Below are positions 1 to 64,000 of a stretch of 64,000 nucleotides of DNA, piece after piece. Position numbers and translations under genes: made by a program. Positions within the stretch are counted from its first letter, which is position 1; each line of letters begins with the position of its first letter. The notes beneath the pieces are model-generated. The model was given only the letters and a program-made list of their open reading frames with translations. It was not told the DNA's origin and ran no database searches. The stretch comes from Lentimicrobium saccharophilum. GTDB taxonomy: Bacteria > Bacteroidota > Bacteroidia > Bacteroidales > Lentimicrobiaceae. The stretch spans positions 1,490,968 through 1,554,967 of the forward strand of contig NZ_DF968182.1 in assembly GCF_001192835.1 (NCBI RefSeq), in the 5' to 3' direction.

Positions 1-164
1 ACCAATCCGTACAAGAGGTTGGAATCCTGATAGATAACTTCCGGGTATTCAAATACATTGGGATCAGCGGCATACTTCCGGTAAACGAAAAAGGCTCCCC
101 AGGCCAGCAAGGCTGAAATGAAATCTGCAATGACGTAACGTGCGACCTGTAGTTTTTTATTCAT
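1..164 (-). CDS. Sugar transferase (undecaprenyl-phosphate hexose phosphotransferase type), N-terminus only
   Basis: Only the first 54 or so codons are in the window; the gene runs off the left edge. The start, MNKKLQVARYVIADF, followed by a hydrophobic stretch (ISALLAWGAFFVY) and a YRKY segment, is typical of Bacteroidota polyprenyl-phosphate sugar transferases, which begin with a membrane helix and put the first sugar on the lipid carrier in exopolysaccharide or O-antigen synthesis. The catalytic C-terminal domain is not visible, so the call rests on the N-terminus and context. The ATG overlaps the stop of the upstream lipoprotein gene in an ATGA arrangement, so the two are translationally coupled. 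Confidence 0.6.
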   Translation of the reverse strand, partial: MNKKLQVARYVIADFISALLAWGAFFVYRKYAADPNVFEYPEVIYQDSNLLYGL

Positions 165-1063
165 TTCGCAGTATTAAAATATATCAGTTTCAGGTTATCA
201 AGATAAATACCGGCCTGTTCCATGCCTTCATCCGTCTGTGCCCCGAAGAATATCCTGAAGTCAGTTGCATTCGGGGTATCATACTTGGGAACCGTAAGGT
301 TAACGTATACTTTATTCCAGTTTTCACTTTTATTGAGAATCAGCAAAGGGCGCTGCACCTGCATCCCTGAAGAAAGGTAAAAAACGCCTACAACCAGCGC
401 GTTATCAGTTTTGTAGTTCATCTCCAGAAATACTTCGGAGCCGGCAGCCGGAAAGTCGTAGGCTTCACTGGTTACAGCCTCAAATATAGAGGTATCTGCC
501 GGCAGGTGCACAAATCCCGAGTACTCGCCCGGCTCTCCGGTCATGTTAAAACGCAATGCCGGATCGTTGGTCCGCTGCAACCTCACCGTGCTTTTAGCGG
601 TCGTGTCGAGCGTCATGCTGCTCAGCTCAAAACTCTCCATCCATGGGAACAATACACCCTGACGGTATGAAGTAACTGTATCTGTGACCTGGATTACACT
701 GTCCCTGACCAGGACAATATCTTTAACGATCGGGGCAAAATAAGGATATATGGCCCTGGTGCCTGAGATGCCGTTCAGCTTGATGCCCGGCCTTATGGTG
801 ACCTTCTTCAGGCCTTCCGAGAGGATAGGGACGGTTGCCGGCAGTTCAAAGGCACCGATCAGGGTTTCATCCACATACACCCACGCATCCGTGATCTTGT
901 GCGAAGCGGTTCCCTGCTCATACTGCGTATTTAAACCGATTTTTTCAATAAAGAGATAAGATGGCACCAACGAAGCATCATCCTTCTTTTCACAACCCCC
1001 TGAGAGAATGGCTATAAATACAAACAGAAATAATAACCTGGCTATTGGTAATTTTCCCCTCAT
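161..1063 (-). CDS. Lipoprotein of unknown function
   Basis: 300 residues. The N-terminus is a lipoprotein signal: two Arg/Lys residues, a hydrophobic core and the lipobox LSGGC with Cys24, so the mature protein should be lipid-anchored in the envelope. The remainder is predicted beta-rich. A C-terminal part with FLEMNYKTDN and AGIYLDNLKLIYF resembles carbohydrate-binding-like jelly-roll modules, but I do not recognise a named family. It sits between a Gfo/Idh oxidoreductase and a sugar transferase on the same strand and overlaps the latter by 4 bases, suggesting a role in cell-surface polysaccharide assembly. That role is inference from position only. Confidence 0.7.
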   Translation of the reverse strand: MRGKLPIARLLFLFVFIAILSGGCEKKDDASLVPSYLFIEKIGLNTQYEQGTASHKITDAWVYVDETLIGAFELPATVPILSEGLKKVTIRPGIKLNGISGTRAIYPYFAPIVKDIVLVRDSVIQVTDTVTSYRQGVLFPWMESFELSSMTLDTTAKSTVRLQRTNDPALRFNMTGEPGEYSGFVHLPADTSIFEAVTSEAYDFPAAGSEVFLEMNYKTDNALVVGVFYLSSGMQVQRPLLILNKSENWNKVYVNLTVPKYDTPNATDFRIFFGAQTDEGMEQAGIYLDNLKLIYFNTAK

Positions 1064-1182
1064 AAATTCCCGGTTTTCGCTGGCTTTACCTTATGCAGGA
1101 ATGAACGCTTATGGCATGCAATTATTGCCTGCATTGCTGATTTTAAAAAAAATTTTTTTCGGAATTTTAAATCCTTTCCGGA

Positions 1183-2169
1183 TCAGATCAGGTTTGCTGC
1201 ACTGTTCATCTTACCGATGATCCTGTATGCCAGGTCCAGCGCGGCATAGCCATCGTTGATGGTAACCGGCGGAGATGTGTTGTTATTGATCGCATCGGCA
1301 AAACTTTCAAGCTCTGTCTGTATGGCATTCAGCGGCTTCACTTCGGGCTGGTCAAACAATATCTGTTTGGGCAGTTTGCCGGGGCCCAGATCAAGGATCA
1401 TGGCCAGGGGATCGGCAGTGGCAGGATCCACCCCACGCATACGGATAATCTCTGTCTTTTTATCCAGAAAATCAACGGCAATGTAAGCATCCCGCTGAAA
1501 GAACCTTGATTTCCTCATGTTCTTCATCGATATCCGGCTGGCAGTCAGATTCGCCACGCAGCCATTGTCGAATTCGATGCGTGCATTGGCAATATCCGGC
1601 GTATCGCTCACCACTGCCACACCGCTGGCACTCACTTTCCGGATATTTGCCTTCACAATGCTGAGCACGATATCCAGGTCATGGATCATCAGGTCAAGGA
1701 TTACCGGTACATCGGTGCCCCTGGGATTAAACTGGGCCAGGCGATGGGTCTCTATAAACATAGGATTTTCGATATATGGGGATGCCGCGATAAAAGCGGG
1801 ATTGAACCGCTCTACATGCCCCACCTGAACCTTCACGCCGGCTTCTTCCGCCAGGTCAATCAACAGGCGCGCTTCCTCCGGAGTGGTAACCACCGGTTTT
1901 TCAATAAACACGTGCCTGAATTTTTTCAGTGCTTTTGAAGCGCAGTCGAAATGCGACAGGGTCGGAGTCACAATATCCACCACATCTACCTGGTCGATCA
2001 GTTCATCGATGGTGTCGAATGATTTCACCGATAAATCTTTTTCCACCTTACGGGCGTTCTCCGCATCGGCATCGTAAAAACCGACAAGTTCATACCTGTC
2101 CGTCTGTTTGATACATTTCAGGTGAATTTTTCCCAGGTGCCCTGCACCCAACACGCCGATTTTAAGCAT
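1183..2169 (-). CDS. Gfo/Idh/MocA family NAD(P)-dependent oxidoreductase
   Basis: 328 residues, normal for the family. The N-terminus is a Rossmann fold with G8-x-G10-x-x-G13 (VLGAGHLG) for NAD(P) binding, and the family EKP motif is at residues 90-92 (FIEKPVVTT). D159, H163 and D164 in the segment LDLMIHDLD fit the C-terminal catalytic region. Members oxidise or reduce sugars, inositols or UDP-sugars; the substrate cannot be read from the sequence. With the downstream lipoprotein and sugar transferase it probably belongs to a polysaccharide-precursor operon. It is divergent from pcm, with 84 bases between the two starts. Confidence 0.85.
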   Translation of the reverse strand: MLKIGVLGAGHLGKIHLKCIKQTDRYELVGFYDADAENARKVEKDLSVKSFDTIDELIDQVDVVDIVTPTLSHFDCASKALKKFRHVFIEKPVVTTPEEARLLIDLAEEAGVKVQVGHVERFNPAFIAASPYIENPMFIETHRLAQFNPRGTDVPVILDLMIHDLDIVLSIVKANIRKVSASGVAVVSDTPDIANARIEFDNGCVANLTASRISMKNMRKSRFFQRDAYIAVDFLDKKTEIIRMRGVDPATADPLAMILDLGPGKLPKQILFDQPEVKPLNAIQTELESFADAINNNTSPPVTINDGYAALDLAYRIIGKMNSAANLI

Positions 2170-2215
2170 ATTCAGAAGTTGAGAATGATGAATTAGTAAA
2201 ACCCTGCGAAATTAG

Positions 2216-2223
2216 TAATTTTG
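2216..2223 (+). promoter_or_regulatory. -7 box candidate for pcm
   Basis: TAATTTTG matches the Bacteroidota -7 consensus TAnnTTTG exactly and lies 30 bases before the chosen pcm ATG. No TTG lies at the usual -33 distance; the nearest is about 34 bases further upstream. The TTG that could extend the pcm reading frame upstream is part of this box, which supports the downstream ATG as the start. Confidence 0.45.
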
Positions 2224-2253
2224 GCCACAATTTATCATAAGCGGGGCAATTCG

Positions 2254-2916
2254 ATGAGCGGGAATAAATTTACCGACACATTCCGTCATAAAGGACTGAG
2301 AAAGAAACTGACAGAGACCGTAAGGCAAAAAGGAATATCTGATGAAAACGTACTCAGGGCAATGGAGGCTGTCCCCCGTCACTGGTTTTTCGACAGCGGG
2401 TTTCTGGAGTTTGCATACGAAGACAAGGCCTTCCCCATAGCTGCCGGACAAACCATCTCACAACCCTTTACCGTTGCTTTTCAAACCCAGCTGCTGCAGG
2501 TTAAGAAAGGGGATAAAATTCTGGAAGTCGGCACCGGCTCAGGCTATCAGGCCAGTATTCTCTACCAGATGGGCGCCAAGGTATTCTCGGTGGAGAGGCA
2601 GCGTGCCCTGTATTCAAAAGCAAAGGAGATGCTCCCGGCTGCTGGTTACCTGATCAAAACATTCTTCGGCGACGGCTACAAAGGTCTGCCCGCTTTTGCC
2701 CCTTTCGATAAGATTATCGTGACTGCCGGCGCCCCCTATATCCCCGACGCCCTGAAAGAACAGCTGAAACCGGGCGGAATCCTCGTTATCCCTGTAGATG
2801 ACGACGACTACCAGATTATGACCTCCGTTAAAAGAAATGCCGACGGCTCTTTCGAAACCATGCAGCACGGCAGGTTCAGGTTTGTTCCCCTGCTGGGGGA
2901 TAAAGCGCATGATTAA
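2254..2916 (+). CDS. pcm: Protein-L-isoaspartate O-methyltransferase
   Basis: 220 residues from the ATG at 2254. The enzyme uses S-adenosylmethionine to methylate L-isoaspartyl residues in aged proteins, starting their repair in the cytoplasm. The family block GQTISQP is at residues 65-71, and the SAM-binding loop EVGTGSGY at 91-98. PGGILVIPV near residue 180 is the usual strand after the substrate region. Length and motif order are normal. An in-frame TTG 33 bases upstream lies within a promoter-like box and is therefore unlikely to be the start. It is divergent from the Gfo/Idh gene and followed by a repeat-filled gap. Confidence 0.92.
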   Translation: MSGNKFTDTFRHKGLRKKLTETVRQKGISDENVLRAMEAVPRHWFFDSGFLEFAYEDKAFPIAAGQTISQPFTVAFQTQLLQVKKGDKILEVGTGSGYQASILYQMGAKVFSVERQRALYSKAKEMLPAAGYLIKTFFGDGYKGLPAFAPFDKIIVTAGAPYIPDALKEQLKPGGILVIPVDDDDYQIMTSVKRNADGSFETMQHGRFRFVPLLGDKAHD

Positions 2917-2921
2917 GGTTC

Positions 2922-2978
2922 AGGGATTTGAGGATTTGAGGATTTGAGGATTTGAGGATTTGAGGATTTGAGAATTTG
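2922..2978. repeat. 8-bp tandem repeat, about 7 units
   Basis: The unit AGGATTTG is repeated about seven times directly after the pcm stop. The first unit carries one extra G and the last has one substitution. It decays into AT-rich sequence on the right. This is a simple slippage-prone repeat with no spacers, so not a CRISPR. Confidence 0.9.
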
Positions 2979-3005
2979 AAAATTTAAGGATTCATCTCAT
3001 CTGTT

Positions 3006-3038
3006 GTCCGTGGCACGCGTCTAAAGACGCGCGCTAAC
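3006..3038. repeat. 33-bp palindromic repeat, copy 1
   Basis: Begins GTCCGTGGCACGCGTCT and ends with GCGCGCTAAC. Its core GCGTCT-AA-AGACGC is a hairpin. It differs from copy 2 at 3896 by one base (TAA versus TGA in the loop). The form resembles REP elements; its origin is unknown. Confidence 0.8.
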
Positions 3039-3205
3039 TGGATTCCATGATTCTCTGTTTTCTTTGTAATCCCAGTAACGTAAGGCAGTGCGAAAAAATT
3101 TCAGCATTCGCAAAAGCGACCTTCTGGTTTTCGTAAGCTATATCATCTTATAAAACTAAAACAGCTAACCTTGGTACTACAGAAAAACAGGCAGTCGTGT
3201 TGCGA

Positions 3206-3311
3206 ATGCGAGGCCCCGCGGCCTGAGCGGATAAAAATAAGAAAGTCAACAGTTTGTGCTGACATCATTAGGCATTGATTGGAATATCAGTAGAAAGAAG
3301 ACCTGACAAGT
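3206..3311. repeat. 106-bp direct repeat, copy 1
   Basis: Starts ATGCGAGGCCCCGCGGCCTG and ends GACCTGACAAGT. The second copy, at 3649-3754, has the same length and about four substitutions, so the duplication is fairly recent. The GC-rich start contains a small GGCCCCGCGGCC palindrome. No coding capacity is conserved. Confidence 0.85.
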
Positions 3312-3371
3312 TGAAGCGCATCTGCATGGAAAATCACTCATTCCCAACGGATTACCTTTTCTTTAGTTCCT

Positions 3372-3589
3372 GTACTTTTGGCTTGATCCAAAAGTACCAA
3401 AAGATCAAGGCTTTCCAAAAATGGCTGAAAACAGGCGAGCGTTTGGGCAGGAAGAAACGAAGGTTGTTACAATTTCACCCTACTGAATACCGATGTACAA
3501 AAATCTCCCGTGCATCGCCAGCCATCATCGCAGGCGTTTCTTCTCTATTTTTTCGCTGCCTGTTTTCTTAACGCCATTTTTGGAAGGCC
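3372..3589. repeat. Inverted-repeat element (REP/MITE-like)
   Basis: The left end is a perfect hairpin: GTACTTTTGG (3372-3381), a 6-base loop, and CCAAAAGTAC (3388-3397). Next come long imperfect inverted arms: GGCTTTCCAAAAATGG followed by GAAAACAGGC (3409-3436) pair with GCCTGTTTTC and CCATTTTTGGAAGGCC (3558-3589). GAAGAAACG (3451-3459) pairs with CGTTTCTTC (3535-3543). The element carries no transposase. The architecture suggests a non-autonomous mobile or structured repeat; that is inference. Confidence 0.7.
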
Positions 3590-3648
3590 AATCCTATTTT
3601 AATTGTTGATCCCGCTTACGCGGACATACTTGTCCAGGCCAAAAAAAT

Positions 3649-3754
3649 ATGCGAGGCCCCGCGGCCTGAGCGGATAAAAAGAAGAAAGTCAACAGTTTGT
3701 GCTGACATCACCAGGAATTGATTGGAATATCAGTAGAAAGAAGACCTGACAAGT
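3649..3754. repeat. 106-bp direct repeat, copy 2
   Basis: Near-identical to 3206-3311. The two copies flank the inverted-repeat element at 3372-3589, so the whole block could have arisen by duplication of the flank or by recombination between repeats. Confidence 0.85.
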
Positions 3755-3895
3755 CGGAAGAAGACTTGTTAGGTCAGGTCGTTGAATTTTTTAGTCAGGC
3801 CCTATGGAGAAGTCAGGAAATGCGGGGACGCAGAATAATCATTGCGTCATTGCGACTTTGCGCGGGCTTGGTTATGCAGGCTTTATTCTGTTGAG

Positions 3896-3928
3896 GTCCG
3901 TGGCACGCGTCTGAAGACGCGCGCTAAC
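3896..3928. repeat. 33-bp palindromic repeat, copy 2
   Basis: Second copy of the repeat at 3006, same orientation, one base different in the hairpin loop. Confidence 0.8.
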
Positions 3929-4050
3929 ACAAGAAATTGCGGGTTCGCAAAACATTCTTTGCGTCATTGCAGCTTACCCCGGTATGGCGGAGGCTTTGCG
4001 CGGGGCAGCAGTTGCTCCGATTGCAATCGAAGCCACAATCATGACAATCT

Positions 4051-4830
4051 TCAGTTGCCTGCCTTCACCACCACCTTGACCGATTCCACGATTTTCATGG
4101 CAGTGGTGAGGGTTTCCAGGTCATTGTAAAGCTTTCCGTCGGCACCGGCATGGTGGCTGCGCCCGATTGGTTGCATGGGGTATTCCCCGGGCACACCCGC
4201 CGTCACTTCTGCGGCATAGACGATGGCGGGTTGCGAAGAGGTCTTGTACTCCCTGTCATCGGGAAATTTATTGTTGGTCCAGTAGCGGTTCCAGTCCCAG
4301 CTCTGGTTGATCTCCATCAGCACCCGGAATTTTCCGCTCATAGGCTTGTCAGTCCTTGTTTCGAGGGTGAAATTTGCTTTGGGGGTGGCACCCGAATAAG
4401 CATCCGGAACCTCAAAGCCCGGACGGGGCATAAAGTTGCCCTTGTCGTTCATCACATTCCGCTTATGCGCCCAGTAAGGCAGGGCAGCGGGACGCTGTAT
4501 CTCACCGGCCTTCCACCTGCCGGTGGATTTGTCACCGTAAGCGAAAACCCCTTTGGCAATGGATGCAGCCACGAATAATGTCTGAATGTAATTGCCATCT
4601 ATATCCTCGATCCAAACCGCCATCAACGGATGGTTATGCTCAGGTCCTTTGACAAACTCCAGGTTCAGGGCATTGCCCTGCCCGTTAATATTGGTCTGAA
4701 AAGTCAGGTGCTCCACCGCTTTTGCCTTTTTGCGCTTCTGAAAACCATCGCCCCCCGGGACAAAGGCTATCAGGGCAACCGCAGAAGCAACAAGTACCAG
4801 CGTGATCAGGGTGTTGTTTATGTTTTTCAT
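4051..4830 (-). CDS. DUF2271-like exported protein
   Basis: 259 residues from the second ATG (MKNINN). This start is preferred because GGAG lies 9 bases before it, whereas the ATG 9 bases upstream touches the same GGAG. The N-terminus is a signal peptide or membrane anchor (TLITLVLVASAVALIAF), so the protein is probably periplasmic. The segments VWIEDIDGNYIQTLFV and LMEINQSWDWN fit DUF2271, a periplasmic domain often encoded beside iron or redox transport genes; its biochemical role is not established. It starts 20 bases after the TonB receptor gene, on the same strand, and is probably co-transcribed, so it may handle the receptor's ligand. Confidence 0.65.
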   Translation of the reverse strand: MKNINNTLITLVLVASAVALIAFVPGGDGFQKRKKAKAVEHLTFQTNINGQGNALNLEFVKGPEHNHPLMAVWIEDIDGNYIQTLFVAASIAKGVFAYGDKSTGRWKAGEIQRPAALPYWAHKRNVMNDKGNFMPRPGFEVPDAYSGATPKANFTLETRTDKPMSGKFRVLMEINQSWDWNRYWTNNKFPDDREYKTSSQPAIVYAAEVTAGVPGEYPMQPIGRSHHAGADGKLYNDLETLTTAMKIVESVKVVVKAGN

Positions 4831-4850
4831 ATCACTCATCTCCGTTCAGG

Positions 4851-7241
4851 TTAAAATTCCACAATAATTCCCACTGTCGGCAGCAAACGGCCTGCCAGAT
4901 TCACCACCTCCTTGATCTGGTAGCGCGAAGGATCGGCCGGATCGATAAGGTCATTACCAAGACCATCGGTCACCGTGGTAAGGTTGGGCGCCCCTTCCTG
5001 CTGAAAGTTATAGGCATTCTGGATGTCCACATAAAAATTAAACGACCACTTATCGAAAAAGTATTGCTTATCCACCCTGACATCCAGCTGATGGGCGTTT
5101 TCCGTCCTCAGGGTGTTGAAACGGCTGAAGTCGAGATATCCCTGCCGGCGGGCATCCCAGGCCTCGCGCAGCGAAGAACGGTCCAGGTCCCAGGGGGTAA
5201 AAGGGCTTCCGCCGATAAACCTCCATTTGGCTCCCAGATTCCAGTTTTTCCCAAGATCTATTCCCAGGGTGGTGTTCAGGAGGTGCCGGTTATCCCAGGC
5301 TGAGGGAATAAATTTATCGTTAAAATCCTTAAACTCACTTCTTACAAACGTATAGGAGACAATCAGGTCTACCCGGTCCATCAGCCGGTCGCGCAGATAA
5401 ACCTCAAAACCGTAAGCCCTTCCTGTTCCGGTCGAGGTCACCTCTTCGTTGCCGAATACCCCGAAATCACCACCCTTGTTGGCCAGGGATATGGAGTCAA
5501 CCACCGATACCGGATAATCATTGTAATGTTTGTAAAAACCCTCCAGGGTTAGTTTCGCCGTTTCATTCCGTCGGTATTCCACTCCAGCCACTACATGGTT
5601 CGAAGCAATGTATTTCAGGTTGTTATCCTTGTTTACGAGCCTGCCCGCATTGTCGCGGTAACCCAGGGTGGTATAGGCCGGCCGCTGGAAATAACGGCCG
5701 GTATTGAAATTCAGGAAGAATTTATCGGTAAGCGCCCATGCCGCCGAAAACCTCGGGGATAACTGGTTTAAAGGATTTGACATATTCTCCGAATAGGAAT
5801 TGCCGTCGGTACGCATGCCCAGCGACAGGATCAGGCGGTCGTTTGCGAAGTTCCGGCTCACCTGGGCAAAAGCATGGTATTTAAACATGTCAATTTCCGA
5901 TCCATACCTGATCTCGCGGAGCGTATCCTCGGCAAGGGGAATAAAAACCTGCTGAAAGGTGTTGGTGGTATAGCGGGCATACTCTCCGCCCCCGCCGGCA
6001 ATAATCTTGTAGCCGTTGATCCGTGATGAATTCTCGTAACGGAATTTGTTCTCCATTTCCTGGGAGGTATAGTCAATGGAAAGCGGCAGGCTTTCATCGT
6101 TGTTGATGTGCTTGTAGGCCACATTGCTGAGCATATTGCGGCTGAGCACCCAGGTATCGAAGGAGTTAGTCCTGAAATGCCTGTACACAGCGCCTATGGC
6201 ATAATTCCACTGTTCATTCACCGGAAGGTAGTTGAGGATATAACGCTGATCTTCGGTGGGATCCTTAATCCCGGTATTCAGCACCGATTTATCAATGGCG
6301 CCGATACCCAGAAAGGTAAGTTCGTTCTTCTGGTCGAAACGGGTTTTCACCTTAAACTGAAAGTCGTTATAGGTAGGCAGAAACGGCAGGCCGATCAGGT
6401 CGAACAGAAACTGCAGGTAAGAGCGGCGGGCTGACACCAGAAAGGTGGTGTTCTCGCTCAGGGGACCGTTGAGGGTAAGCGCCAGGTCGGAAGCGCCGAC
6501 AGCGCCCTTGAAGATCAGCCGCTCGGGGTTCCCGTCGATCTGCCGCATTTCAATCACCGAACTCAGGGTATTTCCGCGGTTGGCCGGAAAAGCGCCGGAA
6601 TAGAAGTCCACTTCACGGATAAAATCCACATTGATGATGCCCACCGGACCGCCGGCGGATCCCTGTGTGGCGAAGTGGTTGAGGTTGGGAATCTCCATAC
6701 CGTCGAGATAGAAACGGTTTTCACTGGGTCCGCCGCCGCGCACAATGATGTCGTTGCGGAACGAAACGGTGGAAGCCACCCCCGGCAAAGCCTGTATCAC
6801 CTTACTGATGTCCCGGTTGGCGCCCGGACTCTTTTCAATCTCACCGATGCCCAGCGTGCGCATGGAAACCGGGCTTTCCTCGGTCTTCCGGAATGGCGAG
6901 GCCTTCACCACTACCTGTTCCAGCTGAATGGCTGTCTCACGCATCGGGATATCCACAAACACCGTCTTGGCATTGGTCACCTGAAACTCTTCACTGATGT
7001 AGGATTCAAATCCAACGGAAGTAGCCGCCAGTTTCACAAAACCGGGCTGAATCCCGGTAAAAATAAAGTTTCCGTCAAGGTCGGAAGTGGACCCTATGTT
7101 GGTGCCGAATATCACGATATTGGTAAACGGAAGGGGCTCATTGCTCTTTTCATTGAAAACACGGCCCCTGATCGTTCCGTTCTGCGCCGTCGCAGCAAAG
7201 GAAAACAATACAATCAGCAAGGGTAAAAATAATTTCTTCAT
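4851..7241 (-). CDS. TonB-dependent outer-membrane receptor
   Basis: 796 residues. Signal peptide 1-19 (ends ATAQ). A CarboxypepD-regulatory-like beta-sandwich follows (about 22-110, starting GTIRGRVFNEKSNEPLPF), then the plug (about 115-230, with VVVKASPFRKTEESPVSMR and the signature NDIIVRGGGPSENRFYLDG), and a 22-strand-type barrel ending in an aromatic residue (IIVEF), as outer-membrane porins do. Substrate unknown; the downstream DUF2271-like gene hints at metal or redox-related uptake. Energy would come from a TonB-ExbBD system outside the window. It is not a SusC: there is no SusD partner and it is shorter. Confidence 0.9.
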   Translation of the reverse strand: MKKLFLPLLIVLFSFAATAQNGTIRGRVFNEKSNEPLPFTNIVIFGTNIGSTSDLDGNFIFTGIQPGFVKLAATSVGFESYISEEFQVTNAKTVFVDIPMRETAIQLEQVVVKASPFRKTEESPVSMRTLGIGEIEKSPGANRDISKVIQALPGVASTVSFRNDIIVRGGGPSENRFYLDGMEIPNLNHFATQGSAGGPVGIINVDFIREVDFYSGAFPANRGNTLSSVIEMRQIDGNPERLIFKGAVGASDLALTLNGPLSENTTFLVSARRSYLQFLFDLIGLPFLPTYNDFQFKVKTRFDQKNELTFLGIGAIDKSVLNTGIKDPTEDQRYILNYLPVNEQWNYAIGAVYRHFRTNSFDTWVLSRNMLSNVAYKHINNDESLPLSIDYTSQEMENKFRYENSSRINGYKIIAGGGGEYARYTTNTFQQVFIPLAEDTLREIRYGSEIDMFKYHAFAQVSRNFANDRLILSLGMRTDGNSYSENMSNPLNQLSPRFSAAWALTDKFFLNFNTGRYFQRPAYTTLGYRDNAGRLVNKDNNLKYIASNHVVAGVEYRRNETAKLTLEGFYKHYNDYPVSVVDSISLANKGGDFGVFGNEEVTSTGTGRAYGFEVYLRDRLMDRVDLIVSYTFVRSEFKDFNDKFIPSAWDNRHLLNTTLGIDLGKNWNLGAKWRFIGGSPFTPWDLDRSSLREAWDARRQGYLDFSRFNTLRTENAHQLDVRVDKQYFFDKWSFNFYVDIQNAYNFQQEGAPNLTTVTDGLGNDLIDPADPSRYQIKEVVNLAGRLLPTVGIIVEF

Positions 7242-7333
7242 CCGGGTATTGAAAAAGTTTGTTTAATATATCTGACTGATTCCATAAACATAAATAAACA
7301 AGATTGGTTCACCAATTTTCGAAAACATGAAAA

Positions 7334-8260
7334 CTAATTATCCCTGTAAGCAGCGGCGATGATCTCCGCGTTGAATTCCGGGCCGTTCATTCCATCCAGC
7401 CACCTGATTTTCAGGCCTTTTTTTTCCATCCTTCTGAACCAGGTCATCTGCCGCTTGGCAAACTGGTGAATAGCGGTGTTCAGGCTGCTGAACATCTCGT
7501 CATAACTGATTTCTCCTGTCAGGTGCATGGTCAGGTACCTGTATTCCAGCCCGTAATACCTGAGGTCTTCAGGAGACACCCCGCTGTTTAATAATTGACT
7601 GACTTCATTCAACATCCCCGCCTCCAGTCTGGCTTTAAGCCGTGCCGTAATCCTTTCGCGGATCAGCACCCGGGGCATGCTGATGCCGAAGATCAGCTGT
7701 CTGTTGGCCTTAACAATCCTCTGCGGAAAATCATGATCCCTGTCGTTATCCGCCATGGCTACTTCTATGGCCCTGATCAGCCGTCCGCGGTCGGTGAGGT
7801 CGGTGGTATTGTGCAGATCCGAAAGTCCCTGAAGCATCTGCGCCAGGGCTTCATCGCTCATGCCGGCGGCCTTCTCCCTGAACACGGGGTCTTCGGGCGC
7901 TTCGGCCAGGCTGTACAGGCCGAGGGCCGTTTCGAGGTACATTCCACTGCCCCCGCAAACCACCACCGGGCGGCTTCGTTGGGTGATCTCCCGCACCGCC
8001 CTGTCGAAATCCCTGCTGTAATCATAGATACTGTAGCGGCTGCCGGCATCGGCAATATCGATCAGATGGGCGGGCACCCGCCCCCCTTCCACCACATAAT
8101 CCTCCATATCCTTGCCGCTGCCGAGGTCCATACCCCGGTATACCTGCCGTGAGTCGGCCGAGATTACTTCAGCCCCCAGCGCACTGGCGGCCAGGGCCGC
8201 AACCCGCGTTTTGCCCGTCGCGGTGGGGCCAAGGATAAAAATCATGCGTTCAGCGTTCAT
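7334..8260 (-). CDS. miaA: tRNA dimethylallyltransferase
   Basis: 308 residues, the normal length. The enzyme transfers a dimethylallyl group to N6 of A37 in tRNAs reading UNN codons. The P-loop GPTATGKT is at residues 11-18. SADSRQVYRGMDLGSGKD (about 34-51) is the tRNA/substrate block, and GGSGMY and RQMTWFRR further on are family signatures. Its ATG overlaps the stop of the upstream glycosyltransferase gene by 4 bases (ATGA), so translation is probably coupled. Confidence 0.95.
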   Translation of the reverse strand: MNAERMIFILGPTATGKTRVAALAASALGAEVISADSRQVYRGMDLGSGKDMEDYVVEGGRVPAHLIDIADAGSRYSIYDYSRDFDRAVREITQRSRPVVVCGGSGMYLETALGLYSLAEAPEDPVFREKAAGMSDEALAQMLQGLSDLHNTTDLTDRGRLIRAIEVAMADNDRDHDFPQRIVKANRQLIFGISMPRVLIRERITARLKARLEAGMLNEVSQLLNSGVSPEDLRYYGLEYRYLTMHLTGEISYDEMFSSLNTAIHQFAKRQMTWFRRMEKKGLKIRWLDGMNGPEFNAEIIAAAYRDN

Positions 8261-9504
8261 GCCAGTTGTATTTGCTGCTGCAATTTACGCTCTTTTGCGG
8301 CAAGTGCGTTGCGGATGGCATCCAGTTCCTGTACCGTGCATTCGTCAAACCGCCGCAACACGGGCAAGCCGGTTCTTTCGGCATCGGTAAATACCTCTGA
8401 TGCAAGCAGCGCGGATAACTTCTCTTCGTCCGTAAGGGGATAGTTTTCATTGTCAGCCTTCAGGAACTGCAGTATCCGCAGGCCGTCGAGCCGCTGCATA
8501 CAGGCCCTGGTAAAGGCTTCCGCCGAAGTCGAGTTGGCGCGTAAGGGTTCCCGGAAAGAGCCGCCATCGCTCAGCTGCAAAAGAAAATCATCCAGGGGAA
8601 CCGGTAAATCACGCTTATAAAGCTCCGGAAACAGTGCATAAGTGGCGGCAATCCTGCCGAAACTCTCCATGGCGTAAACCGGATAGCTGTCCCAACGGCC
8701 CTCCCTGCCGCGGATCATGGCGGGACCGGTGCCAAAATAAACCCTGTCGGAGAAGCGGGCCGCAGGGTAAATTTCCACTTCACTGCCGATAATCACCGGA
8801 CCGGCCTTGCGGAGTTTCTGGATAAAATAGAAGTCCTCCCCGCTCATTTTGGGCGTGAGTCCGCCCACCTTCCGGTAAACGGCCGCCGTGCAGGCCATGC
8901 CCGATCCTATGGCCGAAAAACAATAGGGATTCCGGATGATCATCATATTGATGGCATAATTCCGCATATAAAGCTCGTAGCGCAATATGCAGCGGTCGGC
9001 GGTTTCATCGCCGGTAAGCCGGTGATAATAGGGGGCCGAAAACCCCATGGCTCCGGGATGACGTCGCAGCGCCTGCACCACCGAAGCGAAATAGCCCGGC
9101 AGGTATCGGGTATCGGCGTCCATACTCAGGATCACATCCCCATCCCCGGCCATCCCGGCAGCGGCATCCATGGCCGTTTTCCTGGCCCAGCCCACCCCGT
9201 GTCGGCGACCGATCCACCCCTTGCCCCGGCTGCTGCGATCGATCACCATGATGCGCGCATCCCCCAGGCCAGCCAGATATTCCATGGTGAGGGCGTTATC
9301 GCGGCAGACGGCGGCCTTATCTTCCAGTTCGTGCCAATGTTCAGGCTGATTGACACACACCAGCAGCATCCAGTCCGGATAATCCTGCGCCCGGATATCA
9401 GCGATCAGCTGCCGGATATTCTCCGATTCGTTCAGCACCGGCAGGGTGGCGTAAACTTTCGGCCGGGGTTGCTTGTTAGTATAAACAGATGTCGTTTTTT
9501 GCAT
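8257..9504 (-). CDS. Family 2-type glycosyltransferase
   Basis: 415 residues from the ATG at 9504. A GT-A fold start LPVLNESENI (21-30) binds the nucleotide, and DAD at 129-131 (LSMDADTRYLPG) is the metal/sugar-nucleotide motif. SGEDFYFIQKL matches the acceptor-side ED motif of GT2 enzymes. The acceptor is unknown. No membrane helix is evident, so it is probably cytosolic or peripheral. The open frame continues far upstream antisense to the hydroxylase gene, but the promoter-like box at 9536-9543 and family alignment place the start here. It is coupled to miaA by a 4-base overlap, an unusual pairing. Confidence 0.8.
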   Translation of the reverse strand: MQKTTSVYTNKQPRPKVYATLPVLNESENIRQLIADIRAQDYPDWMLLVCVNQPEHWHELEDKAAVCRDNALTMEYLAGLGDARIMVIDRSSRGKGWIGRRHGVGWARKTAMDAAAGMAGDGDVILSMDADTRYLPGYFASVVQALRRHPGAMGFSAPYYHRLTGDETADRCILRYELYMRNYAINMMIIRNPYCFSAIGSGMACTAAVYRKVGGLTPKMSGEDFYFIQKLRKAGPVIIGSEVEIYPAARFSDRVYFGTGPAMIRGREGRWDSYPVYAMESFGRIAATYALFPELYKRDLPVPLDDFLLQLSDGGSFREPLRANSTSAEAFTRACMQRLDGLRILQFLKADNENYPLTDEEKLSALLASEVFTDAERTGLPVLRRFDECTVQELDAIRNALAAKERKLQQQIQLA

Positions 9505-9535
9505 ATTTCCGGTCACGGCAGGGATCTGAAAATTG

Positions 9536-9543
9536 CAAAAGTA
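9536..9543 (-). promoter_or_regulatory. -7 box candidate for the glycosyltransferase-miaA pair
   Basis: On the minus strand TACTTTTG matches TAnnTTTG and lies 31 bases before the glycosyltransferase ATG. No clear TTG at -33. It lies in the 51-base space between the divergent glycosyltransferase and hydroxylase genes. Confidence 0.45.
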
Positions 9544-9555
9544 AAGAACCTTTCT

Positions 9556-11283
9556 ATGGAATTGAATGAAGTACTGGAGAAACTGCCCCGCCACCTGCTG
9601 GGCCTGGTGATTGATCAGCCTTATCATTCCTATACCGCGCAGGATCACGCGGTGTGGCGCTACGTGATGCGGCAGAACGTGCGTTTCCTGAGCCGGCACG
9701 CGCATGGCTCTTACACCGAAGGCCTCCGGAAAACCGGGATCAGCATCGACACCATCCCCCATATGTACGGCATGAACCGCATCCTGAAGGAGATCGGCTG
9801 GGCGGCCGTGGCGGTCGACGGATTTATCCCTCCGGCGGCGTTTATGGAATTCCAGGCTTACAATGTGCTGGTGATCGCCGCCGATATACGCCCCTCCGAC
9901 CAGATCGCCTACACCCCGGCGCCCGATATCATCCACGAAGCGGCCGGCCATGCCCCCATCATCGCCGACCCCGAATATGCCGCATACCTCCGGTTTTTCG
10001 GAGAGATCGGCGCCAAAGCCTTCTCCTCGGCCCGCGATTATGAATTGTACGAAGCCATCCGCCACCTTTCCATCCTGAAAGCGGATCCCTATACCCCTGC
10101 CCGAAAAATTGAACAGGCGGAAGCCCGCCTGGCCCTGCTCGAACAAAATATGGGCGAACCCAGCGAGATGGCGCTGATCCGCAACCTGCACTGGTGGACC
10201 GTGGAGTACGGGCTGATCGGCGATACGGAAAACTTTAAGATTTACGGGGCAGGGCTGCTCTCTTCCATTGGCGAAAGCATGAACTGCCTGAAACCCCGGG
10301 TGAAGAAACTCCCCTATTCCATTGATGCCGCCGGTATCAGCTTCGACATCACCACCCAGCAGCCACAGTTGTTTGTCACCCCTGATTTTAACCACCTGAA
10401 CACCGTGCTCAATCAGTTTGCCGACGGCATGGCCCTGCGCAGGGGCGGCGCCTATGCGCTCACCAAAGCGGAAGCCTCGGGGAATACCGCCACCGTGGAG
10501 CTCAGCTCCGGCCTGCAGATCAGCGGCACCTTCAGCGGCTCCGTTATCCGCGACAACGAAGTTATATACCTGAAAACAACAGGGCCGACAAGCCTCTGCC
10601 ATCAGAATAAAGAATTTGAGGGGCAGGGTAAAGCCAGCCACCCCCACGGCTTTGGCAGCCCGGCAGGCAGGCTTGCCGGCGGACTGAAACCCGAAACCAT
10701 GGACGAAGGGGCGCTGGCCGACGCCGGCATTATCCCCGGCAAACGGGTAAGCCTTACATTTGAAAGCGGCGTAAAGGCGGAAGGCATGCTTGAATATATC
10801 ATCAGGCGGAACGGGCGCACCCTGATCCTGGGCTTCTCCGGCTGCACCGTTACCCTCGGACAGGAAACCCTGTTCAGGCCGGAATGGGGCATGTATGATA
10901 TGGCCGTGGGTGAATCCGTTACCTCGGCCTGGCCCGGACCGGCCGATCCGGAAGCTTTCGGCTACCTGTTTGAAGCCCCGGCCGAACGCACCCATAAAAT
11001 TGAACATACCCCCGAAGCCCTGGCCCTGCACCGGCTCTACCAGCAGGTAAGGGACAAGCGCGAAAACAAGGCTTTGACTTTCGATGCCGCAGCCCTGGCC
11101 GGGGAGCTGCTCAACCGTTACCCCGGCGAATGGCTGCTGATGACCGAACTGCTGGAACTGCTGAGCGAAACCGCCTCCGAACCGGAAGTGCAGCTGCAAC
11201 TCCGCCACCACCTGCGCACCCTGGCGGATAAGGATGAAGAACTTGCCCGTCTGACCGGGGATGCTGCCCTGCTTATGCAGTAG
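9556..11283 (+). CDS. phhA: Aromatic amino acid (phenylalanine-4-type) hydroxylase, long form
   Basis: 575 residues from the ATG at 9556. Biopterin-dependent non-haem iron hydroxylases convert phenylalanine to tyrosine. The iron ligands are visible: H127 and H132 in PDIIHEAAGHAP, and E217 in WWTVEYGLIGD. AYTPAPD and ESMNCLKPRV also fit the catalytic core, which takes up about residues 60-300. The remaining 270 residues or so form a C-terminal extension I cannot name; ordinary bacterial enzymes are about 260-300 residues. In context it would feed the tyrosine-degradation genes at 31.5-36.2 kb. Specificity for Phe over Tyr or Trp is not proven by sequence. Base composition is GC-rich compared with the region after 12.06 kb. 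Confidence 0.9.
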   Translation: MELNEVLEKLPRHLLGLVIDQPYHSYTAQDHAVWRYVMRQNVRFLSRHAHGSYTEGLRKTGISIDTIPHMYGMNRILKEIGWAAVAVDGFIPPAAFMEFQAYNVLVIAADIRPSDQIAYTPAPDIIHEAAGHAPIIADPEYAAYLRFFGEIGAKAFSSARDYELYEAIRHLSILKADPYTPARKIEQAEARLALLEQNMGEPSEMALIRNLHWWTVEYGLIGDTENFKIYGAGLLSSIGESMNCLKPRVKKLPYSIDAAGISFDITTQQPQLFVTPDFNHLNTVLNQFADGMALRRGGAYALTKAEASGNTATVELSSGLQISGTFSGSVIRDNEVIYLKTTGPTSLCHQNKEFEGQGKASHPHGFGSPAGRLAGGLKPETMDEGALADAGIIPGKRVSLTFESGVKAEGMLEYIIRRNGRTLILGFSGCTVTLGQETLFRPEWGMYDMAVGESVTSAWPGPADPEAFGYLFEAPAERTHKIEHTPEALALHRLYQQVRDKRENKALTFDAAALAGELLNRYPGEWLLMTELLELLSETASEPEVQLQLRHHLRTLADKDEELARLTGDAALLMQ

Positions 11284-11340
11284 TGCAGCGGATTCCCGTG
11301 AAATGTAAGTTTACAACCTTTACAACTGCTCCGTTTTACT

Positions 11341-11348
11341 TAATTTTG
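11341..11348 (+). promoter_or_regulatory. -7 box candidate for the TrpF-like gene
   Basis: TAATTTTG matches TAnnTTTG, 55 bases before the ATG at 11404. No TTG lies at the -33 distance. Confidence 0.4.
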
Positions 11349-11403
11349 GGCCTGCTTCCCTGAACCCGCGGAAGCAAACTTATGTACTTATCATTGAGCA
11401 GGT

Positions 11404-12057
11404 ATGACAAGGCCAAGGGTAAAAGTCTGCTGCATCGGCAGCATTGAAGAGGCGAAAGCAGCCATGGATGCGGGGGCTTCCGCATTGGGTCTGGTGGGAC
11501 AGATGCCCAGCGGACCGGGGGTGATCGGCGATGAACTGATCCACCGCATTGCCGGCGCGGTGCCGCCGCCGGTCTCCACCTTTCTGCTGACCAGTGAAAC
11601 CAGTGCCACGGATATTATCAGGCATTACAAAAAAGTTTACACCTCCGTTATTCAGCTGGTTGACAAACCGGAAGCAGGCGCTTACGAGGCGCTTCGCCGC
11701 GAACTGCCCTATGTAAAGCTGGTGCAGGTGATCCATGTAAGCGACCACAACTCACTAAACGAGGCCACAGAAGCTGCCGCTTTTGTGGATGCCCTGCTGC
11801 TCGACAGCGGCAATCCCGGCCTGCCGGTAAAGGTGCTGGGCGGCACCGGCCGCACCCACAACTGGGAGATCAGCCGCGAAATCACCCGCTCGGTCACCGT
11901 ACCCGTTTTTCTGGCCGGCGGACTCCACAGCGGCAATGTAAAACAGGCCATAGAAGCGGTGCAGCCCTACGGCCTCGACCTCTGCAGCGGGGTAAGGACC
12001 AACGGGAAACTGGATGCCGTAAAGCTAAAGGCGTTTTTTGAGGCCATTGACATCTAA
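11404..12057 (+). CDS. Phosphoribosylanthranilate isomerase-like protein (orphan TrpF paralogue)
   Basis: 217 residues, a TIM barrel of TrpF type. The start VKVCCIGS matches the family KICGIT block, so Cys9 is the candidate general base, and D134 in ALLLDSG the candidate general acid. GGTGRTHNW, PVFLAGGL and LDLCSGVR match the phosphate-binding C-terminal loops. The second Cys in place of Gly after the catalytic Cys, and QMPSGPG where TrpF usually has FxxxSPR, are atypical. No other trp genes are near; it follows the aromatic hydroxylase gene on the same strand. It may be a diverged paralogue with another substrate. Its last 30 codons are duplicated at 20.17 kb. Confidence 0.75.
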   Translation: MTRPRVKVCCIGSIEEAKAAMDAGASALGLVGQMPSGPGVIGDELIHRIAGAVPPPVSTFLLTSETSATDIIRHYKKVYTSVIQLVDKPEAGAYEALRRELPYVKLVQVIHVSDHNSLNEATEAAAFVDALLLDSGNPGLPVKVLGGTGRTHNWEISREITRSVTVPVFLAGGLHSGNVKQAIEAVQPYGLDLCSGVRTNGKLDAVKLKAFFEAIDI

Positions 12058-12059
12058 AC
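11970..12059 (+). repeat. 3' end of TrpF-like gene, duplicated (copy 1)
   Basis: The last 86 bases of the gene plus the bases after its stop recur at 20168-20257, a constant offset of 8198, with 8 differences in 90 positions. Most differences inside codons are synonymous or conservative. Confidence 0.9.
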
Positions 12060-12352
12060 AGCTAACAATACCATTGCCCGGTGCAGGATTCCGAAAAATT
12101 TCCTGACGGCCACACCAGAGCCCGGGATGGAATGCTTAAACGGCAGTGCAAAAAATATTCAAAATTCCATTGAATATTCTTGACATATGGGTTTCCTTTG
12201 TAACTTTCGGGGGTAATAAGCACCCTGCAATATAGATAAAGATATGGAAATGGAAGCGGGGGCAAATGATTGTAATTGCGTGTAATTAATTAAATGACTA
12301 GTTTGTGGAGGATATTTTCGAGTTATGGCACATTATAGAAAGACAGAGCTAA
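12058..12352 (+). other. Spacer carrying promoter-micro-ORF-boundary module, copy 1
   Basis: After the TrpF-like stop comes about 90 bases of unremarkable sequence. Next is a promoter-like pair, TTG (12180-12182), 18 bases, TAACTTTC (12201-12208), then a 35-base leader, a 13-codon micro-ORF (12244-12285), a TAATTAATTAAATGAC stretch, and the boundary GTTATGGC (12322-12329) 23 bases before the next gene. The same order is found at 20.38-20.51 kb and 21.95-23.41 kb. The sequence turns AT-rich here. Confidence 0.7.
12244..12285 (+). CDS. Micro-ORF copy 1, MEMEAGANDCNCV
   Basis: 13 codons. It shares M-x-A-G-A-x-D-C with the micro-ORFs at 20439 and 22022. Codons for the shared A, G and D differ mainly at third positions, suggesting selection on the peptide. 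It lies 35 bases after a near-consensus promoter box. It could be a leader peptide or the remnant start of a lost gene. Translation is inferred. Confidence 0.45.
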   Translation: MEMEAGANDCNCV

Positions 12353-13534
12353 ATGACAAACATTCGATTTAGAAAAGAAAAAATATCAATTCAGAATATC
12401 GGTCGACAGAGATTTTGGACTGGAATTGTTGCAGGACTGATTTCAGCAATTTCAATTTCATTGTTTTTCAATCATTCAAGAGAAACGCTTAGACTATTGA
12501 CAAGTATGTCCGCGGACTTGCTGATTTTAAAAGAAAATGAACTTCTATTTTTTAACTATTTCTTCTCTTTCCTTTCAACTGTGCTGGGACTTTCAATCAC
12601 AATTTGGATTTGGATGCTGAACAAGAACCATAATCGGAGAAAAGACAGAATTTATAAACAGCTTTCAATTACCAATGCACTTTTAATTTTTTGGGTCATT
12701 CTGATGATAATATCGCGGTTTGGCTCAATCCTACCAATTGTATTATTCGGAACCCCCGGTTTCGACAATCATTTACACCTTTATGAAGAATACTGGATAC
12801 TTTTCGTGTTAATGCCAATTGTGGTATTTATGCAAAGTTGGTTTACTGTTAAACTTGTTTACCAAGCAGGAAGATGGATTTTTCTATCGTTCCTTTTTTG
12901 CATACTGACAGCATTTACACTTCAATTAACAACTACAGTTAATCAAGAAAAACTCAATTCAGCATACCACCAAAGATTTGAAAAAGACTACAACTATATT
13001 GACCAAGAAATAAGAATTGCTAAGGTAAAATATGGGGTAGACTTTGATGAACAGACCATTGAGATTTTGAAAAAACAGATTACTGAAAGTTCTGTGGAAC
13101 AAATTGCAATGGTAAAAAAAGCATTTTCAAGTGACAGACCTGTCTCAATGGACACAATAATCCTTCAAAAGATAATTGTCAGAAACTTTAAAGAAGGCGG
13201 TTGGTATTATTACAGAAGGAACTCAATAGAAAATTGGCGATATGCACTTCCTAACGATATTTTGAAGCAACTTGACTATTTTGAAAGAAGCTCAAACGAG
13301 ACAAAAGAACTTTTCGAGATTTTAAGAGAAATGATTGAATTAGTGAATACACCAGAAATACATTGGGATAAATATCAAAATTTCACACAAACGGAAAGAC
13401 GTAGAAGTTTGGGAGCAAGATATAATATTCCTGACACATTAATTGAACAGTTGATAGAAGTTCGGACAAGACTATTAGAAGACGACCGATATTCTGACTT
13501 TTCAAAGGATTTAAAAGTGATAAAAGACAGATAA
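12353..13534 (+). CDS. Membrane protein of unknown function
   Basis: 393 residues. About five membrane helices occupy the N-terminal half (near 23-42, 67-90, 105-128, 150-170 and 175-195), followed by a charged, mostly helical soluble domain of about 195 residues. No family recognised. Codon use is strongly AT-rich, unlike the GC-rich TrpF-like gene before it, suggesting recent acquisition. The ATG lies 23 bases after the GTTATGGC boundary, and the exact complement GCCATAAC occurs 15 bases after the stop, so the gene looks like a single cassette. A stand-alone membrane protein or a defence or stress sensor are both possible; nothing in the sequence decides. Confidence 0.7.
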   Translation: MTNIRFRKEKISIQNIGRQRFWTGIVAGLISAISISLFFNHSRETLRLLTSMSADLLILKENELLFFNYFFSFLSTVLGLSITIWIWMLNKNHNRRKDRIYKQLSITNALLIFWVILMIISRFGSILPIVLFGTPGFDNHLHLYEEYWILFVLMPIVVFMQSWFTVKLVYQAGRWIFLSFLFCILTAFTLQLTTTVNQEKLNSAYHQRFEKDYNYIDQEIRIAKVKYGVDFDEQTIEILKKQITESSVEQIAMVKKAFSSDRPVSMDTIILQKIIVRNFKEGGWYYYRRNSIENWRYALPNDILKQLDYFERSSNETKELFEILREMIELVNTPEIHWDKYQNFTQTERRRSLGARYNIPDTLIEQLIEVRTRLLEDDRYSDFSKDLKVIKDR

Positions 13535-13549
13535 TGAAAAGAATAACGT

Positions 13550-13682
13550 GCCATAACAGCACTTACCCAAAAGTTGCGGTTCAATGGTTAAATCAAGCTT
13601 TGGGCTTCTATAAAAGTTTATGCCTGGTTGACTGTGAAGTGCTCTGTAATCCCCAACGATTTCATACCTCCCCCCGTTATGC
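13550..13682 (+). other. attC-like nested palindrome after the first accessory gene
   Basis: GCCATAAC (13550-13557) pairs with GTTATGC (13676-13682) at the outer ends, and exactly with GTTATGGC (12322-12329) at the 5' side of the gene. Inside, AGCACTT (13558-13564) pairs with AAGTGCT (13637-13643), and CCCAAA (13567-13572, within one base) with TTTGGG (13599-13604). Outer complementary RYYYAAC/GTTRRRY-like ends with inner arms resemble an integron attC site of about 133 bases. The ends are not canonical and no integrase is in view. Confidence 0.4.
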
Positions 13683-13725
13683 TCCATACTCAAAGTCCAG
13701 AATGATTCAATACTCTGATATTATA

Positions 13726-14571
13726 TTATAAGTTTCGATAGTGTAAGGGTGTATATCCTGTAACTTCTTTGAATGTTTTATTAAAATAGGATATGTTTCC
13801 AAAGCCAGATTCAAAACAAATTTCATTTATTGGTTTTGCCGTGTTCCGAAGCAATTGACAAGCCTGGTTAATTCTGAGTTCTCTTACGCTTTCTAAAAGT
13901 GTTTTTCTCGTTACATTTTTGAAATACCGGCAAAAAGCATTGGGAGACATATTGGCAATTCCTGCTACTGTTTTCAGAGAAATATCATGCTGATAATTTT
14001 GAATCAGGTAGCTGAAAACATTCTGAAAGCGCTCTTTATCAGCTGATAATTTATTGTGCCACGTGAGTGGTTGATCAATAAGTTTTGTTTCTTCTGAATT
14101 TGAAATCAGGTCAAGAATTTCAATCAAAATCAGTATTCTGTGCAATTTATCGGCGGTTAAGCATTGATTTATTTTTGAGATTATTTTAGGCTTTGTTTCA
14201 CCCTGAATAATAATGCCGGCTTCCGATTTTAATATTAATTCCTGAATTTTCTTTAGTTCAGGCAACATCAGGAAGGCATCGCCTGCAAAATTGGAGCGAA
14301 ACTGAATGACTACTGCTTGTGCATTATCAGTCGATGATTCATTCATGCTTTGCCAACAGTGAGGAATATTTGCACCCAACAAAACCAAATCGCCGGGTTC
14401 ATAATCAGAAATATTAATACCCACAAACCGTTTTCCCGAACTATTTCGAATCCAAGTGAGCTCTATTTCCGGATGGAAGTGATAAGGCCCATCAAAGCGG
14501 TTTAAATTTAATTCGACAACTGAAAAAGAGTTTTCAATCCCTGTTGTTATTTGTTCAAATGATGGTTTCAT
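13726..14571 (-). CDS. AraC-family transcriptional regulator
   Basis: 281 residues. An N-terminal cupin-like sensor domain (YHFHPEIELTWI near 30, YEPGDLVLLGANIPHCW near 58-75) is followed by the double helix-turn-helix DNA-binding domain over the last 100 residues. The end shows the family signature: CFESGFGNISYFNKTFKEV and GYTPLHYR. Cupin AraC proteins usually sense a sugar. It is divergent from the GH92-GH127 pair, with an inverted repeat between, so it probably controls them. AT-rich like its neighbours. Confidence 0.9.
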   Translation of the reverse strand: MKPSFEQITTGIENSFSVVELNLNRFDGPYHFHPEIELTWIRNSSGKRFVGINISDYEPGDLVLLGANIPHCWQSMNESSTDNAQAVVIQFRSNFAGDAFLMLPELKKIQELILKSEAGIIIQGETKPKIISKINQCLTADKLHRILILIEILDLISNSEETKLIDQPLTWHNKLSADKERFQNVFSYLIQNYQHDISLKTVAGIANMSPNAFCRYFKNVTRKTLLESVRELRINQACQLLRNTAKPINEICFESGFGNISYFNKTFKEVTGYTPLHYRNL

Positions 14572-14651
14572 TTTGCCATAATTAACAATATAGCTTTAGT
14601 ATTCTTAATTAATTGGTAATATTACACAATTTTCTGCTAATTTAGACAATG

Positions 14652-14680
14652 ACAAACTTTTCAGAGTTCCTGAAATTTGT
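14652..14680. promoter_or_regulatory. Inverted repeat, candidate AraC-type operator
   Basis: ACAAACTTTTCAG, a 5-base spacer, and CTGAAATTTGT form an imperfect inverted repeat between the divergent AraC and GH92 genes, 21 bases before the GH92 ATG. A TAATTTAG box (7 of 8 to TAnnTTTG) lies just upstream of it, so a protein bound here would sit at or just after the GH92 start of transcription. AraC proteins more often use direct repeats, so this is tentative. Confidence 0.35.
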
Positions 14681-14701
14681 TTTCAATAATTCATCCGCGT
14701 A

Positions 14702-16861
14702 ATGAAGAAATATCTCATTATTTTATTTTCGGCTTTTTCTTTATTGATAAATGCACAAAGCAATTCCCGGTATGTAAATGTTTTCATAGGAACTGACGGA
14801 ACAGGACACACTTTTCCGGGACCTTCCATGCCATTTGGTATGGTGCAACCCGGACCCGACAACCGGGATTTTGGCTGGAATTATACCAGCGGTTATCAGT
14901 TTAAAGATACTGTATTGATGGGGTTTTCACAAACCCGGTTTAATGGAACAGGAATAAACGAAATGGGGGATGTTCTGCTACTTCCTATCAATCCGAAAAA
15001 AGAAAAATTAAAAAATTCCTACTTTAAAAACACAGAAACCGGGAAAGTAGGATACTATTCTTTAGTCAAGAAAGACGATGTAAAAGTTGAACTCACCTGT
15101 TCGGAAAGAGTGGCTTTTCATCAATATACTTTTCCCGGTAATGAAGCTCAGGTTTTGGTGGATTTGCAGCACGGTTTGCGTTTTGTTTTTGATGAAATTA
15201 ATCAAAAAGCATTGGTCGTTGAAAGCGATGTAAATGTTGAAAATAACAATACCATTTCAGGATATTGCTCCACTCAAAATTGGGTGAATAGAAAATACTT
15301 TTTTACAATAACTTTTGACCAATCTTTTGTAAAATCAACGCTTCTTGCCAATAAAGAAAACGAAAAAGCCCCGACATACCTGCTTAATTTTTTACTTGCA
15401 AAGAATAGACGTTTAAAGGTTAAAATTGCATTGTCTTCTGTTTCAATAGATGGTGCAAAACTGAATATGCAAAGCGAAATTCCGCATTGGGATTTTGAGA
15501 AATTGTGTCAAGACAATCTTAAAGCCTGGGAAGAATATTTGAGCAGAATCAGCATTGAAGCACCAAAGAAACAAAAAGAAATATTCTATACTTCAATGTA
15601 TCATTTATTTTTACAACCCTCCAATATTGCCGATGTTGACGGGAAATACCGTGGTGTTGACGATAAAATTGCTATAGCGCCCAACAAAGAATACTATTCA
15701 ACGCTTTCTATCTGGGACATATATCGTGGTGCGTTTCCTCTCCTGCAAATTTTAGCTCCGGAGAAAATTAATGGTATTGTTCAAACGATGCTTATCCATC
15801 ACAAAGCCAAAGGTTTTTTGCCGATTTGGACAGCATGGGGTCAGGACAATTATTGTATGATTGGCAATCATTCCATTCCAATGATATTGTCTGCTTATCA
15901 AAATGGGTTTAAATGTTTTGATGCCAGTGAAGCATTAAATGCAATGGTAGAAACTTCAACCATTTCGCATATTAATTCCGATTGGGAGTTGTATAATCAA
16001 TATGGTTATTATCCTTTCGATAAATTGGATAACGAAGCTGTTTCCAGAACATTGGAAAGTGGTTATGATGATTGGTGTGTTGCTGAAATGGCAAAAAAAT
16101 TAAACCAAACCGATGTACTGAATACTTTCAAAAAAAGAGCCAAGTATTACCAAAATATTTATGATAAAGAAACTTCATTTTTCAGAGGAAAAGACAGCAA
16201 AGGAAATTGGCGAAAACCTTTCAACCCATTAATGGCAACCTCTCCAATGAACAACCCCGGTGATTACACAGAAGCCAATGCTTGGCAATATTTTTGGACA
16301 CCAACCCAATATGATATTGAAGGAATAACAGAGCTTTTGGGTGGGACAGAAAATTTTACCAAAAAATTGAATGCGTTTTTTACCACTGAAGCCATAAATC
16401 CTGATAAGTTTTTGGGGCAGGAAGCCATGATTGGGCAATATGCCCATGGCAACGAACCAAGCCATCACATTATCTATTTATATGCTTACAGCAACGAACC
16501 CACATCCGGACAAAAATATATTCATCAAGTAATCAATGAATTTCATAACAATACTCCTGATGGTATGATTGGCAATGATGATTGCGGCCAAATGAGCGCC
16601 TGGTATATACTTTCAACACTGGGATTTTATCCCATCAATCCTGCAAATGGCGAGTTTGTTCTGGGGAGCCCACAATTGAAAAAAGCCACCATTCATCTAC
16701 CTCAAAACAAAAGATTTACCATTGAAGCCAAAGACTTTTCTGAACAAGCCATTTTTAATGAAGCTCGTTTTTTGAATGGAAATATAATCAATGATCCATT
16801 TATAACTTACCAAGATATTATGAATGGTGGCAACATAACCTTCAAAATGACAACCAAATGA
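14702..16861 (+). CDS. GH92 family glycosidase (alpha-mannosidase type)
   Basis: 719 residues. Signal peptide MKKYLIILFSAFSLLINAQ, so exported. Family GH92 enzymes are calcium-dependent exo-acting alpha-mannosidases. The visible signatures are NVFIGTDGTGHTFPGPSMPF near the N-terminus (beta-sandwich domain), SIWDIYRGAFPLL, HGNEPSHH (about 582-589) and NDDCGQMSAWY (about 625), which carry the substrate-binding and catalytic acidic residues of the (alpha/alpha)6 domain. The C-terminus is complete. The stop overlaps the GH127 start in ATGA, so the two are translationally coupled and probably act on the same glycan. No SusC/SusD pair accompanies them. Confidence 0.93.
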   Translation: MKKYLIILFSAFSLLINAQSNSRYVNVFIGTDGTGHTFPGPSMPFGMVQPGPDNRDFGWNYTSGYQFKDTVLMGFSQTRFNGTGINEMGDVLLLPINPKKEKLKNSYFKNTETGKVGYYSLVKKDDVKVELTCSERVAFHQYTFPGNEAQVLVDLQHGLRFVFDEINQKALVVESDVNVENNNTISGYCSTQNWVNRKYFFTITFDQSFVKSTLLANKENEKAPTYLLNFLLAKNRRLKVKIALSSVSIDGAKLNMQSEIPHWDFEKLCQDNLKAWEEYLSRISIEAPKKQKEIFYTSMYHLFLQPSNIADVDGKYRGVDDKIAIAPNKEYYSTLSIWDIYRGAFPLLQILAPEKINGIVQTMLIHHKAKGFLPIWTAWGQDNYCMIGNHSIPMILSAYQNGFKCFDASEALNAMVETSTISHINSDWELYNQYGYYPFDKLDNEAVSRTLESGYDDWCVAEMAKKLNQTDVLNTFKKRAKYYQNIYDKETSFFRGKDSKGNWRKPFNPLMATSPMNNPGDYTEANAWQYFWTPTQYDIEGITELLGGTENFTKKLNAFFTTEAINPDKFLGQEAMIGQYAHGNEPSHHIIYLYAYSNEPTSGQKYIHQVINEFHNNTPDGMIGNDDCGQMSAWYILSTLGFYPINPANGEFVLGSPQLKKATIHLPQNKRFTIEAKDFSEQAIFNEARFLNGNIINDPFITYQDIMNGGNITFKMTTK

Positions 16862-18765
16862 GAACTGCAATACTATCTTTTTTACTTCTTAGCTTCATGC
16901 AACTGATTGCTCAACAAACAGCAGAAAAATTCAATTCTTTTCCTTTCGGAAGTATTAAGCCCGGAGGTTGGCTCAAAGCACAAATGCAAGAAGATATGAA
17001 CGGTTTTGTGGGAAACCTCGACAGAATTGTTCCTGAACTAATTAACGACCCTATTTATGCATCAGGAAGATTGGGGAAAAATAGCAAGGCTAAAGACCTG
17101 GGAAATCTGAAAGAAGGTGATGCCGCCGGCGACGAACAATACAAATGGTGGAACAGCGAAACGCAATCAAACTGGAGGGATGGTTATCTGCGAAATATTA
17201 TATTATTAAATGATGAAGTGGATATTGACAAAGTAAAGAACTATGTTGAACGCATTTTAGCTACACAGGATGAAGATGGATATTTAGGCATTTATGATAA
17301 AGAGATACGATACAAGTTCAATTCTGAAAATGGCGAACTCTGGTCAAAAGCAACTTTGTACCGGGGCCTGCTGGCATATTACGAATATACAAAAGACGAA
17401 CAAGTTTTTATGGCTGTTGAAAGAGCCGTTGCAAATGTTATGGAAAATTATCCCATCAATGTTTCAAGCCCATTTAGTTCCGGAACTTCATTCAATGGTG
17501 GTGTTTCACATGGTTTAACTTTTACCGATGTATTGGAAAGAATGTATTATCTTACTCAAAATAAAAAGTACAGAGATTATGCTCTGTTTCTCTATCATGA
17601 TTTTTCAAACACTTATCAATCGGAAGCCGATGCTCAATTAAAAAATATTTTGAATCCGGATTATAAACTTAAATCACATGGTGTACACACTTTTGAACAC
17701 TTAAGAGCTTTAATTATTGCAAAATATGCCTCCAATGACAAACAACTGGATGATGCGTTAAAAATCTATTTGGAAAGAATTAAAAACGCAACCACCATAA
17801 GTGGAGGTGCTATTGGTGATGAATGGATTAGCGAACGGAATGCTGATGAAACGAATACAGGTTATGAGTATTGTTCGTTACAGGAATTATTGGACAGCTA
17901 TTGTTTGTTATTTCAAAAATCCGGTAAAGCTGAAATAGGTGATGCAATAGAGAACATTTTTTATAATGCAGCACAAGGTGCAAGAAATCCATATCATTCA
18001 TGCATTGCCTATTTAAAAACTGACAATTCATATGAAATGTTGGGTACAAAAAATGGTGAGATTGAGCCGGGCAGAAAACAAACAAGATATAAATACTCGC
18101 CCGCTCATCAGGATGTTGCTGTTTGTTGTAATCCGAATGCAGGTAGGATTTCACCTTATTTTGTTCAAAATTCCTGGATGAAAGAAAACGAAAAAACTTT
18201 GGTTGCAACGTTATTAATGCCGAATATTCTGGAAACCACTCTCAATGGAAATAAAATAGAAATTGAAAATATAACACAATATCCTCACGAAAATGATTTT
18301 AGATTTAAAATAATACAAGCAAACCGATCAAAATTTACACTTAAAATCAGGAAACCTGTCTGGGTAAAAAAGATAAAAACGAATGAAAAATACACAATTG
18401 AAAATGATTATATTGTAATTGAAAGAGATTTTTCCCAAAATGATTATGTGGATATTTCATTTGAAACAGACATTCAAATAAAAACAGCTAATACGGGTTT
18501 TCATTATTTTACCTATGGTGCTTTGCTTTATTCTTTGCCAATTGAAGCAAAGGAAATCGACGGGAAAAATTATATAGACAATCTGGCTGATTTTACATAT
18601 GAACCTGTGGAGCCAGTAAAATATTTATTCAAAGAGGGCGTAAAAATTAATTATAAAAATGGAAAAATACAGACAAAATTAATTAATCAAAATACAGGAA
18701 AGTTAGAAAAAGCAGAACTATTACCAATAGGGAAAACCATTTTGCGACAGACATCTTTCATGTAA
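16858..18765 (+). CDS. GH127-type beta-L-arabinofuranosidase (DUF1680)
   Basis: 635 residues with a signal peptide (ends LIAQQ). The (alpha/alpha)6 barrel shows the zinc-thiolate set of GH127: E337-x-C339 in YEYCSLQ and C423-C424 in VAVCCNPN, equivalent to the Glu, Cys and Cys-Cys pair of Bifidobacterium HypBA1, where one of the paired Cys is the nucleophile. SHGVHTFEHLRALI is another family block. Predicted to remove terminal beta-L-arabinofuranose or a related sugar from plant-type glycans. It follows GH92 with a 4-base overlap and presumably shares its AraC control. Confidence 0.88.
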   Translation: MRTAILSFLLLSFMQLIAQQTAEKFNSFPFGSIKPGGWLKAQMQEDMNGFVGNLDRIVPELINDPIYASGRLGKNSKAKDLGNLKEGDAAGDEQYKWWNSETQSNWRDGYLRNIILLNDEVDIDKVKNYVERILATQDEDGYLGIYDKEIRYKFNSENGELWSKATLYRGLLAYYEYTKDEQVFMAVERAVANVMENYPINVSSPFSSGTSFNGGVSHGLTFTDVLERMYYLTQNKKYRDYALFLYHDFSNTYQSEADAQLKNILNPDYKLKSHGVHTFEHLRALIIAKYASNDKQLDDALKIYLERIKNATTISGGAIGDEWISERNADETNTGYEYCSLQELLDSYCLLFQKSGKAEIGDAIENIFYNAAQGARNPYHSCIAYLKTDNSYEMLGTKNGEIEPGRKQTRYKYSPAHQDVAVCCNPNAGRISPYFVQNSWMKENEKTLVATLLMPNILETTLNGNKIEIENITQYPHENDFRFKIIQANRSKFTLKIRKPVWVKKIKTNEKYTIENDYIVIERDFSQNDYVDISFETDIQIKTANTGFHYFTYGALLYSLPIEAKEIDGKNYIDNLADFTYEPVEPVKYLFKEGVKINYKNGKIQTKLINQNTGKLEKAELLPIGKTILRQTSFM

Positions 18766-19021
18766 CAAAGCATTTTTATTGACTATATTTGATTGTTTAA
18801 TAAACTATTTGCAACAACCCGGCAAGTTCTTGATTTATTGATTTTAATAAAGCACAGAGGCGCAACACGCGGTTTAGTTAATAAGAGTTTCAGCAGGTTT
18901 TCAGTGGGTAATAACCCGCTCTGGAATTTGCTGTAACATGGCAGGTAAAGAGACCGTAATCCCTTACTAACCATAACGCAAAACGCTGTAGCCCTTTTTA
19001 GGACCGAAAAACGACACCTAC

Positions 19022-19567
19022 ATGAGAATAGAATACACATTAGAAAAAATTGATTTTTTAAAGTATCAGCTTTTTGCCGCCTCTAAATCGGAGAGGATAA
19101 TAAAGAGTAGAAAAAACTCCAGAATTAGGGTGCCAATGATTTACTTCATTTTAGGACTTCTCCTTTTTGCACTCGCTGACTTGATTTTTGCCATTATATT
19201 TATTGGAGTTGGTGTTGCGTGGTATTTTCTGCATCCGTACTTTATGAAAAAAAGGTATGTTCGCCATTTTGAAAAATACATTGACGAAAACTATCAAAAT
19301 AGATTCGGCAAGCCGATTACATTGGATTTTAATGAAGAGTATATTATCACAACTGATTATATAGGAGAAAGCAGACTGAAAATTAAAGAGATAGCAGAGA
19401 TTAATGAAATCAATAATTACGTATTTCTTAAATTCTCATCGGGCGAATCATTGATTATCCCAAAAGATAGAATAGAAAACATGAATGAATTAAATAACAT
19501 ACTAACTAAAATCGTTTACGATCTGAGCATCAATCATAATATTGACTTAGATTGGCAATGGAAATAA
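19022..19567 (+). CDS. YcxB-like membrane protein
   Basis: 181 residues. A short N-terminal strand region (MRIEYTLEKIDFLKYQLF) is followed by two adjacent membrane helices (about 38-72), then a beta-rich C-terminal domain containing TLDFNEEYIITTDYIGESRLKIKEIAEINE. That order matches YcxB-like proteins (helix hairpin plus a PH-like domain), whose function is unknown. It is 9 bases before the next gene, so the two form a pair. The 256 bases before it hold short palindromes, including CCATAAC at 18971, but no promoter I could recognise. Confidence 0.6.
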   Translation: MRIEYTLEKIDFLKYQLFAASKSERIIKSRKNSRIRVPMIYFILGLLLFALADLIFAIIFIGVGVAWYFLHPYFMKKRYVRHFEKYIDENYQNRFGKPITLDFNEEYIITTDYIGESRLKIKEIAEINEINNYVFLKFSSGESLIIPKDRIENMNELNNILTKIVYDLSINHNIDLDWQWK

Positions 19568-19576
19568 ATTAAACTA

Positions 19577-20104
19577 ATGACAATCAGAACATTTTGGACA
19601 CTATTTTTAAAAATCCTTGGGATTTGGCTAATTCTAAGTGGATTGACTGTTATTCCTCAATTTATTAGTGCTTTCGCATTTTTTGGAGAGAATCATCAGG
19701 ACAACTTTTTTGCGGCTATTTATATCATCGCCATATTACTTTTAACGGTCGGATTATACTTTGTTGTACTGAAACTATTGGTGTTTAATTCAAATTGGTT
19801 AATTGAAAAGTTGAAGTTAGATAAGGGATTTCAGGAAGAAAAACTGGATTTAAACATAACGCTAAAGACCGTTTTAACAATAGCGACAATTGTGATTGGA
19901 GGTTTAATTCTCGTTGACGCTTTGCCAATGCTATGCAAACAGATTTTCACATTTATGCTGCAGAAATCTGTATTTAGAGAAGGCCCTCAATTTTCCTGGA
20001 TAATTTTTTATTTCATTAAAGCACTTATTGGATACCTTTTAATGACCAATAGTAAAGCGGTGATTAATTACATAGATAAAAAGACAGAAAACATTGAAAA
20101 CTAA
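19577..20104 (+). CDS. Four-helix membrane protein of unknown function
   Basis: 175 residues with about four membrane helices (near 10-30, 45-68, 95-118 and 140-160). Not recognised. It directly follows the YcxB-like gene and is AT-rich. A strong hairpin 25 bases after its stop probably ends the transcript. Confidence 0.65.
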   Translation: MTIRTFWTLFLKILGIWLILSGLTVIPQFISAFAFFGENHQDNFFAAIYIIAILLLTVGLYFVVLKLLVFNSNWLIEKLKLDKGFQEEKLDLNITLKTVLTIATIVIGGLILVDALPMLCKQIFTFMLQKSVFREGPQFSWIIFYFIKALIGYLLMTNSKAVINYIDKKTENIEN

Positions 20105-20128
20105 ATAAAAACGGCTTACAATCGTGTA

Positions 20129-20164
20129 GACGCACCGGTGAGCGGTAAAGCCCACCGGTGCGTC
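20129..20164 (+). terminator. 12-bp stem hairpin, probable terminator
   Basis: GACGCACCGGTG (20129-20140) and CACCGGTGCGTC (20153-20164) form a perfect 12-bp stem with a 12-base loop, followed by TTT only. It ends the two-gene membrane pair and stands 3 bases before the duplicated TrpF fragment, so it could instead be part of a recombination junction. Confidence 0.6.
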
Positions 20165-20167
20165 TTT

Positions 20168-20255
20168 CGGCTTTGACCTCTGCAGCGGGGTAAGGACCAA
20201 TGGAAAACCGGATGCCGTAAAGCTAAAGGCGTTTTTTGAGGCCATTGACGGTTAA
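20168..20255 (+). pseudogene. Fragment: last 28 codons of a TrpF-like gene (copy 2)
   Basis: Reads GFDLCSGVRTNGK, then a Pro for Leu change, and ends AIDG and a stop, against GLDLCSGVRTNGK ... AIDI in the complete gene at 11404-12057. Identity is about 91 % over 90 bases including the stop. No 5' part is present. It looks like the 3' end of a related strain's allele brought in with, or displaced by, the AT-rich block between the two copies. Confidence 0.85.
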
Positions 20256-20572
20256 ACCGACACCCAAAACCCGCCCTGACCGGCAAGAATAACTCAACAG
20301 GCTGCGCAAAAGACTGGTCCGGAATGCATTAATCAAAGTATATGATAATATTAAAATCAGCATAAGAATATCAAAAGCTGGTGTTCTTTTTGTACTTTTA
20401 AGAAGAAAAATGCTTCTTTTATAAGAAGGAAATAAAATATGGAAGCAGGGGCAACTGACTGTTCGCATTAAACAGCATGCTTTGCCCAACCATTTACCCG
20501 TTAGCGGCCATATTCTGAAGACTGTGCAGAACAGAAAATGACCCGCAATAAGTAAAAAAATATCTACAGGCA
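20256..20572 (+). other. Spacer with promoter-micro-ORF-boundary module, copy 2
   Basis: Same layout as copy 1: TrpF stop, about 140 bases, a TACTTTTA box (20393-20400), a 38-base leader containing GAAGAAAAATGCTTCTTTTA, the micro-ORF (20439-20471), then GCCCAAC (20484-20490) and the boundary GTTAGCGGCC (20500-20509), 63 bases before the antiporter ATG. The distance from the TrpF stop to the micro-ORF (about 185 bases) matches copy 1, so the whole arrangement, not just the gene end, is duplicated. Confidence 0.65.
20439..20471 (+). CDS. Micro-ORF copy 2, MEAGATDCSH
   Basis: 10 codons sharing M-x-A-G-A-x-D-C with copies 1 and 3. Compared with copy 1, the Ala and Asp codons differ only at third positions (GCG to GCA, GAT to GAC). 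Downstream of the Cys the copies diverge and stop. Translation is inferred. Confidence 0.45.
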   Translation: MEAGATDCSH

Positions 20573-21742
20573 ATGGCAGTAACCGTTATCATAACATTTT
20601 GCGTTCTTTTACTCATTGCTTATGTATTTGACCTGACATCATCCAAAACGAAAGTTCCGTCCGTTATTCTTTTATTGCTATTAGGGTGGTCAGTCAGACA
20701 ACTGACTACATTCTTTGACATTCAGCTTCCTGATCTTTCTCCCGCCCTGCCGGGCTTAGGGACAATCGGATTAATTCTTATCGTTCTGGAAGGTTCTTTG
20801 GAACTCGAACTTAACAAATCCAGGTACGTGCTGATCAGAAAATCCATTTTCAGCGCACTGATTTCAATGATTGCCCTGGCATTTTTTCTTGCATTTGCAT
20901 TTCAACACTACGGAAACTTCGGGTTTAAAGACAGCCTGACAAATGCAATTCCGTTTTGTGTAATCAGCAGTGCCATTGCAATTCCAAGCGTCAGAAATCT
21001 CTCATCCGTCAACAAAGAGTTTGTGATTTATGAAAGCAGTTTGTCCGACATTTCAGGTGTTCTTATTTTCAACTTTCTTGTACTTAACGAAATAATTGAC
21101 AGATTTTCAATTGGAAACTTCGCGCTGCAGCTTATCATCATCACGGCTGTTTCTTTCGTTGCAACAATCGGACTTTCATTTCTGCTGAGCAAAATTGAAC
21201 ACCATATTAAATTTGTTCCTATTATTTTGCTGATAGTCTTAATTTATGCCGTTTCAGAAATCTACCATCTCCCGGGACTGATTTTTATTTTGCTCTTTGG
21301 TCTGTCAATCGGCAACCTCGACGAGCTGAAACGCTTTAAATGGATTGAAAAATTCAAACCTGAGGAGTTAAACAGGGAGGTAATCAAATTCAGGGAATTG
21401 ACAATAGAAGGAACGTTTCTGGTGAGGGCGTTATTCTTTCTGCTTTTCGGTTACTTAATAGAGACGGGTGAGGTGTTAAATGCGGAAACTCTCCGGTGGA
21501 CATTGTTCATTGTGTTTTTCATCTTCGTTTTCCGCGCAGTGCAGCTGAAACTTTCCAGACTCCCTTTGCTGCCATTACTGTTTGTTGCGCCGAGAGGACT
21601 TATTACCATTTTACTTTTTCTTTCCATTGAACCTGCACATACAATTTCAATTGTAAACAAGTCGCTTATTATTCAGGTTATTGTTCTGACCTCGTTGCTG
21701 ATGATGTTTGGCTTAATGGCTTCCAGGTCTAAAAAGAAATGA
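20573..21742 (+). CDS. Cation:proton antiporter (Na+/H+ exchanger type)
   Basis: 389 residues with about 11-12 membrane helices, an integral inner-membrane protein. GLGTIGLILIVLEGSLEL resembles the helix before the unwound ion-binding region of CPA-type exchangers. ESSLSDISGVLIFN carries the acidic residue expected to bind the ion, and LFVAPRGLITILLF matches the PRG motif of NhaP-like exchangers. It lacks the C-terminal TrkA domains of KefB types. Na+ or K+ exchange cannot be told apart from sequence. It follows the module copy 2 and is less AT-rich than the block before it. Confidence 0.82.
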   Translation: MAVTVIITFCVLLLIAYVFDLTSSKTKVPSVILLLLLGWSVRQLTTFFDIQLPDLSPALPGLGTIGLILIVLEGSLELELNKSRYVLIRKSIFSALISMIALAFFLAFAFQHYGNFGFKDSLTNAIPFCVISSAIAIPSVRNLSSVNKEFVIYESSLSDISGVLIFNFLVLNEIIDRFSIGNFALQLIIITAVSFVATIGLSFLLSKIEHHIKFVPIILLIVLIYAVSEIYHLPGLIFILLFGLSIGNLDELKRFKWIEKFKPEELNREVIKFRELTIEGTFLVRALFFLLFGYLIETGEVLNAETLRWTLFIVFFIFVFRAVQLKLSRLPLLPLLFVAPRGLITILLFLSIEPAHTISIVNKSLIIQVIVLTSLLMMFGLMASRSKKK

Positions 21743-22084
21743 TTGAAAATCTGCAATAACACAGTTTTAATCGAAAAGTATAGTGCAAACGGCCCTGCAG
21801 GAGATGACTGATGAACATAATGCTCACGATATATCCCGCCAGCGGCAGGCTTTTTTCTTCATTTACCCCGCATATTATCCAACTTAGGTTAACCGTTGAA
21901 TCGACAGGATATTCCGGCATAAAAGAATTTCATAAATATTCATTGAATTTCCCAGACATTTTGAATTCTTTTGTAATTTTCGAGGTGATTGCCCCCCTGG
22001 AATACAGATAAGGATTAAGAGATGGTAGCGGGAGCGAGTGATTGTAAATGATTGTAATTAATTAAATGACTAATTAGTTGAGTA
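21743..22084 (+). other. Spacer with promoter-micro-ORF module, copy 3, cut by the IS
   Basis: After the antiporter, about 200 bases hold no recognisable feature. A TAATTTTC box (21974-21981), a 40-base leader and the micro-ORF (22022-22051) follow, then TAATTAATTAAATGACTAAT, identical in large part to 12284-12300. The IS is inserted at 22084/23382; on its right the sequence resumes with the boundary GTTGCGTGGC (23400-23409). Confidence 0.65.
22022..22051 (+). CDS. Micro-ORF copy 3, MVAGASDCK
   Basis: 9 codons with the shared M-x-A-G-A-x-D-C pattern. Gly is GGA here against GGG in the other two copies, and the second shared Ala is GCG against GCA. It lies 40 bases after a promoter-like box. 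Translation is inferred. Confidence 0.42.
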   Translation: MVAGASDCK

Positions 22085-23381
22085 CATTACTGTCCACTTA
22101 AATTAGCCTGAGGGACAGTTGGTTATAAAATGGTTCTTTGACATCTTGGTAGTTCACGTTTTTAAATAGCTCATTAACAGGAGTTTTGTCTAGTAACGAT
22201 ATGCCCAATACCTGTAGAATTTCGTAGGTTGACCGTTCAATTTTCAAGCTGGAACCAACAATGGAGACCAGACAATATGAAATGATGGCCGAATATACTT
22301 GAATACGCACAGCGTTTTCTGTTATACCCCAGAATGCTTTGATCTTCAGATGTTGTTTGATCCACTTGAAGAATAACTCAATCTGCCATCGGTTTTTGTA
22401 TAGGAAAGCAATCTCCTCGGCTGATAGTTCAAAGTTGTTTGAAAGAAAAACAAAAGTCCTGTCTGATTCTTTGTCGTAGAACTTGACCCTGCGGAGTTTT
22501 TCAGGATAGTCTTTGGATACATAAAAGCCGGTAAGCTTGCCGATTTGATCGCTTTTTACCCCAGTTTCTTTGTTGCTTTTTAACGAATACAAACGCTTAA
22601 AGCAAAGGTTCGTTTTTGCTCTGACAACAAAATATGCAGAATGCCGGGTAATTCGGTAGAGTCTTTCAAAATCAACATAGCCCCGATCAAAGATATAATA
22701 GGCTTCAGGCTCATAAACAAGCATATCCATTGCGTTTACATCATGAGCCCCGGCCACAGAGACATGCACAAATGCTGGTATCTGGGTTGTGACATCAAAC
22801 AGTGTATTCAGTTTGATTCCTCCTTTTCGCTTGCGGAATTTAGCCCACCAGAAGACATTCAAACACAAGTCAATGGTGGTAGAGTCAAAAGCATAAACCT
22901 GTCCCTTAATCTTAAAGTCATGATTTTGTCTTTGTTTACGGGCTATGGCAACCAGATGGTAGGCAAATTCTTCAAAGATCCGGTAATCCCTTTTTTCATT
23001 GGCTTTTGCCAGATTGCTCCGGGTTACACTTTTCCCAAAACCTAAGTGATATGATTTGCCTCCATGTGCATTGATTGCAACAATCAAGTCTCTCAAACTA
23101 TCCCGGTTGGTAAGTTGGCCGAATACCATACAAAGCAACTGGTTCCAGCAACTAAAATGCCGTACATGCTTGTTGCCGTGATACTTGCTAACATACTTGT
23201 CAAACACTTTGTACGGCAATAATTCTACAATTTGAGCAAAAACATATTTCCCTTGATTCATGGTTTGCAGGTTTTGCGGCAAACCTAATCAATTCAAATC
23301 GTTCCCAGCTCAAAAAGCTCTGAAAGCGTGATCTGTCAAGGATTTCAAAGAACGTTGGTTAAAATTTAGTGGACACTAATG
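22085..23381 (-). mobile_element. IS4-family insertion sequence, complete, 1297 bp
   Basis: Ends are imperfect terminal inverted repeats, CATTACTGTCCACT on the left and CATTAGTGTCCACT read inward from the right. It is flanked by a 9-bp direct target duplication AGTTGAGTA (22076-22084 and 23382-23390), within the 9-12 bp usual for the IS4 family. It contains one intact transposase gene, so it may still be active. It split the copy 3 module from the gene behind it. Confidence 0.93.
22098..23261 (-). CDS. IS4-family transposase (DUF4372 type)
   Basis: 387 residues from ATG (MNQGKYVFAQ); an in-frame TTG seven codons upstream is less likely. An N-terminal DUF4372-like region (to about 80) precedes the DDE catalytic domain: first Asp in YAFDSTTIDL, second in YYIFDRGYVDF, and Glu in the IS4 Y-(2)-R-(3)-E-(6)-K-type motif YKNRWQIELFFKWIKQ. 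No frameshift or stop interrupts it, so it looks functional. Length is normal. Confidence 0.93.
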   Translation of the reverse strand: MNQGKYVFAQIVELLPYKVFDKYVSKYHGNKHVRHFSCWNQLLCMVFGQLTNRDSLRDLIVAINAHGGKSYHLGFGKSVTRSNLAKANEKRDYRIFEEFAYHLVAIARKQRQNHDFKIKGQVYAFDSTTIDLCLNVFWWAKFRKRKGGIKLNTLFDVTTQIPAFVHVSVAGAHDVNAMDMLVYEPEAYYIFDRGYVDFERLYRITRHSAYFVVRAKTNLCFKRLYSLKSNKETGVKSDQIGKLTGFYVSKDYPEKLRRVKFYDKESDRTFVFLSNNFELSAEEIAFLYKNRWQIELFFKWIKQHLKIKAFWGITENAVRIQVYSAIISYCLVSIVGSSLKIERSTYEILQVLGISLLDKTPVNELFKNVNYQDVKEPFYNQLSLRLI

Positions 23382-23399
23382 AGTTGAGTATATTTATAC

Positions 23400-23409
23400 G
23401 TTGCGTGGC
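23400..23409 (+). other. Boundary GTTGCGTGGC, 5' side of third accessory block
   Basis: Aligns with GTTATGGC (12322) and GTTAGCGGCC (20500); each is followed by A[CT]ATT and GAA. Its reverse complement GCCACGCAAC matches GCCACACAAC at 24032-24041 in 9 of 10 bases, just after the two small genes it precedes. Candidate recombination boundary. Confidence 0.4.
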
Positions 23410-23490
23410 ATATTAGAAAACTAAAACGGGAAATAACTTTGTTAAACAGATAAATTAAAGTAATATTAATTAAATAAAGGAGGAGTAATC

Positions 23491-23637
23491 ATGACCGGAA
23501 TAACTGTAATAATCGTAATTCTTGTTCCCATTGCATTTCAAATTTTTATGCTTCAAATTAAACAGGACAAAAGACACAATGAAATAAAAGAAATCCTCAA
23601 TGGAATTGAGGAAAAACTTGAAAAACATAATCCTTAA
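23491..23637 (+). CDS. Small single-helix membrane protein, 48 residues
   Basis: ATG at 23491 is preceded by AAAGGAGGAGTAATC, a near-perfect ribosome binding site that is rare in this phylum. The protein is one hydrophobic helix (about 3-22, ITVIIVILVPIAFQIFML) followed by a charged helical tail with a heptad-like pattern (IKEILNGIEEKLEK), so it probably lies in the inner membrane with a cytoplasmic coiled coil. Its stop is 2 bases before the ATG of the next gene, so the two are coupled and may form a complex. No family recognised. Confidence 0.7.
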   Translation: MTGITVIIVILVPIAFQIFMLQIKQDKRHNEIKEILNGIEEKLEKHNP

Positions 23638-23639
23638 AT

Positions 23640-24047
23640 ATGGAGGAATCAACTTTTGATGCAAAACATGACAAGAATGCACCATATTGGGCTGCAGCAC
23701 TTGTATTTTTTGGTATATTAGGATTATCGACAATTTGGATTGATTTTGGAAAATTTTGGAAGGGATACTTGCTTGACATGGCAGGGCCTGCCTGGAATTA
23801 TATATTATTTCGGGGACTTTTCACATACAAAACAAACAATTCATGGACACGTTTTTTTTCACCAAATAGAACTTTGGTAATATTTCTGATAGTGTGTTTT
23901 GGAATTGAAACTTTGCAATATTTTAAGATTTACGATTCAACATTTGATACTTGGGATTTTCTTGCTTACATTTCTGTGCTTGTCCCAGTGTTTTTAATAG
24001 ACAAAAGCTCGATTAAAAAAAGTAGAAATACGCCACACAACACGTAA
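23640..24047 (+). CDS. Small membrane protein, VanZ/DUF2809-like
   Basis: 135 residues with about four membrane helices (near 17-35, 47-60, 78-97 and 104-122). The C-terminal half, FGIETLQYFKIYDSTFDTWDFLAYISVL, has the E-(3)-Q plus D-x-x-D layout of VanZ/DUF2809 proteins. Those are small membrane proteins; VanZ itself lowers teicoplanin sensitivity, the others are unassigned. Translationally coupled to the preceding 48-residue protein. Its last codons contain the attC-like left end. Confidence 0.6.
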   Translation: MEESTFDAKHDKNAPYWAAALVFFGILGLSTIWIDFGKFWKGYLLDMAGPAWNYILFRGLFTYKTNNSWTRFFSPNRTLVIFLIVCFGIETLQYFKIYDSTFDTWDFLAYISVLVPVFLIDKSSIKKSRNTPHNT

Positions 24048-24168
24048 TAAAAAACATAGGGAGAAAAGTGCTAAATTTGAACGACATATCATTTAATAAA
24101 AAGTTTAATAGCTTGATAGATTGGTTCTTTGATATGCCCTAAGTTTCTTATTGCCGGGCCGTTGTGTG
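24032..24168 (+). other. attC-like nested palindrome after the small membrane gene pair
   Basis: Outer arms GCCACACAAC (24032-24041) and GTTGTGTG (24161-24168) are complementary over CACACAAC. An inner pair CATATCA (24085-24091) and TGATATG (24130-24136) is also exact. Length is 137 bases, within the range of long attC sites such as Vibrio VCRs. The left arm pairs 9/10 with the boundary at 23400, as expected if a cassette carries its own 5' half-site. The outer ends deviate from canonical RYYYAAC/GTTRRRY. Confidence 0.4.
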
Positions 24169-24204
24169 CAACTATGGGAAACGCCTGCTATAAACAAATA
24201 AGCA

Positions 24205-24597
24205 ATGACAATGAAGACGATTAAGAAAACAATCTTGCCAGTTCTGATAGCAACAATCTGGATTAGCATATCCGAATTTGTCAGAAATGAGTTTTTGCTA
24301 AAATCATATTGGACAGACCATTATGAAAGTATGGGATTGAATTTTCCATCCGAACCAATTAATGGAATAATATGGGGAATATGGTCATTATGTTTTGCCA
24401 TCAGCATATATATTTTTGCCAAGAAGTTTACATTGATGCAGACAACCTTTATTGCATGGTTTGTCGGGTTCGTTTTTATGTGGCTTGTGATTGGCAATCT
24501 GAATGTTTTACCGTTTGGAATTTTACCTTTTGCAATCCCGTTAAGTATTTTAGAAGCATTTCTGGCTTCGTTAATCGTTAAAAAGGTAAAAATATAA
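24205..24597 (+). CDS. Small membrane protein of unknown function
   Basis: 130 residues, about four hydrophobic helices (near 9-26, 52-72, 78-98 and 100-124). An ATG two codons later (MKTIKK) is an equally good start. It begins 37 bases after the GTTGTGTG boundary. Not recognised. AT-rich like the rest of the block. Confidence 0.65.
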   Translation: MTMKTIKKTILPVLIATIWISISEFVRNEFLLKSYWTDHYESMGLNFPSEPINGIIWGIWSLCFAISIYIFAKKFTLMQTTFIAWFVGFVFMWLVIGNLNVLPFGILPFAIPLSILEAFLASLIVKKVKI

Positions 24598-24611
24598 CAG
24601 AATTGGATTTA

Positions 24612-25340
24612 ATGATTGACCTACCTGAAAACCCTGAGAGACAAGGGCCAGGCAGTGAAAAAGACACTCTGAAAGCACTTGGTTTTTTGGAATTTTCTTC
24701 CGGCAGAAAATTATAATAGCCGGTATTGGTTGCGGTTCAGGTGGACAAACCAATACTTTGGCTGAAAATTTAATCGGACAAATAACAGCAGTTGACTTTT
24801 TCCCGGAGTTATTGAATGAACTCAATGAGAAATCTATAAATCAGGATTGACGGACAAAATCGTTACCCTTAAAATATCAATGGACGATTTGCCTTCAAAA
24901 AAAATGAATTTGACCTTTTATGGTCAGAAGGTGCGATTTATAACATTTGTTTTGAAAACGGGCTGAAATAATGGAAAGACTATTTGAAAGCCGGTGGCTA
25001 TCGGGCTGTGAGTGAGATTACCCGGACAACCCAATCACAACCCCGGGAAATTGAAGAATTCCGGAAAGAGGAATATCCTGAAATTGATGTTGCTTCCACT
25101 AAAATCATGAAACCGGAAAGCAATGGTTATTCACTTACAGGATAATTTATTTCAGCCAAAACAGTTGGATTGAGAACAATTACAAACCAATGGAGGCAAG
25201 ATTTGAGGCTTATCTTAACCGAAACGACAATTCAGAACTTTCAGGAAAAGCAGTTGATGACAATAAAGCCGGGATTGATTTGTATGAAAAATTCAAGGAC
25301 TAATATAACTACGGGTCTTATATTGCAAAGAAATTACAGG
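24612..25340 (+). pseudogene. Decayed SAM-dependent methyltransferase
   Basis: Translated across frames, this reads as a class I methyltransferase: [20 protein letters not shown], the SAM loop [24 protein letters not shown], then [12 protein letters not shown] and KAGGYRAVSEIT, and the C-terminal MEARFEAYLNRN ... DLYEKFKD. It is broken by at least two frameshifts (near 24710 and 24900) and several in-frame stops (for example after SINQD near 24848, and TAA in the GLK-W block near 24969). It is clearly inactive. Ancestral substrate unknown. Confidence 0.85.
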
Positions 25341-25526
25341 ACAAGAAATTGCAGCACAAAGTAATGTATATAGCAAACAGGCGTGAAAGTAGTAAATTCA
25401 AGGTTTGTAGCCCGCTTCAACCTTTGTTTAACTTGATAGGAAATCGCCCGCAATCGGCAACTTTTCATACCGCCACCGTAATCCAACCACCCCTTGAGTC
25501 AATCAATACAACTACCTTAATCTCCT

Positions 25527-25859
25527 ATGCAAAAAGTCACCCTCTACTTCCTCGAAAGGCCCGATATCAAAATTAACATTGAACTCTATTTTAACGGAAG
25601 CGGGCAGTTGATCCTCGACGGGTATGATATCGGTAAATCGGTAAATAATTCTTGGGGCGATTCGGATTACGAATACACCATCACCATTGAGCCAAAGGAG
25701 GTAATGAAACTCTATGAAATTCTCGGCCTGGAGCAGGACAACCGGGAGGCTTTGCTGGAGGCCATAAAAGATCGTTTTGGAGTAAACGAGGCTTACACAC
25801 TTTTTGAAAAGTTTCTAAAGTTCCACGGAATTGATTACAGCGGTTTTACCTATATCTGA
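25527..25859 (+). CDS. Conserved-looking small protein of unknown function
   Basis: 110 residues, soluble, acidic, alpha/beta. The N-terminal half alternates strands (KVTLYFLE, INIELYFNGSGQLILDGYDI, YEYTITI), and the C-terminal half is helical (EVMKLYEILGL, REALLEAIKDRF, AYTLFEKFLKFHGI). The codon pattern looks real and the composition returns towards the genome average. It has no signal peptide and no family I recognise. It resembles in size and shape the small immunity-type proteins of Bacteroidota; that is a weak impression only. Confidence 0.6.
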   Translation: MQKVTLYFLERPDIKINIELYFNGSGQLILDGYDIGKSVNNSWGDSDYEYTITIEPKEVMKLYEILGLEQDNREALLEAIKDRFGVNEAYTLFEKFLKFHGIDYSGFTYI

Positions 25860-25949
25860 ACGATTCTACCCCTGAGTGAGCTGAGGGGGACTGTTCTGGT
25901 AAGGAAAATTCATATGCAAGCATTCGTGGCATAAGGATTCAAAGATTCA

Positions 25950-26335
25950 AAGATTATTTCGGTGGTTGAGCGGCGGTGGTCGAGCGGAGCCGAGACCAGC
26001 CGATATTCAAAGATTAGCTCCGCTGAGCTCCTTTCGGTCGGTTCAAAAATTCAAAGATTATTTCGGTGGTTGAGTGGAGCCGAAACCATCCGATATTCAA
26101 AGATTAGCTCCGCTGAGCTCCCTTCGGTCGGTTCAAAAATTCAAAGATTATTTCGGTGGTTGAGCGGAGCCGAAACCATCCGATATTCAAAGATTAGCTC
26201 CGCTGAGCTCCCTTCGGTCGGTTCAAAAATTCAAAGATTATTTCGGTGGTTGAGCGGAGCCGAAACCATCCGATATTCAAAGATTAGCTCCGCTGAGCTC
26301 TCCCGATAGCTATCGGGATCGGTTCAAAAATTCAA
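25950..26335. repeat. 90-bp tandem repeat, about four copies
   Basis: Equivalent positions GTTCAAAAAT occur at 26041, 26131, 26221 and, after an 11-base length increase caused by the palindrome insertion, 26322. Units are nearly identical. Each unit has TTTCGG ... CCGAAA arms around GGTTGAGCGGAG and a second AGCTCCGCTGAGCT palindrome. Because 90 is a multiple of 3, a frame stays open (25962-26309), but the structure points to non-coding hairpins. Confidence 0.9.
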
Positions 26336-26579
26336 AAAAAACTGCGGGTTTCAGTGTTTCTGTGCTTTGGTGGCAATTAAATTCGTGTCCCAATCGCTAT
26401 CGGGATCGTGGCTTTTAATTCACGCATTCGTGTCCCGTTGGCTATGCGGCAACAGTCGGGGGATATGCGATCGTAATTCCTGAGTTTCCATGACAAAACA
26501 TCCATCCGGTTACATCCATCAACCTATTTATGAACATATGTTCGGATATTTACTGATATTTCTCAGTCAGGGCCGGATT

Positions 26580-26613
26580 TTGCGTTTACTTTTAATCTAA
26601 AATATTACTTTTG
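26580..26613 (+). promoter_or_regulatory. Promoter of the haem-uptake locus
   Basis: TTG (26580-26582), a 23-base spacer, and TACTTTTG (26606-26613), an exact -7 consensus, 39 bases before the first ATG of the locus. No Fur-type inverted repeat was evident by eye. Confidence 0.6.
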
Positions 26614-26652
26614 TAGCAGCCGGGCTTCCGACAACAGGACCGGGCCGATGAC

Positions 26653-27006
26653 ATGAACAAATCCGCATATACAAGAAGAGCAGGAAAAGTTGCCGTTCTG
26701 GCGACCGCTTTCCTTGTTTTCTGGATTTATCTCGGCTCGCTGATCAACTTCCATCAGCACCATATCTGGGGGCGGAACCTGATCCCCAACGGCATCCTGA
26801 GCAAGCGCGAGGAAACCATTACGGTGGCGCAGGACCTGCCATCGGTCGATTTTCTTCAGTCACCCGATCTCAACACGCAGGAGTGTGAATTCCTGTTTAA
26901 ACCACAGTTTTCAGGGCAATCACTTCCCGAATACTGCCCGCAATCCTTCAGCATCAGCGGCATCCCCGCCGCCCATGGATTGCGCGGCCCGCCATCCGTC
27001 CGCTGA
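26653..27006 (+). CDS. Small membrane-anchored protein with His cluster
   Basis: 117 residues. A basic start (MNKSAYTRRAGK) and one hydrophobic helix (about 13-32) are followed immediately by NFHQHHIW, a cluster of three His. The rest is soluble with two Cys (CEFLFK and YCPQ). Probably an anchored periplasmic protein. It is the first gene after the promoter of a haem locus, so the His could bind haem or metal. Not a recognised family, although small His-bearing anchored proteins before metal TonB receptors are common in the phylum. A hairpin separates it from the next gene. Confidence 0.6.
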   Translation: MNKSAYTRRAGKVAVLATAFLVFWIYLGSLINFHQHHIWGRNLIPNGILSKREETITVAQDLPSVDFLQSPDLNTQECEFLFKPQFSGQSLPEYCPQSFSISGIPAAHGLRGPPSVR

Positions 27007-27032
27007 TTTTTCTGCATTACCATTATTATCCT

Positions 27033-27057
27033 GACGTGGCGCGGATTTCGCCATGTC
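27033..27057 (+). promoter_or_regulatory. Hairpin between first and second haem-locus genes
   Basis: GACGTGGCG and CGCCATGTC form a 9-bp stem (one G-T pair) with a 7-base loop, 30 bases before the next ATG. No U-run follows directly, so attenuation or mRNA processing is as likely as termination. Confidence 0.4.
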
Positions 27058-27086
27058 GCATTATTCCCTTTTAAAATCACCATAAG

Positions 27087-28322
27087 ATGAAATCTTTTAA
27101 CGCACTCATTATATCACTGACCTTACTTTTCGCTTCATTCTCCGGCACATTGCAGGCCCAGACGACGCACACGGCCTCCATGGGAAACCAGTATGTAAAT
27201 GAAGTCTTCTTCTCCCTCACCAACGGAGAAGTCAGGACTTCGCCCAGGAACCTCTGGGATATCGCCTTTTTCACCCCGGCTTTCAGCGCAGGCATCATCG
27301 TGAACGACGGCGCCGGGGTAGCGCTTTACACCTACCCGAATGCGGGCATCAGCGGCTGGGAAACCTTCGACACCACCGGCATGGCCTTGTGGAAAAGACT
27401 TTACAACAACACTACAGACTTTGAAGACGGGGCGTTTAACCGAAATGCCCTCGGCCATCCCGATTACGGCTGGGGCATCTACAGCATGACCAGCCACGAT
27501 GTGGTGGGCGATTCGCTCTACCTGATTGCCACTCCCGACGGCATGTACCGCAAACTGCAGATTGTCAGAAAAATATCAACCCAGAACAAGTACATCATCC
27601 GGTATGCCAATCTTGACGGCAGCAATGACCAGACCGACACCCTGGAGGTAACGCCCCACATCACCAAACAGTTTATGGCCTTCTCCTTCGCCAACGGCAT
27701 TGTTGACCGCGAACCGGATGCCGCCGACTGGGACCTGCTTTTCACCCGTTACAATGCAGTGGTTCAGAACACATACTACCCCGTGAACGGTGTGCTTACC
27801 AGGAAAGGCCATACCGTAGCCGAAGCGCATCCCGTAGCCCCCGACTTCACCGACTGGACCGATCTGACATTCGCACCCGATGCCGATATCATCGGTCATG
27901 ACTGGAAAACCATCAACATGTCCACCTTCCAGTGGGAAATCACCGATTCCCTGGCTTATTTCGTGCAGACGGACAACGGATCGGTTTACAAGGTGGTGTT
28001 TGAAGCCTTTTCCGGTTCATCCACCGGCACCACCACCTTTACGGTTCAGGCAATTTCAACGGCCTCAGCCCCTGCGTTCGAACTCAGCGGGGTAAATATC
28101 TATCCCAACCCGGCCGGAGATTATTTCAGGATCACATTCAGCAGTCCGCTCAGCAACGCGTCTGCGGTGCTCTTCGACCTCAGCGGAAGGGCGGTGGCAC
28201 AACAGTCGCTTGGCAATGCCCTTTCGGGAGAGATTAGTCTCGACGGCGTGGCCCGTGGCAGCTATATCCTGCGCATCACCAGTGAAACCGGCACATTATC
28301 GCGCAAAGTGATTGTAAGATAA
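27087..28322 (+). CDS. HmuY-like protein with T9SS sorting domain
   Basis: 411 residues. Signal peptide ends LQAQ. Two HmuY-type halves: LWDIAFFTPAF and later DWDLLFTRYNA, DIIGHDWK and a VFEAFSG end. The last 75 residues are a type A T9SS C-terminal domain (VNIYPNPAGDYF ... LFDLSGRAV ... GSYILRI ... KVIVR), so the protein is exported by the type IX system and displayed on, or released from, the surface. It should capture haem for the TonB receptor encoded next, with which it overlaps by one base. HmuY proteins are normally lipoproteins; the sorting domain is unusual. Haem specificity is inferred from the neighbours. Confidence 0.8.
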   Translation: MKSFNALIISLTLLFASFSGTLQAQTTHTASMGNQYVNEVFFSLTNGEVRTSPRNLWDIAFFTPAFSAGIIVNDGAGVALYTYPNAGISGWETFDTTGMALWKRLYNNTTDFEDGAFNRNALGHPDYGWGIYSMTSHDVVGDSLYLIATPDGMYRKLQIVRKISTQNKYIIRYANLDGSNDQTDTLEVTPHITKQFMAFSFANGIVDREPDAADWDLLFTRYNAVVQNTYYPVNGVLTRKGHTVAEAHPVAPDFTDWTDLTFAPDADIIGHDWKTINMSTFQWEITDSLAYFVQTDNGSVYKVVFEAFSGSSTGTTTFTVQAISTASAPAFELSGVNIYPNPAGDYFRITFSSPLSNASAVLFDLSGRAVAQQSLGNALSGEISLDGVARGSYILRITSETGTLSRKVIVR

Positions 28323-30535
28323 TGGCGGGATTCCGGATACTGATTACGGCAATGATGCTGCTGCCGCTGATGGTGGCAGCGCAGGCGCCTCCTGTGCGGG
28401 TGGTTGACGCGCGCACAGGAGCTGCCGTTGCCTTTGCCCATGTTAAAGCCACCGAAACGGGGGCGAAAACTGCAAAATACTACCTGAGCGATGACAACGG
28501 GATGATCAGGCACAATCTGGTCCGGCCCACGGTTTTCCAGGTGAGTTATGTAGGTTACCAGACCTTCAGCGACACCCTGTTCCCCGGTGGCGAAGCCATG
28601 ATCAGGCTGTTGCCGGAAGTCTTCTCGCTCGACGAGGTGGTGGTCACCGCCCAGTACAACCCGGGCAGCGCCGACCATTCGCTTTACCGTGTCAACGTCA
28701 TCAACCAGCTGCAGCTGCGCAGGACCGCGGCCACCGATCTGTCGGGGCTGCTGCGCAACCAGATGAACGTGAGGTTCACCCAGGACGCCTCCCTGGGCAC
28801 CGGCATGAGTCTGCAGGGGTTGTCGGGCGAGCATGTGAAGATTCTGGTGGACGGGGTACCGGTGATCGGCCGCCTGAACGGAAGCATTGACCTGAGCCAG
28901 GTGAACCTGCAGAATGCCAGGCAGGTAGAGATCATCGAAGGGCCCATGTCGGTAATTTATGGCAGCAATGCCCTGGCCGGAGTGGTCAACATTATTTCGG
29001 GGGATATTCCCGGAAGATCGCTTACCGCCAATGCCGGCACATACCTTGAGTCGGTGGGGATTGTCAATTTCGACGGCAGCTTCAGCCTTAACCGGGGTAG
29101 CAATGCCTTCAGCCTGCAGGCCGGACGCAACTTCTTCGCCGGCTATTCACCGGCAGACGAAGGCAGGGCCAAACTATGGAAGCCCCGCAGGCAGCTCAAT
29201 GCGGATGCAGGATACAACCTTACCCTGAAGAAAGCGGTGATCAAAACGAAGTTCAGCTATTTCGACGAACTGCTGCTGGTGCGGGGCAACCTGCTCCCCC
29301 CCTACTTCGAAAAGGCCTTCGATAACCATTTTACCACCAGCAGACTCACCACCAAGGCTGACATCACCACCCGGGGGCCCAATCCTTTCACGGCCAGCAA
29401 TTCCCTTTCGTTCTATGGCAGGGTGAGAACGTTATATTACAACGATTTGACCATTCCTGAAAAAACGCCCACCGAATACGATACCACGGGCTTTGGCTCC
29501 TTTCTGTCGAGGGCCATGTACACTTATCGCAGCACATCGGGACTGATCGGGATGCAGGCGGGATACGATGCCAATGTGGAGTGGGCCACCGGTGAACGCA
29601 CCGGCAATCAGCACCACCGGATCACCGATATTGCAGGCTTTGCCACCATGCAGATTCAGCCCGCCGACCTGATCTCGCTGCAGCCTGGACTGCGCTATGC
29701 CTGGAACAGCCATTTCGCCTCTCCCCTGATTTATGCCATGCATGTGAAGGCCGGCCCGGCAAAGGGCTTTATATTCCGGACATCCTATTCAAGCGGGTTC
29801 AGGGCGCCTTCGCTGAAAGAGCTTTACCTCTACTTTGTGGACGTAAACCACAACATTACCGGTAACCCCAACCTCAGCCCGGAACGGTCGAAGCACATTC
29901 AGTTGCAGGCCAGCCACAGGATAGAAAAGGTCACCTACGCCACGGAAACGGAAGCCCGGTTTTTCCTGAACGACATCGACAACCAGATCACCCTGGCCGA
30001 AACCGGTGACGGGGCTTACACCTATTTTAACCTTGACCGTTCCCGCTCCATGGGATATGTCTTCAGTCTCCGTTCCTCGCTCTATCCGCTTTTCGACCTC
30101 AGGCTGGGATGGGGCAGAACCGGCAAATCGAACCAGCTGGTGCCCGGCGAAAAACTCCGGCTTTATTGGTCACCTGAGCTCACCTCGGAGGTGACCTGCC
30201 GCATGGACGAAATCGACCTCCACCTGACGGCCATCTATAAATATACCGGTAAAACCACCCGCATCTATATGGATGAAAACGGCCTGCTGAGCGAAGGGTA
30301 TATGGATTCGTGGCACAATATGGACCTGACGGTCCTGAAGACCTTCATGCAGAAAAGGCTGTCGGTGAACGCCGGGGTGCGTAACCTCTTCGATGTCACC
30401 AATATTGTCAGCGCAGGCGGCTCCGGCGGCGTGCATTCGGGCGGCGGCGGCAATGTGCCTGTTGCCTGGGGCAGAACTTACTTTCTCAAACTCTCCTACA
30501 CATTTTTGAAAGATGATCCGGCTGAAAAGAAATAA
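28322..30535 (+). CDS. hmuR: TonB-dependent haem receptor, HmuR-like
   Basis: 737 residues. Signal peptide (ends VAAQA), a carboxypeptidase-regulatory-like domain (about 22-100), the plug (VVVTAQYNPG to VIYGSNALAGVVNII) and the barrel. FRAP (about 492) and NPNL (about 514), with a His between them in VDVNHNITG, form the FRAP/NPNL box typical of outer-membrane haem and haemoglobin receptors, including Porphyromonas HmuR. It is flanked by two HmuY-type genes, overlapping the first by 1 base and the second by 23, so one operon is likely. It moves haem into the periplasm using TonB energy. Confidence 0.85.
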   Translation: MAGFRILITAMMLLPLMVAAQAPPVRVVDARTGAAVAFAHVKATETGAKTAKYYLSDDNGMIRHNLVRPTVFQVSYVGYQTFSDTLFPGGEAMIRLLPEVFSLDEVVVTAQYNPGSADHSLYRVNVINQLQLRRTAATDLSGLLRNQMNVRFTQDASLGTGMSLQGLSGEHVKILVDGVPVIGRLNGSIDLSQVNLQNARQVEIIEGPMSVIYGSNALAGVVNIISGDIPGRSLTANAGTYLESVGIVNFDGSFSLNRGSNAFSLQAGRNFFAGYSPADEGRAKLWKPRRQLNADAGYNLTLKKAVIKTKFSYFDELLLVRGNLLPPYFEKAFDNHFTTSRLTTKADITTRGPNPFTASNSLSFYGRVRTLYYNDLTIPEKTPTEYDTTGFGSFLSRAMYTYRSTSGLIGMQAGYDANVEWATGERTGNQHHRITDIAGFATMQIQPADLISLQPGLRYAWNSHFASPLIYAMHVKAGPAKGFIFRTSYSSGFRAPSLKELYLYFVDVNHNITGNPNLSPERSKHIQLQASHRIEKVTYATETEARFFLNDIDNQITLAETGDGAYTYFNLDRSRSMGYVFSLRSSLYPLFDLRLGWGRTGKSNQLVPGEKLRLYWSPELTSEVTCRMDEIDLHLTAIYKYTGKTTRIYMDENGLLSEGYMDSWHNMDLTVLKTFMQKRLSVNAGVRNLFDVTNIVSAGGSGGVHSGGGGNVPVAWGRTYFLKLSYTFLKDDPAEKK

Positions 30536-31535
30536 CTTCGTACTGATAATCACCTCCCTGCTCCTCACCTCCTGCTTCAGGGAGGATGAGGTGGTGGTGC
30601 CGCAGAAGCCCGGCGATGTGGAAACCGTGGTGATTGAGATGCTGCCCGATTACACGATACAGACCTGGTTCAGCTTTGAACACGGCATTGTTTCATCCGG
30701 CAACCGCGACAGCTGGGACCTGGCCATTGAAACTCAGGAAGGAAATTACACCCTCTGGCTGAATACTTCTCTATTCATGTATGCCGCCCATACCGGAGTC
30801 GCTGATTTCTCCGTGCCGCTGCAGACGGCCGGAATGGAATGGAAGTTTGACGCTTCTGATGGCAGCGAAACCGGCAATGCCATCGGCAAGTGGTGGACGG
30901 CGGACGGCAGCGGATTCCGTGAAAACGGCGAGGTGATCCTGATCGACCGGGGCATCGACGGCGAAGGGATGCCCAGGGGCTACCTCAAGATTCAGCCGCG
31001 CATTGACCCCCAGAGCGGAGCGGTAAGCATACGCATCGCACGGCCCGACGGCGCCGATGAAAGGGTATTAGACTTCCCCAGGGATCCCGCGCGCAGGTTT
31101 TCTACGCTTTCGTTCGACAACGGCGCTCCGGATCCGCAGACCGAACCGCCCGCCGGACGCTGGGACCTGCTCTTCACCACCTATACCACCCTGCTGTTTA
31201 CCAATACCGGCGAGCCTTACCCCTACCTGGTAAACGGGGTATTGCTCAACGACACCCTGGTGATGGCCGCGCTCGACACCCTGAAGCCCTTTGCAGAGAT
31301 TGACCGGGATTATGCTGAAACGTTATGGCTCAGCCATCAGCGCGACATCATCGGTTATGAGTGGAAGCAGATCAACGGCGACGTTACATCGGGCGACATC
31401 ACCTATACCGCGCAGTCAGACTGGACCTACCTTGTCAGAAACCGGGAGGGGCTGTTTTATAAGATGCGGTTTATCGATTTTTACAACAACCAGGGAAAGA
31501 AAGGCTATCCCACGTTTGAATTCCAGCGGTTGTAA
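30513..31535 (+). CDS. hmuY: HmuY-family haem-binding lipoprotein
   Basis: 340 residues. The lipobox LLTSC gives Cys21, so it is an outer-membrane lipoprotein. Two halves: SWDLAIETQEGN and FSTLSFDNG; then the classical HmuY C-terminal run WDLLFTTYTTLLF, YLVNGVLLN, DIIGYEWKQ, YKMRFIDFYN and GYPTFEFQRL. Known HmuY proteins bind haem with paired His or Met residues and pass it to HmuR. The start overlaps the receptor gene by 23 bases. Longer than Porphyromonas HmuY (about 216), because the N-terminal half is an additional, related module. Confidence 0.87.
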   Translation: MIRLKRNNFVLIITSLLLTSCFREDEVVVPQKPGDVETVVIEMLPDYTIQTWFSFEHGIVSSGNRDSWDLAIETQEGNYTLWLNTSLFMYAAHTGVADFSVPLQTAGMEWKFDASDGSETGNAIGKWWTADGSGFRENGEVILIDRGIDGEGMPRGYLKIQPRIDPQSGAVSIRIARPDGADERVLDFPRDPARRFSTLSFDNGAPDPQTEPPAGRWDLLFTTYTTLLFTNTGEPYPYLVNGVLLNDTLVMAALDTLKPFAEIDRDYAETLWLSHQRDIIGYEWKQINGDVTSGDITYTAQSDWTYLVRNREGLFYKMRFIDFYNNQGKKGYPTFEFQRL

Positions 31536-31561
31536 ACAGTCCACCACAGCAGATTTACCGC

Positions 31562-32458
31562 TTACTTCAGCAGAAAACCGATGATCAGCGCTTCGCGCTT
31601 CTTGCCTTCATTCAGCTTCTGACGCACCAGCCGGTGAAGTTTTTCCGTTCTGGCATCAAAGGTAAGAATCTCATTTTCAATGATTGACTTAACCTCCTCC
31701 AGGTTCGCGGCGGCGCTGATCTCTTCTTCTGTGGGCGCATGTTCCACCGATCCCAGGCGGCCCAGCTCATTGCCGGTCAGCAGGGGACTGTTGCGGAGGG
31801 TAAAAGGCAGGCTGTCGATGCCGATGGCGGGTTTTGTCAGCGGCTTTTCCACTTCGAACAGGGCCTCTCCGTGTGCCCTCACGTAAAAATCGCCTCCCAT
31901 ACGGCCCACCAGATCGATGGCCCTGGTATTGATCAATCCGTTTGGCAGCAGCAAACCCTCGTTCACATGCACCAGCAGCACATCGCAGATCACCAGGTTG
32001 GCTGCTCCGCCTCCCTTGCCGGTTTCAATGATATTGCGCACCCGGCATTCCCACTGTACGGGAGATTCCGCCACCCGGAAAGGCTTCACTTTTTCGGAAG
32101 GCAGCGGGGTAAATCCCGCCTTTTCAAATTCATTGACCCCTTTCGGGAATTCGGTACTCGCCAGGCTTACCTGCTCCACCATGCTGTAAGTCACGGCATT
32201 GATCACCACTTCGGGCACCTCCTTCAGGTTGTTGAAGGTATCTTTGGTGGTGTTGTCGCGTCCCCTGCGCGAAGGGCTGAACACCAGAGTTGCCGGGTTC
32301 ACCCCGAAGGCATTGAAGAAACTGAAGGGGGCGAGGTTGGGGACACCGGCGGCATCCACGGTGCTGGCAAAAGCAATGGGCCGGGGAGCGATGGCCCCCA
32401 GCATCAGCCGGTGCAGTTCCGGAGGCGCTGTTTCTGCCGGATTGATGGTCTTATACAT
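31562..32458 (-). CDS. Flavin reductase-like FMN-binding protein
   Basis: 298 residues. The first 190 or so form a split-barrel flavin reductase domain (LGAIAPRPIAFASTVDAAG, LAPFSFFNAFGVNPATLVFS, ARRGRDNTTKDT-like block). A helical C-terminal tail of about 100 residues with many Glu/Lys follows. The domain binds FMN and may reduce it with NAD(P)H. It is the last gene of the tyrosine-degradation run on the minus strand, after fahA, which suggests a part in aromatic catabolism, but no step of the known pathway needs it. Confidence 0.8.
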   Translation of the reverse strand: MYKTINPAETAPPELHRLMLGAIAPRPIAFASTVDAAGVPNLAPFSFFNAFGVNPATLVFSPSRRGRDNTTKDTFNNLKEVPEVVINAVTYSMVEQVSLASTEFPKGVNEFEKAGFTPLPSEKVKPFRVAESPVQWECRVRNIIETGKGGGAANLVICDVLLVHVNEGLLLPNGLINTRAIDLVGRMGGDFYVRAHGEALFEVEKPLTKPAIGIDSLPFTLRNSPLLTGNELGRLGSVEHAPTEEEISAAANLEEVKSIIENEILTFDARTEKLHRLVRQKLNEGKKREALIIGFLLK

Positions 32459-32514
32459 AGTTTATGCTTAAAATGTCCCGGACTGCCGAACCGGCAGCCA
32501 CTGAATAACAAATA

Positions 32515-33798
32515 TCAGGTCAGCGCAGGGAGTATTTTCGTCGTACACTCGCCAAAGCCGATCCTGAGGCCGTCTCTTTCGGCATAGCCACGCATGATCA
32601 CCGTATCGTGATCGTTCACAAATTTCCTTTCCGTGCCGTCGCTGAGCCGGATGGGATGAGTCCCCCTCCAGGTAAGTTCGAGCATGGAGCCGTAAGAACC
32701 CGGGTCGGGACCGCTGATGGTGCCCGAAGCATACAGGTCGCCGGTGTTGATGTTGCAGCCGTTCACCGTATGGTGGGCCAACTGCTGACAGATGTTCCAG
32801 TACATATGCCTGAAATTCGAGCGGCAGATGACATTTTCATCACCATTTTCCGGCCTGATCAGTACTTCCAGGTTGATGTCGAAGTTGCGTAAACCTTCCG
32901 TTTTCAGGTAAGGCAGCACGCCGGGCTCCTGCTCCGGGCCCTTTACGCGGAAAGGTTCAAGCGCCTCCAGGGTAACAATCCAGGGAGAAACGACAGAGCC
33001 GAAGTTCTTTGAAAGGAAGGGACCCAAAGGAACATACTCCCACGATTGAATATCCCTGGCCGAAAGGTCGTTGAACAGCAGAAAGCCAAAAATATAATCT
33101 TCGGCACCGGCTGCAGCGACCGGTTCGCCCAGGCTGGTGCTTTTACCGACCACGAAGGCCATTTCGAGTTCGAAATCAAGCATTTTGCTGGGTCCGAAAA
33201 CCGGAGCGTCAGCGCCGGCCGGCATGGTCTGCCCCTGCGGGCGGCGGATATCCGTTCCCGAAATCACTATGGAAGATGCCCTGCCATGATAGCCGACCGG
33301 CAGGTGGCGCCAGTTGGGAAGCAGAGCATTGGCAGGATCGCGGAACATTTTCCCTACATTGGTGGCATGTTCGATGCTGGAGTAGAAGTCGGTATAATCG
33401 GTAACTTTCACAGGCATCAGCATCTCAACCGAAGCGGCCGGGAACAGTACCTTTTCTGTCAAGGATTTTATCAGCGTGGCATCCGGCTTATTGCCGGCGG
33501 CGAAAAACGCCTGAAGGGCTTTTCTGAGCGCGCGGTGTGCCGCTTTGCCCATCGCGATAAAATCGTTGAGCACAGGCTGGCGGAAAGCGGCGGAATAGTC
33601 AAAAGCCATTCCTGTAAAAACAGCTGACGCGTCCAATGCCGCCAGGTTAACGGCGGTATCGCCGATGCGGGTATAGGCAGCAATCTCACCTTCCCTGCTT
33701 CGTCCTATGCCAAAAGGCAGATTTTCAAGCGGAAAGTCACTGCCTGCAGGTATTTCAATCCAGGATTTTAAATTCATCAGTAAGTCTTGTAAGATCAT
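32515..33798 (-). CDS. fahA: Fumarylacetoacetase
   Basis: 427 residues, normal for the eukaryote-like form. The last enzyme of tyrosine breakdown, splitting fumarylacetoacetate to fumarate and acetoacetate. An SH3-like N-terminal domain (to about 115) precedes the catalytic domain. Metal and active-site residues are recognisable: DFYSSIEHATNVG (Asp and catalytic His), DFELEMAFVVG (Glu-x-Glu) and LFNDLSARDIQ with WEYVPLGPFLSKNF. Same strand as hppD and hmgA, probably one transcript. Confidence 0.95.
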   Translation of the reverse strand: MILQDLLMNLKSWIEIPAGSDFPLENLPFGIGRSREGEIAAYTRIGDTAVNLAALDASAVFTGMAFDYSAAFRQPVLNDFIAMGKAAHRALRKALQAFFAAGNKPDATLIKSLTEKVLFPAASVEMLMPVKVTDYTDFYSSIEHATNVGKMFRDPANALLPNWRHLPVGYHGRASSIVISGTDIRRPQGQTMPAGADAPVFGPSKMLDFELEMAFVVGKSTSLGEPVAAAGAEDYIFGFLLFNDLSARDIQSWEYVPLGPFLSKNFGSVVSPWIVTLEALEPFRVKGPEQEPGVLPYLKTEGLRNFDINLEVLIRPENGDENVICRSNFRHMYWNICQQLAHHTVNGCNINTGDLYASGTISGPDPGSYGSMLELTWRGTHPIRLSDGTERKFVNDHDTVIMRGYAERDGLRIGFGECTTKILPALT

Positions 33799-33882
33799 TG
33801 TACCGGAAAAAAATCTTCATTGTCGTCGCCTTCAGGGCAGCAGGATCCGGTTTTTTGCAAACCCCGGCCGTTCAGATTTTAT

Positions 33883-34983
33883 CTAAAGTGTGCCTCTTCT
33901 CCCCTGCTCAAGCTCAATGGCCTCAAACAATGCTTTGAAGTTGCCTTTACCAAAGGATTTCGCCCCTTTGCGCTGAATGATCTCATAAAACACGGTGGGC
34001 CTGTCTTCAACGGGTTTGGTAAAAATCTGGAGCAGGTACCCTTCGTCGTCGCGGTCGACCAGGATGCCCAGCTCTTTCAGGGCCAGTATTTCCTCGTCAA
34101 TCTTTCCCACGCGGTTCAGCACGGTGTCATAATAAGACCCCGGAACAGTGAGGAACTCAATTCCCCTGTTGCGCAGCTCTCTGACTGTGTGTAATATATT
34201 GTCGGTAGCCATGGCTACATGCTGCACCCCGCTGGTTCCGTAGAAATCGAGGTATTCCTCCACCTGCGACCGCTTTTTACCTTCGGCCGGCTCATTGATG
34301 GGAAATTTGATGCGGCCGTTGCCGTTGCTCATCACCTTGCTCATCAGGGCGGTGTATTCGGTGGAAATATCCTTATCGTCGAACGACACCAGCTGGCTGA
34401 AACCCATTACGCGGGCGTAAAAGTCCACCCACTGGTTCATCTGGCCCCAGCCGACATTTCCCACCATATGGTCCACGTAACGCAGCCCCACATCTGTGGA
34501 GCGGTATTCAGGATTCCAGGCAACAAATCCGGGCAAAAAAGGCCCTTTGTAGTTTTTACGCTCCACAAAGATGTGCACGGTTTCGCCATAGGTGTGTATG
34601 CCTGAAAGCACAACTTCACCGTTATTATCTTTTTCAACCCTGGGCTCAAAGTATGAAACAGCACCCCGGGCAGTGGTTTCCTCCCAAGATTTGCGGGCAT
34701 CATCCACCCAAAGGGCCACCACTTTCACCCCGTCGCCGTGTTTCATGGCATGCACGCCGATTTCACTGTCAGGCACCAGGGAACTGGTAAACACAAAACG
34801 GATTTTATCCTGCACCAGCACATAGGAAGTGCGGTCTTTCAGCCCTGTTTCCAGTCCGGCGTAAGCCAGCGGCTGAAAACCGAAAGCCGTCTGATAGTAA
34901 AAGGCTGCCTGTTTGGCATTGCCTACATAAAATTCCACATAATCGGTACCGTTGATCGGCAGAAAGTCCTGAGGTGTATTCAT
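33883..34983 (-). CDS. hppD: 4-Hydroxyphenylpyruvate dioxygenase
   Basis: 366 residues from MNTPQDFLPINGTDYVEF; in-frame ATGs 18, 33 and 60 bases upstream are possible, the furthest overlapping the hmgA end. Two VOC domains. The Fe(II) ligands are in LRYVDHMVGNV, VQHVAMATDN and VFYEIIQRKG (His, His, Glu). Converts 4-hydroxyphenylpyruvate to homogentisate, the substrate of the adjacent hmgA product. FGKGNFKALFEAIE is the conserved C-terminal lid. No ribosome binding site decides the start. Confidence 0.93.
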   Translation of the reverse strand: MNTPQDFLPINGTDYVEFYVGNAKQAAFYYQTAFGFQPLAYAGLETGLKDRTSYVLVQDKIRFVFTSSLVPDSEIGVHAMKHGDGVKVVALWVDDARKSWEETTARGAVSYFEPRVEKDNNGEVVLSGIHTYGETVHIFVERKNYKGPFLPGFVAWNPEYRSTDVGLRYVDHMVGNVGWGQMNQWVDFYARVMGFSQLVSFDDKDISTEYTALMSKVMSNGNGRIKFPINEPAEGKKRSQVEEYLDFYGTSGVQHVAMATDNILHTVRELRNRGIEFLTVPGSYYDTVLNRVGKIDEEILALKELGILVDRDDEGYLLQIFTKPVEDRPTVFYEIIQRKGAKSFGKGNFKALFEAIELEQGRRGTL

Positions 34984-35030
34984 GGTATTTTGTTTTTCCA
35001 TTGTTATCGGTTTCATGAGGGCTGCATGGA

Positions 35031-36188
35031 TTATTCTATCCATGATTTATGATAATCCGGGTCTTCTATTTCCATGGCTTGCCTGGTGAGCCACAACGGC
35101 CTAAAGGTATCCACCATCACGGCCAGTTCGCGGGTCTCCTTCGCACCCAGGCTTTTCTCCACCGTGCCCGGATGGGGTCCGTGCGGAATGCCGATGGGAT
35201 GCAGGGTGATCTGCCCGCGATCCACATGTTTGCGGCTCATAAAGTCACCGTCGACATAATAAAGCACCTCATCGGAATCCACATTGCTGTGGTTGTAAGG
35301 TACAGGTATGGACAGCGGGTGGTAATCATAAAGCCGCGGCACAAAGGCGCACATCACGTAATTGTGGGCTTCGAAGGTCTGATGCACGGGAGGCGGCTGA
35401 TGAATGCGGCCGGTAATCGGCTCAAAATCATGGATGGAAAGGGCATACGGATAATGATAACCGTCCCAGCCGACCACATCAAAAGGATGACTGGCATAAT
35501 GATACGGAAAAAGCTGGTGATCCTTTTTGATCATCACCGGAAAATCCCCTTTCCTGTCATGGGTTATCAGCCGTGACGGTTTGCGGATGTCCCTTTCACA
35601 AAAAGGGGCATGCTCTTCCAGCTGACCGAGCTTATTGACATATTTTTTCGGGAAACGGATGGGGCTGTATGATTCCACAATAAACAAACGGTTGTCAGGC
35701 GTATCGAAATGCATCTGGTAGATGATTCCGCGGGGGATAATCAGATGGTCGCCATATCCGAAGGGAAGTTCCCCATACATGGTTTTCAGCGTGCCGGAAC
35801 CTTCATGTACAAAGATCATCTCCGAAGCCTGGGAATTCTTGAAGAAATAGTCTTCCATCGATTTGCGCGGGGCCGACAGGATGATGCTCAGGTCGTTGTT
35901 GGTCATCACCGTAACCCTGCTTTTCAGGTAATCATCGGCGGGTTTTACCCTGAAACCCTGAAAACTGCGGTGCTGCATATTGTTCTGAACGGCAATCTCG
36001 GGTTTCACGTCAATGGGCTGATCCACCCTGAGCACCATGGTAGGCGGGTAAACATGATAGGTCAGTGAATAGGCGTCAGAGAACCCTTCGGTTGACACCA
36101 GCTGCTCCGAATAGAGCGACCCGTCGGGTTTGCGGAACTGGGTATGGCGTTTGGGCGGTATCTGCCCCAGCGAATGGTAATGCGGCAT
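35031..36188 (-). CDS. hmgA: Homogentisate 1,2-dioxygenase
   Basis: 385 residues, the shorter bacterial cupin form. Opens the homogentisate ring to maleylacetoacetate. Iron ligands fit NHSNVDSDEVLYYVDGDF (His and Glu) and GIPHGPHPG (His). YGDHLIIPRGIIYQM is the N-terminal cupin block. First gene of the hmgA-hppD-fahA-flavin reductase run. No maleylacetoacetate isomerase gene is visible, so that step is encoded elsewhere or occurs by other means. Confidence 0.94.
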   Translation of the reverse strand: MPHYHSLGQIPPKRHTQFRKPDGSLYSEQLVSTEGFSDAYSLTYHVYPPTMVLRVDQPIDVKPEIAVQNNMQHRSFQGFRVKPADDYLKSRVTVMTNNDLSIILSAPRKSMEDYFFKNSQASEMIFVHEGSGTLKTMYGELPFGYGDHLIIPRGIIYQMHFDTPDNRLFIVESYSPIRFPKKYVNKLGQLEEHAPFCERDIRKPSRLITHDRKGDFPVMIKKDHQLFPYHYASHPFDVVGWDGYHYPYALSIHDFEPITGRIHQPPPVHQTFEAHNYVMCAFVPRLYDYHPLSIPVPYNHSNVDSDEVLYYVDGDFMSRKHVDRGQITLHPIGIPHGPHPGTVEKSLGAKETRELAVMVDTFRPLWLTRQAMEIEDPDYHKSWIE

Positions 36189-36377
36189 GTTAAAAGTGAT
36201 TTATGTATAACAGGGATGTATATTTCATTGAAATAACCCTACAAATAACACTTTTAGCCCGCCATTGTTCAATTTCAGACGTACAAAACCTAAACAATCG
36301 AATAGTCGGATCCTGCGTAAGTTCTTATTGCGCAGACTGAAACAGTGAAGTGCCATTTATGTAATAAATCACATGGC

Positions 36378-36407
36378 CAAAAAAAGCAGGATGATTCACC
36401 CTGCTTT
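36378..36407 (-). terminator. Terminator of the M6 peptidase gene
   Basis: On the minus strand AAAGCAGG, a 9-base loop and CCTGCTTT form an 8-bp stem that runs straight into a T-tract (TTTTTTT), 25 bases after the stop codon at 36432. A typical intrinsic terminator. Confidence 0.85.
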
Positions 36408-36431
36408 CTGAAAATTTATTGCATCAAAAAT

Positions 36432-39400
36432 TTATCTCCTGATGATAATCCTGGCACTGCAGGGCGGCTGGTTGACCATGATCAGCTTGAGGATATAAAC
36501 GCCTTCGGGTAGTCCGGAGAGGTCGAGCTTCAGGTAACTGACCAGGCCACTCTCCTGCCCTTTCAGCAGCTCCCGGCCTGTCAGGCTGTATACCGCGTAC
36601 GATCCGATCTGGCCATCTGCGGTAACATCTACCGGTCCCGACGACGGATTCGGATACAGCCGGAATGATCCGGTTTTTTGGTTACTTACATCGACACTCA
36701 GTTGAAAATTGGCTATCAGGTTATGGTTCGCATTTACCTGGAAAGCAAATTCAGGTTCGCTGGAAACCACATTGCCTCCTTCACTCCAGTTTACAAAATG
36801 ATAACCGGAATTAGGAATGGCCATCAGCACAGCCATGGAATTTTCAAGATACAGCCCACTACCATCGGTTTGCCCGCCTTCAGCCGGAAATGCAGTAGCC
36901 GAGATCATAAACTGCCTGACAAAAACCGCTTCAAGACTGAGGTCCGATGAGACGGTAAATGTGTACAACGGGTCAGTGGATAAAAGAGCACCGTCGAGCG
37001 CCCAGTATTCAAAAGCAAACCCATCGGCCGGAAATGCCTGCACGGTAATACTTGTTCCGGCCGTATATGTACCGGCTCCTTCAACCGTCCCGCCCTCAGC
37101 CGGAACAGCCACCAGACTGATCGTATAAGTAAGCGGAAATTCCGCGAATGAAGCCGTCAGCATGCGATCCGAGGAAGCAACGAATGTATAAACCGCAGAT
37201 TGTGAAACCATTACTCCGTTTTCCATCCAGGCCACAAATTCCCATCCGTCAGCAGGGATGGCTGATACCGTTGCCTGACTGCCCTGGCTGTACTGACCAT
37301 CACCTGTGGTGGTTCCGCCTTCGGAGGGATCCGCTTCAGTAACAACTGTAAACATAACAACCTGCGGAAAAAAATTGGCCACAAACGTCCTGTTTTGGGT
37401 TATGGTAAACGTATATGATGGATCGGGGGATACAACATTCCCGTTTTCGGTCCAGTTTACAAAAGTCCACCCCGCTGCAGCCGTTGCCGAAACGGTCACT
37501 CCGGTGCCATGGGTATAAGTGCCGCTGCCACTTACCGTTCCGCCTTCTGCCGGCATCGATGAGAGCATCACCTGGTACTCCGTAGGTGAAAAAACAGCCT
37601 GAAGCGCCCTGTTGTCCGAAACATTGAATGAATAGGACGCTTCCGTTGAAACAATATTACCGTTTTCCATCCAGTGATCAAAGTCATATCCTGTATTCGG
37701 CGAAGCAGTTACAGTGGCTGCAGCACCATAGGGATAACTGCCTGCACCGGTGCAGGACCCGCCCTCAGTTGGAACGGACGCCGTCGAAATGGTGTACTGT
37801 ATCAGGCTGAAATTCGCCTGAAGGTCCCGGTCGCCGGTTACGGTGAAGCTGTAAGTTGCATCGGTAGATACCACAGTCCCGTTTTCGGTCCAGTTGGTGA
37901 AAGTATAACCCGTGTTTGGCACCGCCGAGAGCACAGCCTGTGAAGCATAGTTATAAGTGCCGGCCCCGCTCACAGTCCCTCCGGCCTCCGGTACTGCGGA
38001 AGCGGAAATATTATAACTCAGATAACCGGATATACTTACATCGACATCATCAATAAACCAGTAGTCATACTGATAGAGATTTCCGTCAACGGTAAAGGCT
38101 ATGTAAGTAGTGGCGCTGTTTAGATTATTCAGTATGGTGGTATTGATCACTGCCGGGCCAATCACATTGTTGCCGGCGGTTGCCAGCGACCAGGACTCAT
38201 TGGTCCAGTTTATCCCGTCGCTGCTCGACTGCACCCGCATTACCGCACCAGGCCCGTAATCGTCGAGCAGATGCCGGAACGAAAGGCTGAGTGCCGCAGC
38301 ACCGGTTGTATTGACAGGCGGCATCACCAACCGGCTTACCCCGGGATTCCGGTTCTGATAGGTTGACTGCATTTCGTTGGCTGAACCGCCTGCGTAAAAT
38401 GTTGAGGAGACCTCCCAGCTGTTTGCCACATTTGTCCCCTCCACCTGCTGGCTCCAGCAGGCCGGGAAATTCAGGTCATCGAAAGCAGCAGCATAGGGAA
38501 GTGCGGTTTGACCACATAATGTCGAAGCACTGGCTGCCAACCCGCCCGAATATTGCAGGGCAGCATCGGCTGACCAGACTCTGTAATAATAAACGGCGCC
38601 GGCTGTCAAACCGGTATGATTAAACACCTGCGCGTTTCCTGAGTAAAGCACTGTTCCTCCTCCTTCTATAGCAGAGCCTGCAGTATAGGCAGTACTGTTT
38701 ACCGGTGTCCCAAACGACGGGCTGGTGTTCCAGGCAAGCAAAACATTATCGCCTGAAGTATTCAGGAGCCATGAAAGATCAATCTGTGTTTCACTCACTC
38801 CCGAAGCGGTAAACGAGGAGGGATTGGCTACTCCGCTCATCCCGACCGTAAATGAGATGGTGCTTCCGGATGCTGTTACATTGTAGATATTCAGACCTCC
38901 GGCACTGCCATTCTGCAAAAAGGGAGAAGGATTGGTGCCGTCATTGATGGCGGTCCTTCCCGACTGCTGCGAAAAGTATGCGCTGTTAGGGCTGCCGTTG
39001 GTGGTGGTTGTTCCGTTGGGGCGGTAAATATAGACCTCATCCGGCGGCCCGTCGGCATTGCCGTTCAGCGCCGGGTCGATGCGGTAAACAAGCAGCCCGC
39101 TGCCGGGAAGATTGCCTTCAAAAGTCCCGGTTGCCTGCCGGTACTCCACCACATAATACTCTGAGGTGGAATTCGGTGATGCAATTTTGTAGCAGTTGTT
39201 TGTTGAAGAAGCCAGGGGATTCAGGGTATATGTGCCTGAGGTGGTAATTTCCGGAATGGCGTTGATCCATACATTCTCCGAGTACTTCCATTTCATATAC
39301 GCGCCCATATGCCCGCCCCCCGATTCCATCAGGTCCCAGTTACCGGCCGGATCAATATTGAGTCCGCCGTCGTCGTAATGATAGAGGTCCGGTGCACCGA

Positions 39401-40346
39401 GTGCATGAAAAAGTTCATGACACAAAGTTCTCACATTTACCTGCGTTTCCGGCTGGAATGTATAATCCCACACCTGTTTCCCGTTGATGAACACATTGTA
39501 GGAATAGAGCACCCAGCGGTGGGCCCAGAGGAGGCTGGCCCAGGCGCCGTTCCCGCCCCTCACCACAAAACACACATTGTCAACCAGACCGTCATTATCA
39601 CCGTCAATATTCAAAGAGCCCGGAACCGGCGAATTGGCATTGATCCAATTAACCGCATCCCGCAGCAGGGCATGCTCTCTGAGCCTTCGCTGGGTCTCCC
39701 CGTTGTATCCGTTAGGATTTGTCGTGGCATTGTAGGGTTCAAAATAGCTGCGTTGATGGGTATCAGTGTATGACAGATTGGTGGTCATCGCGCAGTCAGG
39801 GTAATGCGACGAACTGATGGTCAGCTGGTTATAGGATACTTCCGTATAGTAGGATTTTACAGAATTACCGGTTGGCAGGTTAAAAAGATCGTCATAAGTC
39901 TGTCGCACAGTCGTAAACTCCGTGTCATCAGAAAATTTAATATAGATTACCAGATTGTTCATGGTCCCTTGATGCGGTGCCCGCGATGAACGACTGTTGC
40001 CAACCTCCATCGCTTCCTTCCGCTGCAGGTATTCTTCCCGGCTGATCTTCGCCCACTTCTCCAGACCAAGGCTTGCAGGATCTGCCTGACCCGCCTTGTA
40101 TGGCGAAGGCCGGAGAACACCTTTATCAGAAATTGCATAGTAATAATAACCATCCGGAGCCTGCACAATGGTATAACCTTCGGGGTCGTGCAGCCAGTTG
40201 AAAAATTCATCACCGGAAACAAAGCAGTTGATGACAGCACCATCCGGCTGGTTTACCTGGTATGGCTGGTTTTTTACATGATCGGCCTGGACCCGGAGCC
40301 CTGAGAAAAGGGCAATGGTCAGAAGTAACAGTAACGATTTTCTCAT
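36432..40346 (-). CDS. Secreted M6-family metalloprotease with beta-repeat stalk and T9SS sorting domain
   Basis: 1304 residues. Signal peptide 1-21; pro-region with GDEFFNWLHDPEGYTI (45-60); M6 catalytic domain with H310-E-L-F-H314 followed by GAPDLYH, a zinc site of the immune-inhibitor-A type. A fibronectin type III-like module (near 520-610) and a jelly-roll module (near 630-770) follow, then six repeats of about 73 residues (near 780-1215) with the pattern P-x-x-GG-x-x-x-G-x-G-x-Y ... FxxW-x-E-NG ... V-x-x-NF, like divergent InlB B-repeats. The last 80 residues are a T9SS type A signal (LYPNPSSGPV ... VYSLTGREL ... GVYILKL). A surface or secreted protease. Confidence 0.9.
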   Translation of the reverse strand: MRKSLLLLLTIALFSGLRVQADHVKNQPYQVNQPDGAVINCFVSGDEFFNWLHDPEGYTIVQAPDGYYYYAISDKGVLRPSPYKAGQADPASLGLEKWAKISREEYLQRKEAMEVGNSRSSRAPHQGTMNNLVIYIKFSDDTEFTTVRQTYDDLFNLPTGNSVKSYYTEVSYNQLTISSSHYPDCAMTTNLSYTDTHQRSYFEPYNATTNPNGYNGETQRRLREHALLRDAVNWINANSPVPGSLNIDGDNDGLVDNVCFVVRGGNGAWASLLWAHRWVLYSYNVFINGKQVWDYTFQPETQVNVRTLCHELFHALGAPDLYHYDDGGLNIDPAGNWDLMESGGGHMGAYMKWKYSENVWINAIPEITTSGTYTLNPLASSTNNCYKIASPNSTSEYYVVEYRQATGTFEGNLPGSGLLVYRIDPALNGNADGPPDEVYIYRPNGTTTTNGSPNSAYFSQQSGRTAINDGTNPSPFLQNGSAGGLNIYNVTASGSTISFTVGMSGVANPSSFTASGVSETQIDLSWLLNTSGDNVLLAWNTSPSFGTPVNSTAYTAGSAIEGGGTVLYSGNAQVFNHTGLTAGAVYYYRVWSADAALQYSGGLAASASTLCGQTALPYAAAFDDLNFPACWSQQVEGTNVANSWEVSSTFYAGGSANEMQSTYQNRNPGVSRLVMPPVNTTGAAALSLSFRHLLDDYGPGAVMRVQSSSDGINWTNESWSLATAGNNVIGPAVINTTILNNLNSATTYIAFTVDGNLYQYDYWFIDDVDVSISGYLSYNISASAVPEAGGTVSGAGTYNYASQAVLSAVPNTGYTFTNWTENGTVVSTDATYSFTVTGDRDLQANFSLIQYTISTASVPTEGGSCTGAGSYPYGAAATVTASPNTGYDFDHWMENGNIVSTEASYSFNVSDNRALQAVFSPTEYQVMLSSMPAEGGTVSGSGTYTHGTGVTVSATAAAGWTFVNWTENGNVVSPDPSYTFTITQNRTFVANFFPQVVMFTVVTEADPSEGGTTTGDGQYSQGSQATVSAIPADGWEFVAWMENGVMVSQSAVYTFVASSDRMLTASFAEFPLTYTISLVAVPAEGGTVEGAGTYTAGTSITVQAFPADGFAFEYWALDGALLSTDPLYTFTVSSDLSLEAVFVRQFMISATAFPAEGGQTDGSGLYLENSMAVLMAIPNSGYHFVNWSEGGNVVSSEPEFAFQVNANHNLIANFQLSVDVSNQKTGSFRLYPNPSSGPVDVTADGQIGSYAVYSLTGRELLKGQESGLVSYLKLDLSGLPEGVYILKLIMVNQPPCSARIIIRR

Positions 40347-40532
40347 GCGTCTGTATAGGTTTGGAAAGTTAAATATTCAGGAACACATTGATTAATCTAT
40401 ACAAACACGAAAAGTAACAGGAAATTGACAGAAAAATAATTCAGATTAGAATAAACATAATACACTTACTATCTGTCCCTTACAAATGAGGAGAGCGAAA
40501 TGAAAATTAATCGCAGGATCAGGGAAGAAAGA

Positions 40533-41114
40533 TCAGATCAGGCCGTTTTCGATCATGTTTACAATGGTCTCAATGTCGCGGTCCTTGCCCTCGGGGTCAT
40601 ACTTTTCCTTCAGGTTATAACCAAAGAGCCTGCTGAGGTTCTGCCAGAAAAAGGCGACAAAGCTGCCGCGCAGTTCCTTGACGATATGGTAGGTGGGATT
40701 GCCGGTTTCGCGGTCGACAAGTTTAAGTAAAATTTTGCCCTGGGTAAAATTCAGCGCCTTCAACTCATCTCCGAATTCTGCCTTTAATTCATCCTCAGCC
40801 CTTTTGAGGAGTTTTCGCTGTTCCTTTCCCGTAAGTCCGGCCATCATGGCTTCGTATTCATTCAGCTTGATGCCGGCAAGTTTTGCGTATGGATAAACCT
40901 TCTTCACGTTCCGCACCAGCCTGTCGAATCTGCGCTGATCGGCGGGGCTTCTGAAAATAATGTAACCGCGGATATTGACTTCGGGCAGATAGATCTGCGG
41001 AAGGGTGTCTCCATTGACCACCCTGGCTTTAAGCACAATCACGTCGACGCTTTGCGCATGCAATGCGCCGGAAAACAGGGCAAACAGGATTGCGATTAAA
41101 AACAGGCGTTTCAT
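40533..41114 (-). CDS. DUF4294 domain protein
   Basis: 193 residues. Signal peptide ends LHAQ, so exported, probably periplasmic. The DUF4294 core is visible: LPEVNIRGYIIFRSPADQRRFDRLVRNVKKVYPYAKLA followed by a helical basic part (GKEQRKLLKRAEDEL), split here for length only. Function unknown but conserved in Bacteroidota. It follows clpX on the same strand after a 171-base gap with no clear terminator. Confidence 0.85.
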   Translation of the reverse strand: MKRLFLIAILFALFSGALHAQSVDVIVLKARVVNGDTLPQIYLPEVNIRGYIIFRSPADQRRFDRLVRNVKKVYPYAKLAGIKLNEYEAMMAGLTGKEQRKLLKRAEDELKAEFGDELKALNFTQGKILLKLVDRETGNPTYHIVKELRGSFVAFFWQNLSRLFGYNLKEKYDPEGKDRDIETIVNMIENGLI

Positions 41115-41285
41115 GCCCGGAAAGATTTAAGTTGTTTTTGCCGGCTTTTTTAACAGCAAATTAAATGCCGTACAATCGTCAAACGGACAATGGATAAAAT
41201 TATTTCACTATCCGCTTGATCAACAATGTATTAAAATAAGTAAAAAAGGACAAACATTACTCATCATCTCCTGATAAGCACAAAC

Positions 41286-42515
41286 TCAGGCAACCTTCAG
41301 TCTTGAAACATTGGCCTTGCCAAGTTTCTCTTCGGCATAGGCACGTGTTATTTTAAGCTCCTTAACGGCCTGATCGGAAGGCATTTCGAACATTGCATCC
41401 ATCAGTATCGCTTCCATGATCGACCTTAACCCGCGGGCGCCGAGTTTGAATTCAATGGCTTTATCCACGATAAAGTCAAATACCTGCTCATTAAAAACCA
41501 GTTTGATGCCATCCATTTCGAACAGCTTGGTGAACTGTTTCACCAGGGAGTTTTTAGGTTCGGTAAGGATCAGCCGCAACACATCACGGTCAAGGGGACT
41601 AAGGTAGGTAACCACAGGAAGCCGTCCGACCAGTTCGGGGATCAGTCCGAAACTCTTGAGGTCCTGAGGGGCGATATATTGCAACAGGTTATTGCGGTCA
41701 ATTACCTCCTGCTCCTTACCTGCAGCATAGCCGATCATATTGGTCTGCATACGGGAGGCAATTTTCTTCTCTATGCCATCAAAAGCGCCACCGGCTACAA
41801 AAAGGATATTCTGGGTATTGATCTGTATCATCCTTTGTTCCGGATGCTTGCGCCCGCCCTGCGGCGGCACATTGACCACCGTACCTTCGAGCAGCTTCAG
41901 CATGGCCTGCTGCACGCCTTCGCCGGAAACATCACGGGTAATGGAAGGGTTGTCGCTTTTACGGGCAATCTTATCAATCTCGTCAATAAATACAATACCC
42001 TTTTCTGCTGCGGCAACATCATAATCAGCAGCCTGCAGCAAGCGCGAAAGGATACTCTCCACATCTTCACCCACATAACCGGCCTCGGTGAGCACTGTGG
42101 CATCGGCAATACAGAAAGGCACATGCAACAGCCTGGCAATGGTGCGGGCCAGCAGCGTTTTTCCTGTCCCTGTTTCACCCACCAGGATGATATTTGATTT
42201 TTCAATCTCCACTTCATCCTTCGATACCGGTTGTCCGATTCGCTTGTAATGATTATACACTGCGACGGCAAGCACACGCTTGGCATCATCCTGACCGATC
42301 ACATACTGATCAAGGTACTGTTTGATTTCAGAAGGTTTGTGGAGTTTGACCTTAGAGAAATCGCGCGTCTTTGACGAACTCAGTTCTTCGCGCAGAATAT
42401 CCTGGGCCTGCTCAACGCAATAGTCACAAATGTGCGCGTCAAGCCCGGCAATCAGCATATTGGTTTCGCTGCGCGGACGACCGCAAAACGAACACCTTTC
42501 TTCTTTTTTAGGCAT
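41286..42515 (-). CDS. clpX: ATP-dependent Clp protease ATP-binding subunit ClpX
   Basis: 409 residues, full length. The zinc-binding domain has C8, C11, C30 and C33 (CSFCGRP and HICDYC). The AAA+ domain carries Walker A GETGTGKT, Walker [12 protein letters not shown] and sensor 2 [12 protein letters not shown]. The RKHPEQ loop block ([15 protein letters not shown]) includes the pore-2 region. It unfolds substrates for ClpP, encoded 240 bases upstream on the same strand but separated by a terminator and its own promoter box. Confidence 0.97.
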
Positions 42516-42636
42516 ATTGAGTTTGAATCGGTTTATGATTGATTGCCATTACGGGTAAAAAGTCAGTCGTATAGTGAAAAATTAGCCTGAAATTGTAATG
42601 ATTGTTCAGGCAGCAAGACCAATCTTCTTCCAGTTG

Positions 42637-42644
42637 CAAAATTA
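42637..42644 (-). promoter_or_regulatory. -7 box candidate for clpX
   Basis: TAATTTTG on the minus strand, an exact -7 consensus, 121 bases before the clpX ATG; no clear TTG at -33. Confidence 0.45.
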
Positions 42645-42693
42645 CAAAAAAACCATGCACCATATCCACAGAAAGCTGTTCACAAGGAAGGTC

Positions 42694-42733
42694 CTCAAAA
42701 AATGACAGGGGCAGCAATAACCTGCGCCCCTGT
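42694..42733 (-). terminator. Terminator after clpP
   Basis: On the minus strand ACAGGGGC, a 13-base loop and GCCCCTGT, then CATTTTTTG. It begins 23 bases after the clpP stop and separates clpP from clpX transcription. Confidence 0.85.
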
Positions 42734-42755
42734 TAAAAATATTCTGATTCGGATA

Positions 42756-43427
42756 CTATTTATTTCCCCTGACCAGCACCTCGTCGATCATACCGTATTC
42801 TTTGGCCTCATCAGCGGTCATCCAGTAGTCGCGGTCTGAGTCTTTCTCTATCTTCTTGAACGGCTGATTGGAATGCTGGGCGATAATCTCGTACAGTTCC
42901 TTTTTCAGCTTCAGAATTTCACGCGTGGTGATTTCAATATCCGATGCCTGCCCCTGGGCTCCACCCATAGGCTGGTGGATAAGTATACGGGAGTGCTTGA
43001 GCGCCGTACGCTTGCCGGCAGCCCCTGCACAAAGCAGCACGGCACCCATGGACGCTGCCATACCAGTACAGATCGTGGCCACATCCGGGGCAATGTACTG
43101 CATGGTATCATAAATTCCCAATCCCGCGTAAACCGAACCGCCCGGCGTATTCAGGTAGATCTGAATGTCTTTTTTCGGATCAACCGATTCAAGAAACAGC
43201 AACTGCGCCTGGATAATGTTGGCAACATAATCATCAATGGGCACGCCCAGGAATATGATCCTGTCCATCATCAGACGGGAGAACACGTCCATGGTGGCAA
43301 TGTTCAGCTGGCGCTCCTCAATAATGGTCGGGCTGATGTACCCGCTAACCTGTGAAGTGAAGCGATCGAGGGTGAGGCTGCTGATGCCGTGATGCTTCGT
43401 TGCGTATTTTCTGAATTCGTTTTGCAT
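42756..43427 (-). CDS. clpP: ATP-dependent Clp protease proteolytic subunit
   Basis: 223 residues. Catalytic triad S126 ([10 protein letters not shown]), H151 ([10 protein letters not shown]) and D200 ([12 protein letters not shown]). The N-terminal 30 residues are longer than in the E. coli enzyme and are likely processed. Forms the tetradecameric protease that works with ClpX, the next gene. Confidence 0.97.
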
Positions 43428-43449
43428 AGAATTATTTTTTAGTTACTGT

Positions 43450-43477
43450 CAAAATTACAGTTTTTCACCGAGAACAA
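43450..43477 (-). promoter_or_regulatory. Promoter of clpP
   Basis: On the minus strand TTG (43477-43475), 17 bases, TAATTTTG (43457-43450), 22 bases before the ATG. Both elements and spacing fit the Bacteroidota consensus, giving a short leader. Confidence 0.7.
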
Positions 43478-43863
43478 TTCAATAATTGACCGGATTTTCA
43501 ATGTTCTTTCTTTGTCGAATATCATGCCAGCATGAATGAGCCGACCAAAAACATCGTCATAAAATTCAGCGTCAGTTAACAAGCAAGGTTTTTAAGAACC
43601 AGAATCTGGTTTATATTACATTGACAAACAATTTATTATAAACAAAGTCAACTTCCTTATTATTCATGCGTTGCAGAATTTCACAGGTTTTCCGCTTCCG
43701 GGGAATTCCTGACAGGGAAAGAATTTGTTCATTTTTTGTTAATCCGGGTGCAGAAAGCGCCATTCTCTGTCACAAGGGTGTAATCAACAATATCCGCAAC
43801 TGCCGGGAACGGGCAGAAGTCATACCGCCACATCACTTATTGCACAAAATTAAAACCTGAATT
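43478..43863. other. Gap upstream of clpP with no recognised feature
   Basis: Apart from the clpP promoter at its left edge I see nothing convincing here. A 64-codon frame at 43666-43860 lacks a good ribosome binding site and looks fortuitous. Confidence 0.5.
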
Positions 43864-44034
43864 ATGCGTGCACATAATTTTTTTCTCCCGGTCATTATGG
43901 TATTGACATTTGCCATCCGCATCTCCCATGCCCAGGGGCTTATGATTTCCAATGATACAAATGCACCCGAGCCCGCAGCGCTTCTGCATGTTAACGGGCA
44001 GGAAAATGACGGTGGAGATAACGTCCTTTTTTAG
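43864..44034 (+). CDS. Short exported protein or truncated gene start, 56 residues
   Basis: ATG at 43864 followed by a clear signal peptide (MRAHNFFLPVIMVLTFAIR) with cleavage likely after SHA. The mature part contains ISNDTNAPEPAALLHVNG and ends DGGDNVLF. The ALLHVNG ... NVLF phrase is the usual opening of long Bacteroidota surface proteins, where VGxxG would follow, so this is probably the 5' remnant of a much larger gene that stops early. No continuation was found in other frames over the next 150 bases. Confidence 0.5.
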   Translation: MRAHNFFLPVIMVLTFAIRISHAQGLMISNDTNAPEPAALLHVNGQENDGGDNVLF

Positions 44035-44175
44035 AGGAGAGGGAGGGTAATTCAAATATTCTTAACTGCGGTATAACCTCCCTGCCAAATGTTAACAGAT
44101 CCGGTTTGTTTAGTATCCTGCACTGGGCGAACTCCGGCAAGGCAGTCAACTGTAAACTGAAAGCACAAAAAGCCG

Positions 44176-44214
44176 AAATAATAAACGCCCGGATCGTTGC
44201 CGGGCGTTTATTAT
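44176..44214 (-). terminator. Terminator after tig, 16-bp perfect stem
   Basis: AATAATAAACGCCCGG (44176-44191) and CCGGGCGTTTATTATT (44199-44214) are exact complements with a 7-base loop. A/T-rich on both sides of the GC core, so it works in both directions; it lies 20 bases after the tig stop. Confidence 0.92.
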
Positions 44215-44233
44215 TAAAGATCAGGTTTAAGGC

Positions 44234-45577
44234 TTACTGCAATTTTGCAAAATCCTCATAAGAGATCGTTTGTTCCTTCGGCTGAATCTTCTCTTTCAGG
44301 AAAGCAAGAATTTTCTGCTCGAACAGCTGATCATTGATCCTGCGTACATCTTCCTTGTTTTTCATAAAGGAATCCACGATGCCGTCGATGCGCTTTTTCA
44401 TATCCTCATCCATTTCGGCGCTGCCCGGACGCTGGAAATAACTTCTGAATACATCGCGGATTTCCTCTTCCGAAACCTGGATATTATGTTCCCTGATCAT
44501 GCGGTTTTCAATCAGCTGCCAACGCATGGACCGGGCATAATCCTCGTAATTTTTTTCAACTTCTTCGGCGGTGAGTTTATCCTGGTTAACATCTACCAGC
44601 CAGCGTTTCAGAAACTCGTCGGGCAGCTCAATGGCGGAACTTTCAATAAGGTATTTGATGGCATCGTTGAAGAACTTCTTATCGCTTTCGCCGACAAATG
44701 AACCGGCGGCATCTTTTTTAATCTGCTCAAGCAAGGCTGCTTCATCCGCAATTTCAACTCCGGGATAGATCTTTTCGAAGAATTCAGCATTCATTTCGGC
44801 AGGAATCATCCGGCTGATCCCGGTAACCGTGTAATTAAACTCAGCATTCAGCGTTTCGGCCTGTTCCTTGCTGATTCCGAGCATGGCGGCAACATCGGTG
44901 GCATTGCCTGAAGCCTGCATAGGGTTGAATTTCACCACATCTCCGTTCTTCACACCGGTAAATAATGCCTGAATGGCTTCATCTTTAAAGAGTTCAGGAT
45001 TCACGGAACCATTGCTTGTAATTCCCTCCGGTTTTACAGTTCCATCAGTATCCAGTTCGGCGAAATCACCCTTCAGCATGTCCCCCTTTTCAGAAACCTC
45101 AACATCTGTAAGGGTTCCGTTGCGGCGGCGCAGGTCGTCCATGTATTTGCGGGCAATCTCATCTGAAACTTCTATCCTGTGATATATCACACCGCTTTTG
45201 CCATCCAGCTTCAGTTCAAACTGCGGACTCAGGCCCAGGTCAAAATAGAAACTCATTTCAGCAGGCTCGGTGAAATCAATCTGCGGCGTTTTCTCAGTAT
45301 TTGCAAGCGGATTGCCCAAAAGGTCGAGGTTCTGTTCCCTGATGAAACTATCCAGAGACTCGCCGAGCAGTTTGTTGATTTCATCGGCGGTTACAGCCTG
45401 ACCGTACATTTTCTTTGTCAGTCCGAAAGGGACTTTACCGGGGCGGAAGCCGGGCATCTGGGCTTTACGCTGATAATCCTTCAGCACTTTAAGTACTTTT
45501 TCCTCATAGTCGGCTGGCGACAGGTCTATTTTAACCGTTGCTGTCAGTTCACCGGTCTTCTGTAATTCGATGTTCAT
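44234..45577 (-). CDS. tig: Trigger factor
   Basis: 447 residues. Ribosome-associated chaperone. The N-terminal domain includes the ribosome-binding signature as PGFRPGKVPFGLTKK (about 42-56), with FRPGKVP in place of the FRxxK tip. A prolyl-isomerase-like middle domain (about 155-250) is degenerate, as in many Bacteroidota, and the helical C-terminal cradle is complete (ends ISYEDFAKLQ). It is encoded upstream of clpP and clpX, the usual genomic company, here with separate terminators. Confidence 0.93.
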   Translation of the reverse strand: MNIELQKTGELTATVKIDLSPADYEEKVLKVLKDYQRKAQMPGFRPGKVPFGLTKKMYGQAVTADEINKLLGESLDSFIREQNLDLLGNPLANTEKTPQIDFTEPAEMSFYFDLGLSPQFELKLDGKSGVIYHRIEVSDEIARKYMDDLRRRNGTLTDVEVSEKGDMLKGDFAELDTDGTVKPEGITSNGSVNPELFKDEAIQALFTGVKNGDVVKFNPMQASGNATDVAAMLGISKEQAETLNAEFNYTVTGISRMIPAEMNAEFFEKIYPGVEIADEAALLEQIKKDAAGSFVGESDKKFFNDAIKYLIESSAIELPDEFLKRWLVDVNQDKLTAEEVEKNYEDYARSMRWQLIENRMIREHNIQVSEEEIRDVFRSYFQRPGSAEMDEDMKKRIDGIVDSFMKNKEDVRRINDQLFEQKILAFLKEKIQPKEQTISYEDFAKLQ

Positions 45578-45657
45578 TTCCTGGAATTATAATTTTGTTG
45601 TGGCTAATTCATTTTCAATCCGGTAACTTCCATGAACATGGCTCCGGAATGAGGCCG

Positions 45658-45665
45658 CAAAGGTA
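45658..45665 (-). promoter_or_regulatory. -7 box candidate for tig
   Basis: TACCTTTG on the minus strand is an exact -7 consensus, 80 bases before the ATG. No TTG at -33; an A-tract lies there instead. Confidence 0.5.
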
Positions 45666-45844
45666 GAAGTTTTTTTCGGATTTCTGAAGAGCAGTGAACA
45701 AGAATAATCGGATAGCGCGATGCCCATTACCTGACTTAATGAGCATCACCTGCAGTCACATACATCACAGCCCCCGCTTTACAAGGGCCGGTCACGTTAT
45801 TACCGGAAGGAGGCAGGAAAAAACAATCTTAAAGATCTTGTTTA

Positions 45845-46084
45845 TCAGTCCTTTCGCACCACTTCGATGGTAAAATTGGCTGCCAGGGCTGCCAGGGCGC
45901 CCACCGCGGCCAGCACCGGCACCACCAGCGCACCGATTACGCCAACAGTTACAGGAATCTCAAGGTATATTTTTCCTTCCTCATTTTTAACAATGATGCG
46001 GGTTACATTCCCCTGATGGATGAGTTCCTTTATTTTGGAGAGCAGTTCTTCCCCTTTGACTTTAAATTCACTTTTAGTTTCCAT
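45845..46084 (-). CDS. DUF4342 small membrane protein
   Basis: 79 residues from METKSEF; an ATG six codons upstream is possible. The first half is a charged helix-strand unit (GEELLSKIKELIHQGNVTRIIV and KIYLEIPV), the second a glycine/alanine-rich membrane helix (VGVIGALVVPVLAAVGALAAL). This matches DUF4342, whose function is unknown; in other proteins the domain accompanies UBA-like or stress proteins. Stands alone between tig and the C10 peptidase. Confidence 0.75.
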   Translation of the reverse strand: METKSEFKVKGEELLSKIKELIHQGNVTRIIVKNEEGKIYLEIPVTVGVIGALVVPVLAAVGALAALAANFTIEVVRKD

Positions 46085-46384
46085 AATATCTTGTTTTCTC
46101 AAGTGATTAAACGCAAAAAAACACTGCCGGTTACAATTTTTCGTTAATGCGGTCCAAAGAAACCTATTTCATCGAAGGATGTCTGACCGCAGAATATTCA
46201 ACAAGAAACATCCAAAATGTTGTGTTCTCAATGACCCGTAAAAAGGCAAAGAGGAGCACTGAAGTCGGGTTTAAAATAGCCGCCGGCAGTTAAATTCCGG
46301 AACGACAGACCGATTATATTCATTAAACATCAGCAACTTATCAATTTTTTTATTATATTTAGCTGATTCCAACAAACAGGTAAA

Positions 46385-49300
46385 ATGAGCACAATTAAAA
46401 CGTTGATGCTCACGATACTCTTTTCGTGGGCCGTTATCCAGGTAACAGCAAAGCCGGTCTCACCTGAAACCGCCACTCAGGTAGCCGTGAATTTCCTGAA
46501 AGAAAAAATAAGTCAGGGCTCTTTCCCTGCCGGGACTCAGGCGAATTTCAGCATGATTATTCTATCGGGCAAACATCAGCAGGCATCCATGTATGTATTT
46601 AACCTCATGGATAATGCTGGTTTTATCATTGTTTCAGGCAATGATGCCACCTACCCTGTGCTGTGCTATGCAAACCATGGTTGTTTCTCAATGCAGGAAA
46701 AGGAAAGACCCGGAGGATTCAGCTATATGCTGGATGAATATTCGCGGCTGCTGGATGCTGTAGAGGAAGGGGGCATTCCCAGGGATGAAAAGACAAGCGC
46801 CGAATGGGCGCATTACCTCCATGCCCCTGCTGAGCCCTCACGGGCAATTTCCGGTGTCGGACCCTTACTTACTACCACCTGGGGGCAGGATTGCTGGTAC
46901 AATGCATATTGTCCGCCCGATATATCCGGCGACTGCGGTCATGCGCTTACCGGATGCGTAGCGACAGCTATGGGACAGCTGATGCGCTATTACAGTTACC
47001 CGGAGACCGGAACAGGTTCCTGTACTTACACCCACCCTGTTTATGGTACACTTACGGCCGATTTTTCCGCCACGGATTACCGCTGGAACGAAATGGGAAC
47101 TACAGCGACCGGAACCAGCCATGATGCCATTGCCGAACTCCTTTTTCACTGTGGTGTCGCTGCGCTTATGAACTACGGAACTTCAGGCTCAGGCGCCTTT
47201 GAGGTCAATATGCAGAATGCGCTTATTGAGCATTTCGGTTATTCTCCGGCGTCAAGCCTTGTATTCAGCGCAAACTACACCGCAGAACACTGGAATTCAA
47301 TTCTGAAAAACGAGCTTGACTTAGCCAGGCCGGTTTTTATGACCGGCGTGGATACAACCGAAGATCAAGGCCATGCATTTATTTGCGATGGCTATTCAGA
47401 CGACAATTATTACCATATTGACTGGGGATGGGAAAATCAATACAACGGCTATTTCATGATCAACAACCTGTGCCCCGGGAACAATAACTTCAATGCAATT
47501 CTCCGGGCCATCACCGGCCTGATTCCGGATACGCTCCGGTGCACCCCCCCGCGTAACCTCCATGCCACTGCCGACTGCAATGACGTTCTCCTCTCATGGT
47601 CACCACCTGACCCTGAGCCACAAAATGAATGGATCCATTATGACGGACCATATACTGGCGGCAATACAGGCTTCTCAAATGCTGTCAGTTTTCAGGTAGC
47701 CATCCGTTTCGATACGGCTCAGTTGTCAGCATACCATGGATTGATACTCGACAAGATTCGTTTCATTCTCGGAAATAAAAAAGCTGAATATCGTATTAAC
47801 ATCTGGAAGGGTTCAGACGCATCAGACATTATGGTTGATGAGCCACTTCCAGGCCAGATTCACATGTATTGGGATGATATATGCGGAAACCACGGACAAT
47901 ACTGGAATACGATTATCCTTCAGGAGCCACTGATCATAGATGCCACGGAAGAGTTATGGATCGGGTATACCTGCATCAATCTGCCCGGTGAAAATGCACG
48001 GGCCGGGCACGATAACAACCCTTCCGTTCCGGGTTACAGTGATTTACTCCGCATTAATAACGGCAATTGGGTTTCAACCCACGAAAACTATCCCAGCTGG
48101 GATTACAACTGGAGCATTCAGGCCTTTGTAACCGATATCAATGGGAACAACCATCCACTGGCGTCCGGAACATTCAACATACATCAAAAGGCACAACAGG
48201 CAAAGCCGGGTGAATTAAATCCATCCTGCAGGGAGGAAGTCCCCTCCATGATCGGATATAACCTTTTCAGAAACGGGTATCAGGTCAATACAGAACCTTT
48301 GACGGAACTCACTTATACTGATTATGACCTTCCGGCGGGCGATTACACTTATACCCTCTGTACCTTGTATGAGGAGGGCAGTTCCATCCCCTGCGGTCCT
48401 TCCACAGTCAGTGTAGATGAACTGGTACTCAATCCCCCCTATCAGCTCACTGCCACCACCTCCGGGAATGATGTACAACTTGCCTGGCACGAACCCCTTC
48501 CTCCCCCCATAGAGCAATGGCTGTATTATGACAACGGGGAAAACCATACTGCCGTTGGGATGACCAACGGCGGCACACACAGTGTGGCGATACGGTTTCT
48601 GCCCGATCAGTTATCAGGTTTTGACGGGATGTTCATTTCAGAAGTAAGCCTGTTTCCATGCGCCAATAACGCCGGCTATGAGTTATTTATTGCCCGCGGT
48701 CCGAATGCAAACGAACGGCTGCTCACCTTGCCATTGGACGGACTGACTATTGATGAATGGAATACCATCACCCTCAGCAATCCCGTTTCACTTGACATCA
48801 CCAAAGAACTGTGGATCGGCTACAAGGTAATCAACCATCCTGCAAATGACAAGGGTGCCGGTGCTGACAGCGGGCCGGCCATTGCAGGATTCGGCGATAT
48901 GATATGTATCGATGGCAGCAATTTCGTTTCACTGATATCATTGAATCCCGATCTGAGTTATAACTGGAATCTGCGGGCATTTATCACAAACCAGTTCGCT
49001 GTAAAACACATCCTGGCAACAAAAAGTCCGACGGACCTGCAATTACTCGGGTATGACGTCTTCAGAAATAATGAAAGAATCAATAATGAGCTGCTTTCTT
49101 CAACCAGTTTTTCCGATACAGAGCTACCGGCCGGTACATACCAGTACTTCGTAAAGTCGATATATAACCAGGGAGCCTCACTTCCATCCAATATCGCGGA
49201 AGTAACTATAACACTTTCTGTTGAAGAAGCCGGCACCCGGGAACCTGTTTCCATATATACAGATCCCGGCGGGGATTTTATCCTTATTGATGCAGGAACT

Positions 49301-49468
49301 CAAAACTTTGTGGCAGAGTTATATAATGCATGCGGCAGCAAGGTTTACCATTATAATATTTCCGTTCCCCGGCTAACAATTCCCACGCTTAATCTGAAGC
49401 CAGGAATTTACATATTAAGGCTTGGAATAAAAGAGTATGCTTTCAGTGTTAAGATACTGATCCGCTGA
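46385..49468 (+). CDS. Secreted C10-family (streptopain-like) cysteine peptidase with T9SS end
   Basis: 1027 residues. Signal peptide (1-22), a Spi-type propeptide (about 25-150), then the peptidase: TTWGQDCWYN (oxyanion region), nucleophile C191 in TGCVATAMGQ, H330 in DQGHAFICDGY and YYHIDWGWENQYNGYF. Two copies of a fibronectin plus jelly-roll unit follow (about 380-600 and 680-880), sharing WxxYD, VAIRF, EELWIGY/KELWIGY and YNW endings. The last 70 residues (FVAELYNACGSKVYHYN ... GIYILRLGIKEYAFSVKILIR) are a T9SS type A-like domain, although the YPNP motif is replaced by IYTDPGG. Likely processes surface or environmental proteins. Confidence 0.88.
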   Translation: MSTIKTLMLTILFSWAVIQVTAKPVSPETATQVAVNFLKEKISQGSFPAGTQANFSMIILSGKHQQASMYVFNLMDNAGFIIVSGNDATYPVLCYANHGCFSMQEKERPGGFSYMLDEYSRLLDAVEEGGIPRDEKTSAEWAHYLHAPAEPSRAISGVGPLLTTTWGQDCWYNAYCPPDISGDCGHALTGCVATAMGQLMRYYSYPETGTGSCTYTHPVYGTLTADFSATDYRWNEMGTTATGTSHDAIAELLFHCGVAALMNYGTSGSGAFEVNMQNALIEHFGYSPASSLVFSANYTAEHWNSILKNELDLARPVFMTGVDTTEDQGHAFICDGYSDDNYYHIDWGWENQYNGYFMINNLCPGNNNFNAILRAITGLIPDTLRCTPPRNLHATADCNDVLLSWSPPDPEPQNEWIHYDGPYTGGNTGFSNAVSFQVAIRFDTAQLSAYHGLILDKIRFILGNKKAEYRINIWKGSDASDIMVDEPLPGQIHMYWDDICGNHGQYWNTIILQEPLIIDATEELWIGYTCINLPGENARAGHDNNPSVPGYSDLLRINNGNWVSTHENYPSWDYNWSIQAFVTDINGNNHPLASGTFNIHQKAQQAKPGELNPSCREEVPSMIGYNLFRNGYQVNTEPLTELTYTDYDLPAGDYTYTLCTLYEEGSSIPCGPSTVSVDELVLNPPYQLTATTSGNDVQLAWHEPLPPPIEQWLYYDNGENHTAVGMTNGGTHSVAIRFLPDQLSGFDGMFISEVSLFPCANNAGYELFIARGPNANERLLTLPLDGLTIDEWNTITLSNPVSLDITKELWIGYKVINHPANDKGAGADSGPAIAGFGDMICIDGSNFVSLISLNPDLSYNWNLRAFITNQFAVKHILATKSPTDLQLLGYDVFRNNERINNELLSSTSFSDTELPAGTYQYFVKSIYNQGASLPSNIAEVTITLSVEEAGTREPVSIYTDPGGDFILIDAGTQNFVAELYNACGSKVYHYNISVPRLTIPTLNLKPGIYILRLGIKEYAFSVKILIR

Positions 49469-49580
49469 GAAACAAACAGCAAAAGTGATGGTAAAAAGAA
49501 TCCCGGACGTGAATTTACTGAATCAGACTTACAACCATAAAACACTCAGTAACAGAAAAAAATCCTAACTGTTAAATCCC

Positions 49581-49619
49581 AAAAAGGCACTGCCGGTTAC
49601 ACACCGGCAATGCTTTTTT
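49581..49619. terminator. Bidirectional terminator between C10 peptidase and V-ATPase operon
   Basis: AAAAAGGCACTGCCGG and CCGGCAATGCTTTTTT form a stem with two imperfections and a 7-base loop, flanked by A-run and T-run. It lies between two convergent genes and can end both transcripts. Confidence 0.85.
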
Positions 49620-49644
49620 CAATTCTCAGGTTCCCGCAGTGCGG

Positions 49645-51927
<2,283 letters not shown>

Positions 51928-51931
<4 letters not shown>

Positions 51932-52530
51932 ACTGCCTCCTCCATCTTTTGCTGACGGTCTTTCACAATCTTCTGGGCCGACTTGGAAAGGTTCTCCTCA
52001 TCTTCCATAAACCGCTTTATCTTCAATATCGCGTCTTCATATCCCGGGATCTGTACCTTTTCGTAAAGATTCACCTTCTGTGTCGTTTTTCGCCGGGCAT
52101 GATCAAGCAAGGCCATTTTGCGGTTAAAGAACTCACTTTCAATGCCAATGGAAGCCAGCTGCTTTACGATGGCAATGCCATCGGCAGTCCACGACGGGCT
52201 GTTGAACATGCTGTATTCACCCAGGCTGAACTTAACCGAATCAAGCACCGGAATGCGCACTCCGGCAATTTTCCGGATGCTGAGTTCCACATCGTCCACC
52301 TTTATAAGACTTACATCAAATTCTCCCCAAAGCCTTACCATACTCCGGTAGCCTTCCACCGCTTCATCCAGTTTCTGACTAAGCGCCTGCGCTTTGTCTT
52401 TGGCTTTTTTCACTTCCATCCGCAAGGCTGATTCCTTGTTCTTGATGGTCGGCAAAGCCCGCACGCGCACCTTCAGCTGCTTGTTAAGCTCCTGCAGTGA
52501 AGTTTTATTATATTGAAATTTTATCGCCAT
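51928..52530 (-). CDS. ntpD: V-type ATPase subunit D (central shaft)
   Basis: 200 residues, almost entirely two long helices (about 5-65 and 125-195) with a short middle beta part (VELSIRKIAGVRIPVL), the antiparallel coiled coil of the rotor axle. Overlaps subunit I by 4 bases; a 97-base gap to subunit B holds no gene. Confidence 0.92.
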
Positions 52531-52627
52531 CTTTTCTGTAATCGGGTATTTTCAGATCACTCTATAGCTGAAAACTCAGCTTTACCTGAAATTCGACCGG
52601 ATTCAGCCGGTTCTGATTCGCAATGTC

Positions 52628-53947
52628 CTATTTTGGCCAGTAGAGATCTACAAATTCCTGTCTGATGCTCACCTCTGCTTTGGTGAAATGCCTGCCAAAC
52701 AACTCCCACGCTTTATCAAGCATAAAAGTGGTATCAACGTTCACATCTATAGCAAGTAGTTCGTTGGAATACTCTTTGGCAAAGCGCATGGTACGCTCAT
52801 CGTAGTCGGTAAGATCGAAACCGTTTTCAAGCTTGGTCTTTGCGTTGGCGGCATCGGCATACAGGCGCACCGCGGCATTCATCACCTGAGGATGATCCTT
52901 GCGGGTTTGCTTGCCGATTACCAGCTGCTTCAGCCTCGAAAGCGAACGGAATGGATCCACGATCACTTTACCGATATCCGAATCGCGACGCAGGAAGAGC
53001 TGTCCTTCGGTAATGTAACCGGTATTATCGGGAATCGCGTGGGTAATATCACCACTCGAAAGTGTAGTTACCGCAATGATGGTAATGGAACCGCCTTCAG
53101 GAAACTGAACAGCCTTTTCATAAATTTTAGCAAGATCGCTGTATAGCGAACCGGGCATACTGTCCTTAGAAGGGATCTGATCCATACGGTTCGACACAAT
53201 GCTCAGCGCATCGGCATATAGGGTCATATCGGTGAGCAGCACCAGCACGGTTTCCTTTTTATCGAAAGCAAAATACTCAGCCGCGGTGAGCGCCATATCG
53301 GGAACCAACAGCCGCTCAACCGGCGGATTCTCGGTGGTGTTCACAAAGCTGATGATGCGGTCGAGGGCACCGGCATTGTCGAAGACGTTTTTATAATAAA
53401 GATAATCGTCGTTGGTCAGTCCCATGCCCCCCAGAATAATCTTGTCGGCTTTTGCCCTGAGGGCCACCTGCGCCATTACCTGATTGTAAGGCTGGTCGGG
53501 ATCGGCGAAGAAAGGAATCTTCTGTCCGGTAACCAGGGTATTGTTCAGGTCAATACCGGCAATACCGGTAGCAATCAGTTCTGAAGGCTGCTTGCGGCGA
53601 ACCGGGTTCACCGAAGGACCGCCGATTTCGCGCTCCTCACCTTCCACGGCAGGTCCACCGTCAATAGGATCACCGTATGCATTAAAAAACCTTCCGGCAA
53701 GTTCATCACCTACTTTCAGGACTGGTGGTCTGCCCAGAAAAACCACTTCAGCATCCGTAGGAATGCCTTCGGTACCGGAAAACACCTGAAGGGTGACGTT
53801 ATCGCCGTTGAGTTTCACCACCTGGGCCAACCGACCGTTTACCGTGGCCATTTCCTCATAACCGATTCCGGTAGCCTGCAGGGAGCAGGTCGCTTTGGTA
53901 ATTTGCGTAATTTTGGTATATATCTTCTGAAATGCTTTTGTTTCCAT
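52628..53947 (-). CDS. ntpB: V-type ATPase subunit B
   Basis: 439 residues. Non-catalytic nucleotide-fold subunit: IATGIAGIDLNNTLVTGQKIP in the P-loop place lacks the GKT of a true P-loop, as expected for B. VLVLLTDMTLYADAL and the arginine-bearing SNRMDQIPS block are present, with the C-terminal helical domain. Overlaps the A gene by one base (TGATG). Confidence 0.95.
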   Translation of the reverse strand: METKAFQKIYTKITQITKATCSLQATGIGYEEMATVNGRLAQVVKLNGDNVTLQVFSGTEGIPTDAEVVFLGRPPVLKVGDELAGRFFNAYGDPIDGGPAVEGEEREIGGPSVNPVRRKQPSELIATGIAGIDLNNTLVTGQKIPFFADPDQPYNQVMAQVALRAKADKIILGGMGLTNDDYLYYKNVFDNAGALDRIISFVNTTENPPVERLLVPDMALTAAEYFAFDKKETVLVLLTDMTLYADALSIVSNRMDQIPSKDSMPGSLYSDLAKIYEKAVQFPEGGSITIIAVTTLSSGDITHAIPDNTGYITEGQLFLRRDSDIGKVIVDPFRSLSRLKQLVIGKQTRKDHPQVMNAAVRLYADAANAKTKLENGFDLTDYDERTMRFAKEYSNELLAIDVNVDTTFMLDKAWELFGRHFTKAEVSIRQEFVDLYWPK

Positions 53948-55716
53948 CAGGCAGCTTTCCTTTCATTAATAATTTCTTCCAGCTCTGCTTCGTATTTTTT
54001 AAAGTCTTCACTCTCGAAAAGTGAATAGTTCATCTGTTTGAACACATTGATGATGCGTTTGAAGTAAGGATTGACCTCTTCAAAGCCTTCGAAACTGAAG
54101 CCAGTGTTACAAACTCCGAGCACCTTGCCAAGCATGTATTTCTGTCGTTTAATAGGAGTTGAAGCATCGGTTTTGTCAAAGGCATCCTGCTGAAGAATCA
54201 CAAAGTCAATAACTTCTGATTTCCAGTAGCGAAGGTGGTAATCGATGGGTACCCCGTCGTCACCCAGGATGTTGATCTGCTCGTAGGCTTCCTTGCCCCT
54301 CAGCAGGATATTTTTAGCCTCCAGCACATTGCCGAGCCAGTCTTCAGAGATATTCTCCGCGAGGTATTCCTGGAGTTCGGGATATTCAAGGTATTTTGAG
54401 TAACTGTCGATGGGATCCACTGCCGGGTAGCGTTTGCTGTCGGCACGCTGCTGCGAAAGCGCAAAGAAACAGCGTGCAGCCTTTTTGGTAGATTCGGTAA
54501 CCGGCTCTTTGAGGTTACCTCCTGCAGGGGACACGGTTCCGATAAAGGTGATGGAACCTGTACTTCCATTGTTCAGGTAAACATAACCTGCACGGGCATA
54601 AAAACTTGAAATAATCGCCGGGAGGTCCATAGGGAATGCGTCGGGGCCGGGGAGTTCTTCCATTCGGTTCGACATTTCGCGCAACGCCTGCGCCCATCGT
54701 GAAGTAGAATCGGCAAGCAGCAGCACTTTCAGCCCCATGGTACGGTAATATTCGCCCAGGGTCATGGCGGTGTAGACCGAAGCCTCGCGTGCGGCTACCG
54801 GCATGTTGGAAGTGTTGGCAATGATGGTGGTCCTTTCCATCAGCTTGCGGCCGGTACGGGGGTCGTCAAGTTCAGGAAATTCCGTAAAAATCTCAACTAC
54901 CTCATTGGCGCGCTCACCACAGGCGGCCACAATGATAAGGTCGGCTTCTGCCTGTTTTGAAAGGGCATGCTGCAACACGGTCTTCCCTGATCCGAAAGGC
55001 CCGGGGATAAATCCTGTTCCCCCTTCCACAATCGGATTCATGGTATCGATGATGCGGACGCCGGTTTCCATCAGCCTGAAAGGCCTGGGCTTATCCGTGT
55101 AAGCTTTGACCGGAATTTTTACAGGCCATTTCTGTACCATGCTTACCTCGTAATCGCGGTCATCAGGACCGGTAAGCACGGCAATGGCAGATGAAGCCTT
55201 ATAAGTACCCGCTGGCTGCACCTGCTTTACGGTGTACTTGCCTTCAAACTTAAAGGGTACCATGATTTTATGGGCAATCCAGTTCTCCTTTACTTCGCCC
55301 AGCCAGCTTCCGGCAACAACGGTATCACCAGGCTTTGCCAGCGGAATAAAGTCCCAGGCCTGATCCGTGTCGATGGGAGCTGTGTATTCGCCCCGGCGAA
55401 GGAAAGTACCTTCCATTTTATCAAGATCATTCTGCAGGCCGTCAAAATTGCGCGACAAAATACCGGGGCCAAGGGTTACTTCAAGCATATGCCCCATAAA
55501 TTCCACGCTTTCGCCAATCTTCAGACCACGCGTGCTTTCGAACACCTGAACGTAAGCTTTATTTCCCAGCACCTTGATCACCTCGGCCATCAGACGGGTT
55601 CCGCGCAGATTGATATAACAGATCTCGTTCTGGGAAACCGGCCCGCTGATTTCCACAATTACCAGGTTGGCAATAATACCGGATACGATTCCGGTTGTCT
55701 TTTTATTTTCTTCCAT
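53947..55716 (-). CDS. ntpA: V-type ATPase catalytic subunit A
   Basis: 589 residues. Beta-barrel (1-70), the non-homologous insert characteristic of A subunits (about 110-190), P-loop GPFGSGKT at 239-246, GERANEV catalytic Glu block, and VLLLADSTSRWAQALRE. Hydrolyses ATP (or, reversed, makes it). The start overlaps the DUF2764 gene by 14 bases. Confidence 0.96.
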   Translation of the reverse strand: MEENKKTTGIVSGIIANLVIVEISGPVSQNEICYINLRGTRLMAEVIKVLGNKAYVQVFESTRGLKIGESVEFMGHMLEVTLGPGILSRNFDGLQNDLDKMEGTFLRRGEYTAPIDTDQAWDFIPLAKPGDTVVAGSWLGEVKENWIAHKIMVPFKFEGKYTVKQVQPAGTYKASSAIAVLTGPDDRDYEVSMVQKWPVKIPVKAYTDKPRPFRLMETGVRIIDTMNPIVEGGTGFIPGPFGSGKTVLQHALSKQAEADLIIVAACGERANEVVEIFTEFPELDDPRTGRKLMERTTIIANTSNMPVAAREASVYTAMTLGEYYRTMGLKVLLLADSTSRWAQALREMSNRMEELPGPDAFPMDLPAIISSFYARAGYVYLNNGSTGSITFIGTVSPAGGNLKEPVTESTKKAARCFFALSQQRADSKRYPAVDPIDSYSKYLEYPELQEYLAENISEDWLGNVLEAKNILLRGKEAYEQINILGDDGVPIDYHLRYWKSEVIDFVILQQDAFDKTDASTPIKRQKYMLGKVLGVCNTGFSFEGFEEVNPYFKRIINVFKQMNYSLFESEDFKKYEAELEEIINERKAA

Positions 55717-56545
55717 CTTTTATATTAAACTCATTTGGAAATTCGTAACTGTTTTGAAGTGACCCGAGCAGATTTCTGAATAACTCTTCGCCGGTAGCCG
55801 GATCAAGCTGAAGCCACCTTTCAATGATGCCCAGTTTGATGTAGAATGCTACCAGCACTTCAACCGTGAAGTAGTTAAATGTATTCATCTCATCAAGGAA
55901 GGTCCACCGCAGTTGATCTATGGCTTTTTCGCGCGCCAGCAGATCCTGGATATCCACAATCTGCAACACCCTGTCGATCCATGGCCATTCCGAGGTCAGC
56001 CCCAGATCGCGGGCGCTGCTCCGGCGTATGGATTCAGCTAACACATTGGCAGCGATCACCTGGTTTTCATACGGCAGACCGTTTTTTTTGGCTGAAAGCA
56101 CCAGCAATACATTCCGCAGGTTCAGCTCAAATCCGAACCACGACCGCATAAAGTCGTTCTTCACTTCCAGCATTTCTTTGTAATACAGAAGTGTCAGTTC
56201 ATTCTGTAGTGAGAGGTTGGGATACAACCGGTTCTCGGCAGTGAAACTCCCGATAAACAACTGCATGTAATTCATCAGCGCTTTGGGCTCCCTGATTTCT
56301 GCAGCGAGCATTTCAGGCTGGTAAATACCCTTCGCGGAGAGCGGCCGGTCTTCTTTCAGCAGCAGGCTGAGCAGGTTGGAATTATCTTCTGAAAGAAACA
56401 GCATTTCAAACAGGCGAAAATCCGCGGGGCTGAGGCCATGCATCAATTCTTCGCGCAACTGCTCCGTACCGAACTGCAGCTTTCCCTGCTCCAGCGCGAT
56501 TTCGGGCAGTCCGGCAACCAGGTAGTAATAATTATTCCTGATCAT
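55703..56545 (-). CDS. DUF2764 protein, putative V-ATPase subunit C-like
   Basis: 280 residues, all-helical: MIRNNYYYLVAGLPEI is the family opening, then many Leu-rich helices and FMRSWFGFELNLRNVL in the middle. DUF2764 genes lie in Bacteroidota, spirochaete and chlamydial V-ATPase operons between E and A, the slot taken by subunit C in other bacteria; equivalence to C is inference from position and helical content. It overlaps E by one base and A by 14. Confidence 0.85.
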   Translation of the reverse strand: MIRNNYYYLVAGLPEIALEQGKLQFGTEQLREELMHGLSPADFRLFEMLFLSEDNSNLLSLLLKEDRPLSAKGIYQPEMLAAEIREPKALMNYMQLFIGSFTAENRLYPNLSLQNELTLLYYKEMLEVKNDFMRSWFGFELNLRNVLLVLSAKKNGLPYENQVIAANVLAESIRRSSARDLGLTSEWPWIDRVLQIVDIQDLLAREKAIDQLRWTFLDEMNTFNYFTVEVLVAFYIKLGIIERWLQLDPATGEELFRNLLGSLQNSYEFPNEFNIKDGRK

Positions 56546-57144
56546 TATTCGCCCCCGAATAAGAGGTTAATGGTTCGCGGACGCATAAAAGACCTGAAAA
56601 AGGCCTGAAAATCCTCGTCGGTGAAACTGATAAGATAGCTGTTGTCCTTGGGTCCGATTTTAAAACCGCCTTTGATGCGGTCGTCAAACTTCACCTCAAC
56701 GCCTCCGGACAACACCTGGTTAAGACGGGTTCCAAAATATTTCTCCAGCGACTGCTGATCTGCTGCCGGCAGGATCAGGGCTGCATCCTGGTTGAAGTGC
56801 TCCAGTGCTTTACGGATGATGTCGCCTATAAAGGATTTGTCGCTTATCACATCTTTCACCGGCGATTCTACCACTTTTGCGGTGATCAGCCCGGCTATCT
56901 GTTGCCTGATGGCACTAATGGCCTGTTTCGACGACATGCGGACCTCCGATTGCGCATTGCGCAGCATCTCATCAGCATTCGCCCTTGCCTGTTTCACAAT
57001 TTCTTCTGCCTCAGTCCTGGCCTTTGCCGTTAATGCAGCGGCTTCCTTACGGGCATTGTCAAGAATAACTGCGGCTTCCTGCTCCGCCTTCTCCACGCCT
57101 TCGTTGTATATCTTCCGGGTGAGTTCCTGAAGTTTATTTTCCAT
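56545..57144 (-). CDS. ntpE: V-type ATPase subunit E (peripheral stalk)
   Basis: 199 residues from the ATG at 57144; a TTG two codons earlier is less likely. The first 90 residues form a long Ala/Glu/Lys helix (YNEGVEKAEQEAAVILDNAR ... IVKQARANADEML), and the C-terminal 100 residues an alpha/beta head. First gene of the operon. Typically it pairs with a small G/H subunit; no such gene is present here. Confidence 0.9.
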   Translation of the reverse strand: MENKLQELTRKIYNEGVEKAEQEAAVILDNARKEAAALTAKARTEAEEIVKQARANADEMLRNAQSEVRMSSKQAISAIRQQIAGLITAKVVESPVKDVISDKSFIGDIIRKALEHFNQDAALILPAADQQSLEKYFGTRLNQVLSGGVEVKFDDRIKGGFKIGPKDNSYLISFTDEDFQAFFRSFMRPRTINLLFGGE

Positions 57145-57168
57145 AAACAACTATTTATCAATTTGTGG

Positions 57169-57176
57169 CAAAATTA
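57169..57176 (-). promoter_or_regulatory. -7 box candidate for the V-ATPase operon
   Basis: TAATTTTG on the minus strand, an exact -7 consensus, 24 bases before the ntpE ATG. A T-tract rather than TTG lies at -33. Confidence 0.5.
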
Positions 57177-57425
57177 GGGCTATTTTTTGAATTGAAAAAC
57201 TAAAACCGGCTTCAAGGCAAACGGTTTTCAAAATTTAGGAATTTTTAAGAATCTATTTATTAATTACTTACCTAAGGCTGATATTGTTAGTAGAATAACA
57301 ATCATTCATCGATCCCCGGTTTCGAAAAAATGATGAAGACTTAAAAATGATCAGGGTTCATATTCTGACACCAGCTGCAGGTTCAAACTTACCCGCCCCT
57401 ACTTACAAACATTCGGCACAGGGGA

Positions 57426-57457
57426 TTGTTTAGCTCTCCCGATTTGTTGTAGTTTTG
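57426..57457 (+). promoter_or_regulatory. Promoter of the metal ABC importer
   Basis: TTG (57426-57428), 21 bases, TAGTTTTG (57450-57457): both elements and spacing match the consensus. It lies 45 bases before the binding-protein ATG. The TTG at 57455 that could extend the reading frame is inside the box, which rules it out as a start. No clear Zur-type palindrome seen. Confidence 0.65.
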
Positions 57458-57502
57458 TATCCGGAAATCAAACAACCGGAAAATATTTTGCAATTTCTCA
57501 TC

Positions 57503-58390
57503 ATGAAACGTTATTTTACCGCCGCTATTCTCTTTGCTGCCTTGATTTCAGGCTCATGCCGGAATCAATCAATAACATCCGAAGGTGAGAAAATCATCAC
57601 TGTAAGTACATTACCACAAAAAACCATTATTACGAAAATTTCAGGGGATAAGTTTTCCGTTAATGTGCTGATACCTGAGGAAGGCAATCATGAGACTTAT
57701 GAGCCCACCTCCAGACAGATGGCAGAGACAGGTAAATCAATGGCATATTTCAAACTTGGCCACCTGGATTTTGAAATCAACTGGCTGGGTAAGTTAGCAC
57801 AGAATTACCCCGGAATGAAGATATATGATACTTCCAAAGATCTTGATCTGATCAGGGGCGCAGAAGTGCAACATGGCGACCATGTGCATCCCGGCGGCGT
57901 GGACCCGCATATCTGGCTTTCGGTTTCGGCCGTAAAAATCCAGGCTGGAAACATGCTGAAAGGACTTATTGAACTGGATCCCGGGAACGCAGCATACTTT
58001 ACTGCCAATTACAACCGCTTTATGGTGGAGCTTGATTCCCTTGACGCGCAGATCAGGCAGACAATCCAGGCCTCCGGGGTCAGAGAATTCATGATTTATC
58101 ATCCGTCACTGGGCTATTTTGCCCGGGATTACAACCTTGAGCAGATCGCCATTGAGCAGGAAGGCAAGGAGCCAAGCCCGCGATATATGAGTAAACTTAT
58201 CACGATCGCCCGCGAAAAGCAGATCAGGGCAATATTTGTATCCAGCCAGTTCAGCAAGCAAAGCGCCCTTTCTCTGGCTTCTCAGTTGAATGCAAGGGTT
58301 GAAGAGTTCAACCCTGTTGACGCCGACTGGATGGAAAACATGCTGGATATTGCCGGCAAAATAGCAGCTTCGAACCGCCAGATGCCCTAA
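57503..58390 (+). CDS. znuA: Zinc/manganese-type ABC transporter substrate-binding lipoprotein
   Basis: 295 residues from the ATG at 57503. Lipobox ending SGSC gives Cys19, so it is a lipid-anchored binding protein. Cluster A-I fold: metal ligands fit His in EEGNHETYEPTSRQ, His in GGVDPHIWLS and His in IYHPSLGYFARDY. A short His-bearing loop QHGDHVHPG precedes the second ligand, as in zinc-specific members, so zinc is favoured over manganese. First of three genes, 5 bases before the ATPase gene. Confidence 0.87.
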   Translation: MKRYFTAAILFAALISGSCRNQSITSEGEKIITVSTLPQKTIITKISGDKFSVNVLIPEEGNHETYEPTSRQMAETGKSMAYFKLGHLDFEINWLGKLAQNYPGMKIYDTSKDLDLIRGAEVQHGDHVHPGGVDPHIWLSVSAVKIQAGNMLKGLIELDPGNAAYFTANYNRFMVELDSLDAQIRQTIQASGVREFMIYHPSLGYFARDYNLEQIAIEQEGKEPSPRYMSKLITIAREKQIRAIFVSSQFSKQSALSLASQLNARVEEFNPVDADWMENMLDIAGKIAASNRQMP

Positions 58391-58395
58391 CACCC

Positions 58396-59151
58396 ATGCA
58401 GGAAATCGTTGAGATACGCAATGCAAGTGCAGGTTACAGCAATGAAGTGGTACTGCACAATGTCAGTCTGAGCATTCAGGAGAAAGATTATATCGGGGTG
58501 ATCGGCCCCAACGGAGGTGGCAAAACCACCCTGGTGAAACTGATTCTCAGGCTGATTCCACCCATGCAGGGAGAAGTGATCTATTACGGTGCAGATCAGC
58601 GTAACCTGATCGGATACCTTCCTCAGGTCAGTAAGACCGACCGGAGTTTCCCGATTTCGGTAAATGAGGTTGTACTCTCCGGACTGATGTCGGCAAATTC
58701 GGGGCTGAGGCGGTTTACCCGCAGCGATAAATCCCGGGCACTGGAAATACTTGAGATGATGGGTATCGCGCACCTCCGGAAGAAAAGCATCGGAGAACTC
58801 TCCGGCGGACAGATGCAACGCGCTTTTCTGGGACGTGCCATCATTTCGGAACCCCGCCTGCTGATTCTTGATGAGCCTAACACCTTTGTGGACAATAAGT
58901 TTGAGCATGATCTCTATGAACTGCTGAGCCATCTGAATGAAAGAATGGCCATTATGATGGTGTCGCACGACGTGGGCACCATTACAACCTATGTGAAAAC
59001 CATCGCCTGTGTAAACCGTAACCTTCATTACCACCGCTCAAACATCATCACCCAGAGTCAGCTTGCGGCCTACAACTGCCCGATACAACTGATCACTCAC
59101 GGCGAGGTGCCCCACACCGTGCTTGGCAAACATCACCATAACCATGACTGA
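58396..59151 (+). CDS. znuC: Metal ABC transporter ATP-binding protein
   Basis: 251 residues. Walker A GPNGGGKTT, signature LSGGQMQR, Walker B LLILDEPNTFVD and switch His in MVSHD are all present. DEPN in place of DEPT is common in metal-importer ATPases of this group. The His-rich end (HGEVPHTVLGKHHHNHD) may sense or bind metal. The permease start lies within its last codons. Confidence 0.93.
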   Translation: MQEIVEIRNASAGYSNEVVLHNVSLSIQEKDYIGVIGPNGGGKTTLVKLILRLIPPMQGEVIYYGADQRNLIGYLPQVSKTDRSFPISVNEVVLSGLMSANSGLRRFTRSDKSRALEILEMMGIAHLRKKSIGELSGGQMQRAFLGRAIISEPRLLILDEPNTFVDNKFEHDLYELLSHLNERMAIMMVSHDVGTITTYVKTIACVNRNLHYHRSNIITQSQLAAYNCPIQLITHGEVPHTVLGKHHHNHD

Positions 59152-59986
59152 GAGTATGTTGCATCTCTTCGAATACGAGTTCTTCCGGAATGCAGTCTGG
59201 GCAGCATTGTTGGCCAGCGTAACCTGCGGAATTGTAGGCAGTTACATCGTTGCCCGGCGTATGGTTTTTATCAGCGGAGGCATCACCCATGCTTCATTCG
59301 GCGGCATCGGCATTGCTTATTATCTGGGATTAAATCCCGTAACCGGAGCAGCGGTTTTCAGTGTTCTCTCCGCTTTGGGTATTGAATATGTTTCGGGTAA
59401 AACCAACGTGCGTGAGGATTCTGCCATCGGGATTCTATGGTCGCTGGGAATGGCGCTGGGGATTATATTTGTGTTTATGACCCCGGGATATGCGCCCAAC
59501 CTGATGTCGTACCTTTTCGGAAGCATCCTGACAGTCGGAAAAACCGACCTCAGGCTGATGCTTGGGCTGAGCGCGATCATCGCACTCTTTTTTATCCGGT
59601 TTTATCACATCATCCTTTTTATTGCTTTCGATGAGGAATATGCCCGTGCCCACCGGGTATCCGTCAGCCTTTTCAAATATATCCTGATCAGCCTGGTAGC
59701 GCTGACCATCGTGATGAATATCCGGATTGTCGGGATTATCCTGGTTATTTCATTCCTGACCATTCCCCAGTCGACTGCAAACCTGTTTACCAAAAACCTC
59801 AGACTAATGATGATCTACTCAGTAATAATAGGGATTATTGGTTCATTGTCAGGCATTTATACATCTTATTACCTGGATATTCCGTCAGGAGCTACCATTA
59901 TTTTCGCTTTCATAATCATATTTGGGATAGCAAAAGCCATTCAGGCTGCAAGAACCAGTGCCGGTATCAGGCGGCAGATCGGTTAA
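59144..59986 (+). CDS. znuB: Metal ABC transporter permease
   Basis: 280 residues from MTESMLHLFEYEF, overlapping znuC by 8 bases; MLHL four codons later is also possible. About eight membrane helices. GSYIVARRMVFISGGITHASFGG is the family start, and the ABC-coupling loop AFDEEYARAHRV follows in the middle. Ends the three-gene operon; the next gene is convergent after 24 bases with no clear terminator. Confidence 0.92.
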   Translation: MTESMLHLFEYEFFRNAVWAALLASVTCGIVGSYIVARRMVFISGGITHASFGGIGIAYYLGLNPVTGAAVFSVLSALGIEYVSGKTNVREDSAIGILWSLGMALGIIFVFMTPGYAPNLMSYLFGSILTVGKTDLRLMLGLSAIIALFFIRFYHIILFIAFDEEYARAHRVSVSLFKYILISLVALTIVMNIRIVGIILVISFLTIPQSTANLFTKNLRLMMIYSVIIGIIGSLSGIYTSYYLDIPSGATIIFAFIIIFGIAKAIQAARTSAGIRRQIG

Positions 59987-60010
59987 CTTTACAAATTAAG
60001 GACTTAATCC

Positions 60011-62074
60011 CTATTTAACGGTTTCTTTCCGGAAGTCAGTAAGGCGGTATACCGTTATGCTGGTATTCTCATATCCGCCGCCATCCTGTTGCTGAAACCT
60101 GAAATTACTGCTCAGGCCTTTTTTAGTAAAATCAGGAATGCATTTTAAAAAACCGGGACCAAAGGAATAGAGCGCATCCAGGAAATAGGCTGTAAGATCG
60201 TAACCCAGGTATGCGTAGCGGAACAATTCCGGTTCCCCGATATAGCGTTCCCTGAAACTGCTGATAAAACGGATCACGTCGGGATCGGAATAATCGACAA
60301 ACCAGGGGGTAAAGAAATGGGCATTCAGCTGATGCAGGTAATTGATGTCCATTTCCATCTCTTCCCATTCAGGCAGGCCTACCACCACGATCTGATACTT
60401 GTCGCGCAGATCATTCAGCCGCCTGAGCAGTGCAGGGATCAGCGCCTTATCAGCTGTGAGCATCAATACAACATTGGTTTTGCCCGGAACCATACTTTGT
60501 ATCAATCCGGCATCGTGGCCCTTGCTGTAAATAACTTCCTTAACCCCGGCGGGATCATCGATAAGCTTCCGGAGTGTACCCGTAAAAACCCCTGCCATCG
60601 AGGCATTTTCGGTATCATTGAGGCGCATTACCACAAAGTTGGCATCACCGAACCGCCCGGCAAGCACCTGAGCTGTGCCATTATATCTGCTCCAACCCGA
60701 AGGCTGTGATTTTACTACATAGGAATTACCGGCAATTATCTCGCTCCTTTGTGAGAGTGGATTGATCACTGGAATTTCATGCTTTGCGGCAAAGGAAGCC
60801 ACCAACTCAAAACTTCGGGCAAACAGGGGCCCGATGATCAGATCCATATTTTCCATTTCAGGATTGCTAAGTATCCTTCTGGTTTTTATTATACCCTCTC
60901 CGGCATCGGCATCGTAAACATGCAGCCTGACATCCATTCCATGGGCAGCCAGGTCATCAACCGCAATCAGTGCACCTTCGTAAAACTGTATAAAATCGAG
61001 AGAACGGTATTCCGAAGGCAGTTTCAGCGACATGGGATCACCGGTGTAAACACTGTCAGCATGTTCGAGGGCAAAGGGAACCATGAGCGCCAGGTTGAAA
61101 GTCCTTTTTACCGGATGAGAGGGAGTGCAGTTCATCGCCGGCAATTCAGGCAGCGCTTCGGCATGCACTGCCCTGCCCAGAACCACAGAATCCTGCTTTA
61201 CTTTCACGTTTCCCGCGGGTGCAGAACCGGGCAATGGGATAAGTAATACTTCATTTTTCTTCAGCGATCCGCCAAGACCGGGATTAGCATTGATAATGGC
61301 CGACATCTCCACGCCATAGCGTCTAGAAATACTATAGAGTGTCTCCTTTCGTTCAACCCTGTGTTCCAGGTATCCATCCTTCCTGCTCCGGGATTGTTCT
61401 GCCGGCCTCTGCACCACCGGTTGCCTGTCAGGGACATATATCACCTGCCCGGTCTGCAGTCCGTTGCTCAAAACCGGATTAAGACCCACCAGTTCATCCA
61501 CTGTGATTCCGAATGCCCTTGAAATTCCGTAAAGGGTTTCCTGTGCACTCACTGTATAGAGTTTCAGACCCGGGCGCGCTTCAGGTTGCGCCGGTTCAGG
61601 GATAATTACCTTCATGCCTATCCGCAGGGTATCTATCCCGGGATTGGCGGCAATGACATCCTTAACGGCAAGGTTATATTGCCTTGCCAAAGCATACCAG
61701 GTTTCTTTGGGTGCAACGATGTGGGATCTCTGCCCATCAACAATGTCGCGGACCGGCAAATCTGCGGGAGTTTCAGTTTTACTGACAGGTTCGGGCGCTG
61801 CCTGAAGTTCTTTAACTGGTATCATCAGCATCTGATCATCTCGGAGCACTTCAGTGAGATCGGGATTTGCCTTTCTGATATCGTCTACCGTTATCTGATA
61901 AGCCTGTGAAATGGCATGAAGGGTCTGCCCCTGTTCAACAAAATGAATATAGTACTGCTTTCCCCTGTAGGTTTCCACAACCTGTGACCGGCGAACGCCT
62001 GTTTCCTGGGCACTGAGACCGGAGATAAAACAAAAAAGGAATAAAAGCCGGATGAAGGTTCTTTTCAAGACCAT
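60011..62074 (-). CDS. Four LysM repeats fused to a type I periplasmic-binding domain
   Basis: 687 residues. Signal peptide (ends GLSAQ). Four LysM modules at about 36-88, 108-155, 172-218 and 232-280, each with Y-x-V-x-x-x-ETLYxIS- and NP-type motifs, which bind peptidoglycan. After a linker, about 330-685 form a Leu/Ile/Val-binding-type two-lobe domain (FNLALMVPFALEH, DLIIGPLFARSFELVASFA, PVINPLSQRS). That combination recalls LpoA-like activators of cell-wall synthases, but the function here is not proven. It lies 25 bases after guaA and is probably co-transcribed. Confidence 0.85.
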   Translation of the reverse strand: MVLKRTFIRLLFLFCFISGLSAQETGVRRSQVVETYRGKQYYIHFVEQGQTLHAISQAYQITVDDIRKANPDLTEVLRDDQMLMIPVKELQAAPEPVSKTETPADLPVRDIVDGQRSHIVAPKETWYALARQYNLAVKDVIAANPGIDTLRIGMKVIIPEPAQPEARPGLKLYTVSAQETLYGISRAFGITVDELVGLNPVLSNGLQTGQVIYVPDRQPVVQRPAEQSRSRKDGYLEHRVERKETLYSISRRYGVEMSAIINANPGLGGSLKKNEVLLIPLPGSAPAGNVKVKQDSVVLGRAVHAEALPELPAMNCTPSHPVKRTFNLALMVPFALEHADSVYTGDPMSLKLPSEYRSLDFIQFYEGALIAVDDLAAHGMDVRLHVYDADAGEGIIKTRRILSNPEMENMDLIIGPLFARSFELVASFAAKHEIPVINPLSQRSEIIAGNSYVVKSQPSGWSRYNGTAQVLAGRFGDANFVVMRLNDTENASMAGVFTGTLRKLIDDPAGVKEVIYSKGHDAGLIQSMVPGKTNVVLMLTADKALIPALLRRLNDLRDKYQIVVVGLPEWEEMEMDINYLHQLNAHFFTPWFVDYSDPDVIRFISSFRERYIGEPELFRYAYLGYDLTAYFLDALYSFGPGFLKCIPDFTKKGLSSNFRFQQQDGGGYENTSITVYRLTDFRKETVK

Positions 62075-62099
62075 AGTTCACTGTGTTTACGAACGGGGA

Positions 62100-63629
62100 T
62101 CATTCCCATTCAATGGTAGCCGGGGGCTTTGAACTGATGTCATATACCACCCGGTTGACCCCTTTTACTTTATTGATGATGTCGTTTGACACTTTTGCCA
62201 GAAAATCATACGGAAGGTGCGACCAGTCGGCGGTCATGCCATCGGTGCTGCCAACGGCCCTGAGCGCCACCACATATTCATAGGTACGTTCATCTCCCAT
62301 CACACCGACTGATTTCACAGGCAACAATATAACGGCCGCCTGCCACACTTCCTTGTATAGTCCTGAAGATTTCAGGCCGTCAATGAAAATGGCGTCGGCC
62401 TCCTGCAGAATACGGATTTTTTCGCGGGTAATTTCCCCGAGGATGCGTATGCCTAAACCCGGCCCCGGAAATGGATGACGGTTCAGAATATCGGGATCAA
62501 TGCCCAGGGTGGTACCCACGCGCCTTACCTCATCTTTAAAAAGGCTTTTCAACGGCTCAACCACCTTAAGTTTCATATAATCGGGCAGCCCGCCCACATT
62601 GTGGTGCGATTTGATGGTGGCCGAAGGTCCATTAACCGAAACGGATTCGATGACATCCGGATAAATCGTGCCCTGTGCCAGCCATTTTACATCACTGATC
62701 AGGTGGGCTTCATGGTCAAATACATCAATAAAGGTTTTTCCGATGGCCTTTCTTTTCTGCTCGGGTTCGCTGATACCATGCAGCGCTTCGAGGAAGCGTT
62801 CCGCAGCATCCACGCCCTTCACGTTGAGCCCCATGTGCTGATAGGAATCCAGCACCCTGGCAAACTCATCTTTGCGCAACAACCCGTTATCCACAAATAT
62901 ACAATGCAGGTTACGGCCAATAGCTTTGTGCAGCAATACGGCAGCCACCGAGGAGTCAACACCGCCCGAAAGCCCGAGCAGCACCTGGTCGTTGCCCAGC
63001 TGAGCCTTCAATTCTGCAACCGTTGATTCTATAAAAGAAGCCGGAGTCCAGTCCTGATGACAACCACAGATGCCCACAATAAAATTCTTCAGCAACACTG
63101 CGCCTTCGGTTGAGTGATAGACTTCTGGATGGAACTGAATGCCCCAGGTAGGCTCGCCCTCAACCTGAAAGCCTGCAATATCCACATCAGCGGTACTGGC
63201 GATTACCTTAAAATGATCAGGTTTGTGCAAAATGGTATCGCCGTGTGACATCCACACCTGACTACCCTGGCTTAAGCCCTTCATCAGCAGATTGGTGATG
63301 TCGATAAAGCCAAGGTTAGCCCGGCCGTATTCCCTGATTTTTGAAGGCATAACTTCGCCCCCCGACGTCTGGGCCAGGTATTGAGCGCCATAGCACACGG
63401 CAAGCAAGGGTACTTTGGACCGGATCTGTGAAAGATCAGGATAAGGTGCATTCTTATCGCGCACCGAAAAAGGGCTGCCCGAAAGGATTACTCCCTTGAT
63501 CCACGGAGTAATCTCAGGGATTTTATTGAAGGGATGAATTTCACAATATACATTTAACTCCCTGACCCTGCGTGCGATGAGCTGAGTGTACTGGGAGCCG
63601 AAATCGAGAATAAGAATGGTTTCCTGCAT
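62100..63629 (-). CDS. guaA: GMP synthase (glutamine-hydrolysing)
   Basis: 509 residues, full length. Class I amidotransferase domain with C79 in [11 protein letters not shown] and [11 protein letters not shown] (His, Glu); ATP-pyrophosphatase loop LSGGVDSS near 222; C-terminal dimerisation domain ending in [16 protein letters not shown]. Makes GMP from XMP. The ATG lies 4 bases after a perfect -7 box, so the mRNA may be nearly leaderless. Confidence 0.97.
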
Positions 63630-63633
63630 GCCG

Positions 63634-63660
63634 CAAAGATAGAAAAAAGCACTCAGACAA
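63634..63660 (-). promoter_or_regulatory. Promoter of guaA, almost touching the start codon
   Basis: On the minus strand TTG (63660-63658), 16 bases, TATCTTTG (63641-63634), an exact -7 consensus. Only CGGC separates the box from the ATG. Confidence 0.65.
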
Positions 63661-63770
63661 TCCTTCGGACATCAGGTTGAATATTCTCTGCTGACGGGCG
63701 CCGCCTTAACTGATTATTCCTTATGTCTTTCAGACCGGTATAAGTCAACCCGGTCAAACTGCACAACCAA

Positions 63771-64000
63771 TCAGCAGATGCGTTTACCGCCATCGCTGGT
63801 TTCAGCCACATAAAACGCGGGGGTCAGACCGGTTTTTTCCTTGTATCCGGCACCTGCACGGCTGATAAATTCTTCTATTGCCTCATCTTTCACCAGGCTT
63901 ACCGTGCACCCTCCAAAACCGCCGCCGGTCATGCGTGAGCCAAGCACTCCTTCAATGCCAAGAGATGATTCCACCATGGCATCAAGCTCCGGTCCGGTAA
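63771..64000 (-). CDS. galK: Galactokinase, C-terminal part
   Basis: 76 codons of the 3' end; the rest lies beyond the window. GSRMTGGGFGGCTVSLV is GHMP-kinase motif 3 as found in galactokinases (phosphorylation of galactose at C1), and the end, GLTPAFYVAETSDGGKR, also fits GalK. Nothing else of the gene can be judged. Confidence 0.85.
   Translation of the reverse strand, partial: TGPELDAMVESSLGIEGVLGSRMTGGGFGGCTVSLVKDEAIEEFISRAGAGYKEKTGLTPAFYVAETSDGGKRIC

Follow-up and report, generated by a model that had tools for sequence, protein, structure and literature searches.

The window, a 64,000-nucleotide stretch of the Lentimicrobium saccharophilum genome (contig NZ_DF968182.1), holds three copies (A, B and C) of a repeated module, each followed by a different gene (Table 1). 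The modules of this genome adjoin trpF, called from a PRAI match, and a 140-aa gene beside a GTPase gene, which we take to be RsgA-like.

Table 1. Modules, cassettes and neighbouring features in the window
Feature	Position	Strand	Remarks
Module A, attI-like	12188..12325	+	147.1 bits, copy used in model building; crossover GTT 12322
Module A, promoter-like box	12201-12208		TAACTTTC
Micro-ORF 1, copy A	12244-12285	+	MEMEAGANDCNCV; no sign of selection on the peptide
Module A, direct repeats	12267-12275, 12277-12285		TGATTGTAA, TGCGTGTAA; starts 55 and 45 nt before crossover
Micro-ORF 2, copy A	12294..12338	+	MTSLWRIFSSYGTL; crosses crossover into cassette; frame relation like ORF-11 of attI1
Gene cassette A	12322..13675	+	starts GTTATGGCAC; ends in putative degenerate attC
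Cassette A gene	12353-13534		membrane protein; Tetraspanin match below Pfam's cut-off
Putative attC, cassette A	13548..13681	+	GTGCCATAAC (exact inverse of cassette start) to GTTATGC at 13676
Terminator-like hairpin, 16 bp, upstream of module B	20128..20165	+	fold z −4.54
trpF 3' end duplicate upstream of module B	20168..20257	+	91% to 11970-12059
Module B, diverged attI-like	20380..20503	+	82.3 bits, used in model building; crossover GTT 20500
Micro-ORF 1, copy B	20439-20471	+	MEAGATDCSH
Cassette-like region B	20500..21742	+	
Cassette B gene	20573-21742		hydrophobic protein; no Pfam match at 0.001
Module C, left part	21961..22088	+	119.4 bits, used in model building
Micro-ORF 1, copy C	22022-22051	+	MVAGASDCK
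Insertion sequence in module C	22091..23375	-	ends TGTCCACT...AGTGGACA
Transposase of the insertion sequence	22098-23282		DDE_Tnp_1 + DUF4372
Module C, right end	23376..23402	+	CTAATGAGTTGAGTATATTTATAC; crossover GTT 23400
Gene cassette C	23400..24168	+	starts GTTGCGTGGC; ORF 23640-24047, no Pfam match
attC, cassette C	24032 to 24161		GCCACACAAC (24032, 9/10 inverse) to next GTTGTGTG (24161); bottom-strand fold z −2.54
Next cassette-like unit	24161..24597	+	ORF 24205-24597

The first-pass annotation had described three micro-ORFs with the peptide M-x-A-G-A-x-D-C, starting at 12244, 20439 and 22022, and we found all three there on the plus strand. The motif is not due to chance: the window has three matches to ATG-x-GCN-GGN-GCN-x-GAY-TG, and 300 first-order simulated windows averaged 0.0. 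With the TGY-ended motif, three instances were obtained in the genome itself and a single one in each of two among the 98 other relatives searched. As described, a −7-like box ends 35–40 nt upstream of each ATG (box starts 43, 46 and 48 nt upstream in A, B and C). The GTT boundary said to follow the frame closely was seen in A (12322) and B (20500) but not in C, where an insertion sequence (about 22091–23375) splits the module and the boundary GTT lies at 23400, away from the frame. The surrounding DNA had been called diverged, which is partly right; positions 12196–12316 and 21968–22088, however, are 74% identical over 121 nt, and conservation therefore extends beyond the micro-ORF frame.

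Modules of this kind (~110–150 bp) were found in 15 copies (A–O) in four of 19 congeneric (Lentimicrobium-type) genomes; in one of these, G009, they occupy three places. A model search returned 14 copies, of which A–K (11) had built the model, so only L, M and N were new there. At most 150 candidates were scored per genome, which makes the total at least 15 copies; more diverged copies may therefore have been missed, as O was. This copy was reached by an independent route, a query with attC N alone that returned four places, one of which (L092) holds the further module; it scored 24.8 bits (E 0.003 for the locus alone, 0.18 among 182,610 bases) and ends at the cassette start. A blastn search in 99 relatives missed the copies in G004 and G009, and its tally of 8/99 includes six weak matches (E 0.004–0.009) that we did not count. 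No Rfam match at gathering score and no tRNA that could provide an attachment site were found in the window.

Over these further copies the peptide is not maintained. ATG plus the full motif occurs in 3/15 copies, exactly the three described first. Seven of the 15 (A, B, C, D, F, H, K) share the position of the ATG and have an open frame (frame 1) behind it; the start codon is altered to ATA in E, which has an in-frame ATG further upstream, to ACG in J and to TTG in L. A stop breaks the frame in G and a frameshift in I and J, and it is absent from M, N and O. Changes had been reported as mostly synonymous, which is true of the first three copies (pairwise differences 8.0 synonymous, 5.0 nonsynonymous; pN/pS 0.16) but not of the ten indel-free copies (51.8 and 173.2; pN/pS 0.91), in which the other two frames gave 0.74 and 1.08. 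When the nonsense copy G was left out, frame 1 gave 0.74 and the other frames 0.95 and 0.94. A selected leader peptide, translated and regulating the downstream gene, would account for the seven ATG-started frames and for the low ratios in the three copies and without G. The nonsynonymous changes, the lost starts and the frame-breaking changes in G, I and J speak against it. The test proposed in the first-pass annotation, whether further copies show nonsynonymous changes as often as synonymous ones or indels that break the frame, went against the peptide; selection on frame 1 is not supported, and we consider such a leader very improbable. The micro-ORF peptide is read as a by-product of a promoter-plus-insertion site, the codons for Asp-Cys being part of the direct repeat TGATTGTAA. 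With few copies sampled, a DNA site can pass for a selected peptide.

The Ala-Gly-Ala codons (GGGAGC) might also pair with an upstream GCTCCC, but covariation gives no support, as none beyond shuffles was detected at this putative leader RNA stem. In an alignment from which the structure itself had been derived, 86.4% of the stem cells were paired, compared with 85.4% in column shuffles and 38–56% when slid. Five copies were folded, and F alone reached significance (z −3.40, as against +0.97 for A, 0.00 for C, −0.94 for D and −0.69 for K).

That the frames belong to a repeated expression module, as first proposed, was borne out in the form of a repeated module with a promoter-like box. A TAATTTT-type box lies 101–125 nt upstream of the crossover in 11/14 uninterrupted copies, with variants at 112 nt (G) and 133 nt (F); the box is masked in L. 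We read the TAATTTTC box as part of a putative cassette promoter (Pc). A direct repeat starts 44–46 nt before the crossover in 8/15 copies (A, E, F, I, L, M, N, O) and a second one lies 10–20 nt further upstream in A, E and F. The repeat TGNTTGTAA was not found in B, D, G, H, J and K, and in C its spacing to the crossover is broken by the insertion sequence.

Module similarity breaks off abruptly at GTT, or at ATT in copies I and N, and different genes follow. At orthologous positions, the identities of left flank, module and cassette start were 0.86/0.81/0.35 (D/G), 0.81/0.71/0.43 (D/L), 0.84/0.70/0.47 (G/L) and 0.94/0.74/0.58 (E/H), where shuffled sequences gave a median of 0.52 and a 95% value of 0.62. 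Copies H and K, with the same gene downstream, are 0.86 identical in the module and 0.95 in the cassette. The suggestion of a recurrent insertion point is supported; we place that point where the attI-like module ends in GTT rather than at the remnant start of a gene.

Integrons are gene-capture systems defined by an integrase gene, intI, beside the docking site attI. We compared the ends of the genes behind the modules with attC sites, in which R'' is inverse to the first bases of the cassette. Such an inverse was exact in A and M, 9/10 in C and N and 8/10 in O, and in all five it stands behind the cassette gene and before the attC-like site. In controls, the inverse of the first 10 nt occurred exactly in 3/625, with at most one mismatch in 58/625 and at the 8/10 level in 427/625; the 8/10 inverse of O is at control level alone, yet it directly precedes an attC-like hairpin. 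The bottom strands folded with z −4.80 (O), −4.47 (M), −2.54 (C) and −1.94 (N), and that of attC A no better than shuffles (z +0.67). attC M and attC N are 80% identical with different genes in front, and behind module N one attC is followed, after the next gene, by CGCTAAC. The gene of ORF 24205–24597 was also found in G013 (L045:393–785), after an attC-like stretch. Locus L090 of G011 likewise has an exact inverse pair; besides its attC, which folds no better than shuffles (z +0.89), inspection by eye showed an attC-like stretch ahead of the cassette.

Exact inverse matches are few (2/14 modules), and no cassette signature was counted at 10/15 module sites. The 9/10 match of K falls beyond module L, and those of G, H and I (8/10) do not rise above the controls. 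At least three mismatches occur in B, D, E and J (the inverse of the cassette B start was not found, the best match having three), and for F and L the downstream sequence is limited to 704 and 438 nt. A rule-based attC finder gave no separation (nine forward versus ten reverse matches); its rule was ill-posed, since in an array the R' and R'' of an attC come from different cassettes.

A second frame spans the crossover and is open in 10/15 copies; nine of them (A, D, E, F, G, H, I, K, L) have its ATG exactly 28 nt upstream of the crossover, and J has GTG. It stops at the crossover in four of these ten, at cassette positions 3–5 (GTTAG/GTTAA), with TAG in F, H and K and TAA in J. Its residues are not conserved (pN/pS 1.53). 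In class 1 integrons, ORF-11 of attI1 is described as a short ORF that overlaps the crossover and takes its stop from the cassette's GTTAG (PMC8876359), a frame relation that the second frame shares. A leader ORF may yet play a part, and frame 2 would be a better parallel to ORF-11 than frame 1.

The likeness to attI1 goes further. Going by the descriptions of attI1 with Pc (PMC8876359, PMC4792948), attI1 and the modules both have an upstream promoter or promoter-like box, direct repeats before the crossover and insertion at GTT; in attI1 two direct repeats lie upstream of the L-R boxes, ~65 bp altogether (PMC4792948). Frame 1, an upstream second short frame with its own stop, corresponds to ORF-17. 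As described, however, ORF-17 overlaps ORF-11, whereas in copies A–C frame 1 ends before frame 2. The modules also differ from attI1 in that the residues of the crossing frame vary, no L box was identified, several copies occur per genome and no intI was detected beside them or in the genus.

Searched for intI with TIGR02249 at E≤1e-40, the 19 congeners gave no match, and the control genomes gave none either; in the order, TIGR02249 exceeded the cut-off (E≤1e-45) in 6/393 genomes. Queries with four of the six IntI proteins gave nothing better than E 0.75 as a remnant at the array loci. No module was found beside a true intI at the six loci of the order with ten module queries (A–J; best E 0.015 over 20 nt). 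A 603-aa IntI-like tyrosine recombinase of this genome (C1:1999821-2001629), matched at E≤1e-60 in 6/19 congeners, was rejected as a trans-acting integrase because the other three module-bearing congeners have no match.

Taken together, the micro-ORFs probably sit inside attI-like primary recombination sites, each with its own putative promoter. Directly observed are the repeated module, its abrupt GTT/ATT end, the different genes behind it at orthologous positions and the cassette/attC-like signature at 5/15 sites. An integron integrase, either formerly present or supplied from another place, would recombine a folded bottom-strand attC with the module at G|TT, and the captured gene would land directly under the module's promoter; we infer promoter activity, binding of the integrase to the direct repeats and past integrase action alike. 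Alternatively, the promoter-leader module could be a plain homologous-recombination arm, with the downstream DNA swapped by no site-specific recombinase. The failure to find an integrase, three tandem modules within about 3.1 kb (G013 C91) and duplicated units of trpF 3' end and hairpin (comparable hairpins were found by blastn upstream of D, G, J and L) would agree with this, and homologous recombination between modules may well explain their tandem duplication. As it leaves the shared GTT endpoint, the inverted cassette ends and the attC-like sites unexplained, we judge it improbable as a general account.

Compatible with the attI-like reading, the internal copies (B, C, D, F, G, I, J, L) could be the 3' ends of cassettes in which an attI-type site replaces attC, so that attI-gene-attI units are mobile. 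The order module-gene-module occurs in the window, in G013 and in G004, and the same architecture is reported for delta-attI-type cassettes, one of them flanked by whole attI1, which recombine in class 1 integrons (PMC12901181). The cases in that report are mostly 14–18 nt attI remnants in mobile integrons, whereas here whole promoter-attI-like modules lie in chromosomes. The internal units also carry the hairpin and trpF or other upstream DNA that would be unexpected in an attI, and no excision product was seen; we regard such mobile units as rather doubtful.

The chromosomal attC-like cassettes with no detected intI, in MAGs and a near-complete genome, partly resemble CALIN, defined as clusters of at least two attC close together with no intI (PMC9024848). 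Unlike CALIN as defined there, the arrays here begin at an attI-like site with a promoter-like box. Integrons are little recorded in Bacteroidota: the same paper, on IntegronFinder 2.0, lists a single complete one for Bacteroidetes proper, from Salinibacter (PMC9024848), compared with intI in the 6/393 genomes above. No solitary or repeated attI without intI was among the best literature matches (titles and abstract starts of open-licence papers), and we read the solitary repeated attI-like sites as a previously undescribed integron variant of presumed function. Cassettes have reportedly been integrated away from intI at sites called attG; by comparison, the target here is a conserved sequence that recurs and carries direct repeats. 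The term attG is used in PMC12901181.

If true, this would mean that the part of an integron that serves docking and expression can survive the loss of the recombinase or become separated from it, and attI-like sites raise the question of integrase use in trans. As a rule, attI sites are specific for their own integrase. A tentative extension, for which we see less than an even chance by some distance, would be a dispersed integron: several solitary promoter-attI landing sites per genome, each expressing its own cassettes, served in trans by an absent or unrecognisable integrase, with attI-cassette-attI tandems common.

Beyond the genus, an exact core pattern hit five stretches in a collection of 84,980 genomes that possibly does not include the present one, three of them in G013 and G009; among the 14 copies found by that stage, the pattern fits only four, namely E, I, M and N. 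Matches in Ignavibacteria (L073), in Desulfococcaceae (L074) and on a single viral contig (L071) were put down to chance, no promoter box being seen by eye. Among the products of genes that follow modules are TIR/ThsB-like proteins and a DUF1016 nuclease, and the sites may therefore be entry points for defence genes.

The repeated module was found in 15 copies (A–O) from 4 of 19 congeneric genomes: A–E in the genome of the window (4.5 Mb, 2 contigs), F–J in G013, K and L in G004 and M–O in G009. The module model was built from 11 copies and its search listed 14; the fifteenth was reached by an attC search. We compared orthologous positions, recognized for E, H and K by a common flanking 140-aa gene and for D, G and L by the next module in the same locus. 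Identity was high in the left flank and the module and at chance level right of the terminal GTT (left flank, module and cassette start, respectively: D/G, 0.86, 0.81, 0.35; D/L, 0.81, 0.71, 0.43; G/L, 0.84, 0.70, 0.47; E/H, 0.94, 0.74, 0.58; null 0.52, 95% 0.62). For B/J, the far-left identity was 0.66 and that of the cassette 0.07. H and K carry the same gene, with an identity of 0.86 in the module and 0.95 in the cassette; the low far-left values of E/K and H/K (0.18) arise because K has extra DNA there. The drop at the GTT bears out one proposal of the first-pass annotation, namely repeated use of the element as an insertion point.

Of the 15 modules, 13 end in GTT and the other two, I and N, in ATT. 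The promoter-like box TGTAATTTT is exact in 9 of the 15 copies (C, D, E, H, I, J, K, N and O), has one base changed in A, B and M, takes the form GTAATTTG in F and G, and is masked in L by N in the sequence; of the 14 uninterrupted copies, 11 have it 101–125 nt before the module end. In A, E, F, I, L, M, N and O, a TGNTTGTAA-type repeat begins 44–46 nt before the end; A, E and F have another one 10–20 nt further upstream. Copy C has two such repeats, their spacing broken by an insertion sequence (DDE_Tnp_1/DUF4372) that splits the module; pattern searching found none in B, D, G, H, J and K. To the right of the insertion sequence, the module's last ~20 nt occur a second time in slightly altered form, which is not what simple target duplication would give. 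The attI1 site is described as having two direct repeats upstream of the crossover, about 65 bp (PMC4792948). By analogy with attI1, the module would combine a docking site and a promoter, and we consider it likely that it works like attI with a cassette promoter.

An integron cassette begins with bases inverse to the R'' box of the attC that belongs to it. Searching behind the cassette gene for the cassette's first ten bases in inverse orientation gave an exact match for A and M, one mismatch for C and N, and two for O. Among 625 control GTT positions, with the inverse sought within 2.5 kb, it was exact in 3, within one mismatch in 58 and within two in 427, so that the inverse of O gains meaning only from standing immediately in front of a hairpin. 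K has a one-mismatch inverse that lies beyond the next module and was therefore left out of the count, and the other nine sites matched no better than the controls. The bottom-strand fold z of the attC-like sites was −4.80 (O), −4.47 (M), −2.54 (C), −1.94 (N) and +0.67 (A). The sites of M and N are 80% identical and the genes in front of them differ.

Used alone as query in 19 genomes, attC N led to four places: itself, attC M, L090 in G011 and L092 in G009. At L092 the cassette begins at module O (24.8 bits; E 0.003 for its 3,090-base locus, 0.18 among 182,610 bases), which was absent from the list of the first model search and has both the box and the TGNTTGTAA-type repeat at the usual distances. 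This route from attC N to module O is the strongest single piece of evidence for the attI-like reading. L090 has an exact inverse pair; its fold is poor (z +0.89), and no module was found at this attC. The folding of attC O speaks for the attI-like reading and that of the G011 site against it.

With the TIGR02249 integrase profile, the 19 congeners gave no match at 1e-40. Because the control genomes of this search were silent as well, it was rerun at the level of the order, where 6 of 393 genomes exceeded the cut-off (E≤1e-45); none of the six congeners listed, which do not include G009 and G013, did so. Four IntI proteins gave no tblastn match better than E 0.75 in the array loci, and no recombinase-like gene was seen by eye in the ORF list of ~9 kb either side of module N. 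On strict integron membership, the arrays fail on intI. A tyrosine recombinase of 603 aa in the own genome combines an IntI-like catalytic part with an extra N-terminal region (DUF5710 match below cut-off). It is 70–71% identical in three congeners and was found in none of the other module-bearing genomes (G004, G009 and G013).

Another proposal was that the micro-ORF with M-x-A-G-A-x-D-C (frame 1) encodes a selected leader peptide. The three frames were confirmed at their positions, in a low-G+C stretch at about 12–26 kb of the window. The pattern occurs three times in the window against a mean of 0.0 in simulations and, start codon included, three times in the own genome, by chance in neither case. 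The surrounding DNA, described as diverged, is so only in part: similarity reaches far outside the frame (74% over 121 nt, A versus C). Seven copies (A, B, C, D, F, H and K) share the ATG of frame 1 and an open frame behind it, with the full motif in A, B and C only. In place of this ATG, E has ATA (an in-frame ATG lies further upstream) and L has TTG; the frame stops after three codons in G and is shifted by a deletion in I and J, the latter also without the ATG; nothing comparable was found in M, N and O. With a small sample of mutually related copies, the pN/pS of 0.91 over ten indel-free copies (51.8 synonymous and 173.2 nonsynonymous pairwise differences; the two alternative frames gave 0.74 and 1.08) is no evidence of peptide selection, and no proof of its absence. 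Without copy G the ratio was 0.74 versus 0.95 and 0.94 in the other frames, and for A, B and C alone 0.16. The micro-ORF observation is real; its reading as a selected peptide is without support. The Asp-Cys codons belong to the TGNTTGTAA-type repeat.

A second short ORF, frame 2, is placed alike with respect to the crossover in ten copies, starting exactly 28 nt before it with ATG (A, D, E, F, G, H, I, K and L) or GTG (J) and stopping at it in F, H, J and K. It resembles ORF-11 of attI1, which is described as extending across the crossover to a stop in GTTAG (PMC8876359). The slight effect reported there for residue changes in ORF-11 parallels the unconserved residues of frame 2 (pN/pS 1.53).

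The 3' end of trpF recurs with 91% identity behind a hairpin, in front of module B, and G013 has a hairpin and a degenerate trpF-end remnant before module J; no other congener of the 19 gave a trpF match at E≤1e-30 in a protein search. Five modules (B, D, G, J and L), in three genomes, are preceded by similar terminator-like hairpins (ACCGGTGAGC...GCCCACCGGT). Recombination between copies is the probable origin of the repeated hairpin/trpF-end/module units. Moving attI-gene-attI units are described for class 1 integrons (PMC12901181), and the units seen here may be their analogues. Near-identical 90-bp tandem repeats (TTCAAAGATTATTTCGGTGGTTGAGCGG...) separate the array from the next gene, and similar ones were seen by eye in G013.

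Positions of features in the window and in loci cut from searched genomes (L numbers; L045 is from G013)
Feature	Position	Basis
Frame 1, copies A, B, C (starts)	window 12244; 20439; 22022	
trpF 3' end	window 11970-12059	
trpF 3' end, recurrence	window 20168-20257	91% identity
trpF-end remnant	L045 about 5320-5400	
Terminator-like hairpin	window 20128-20165	sequence similarity
Terminator-like hairpin	L046:3120-3155	sequence similarity
Terminator-like hairpin	L047:10237-10303	sequence similarity
Terminator-like hairpin	L045:5259-5304	sequence similarity
Terminator-like hairpin	L067:5857-5892	sequence similarity
Insertion sequence in module C	window 22091-23375	DDE_Tnp_1/DUF4372
90-bp tandem repeats	window 25934-26347	
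Similar repeats	L045 about 7220-7390	by eye
603-aa recombinase	G000:C1:1999821-2001629 (L038)	
Four genes after module D	L047:6841-9910	PADLOC ThsB
Nuclease gene after module G	L046:1671-2711	PADLOC PDC-S02, E 1.6e-125
Gene just upstream of module I	L045:2123-3085	Pfam Cass2, E 1e-26

The four consecutive genes after module D form a candidate anti-phage cluster: the last ThsB match is weak (E 0.0022), and three of the four, when Pfam-scanned, gave ThsB_TIR and/or TIR_2. Module G is followed by a DUF1016/YhcG PDDEXK nuclease. The gene beside module I encodes an AraC/GyrI-like protein; the Cass2 family that it matches is an integron-associated effector binding protein.
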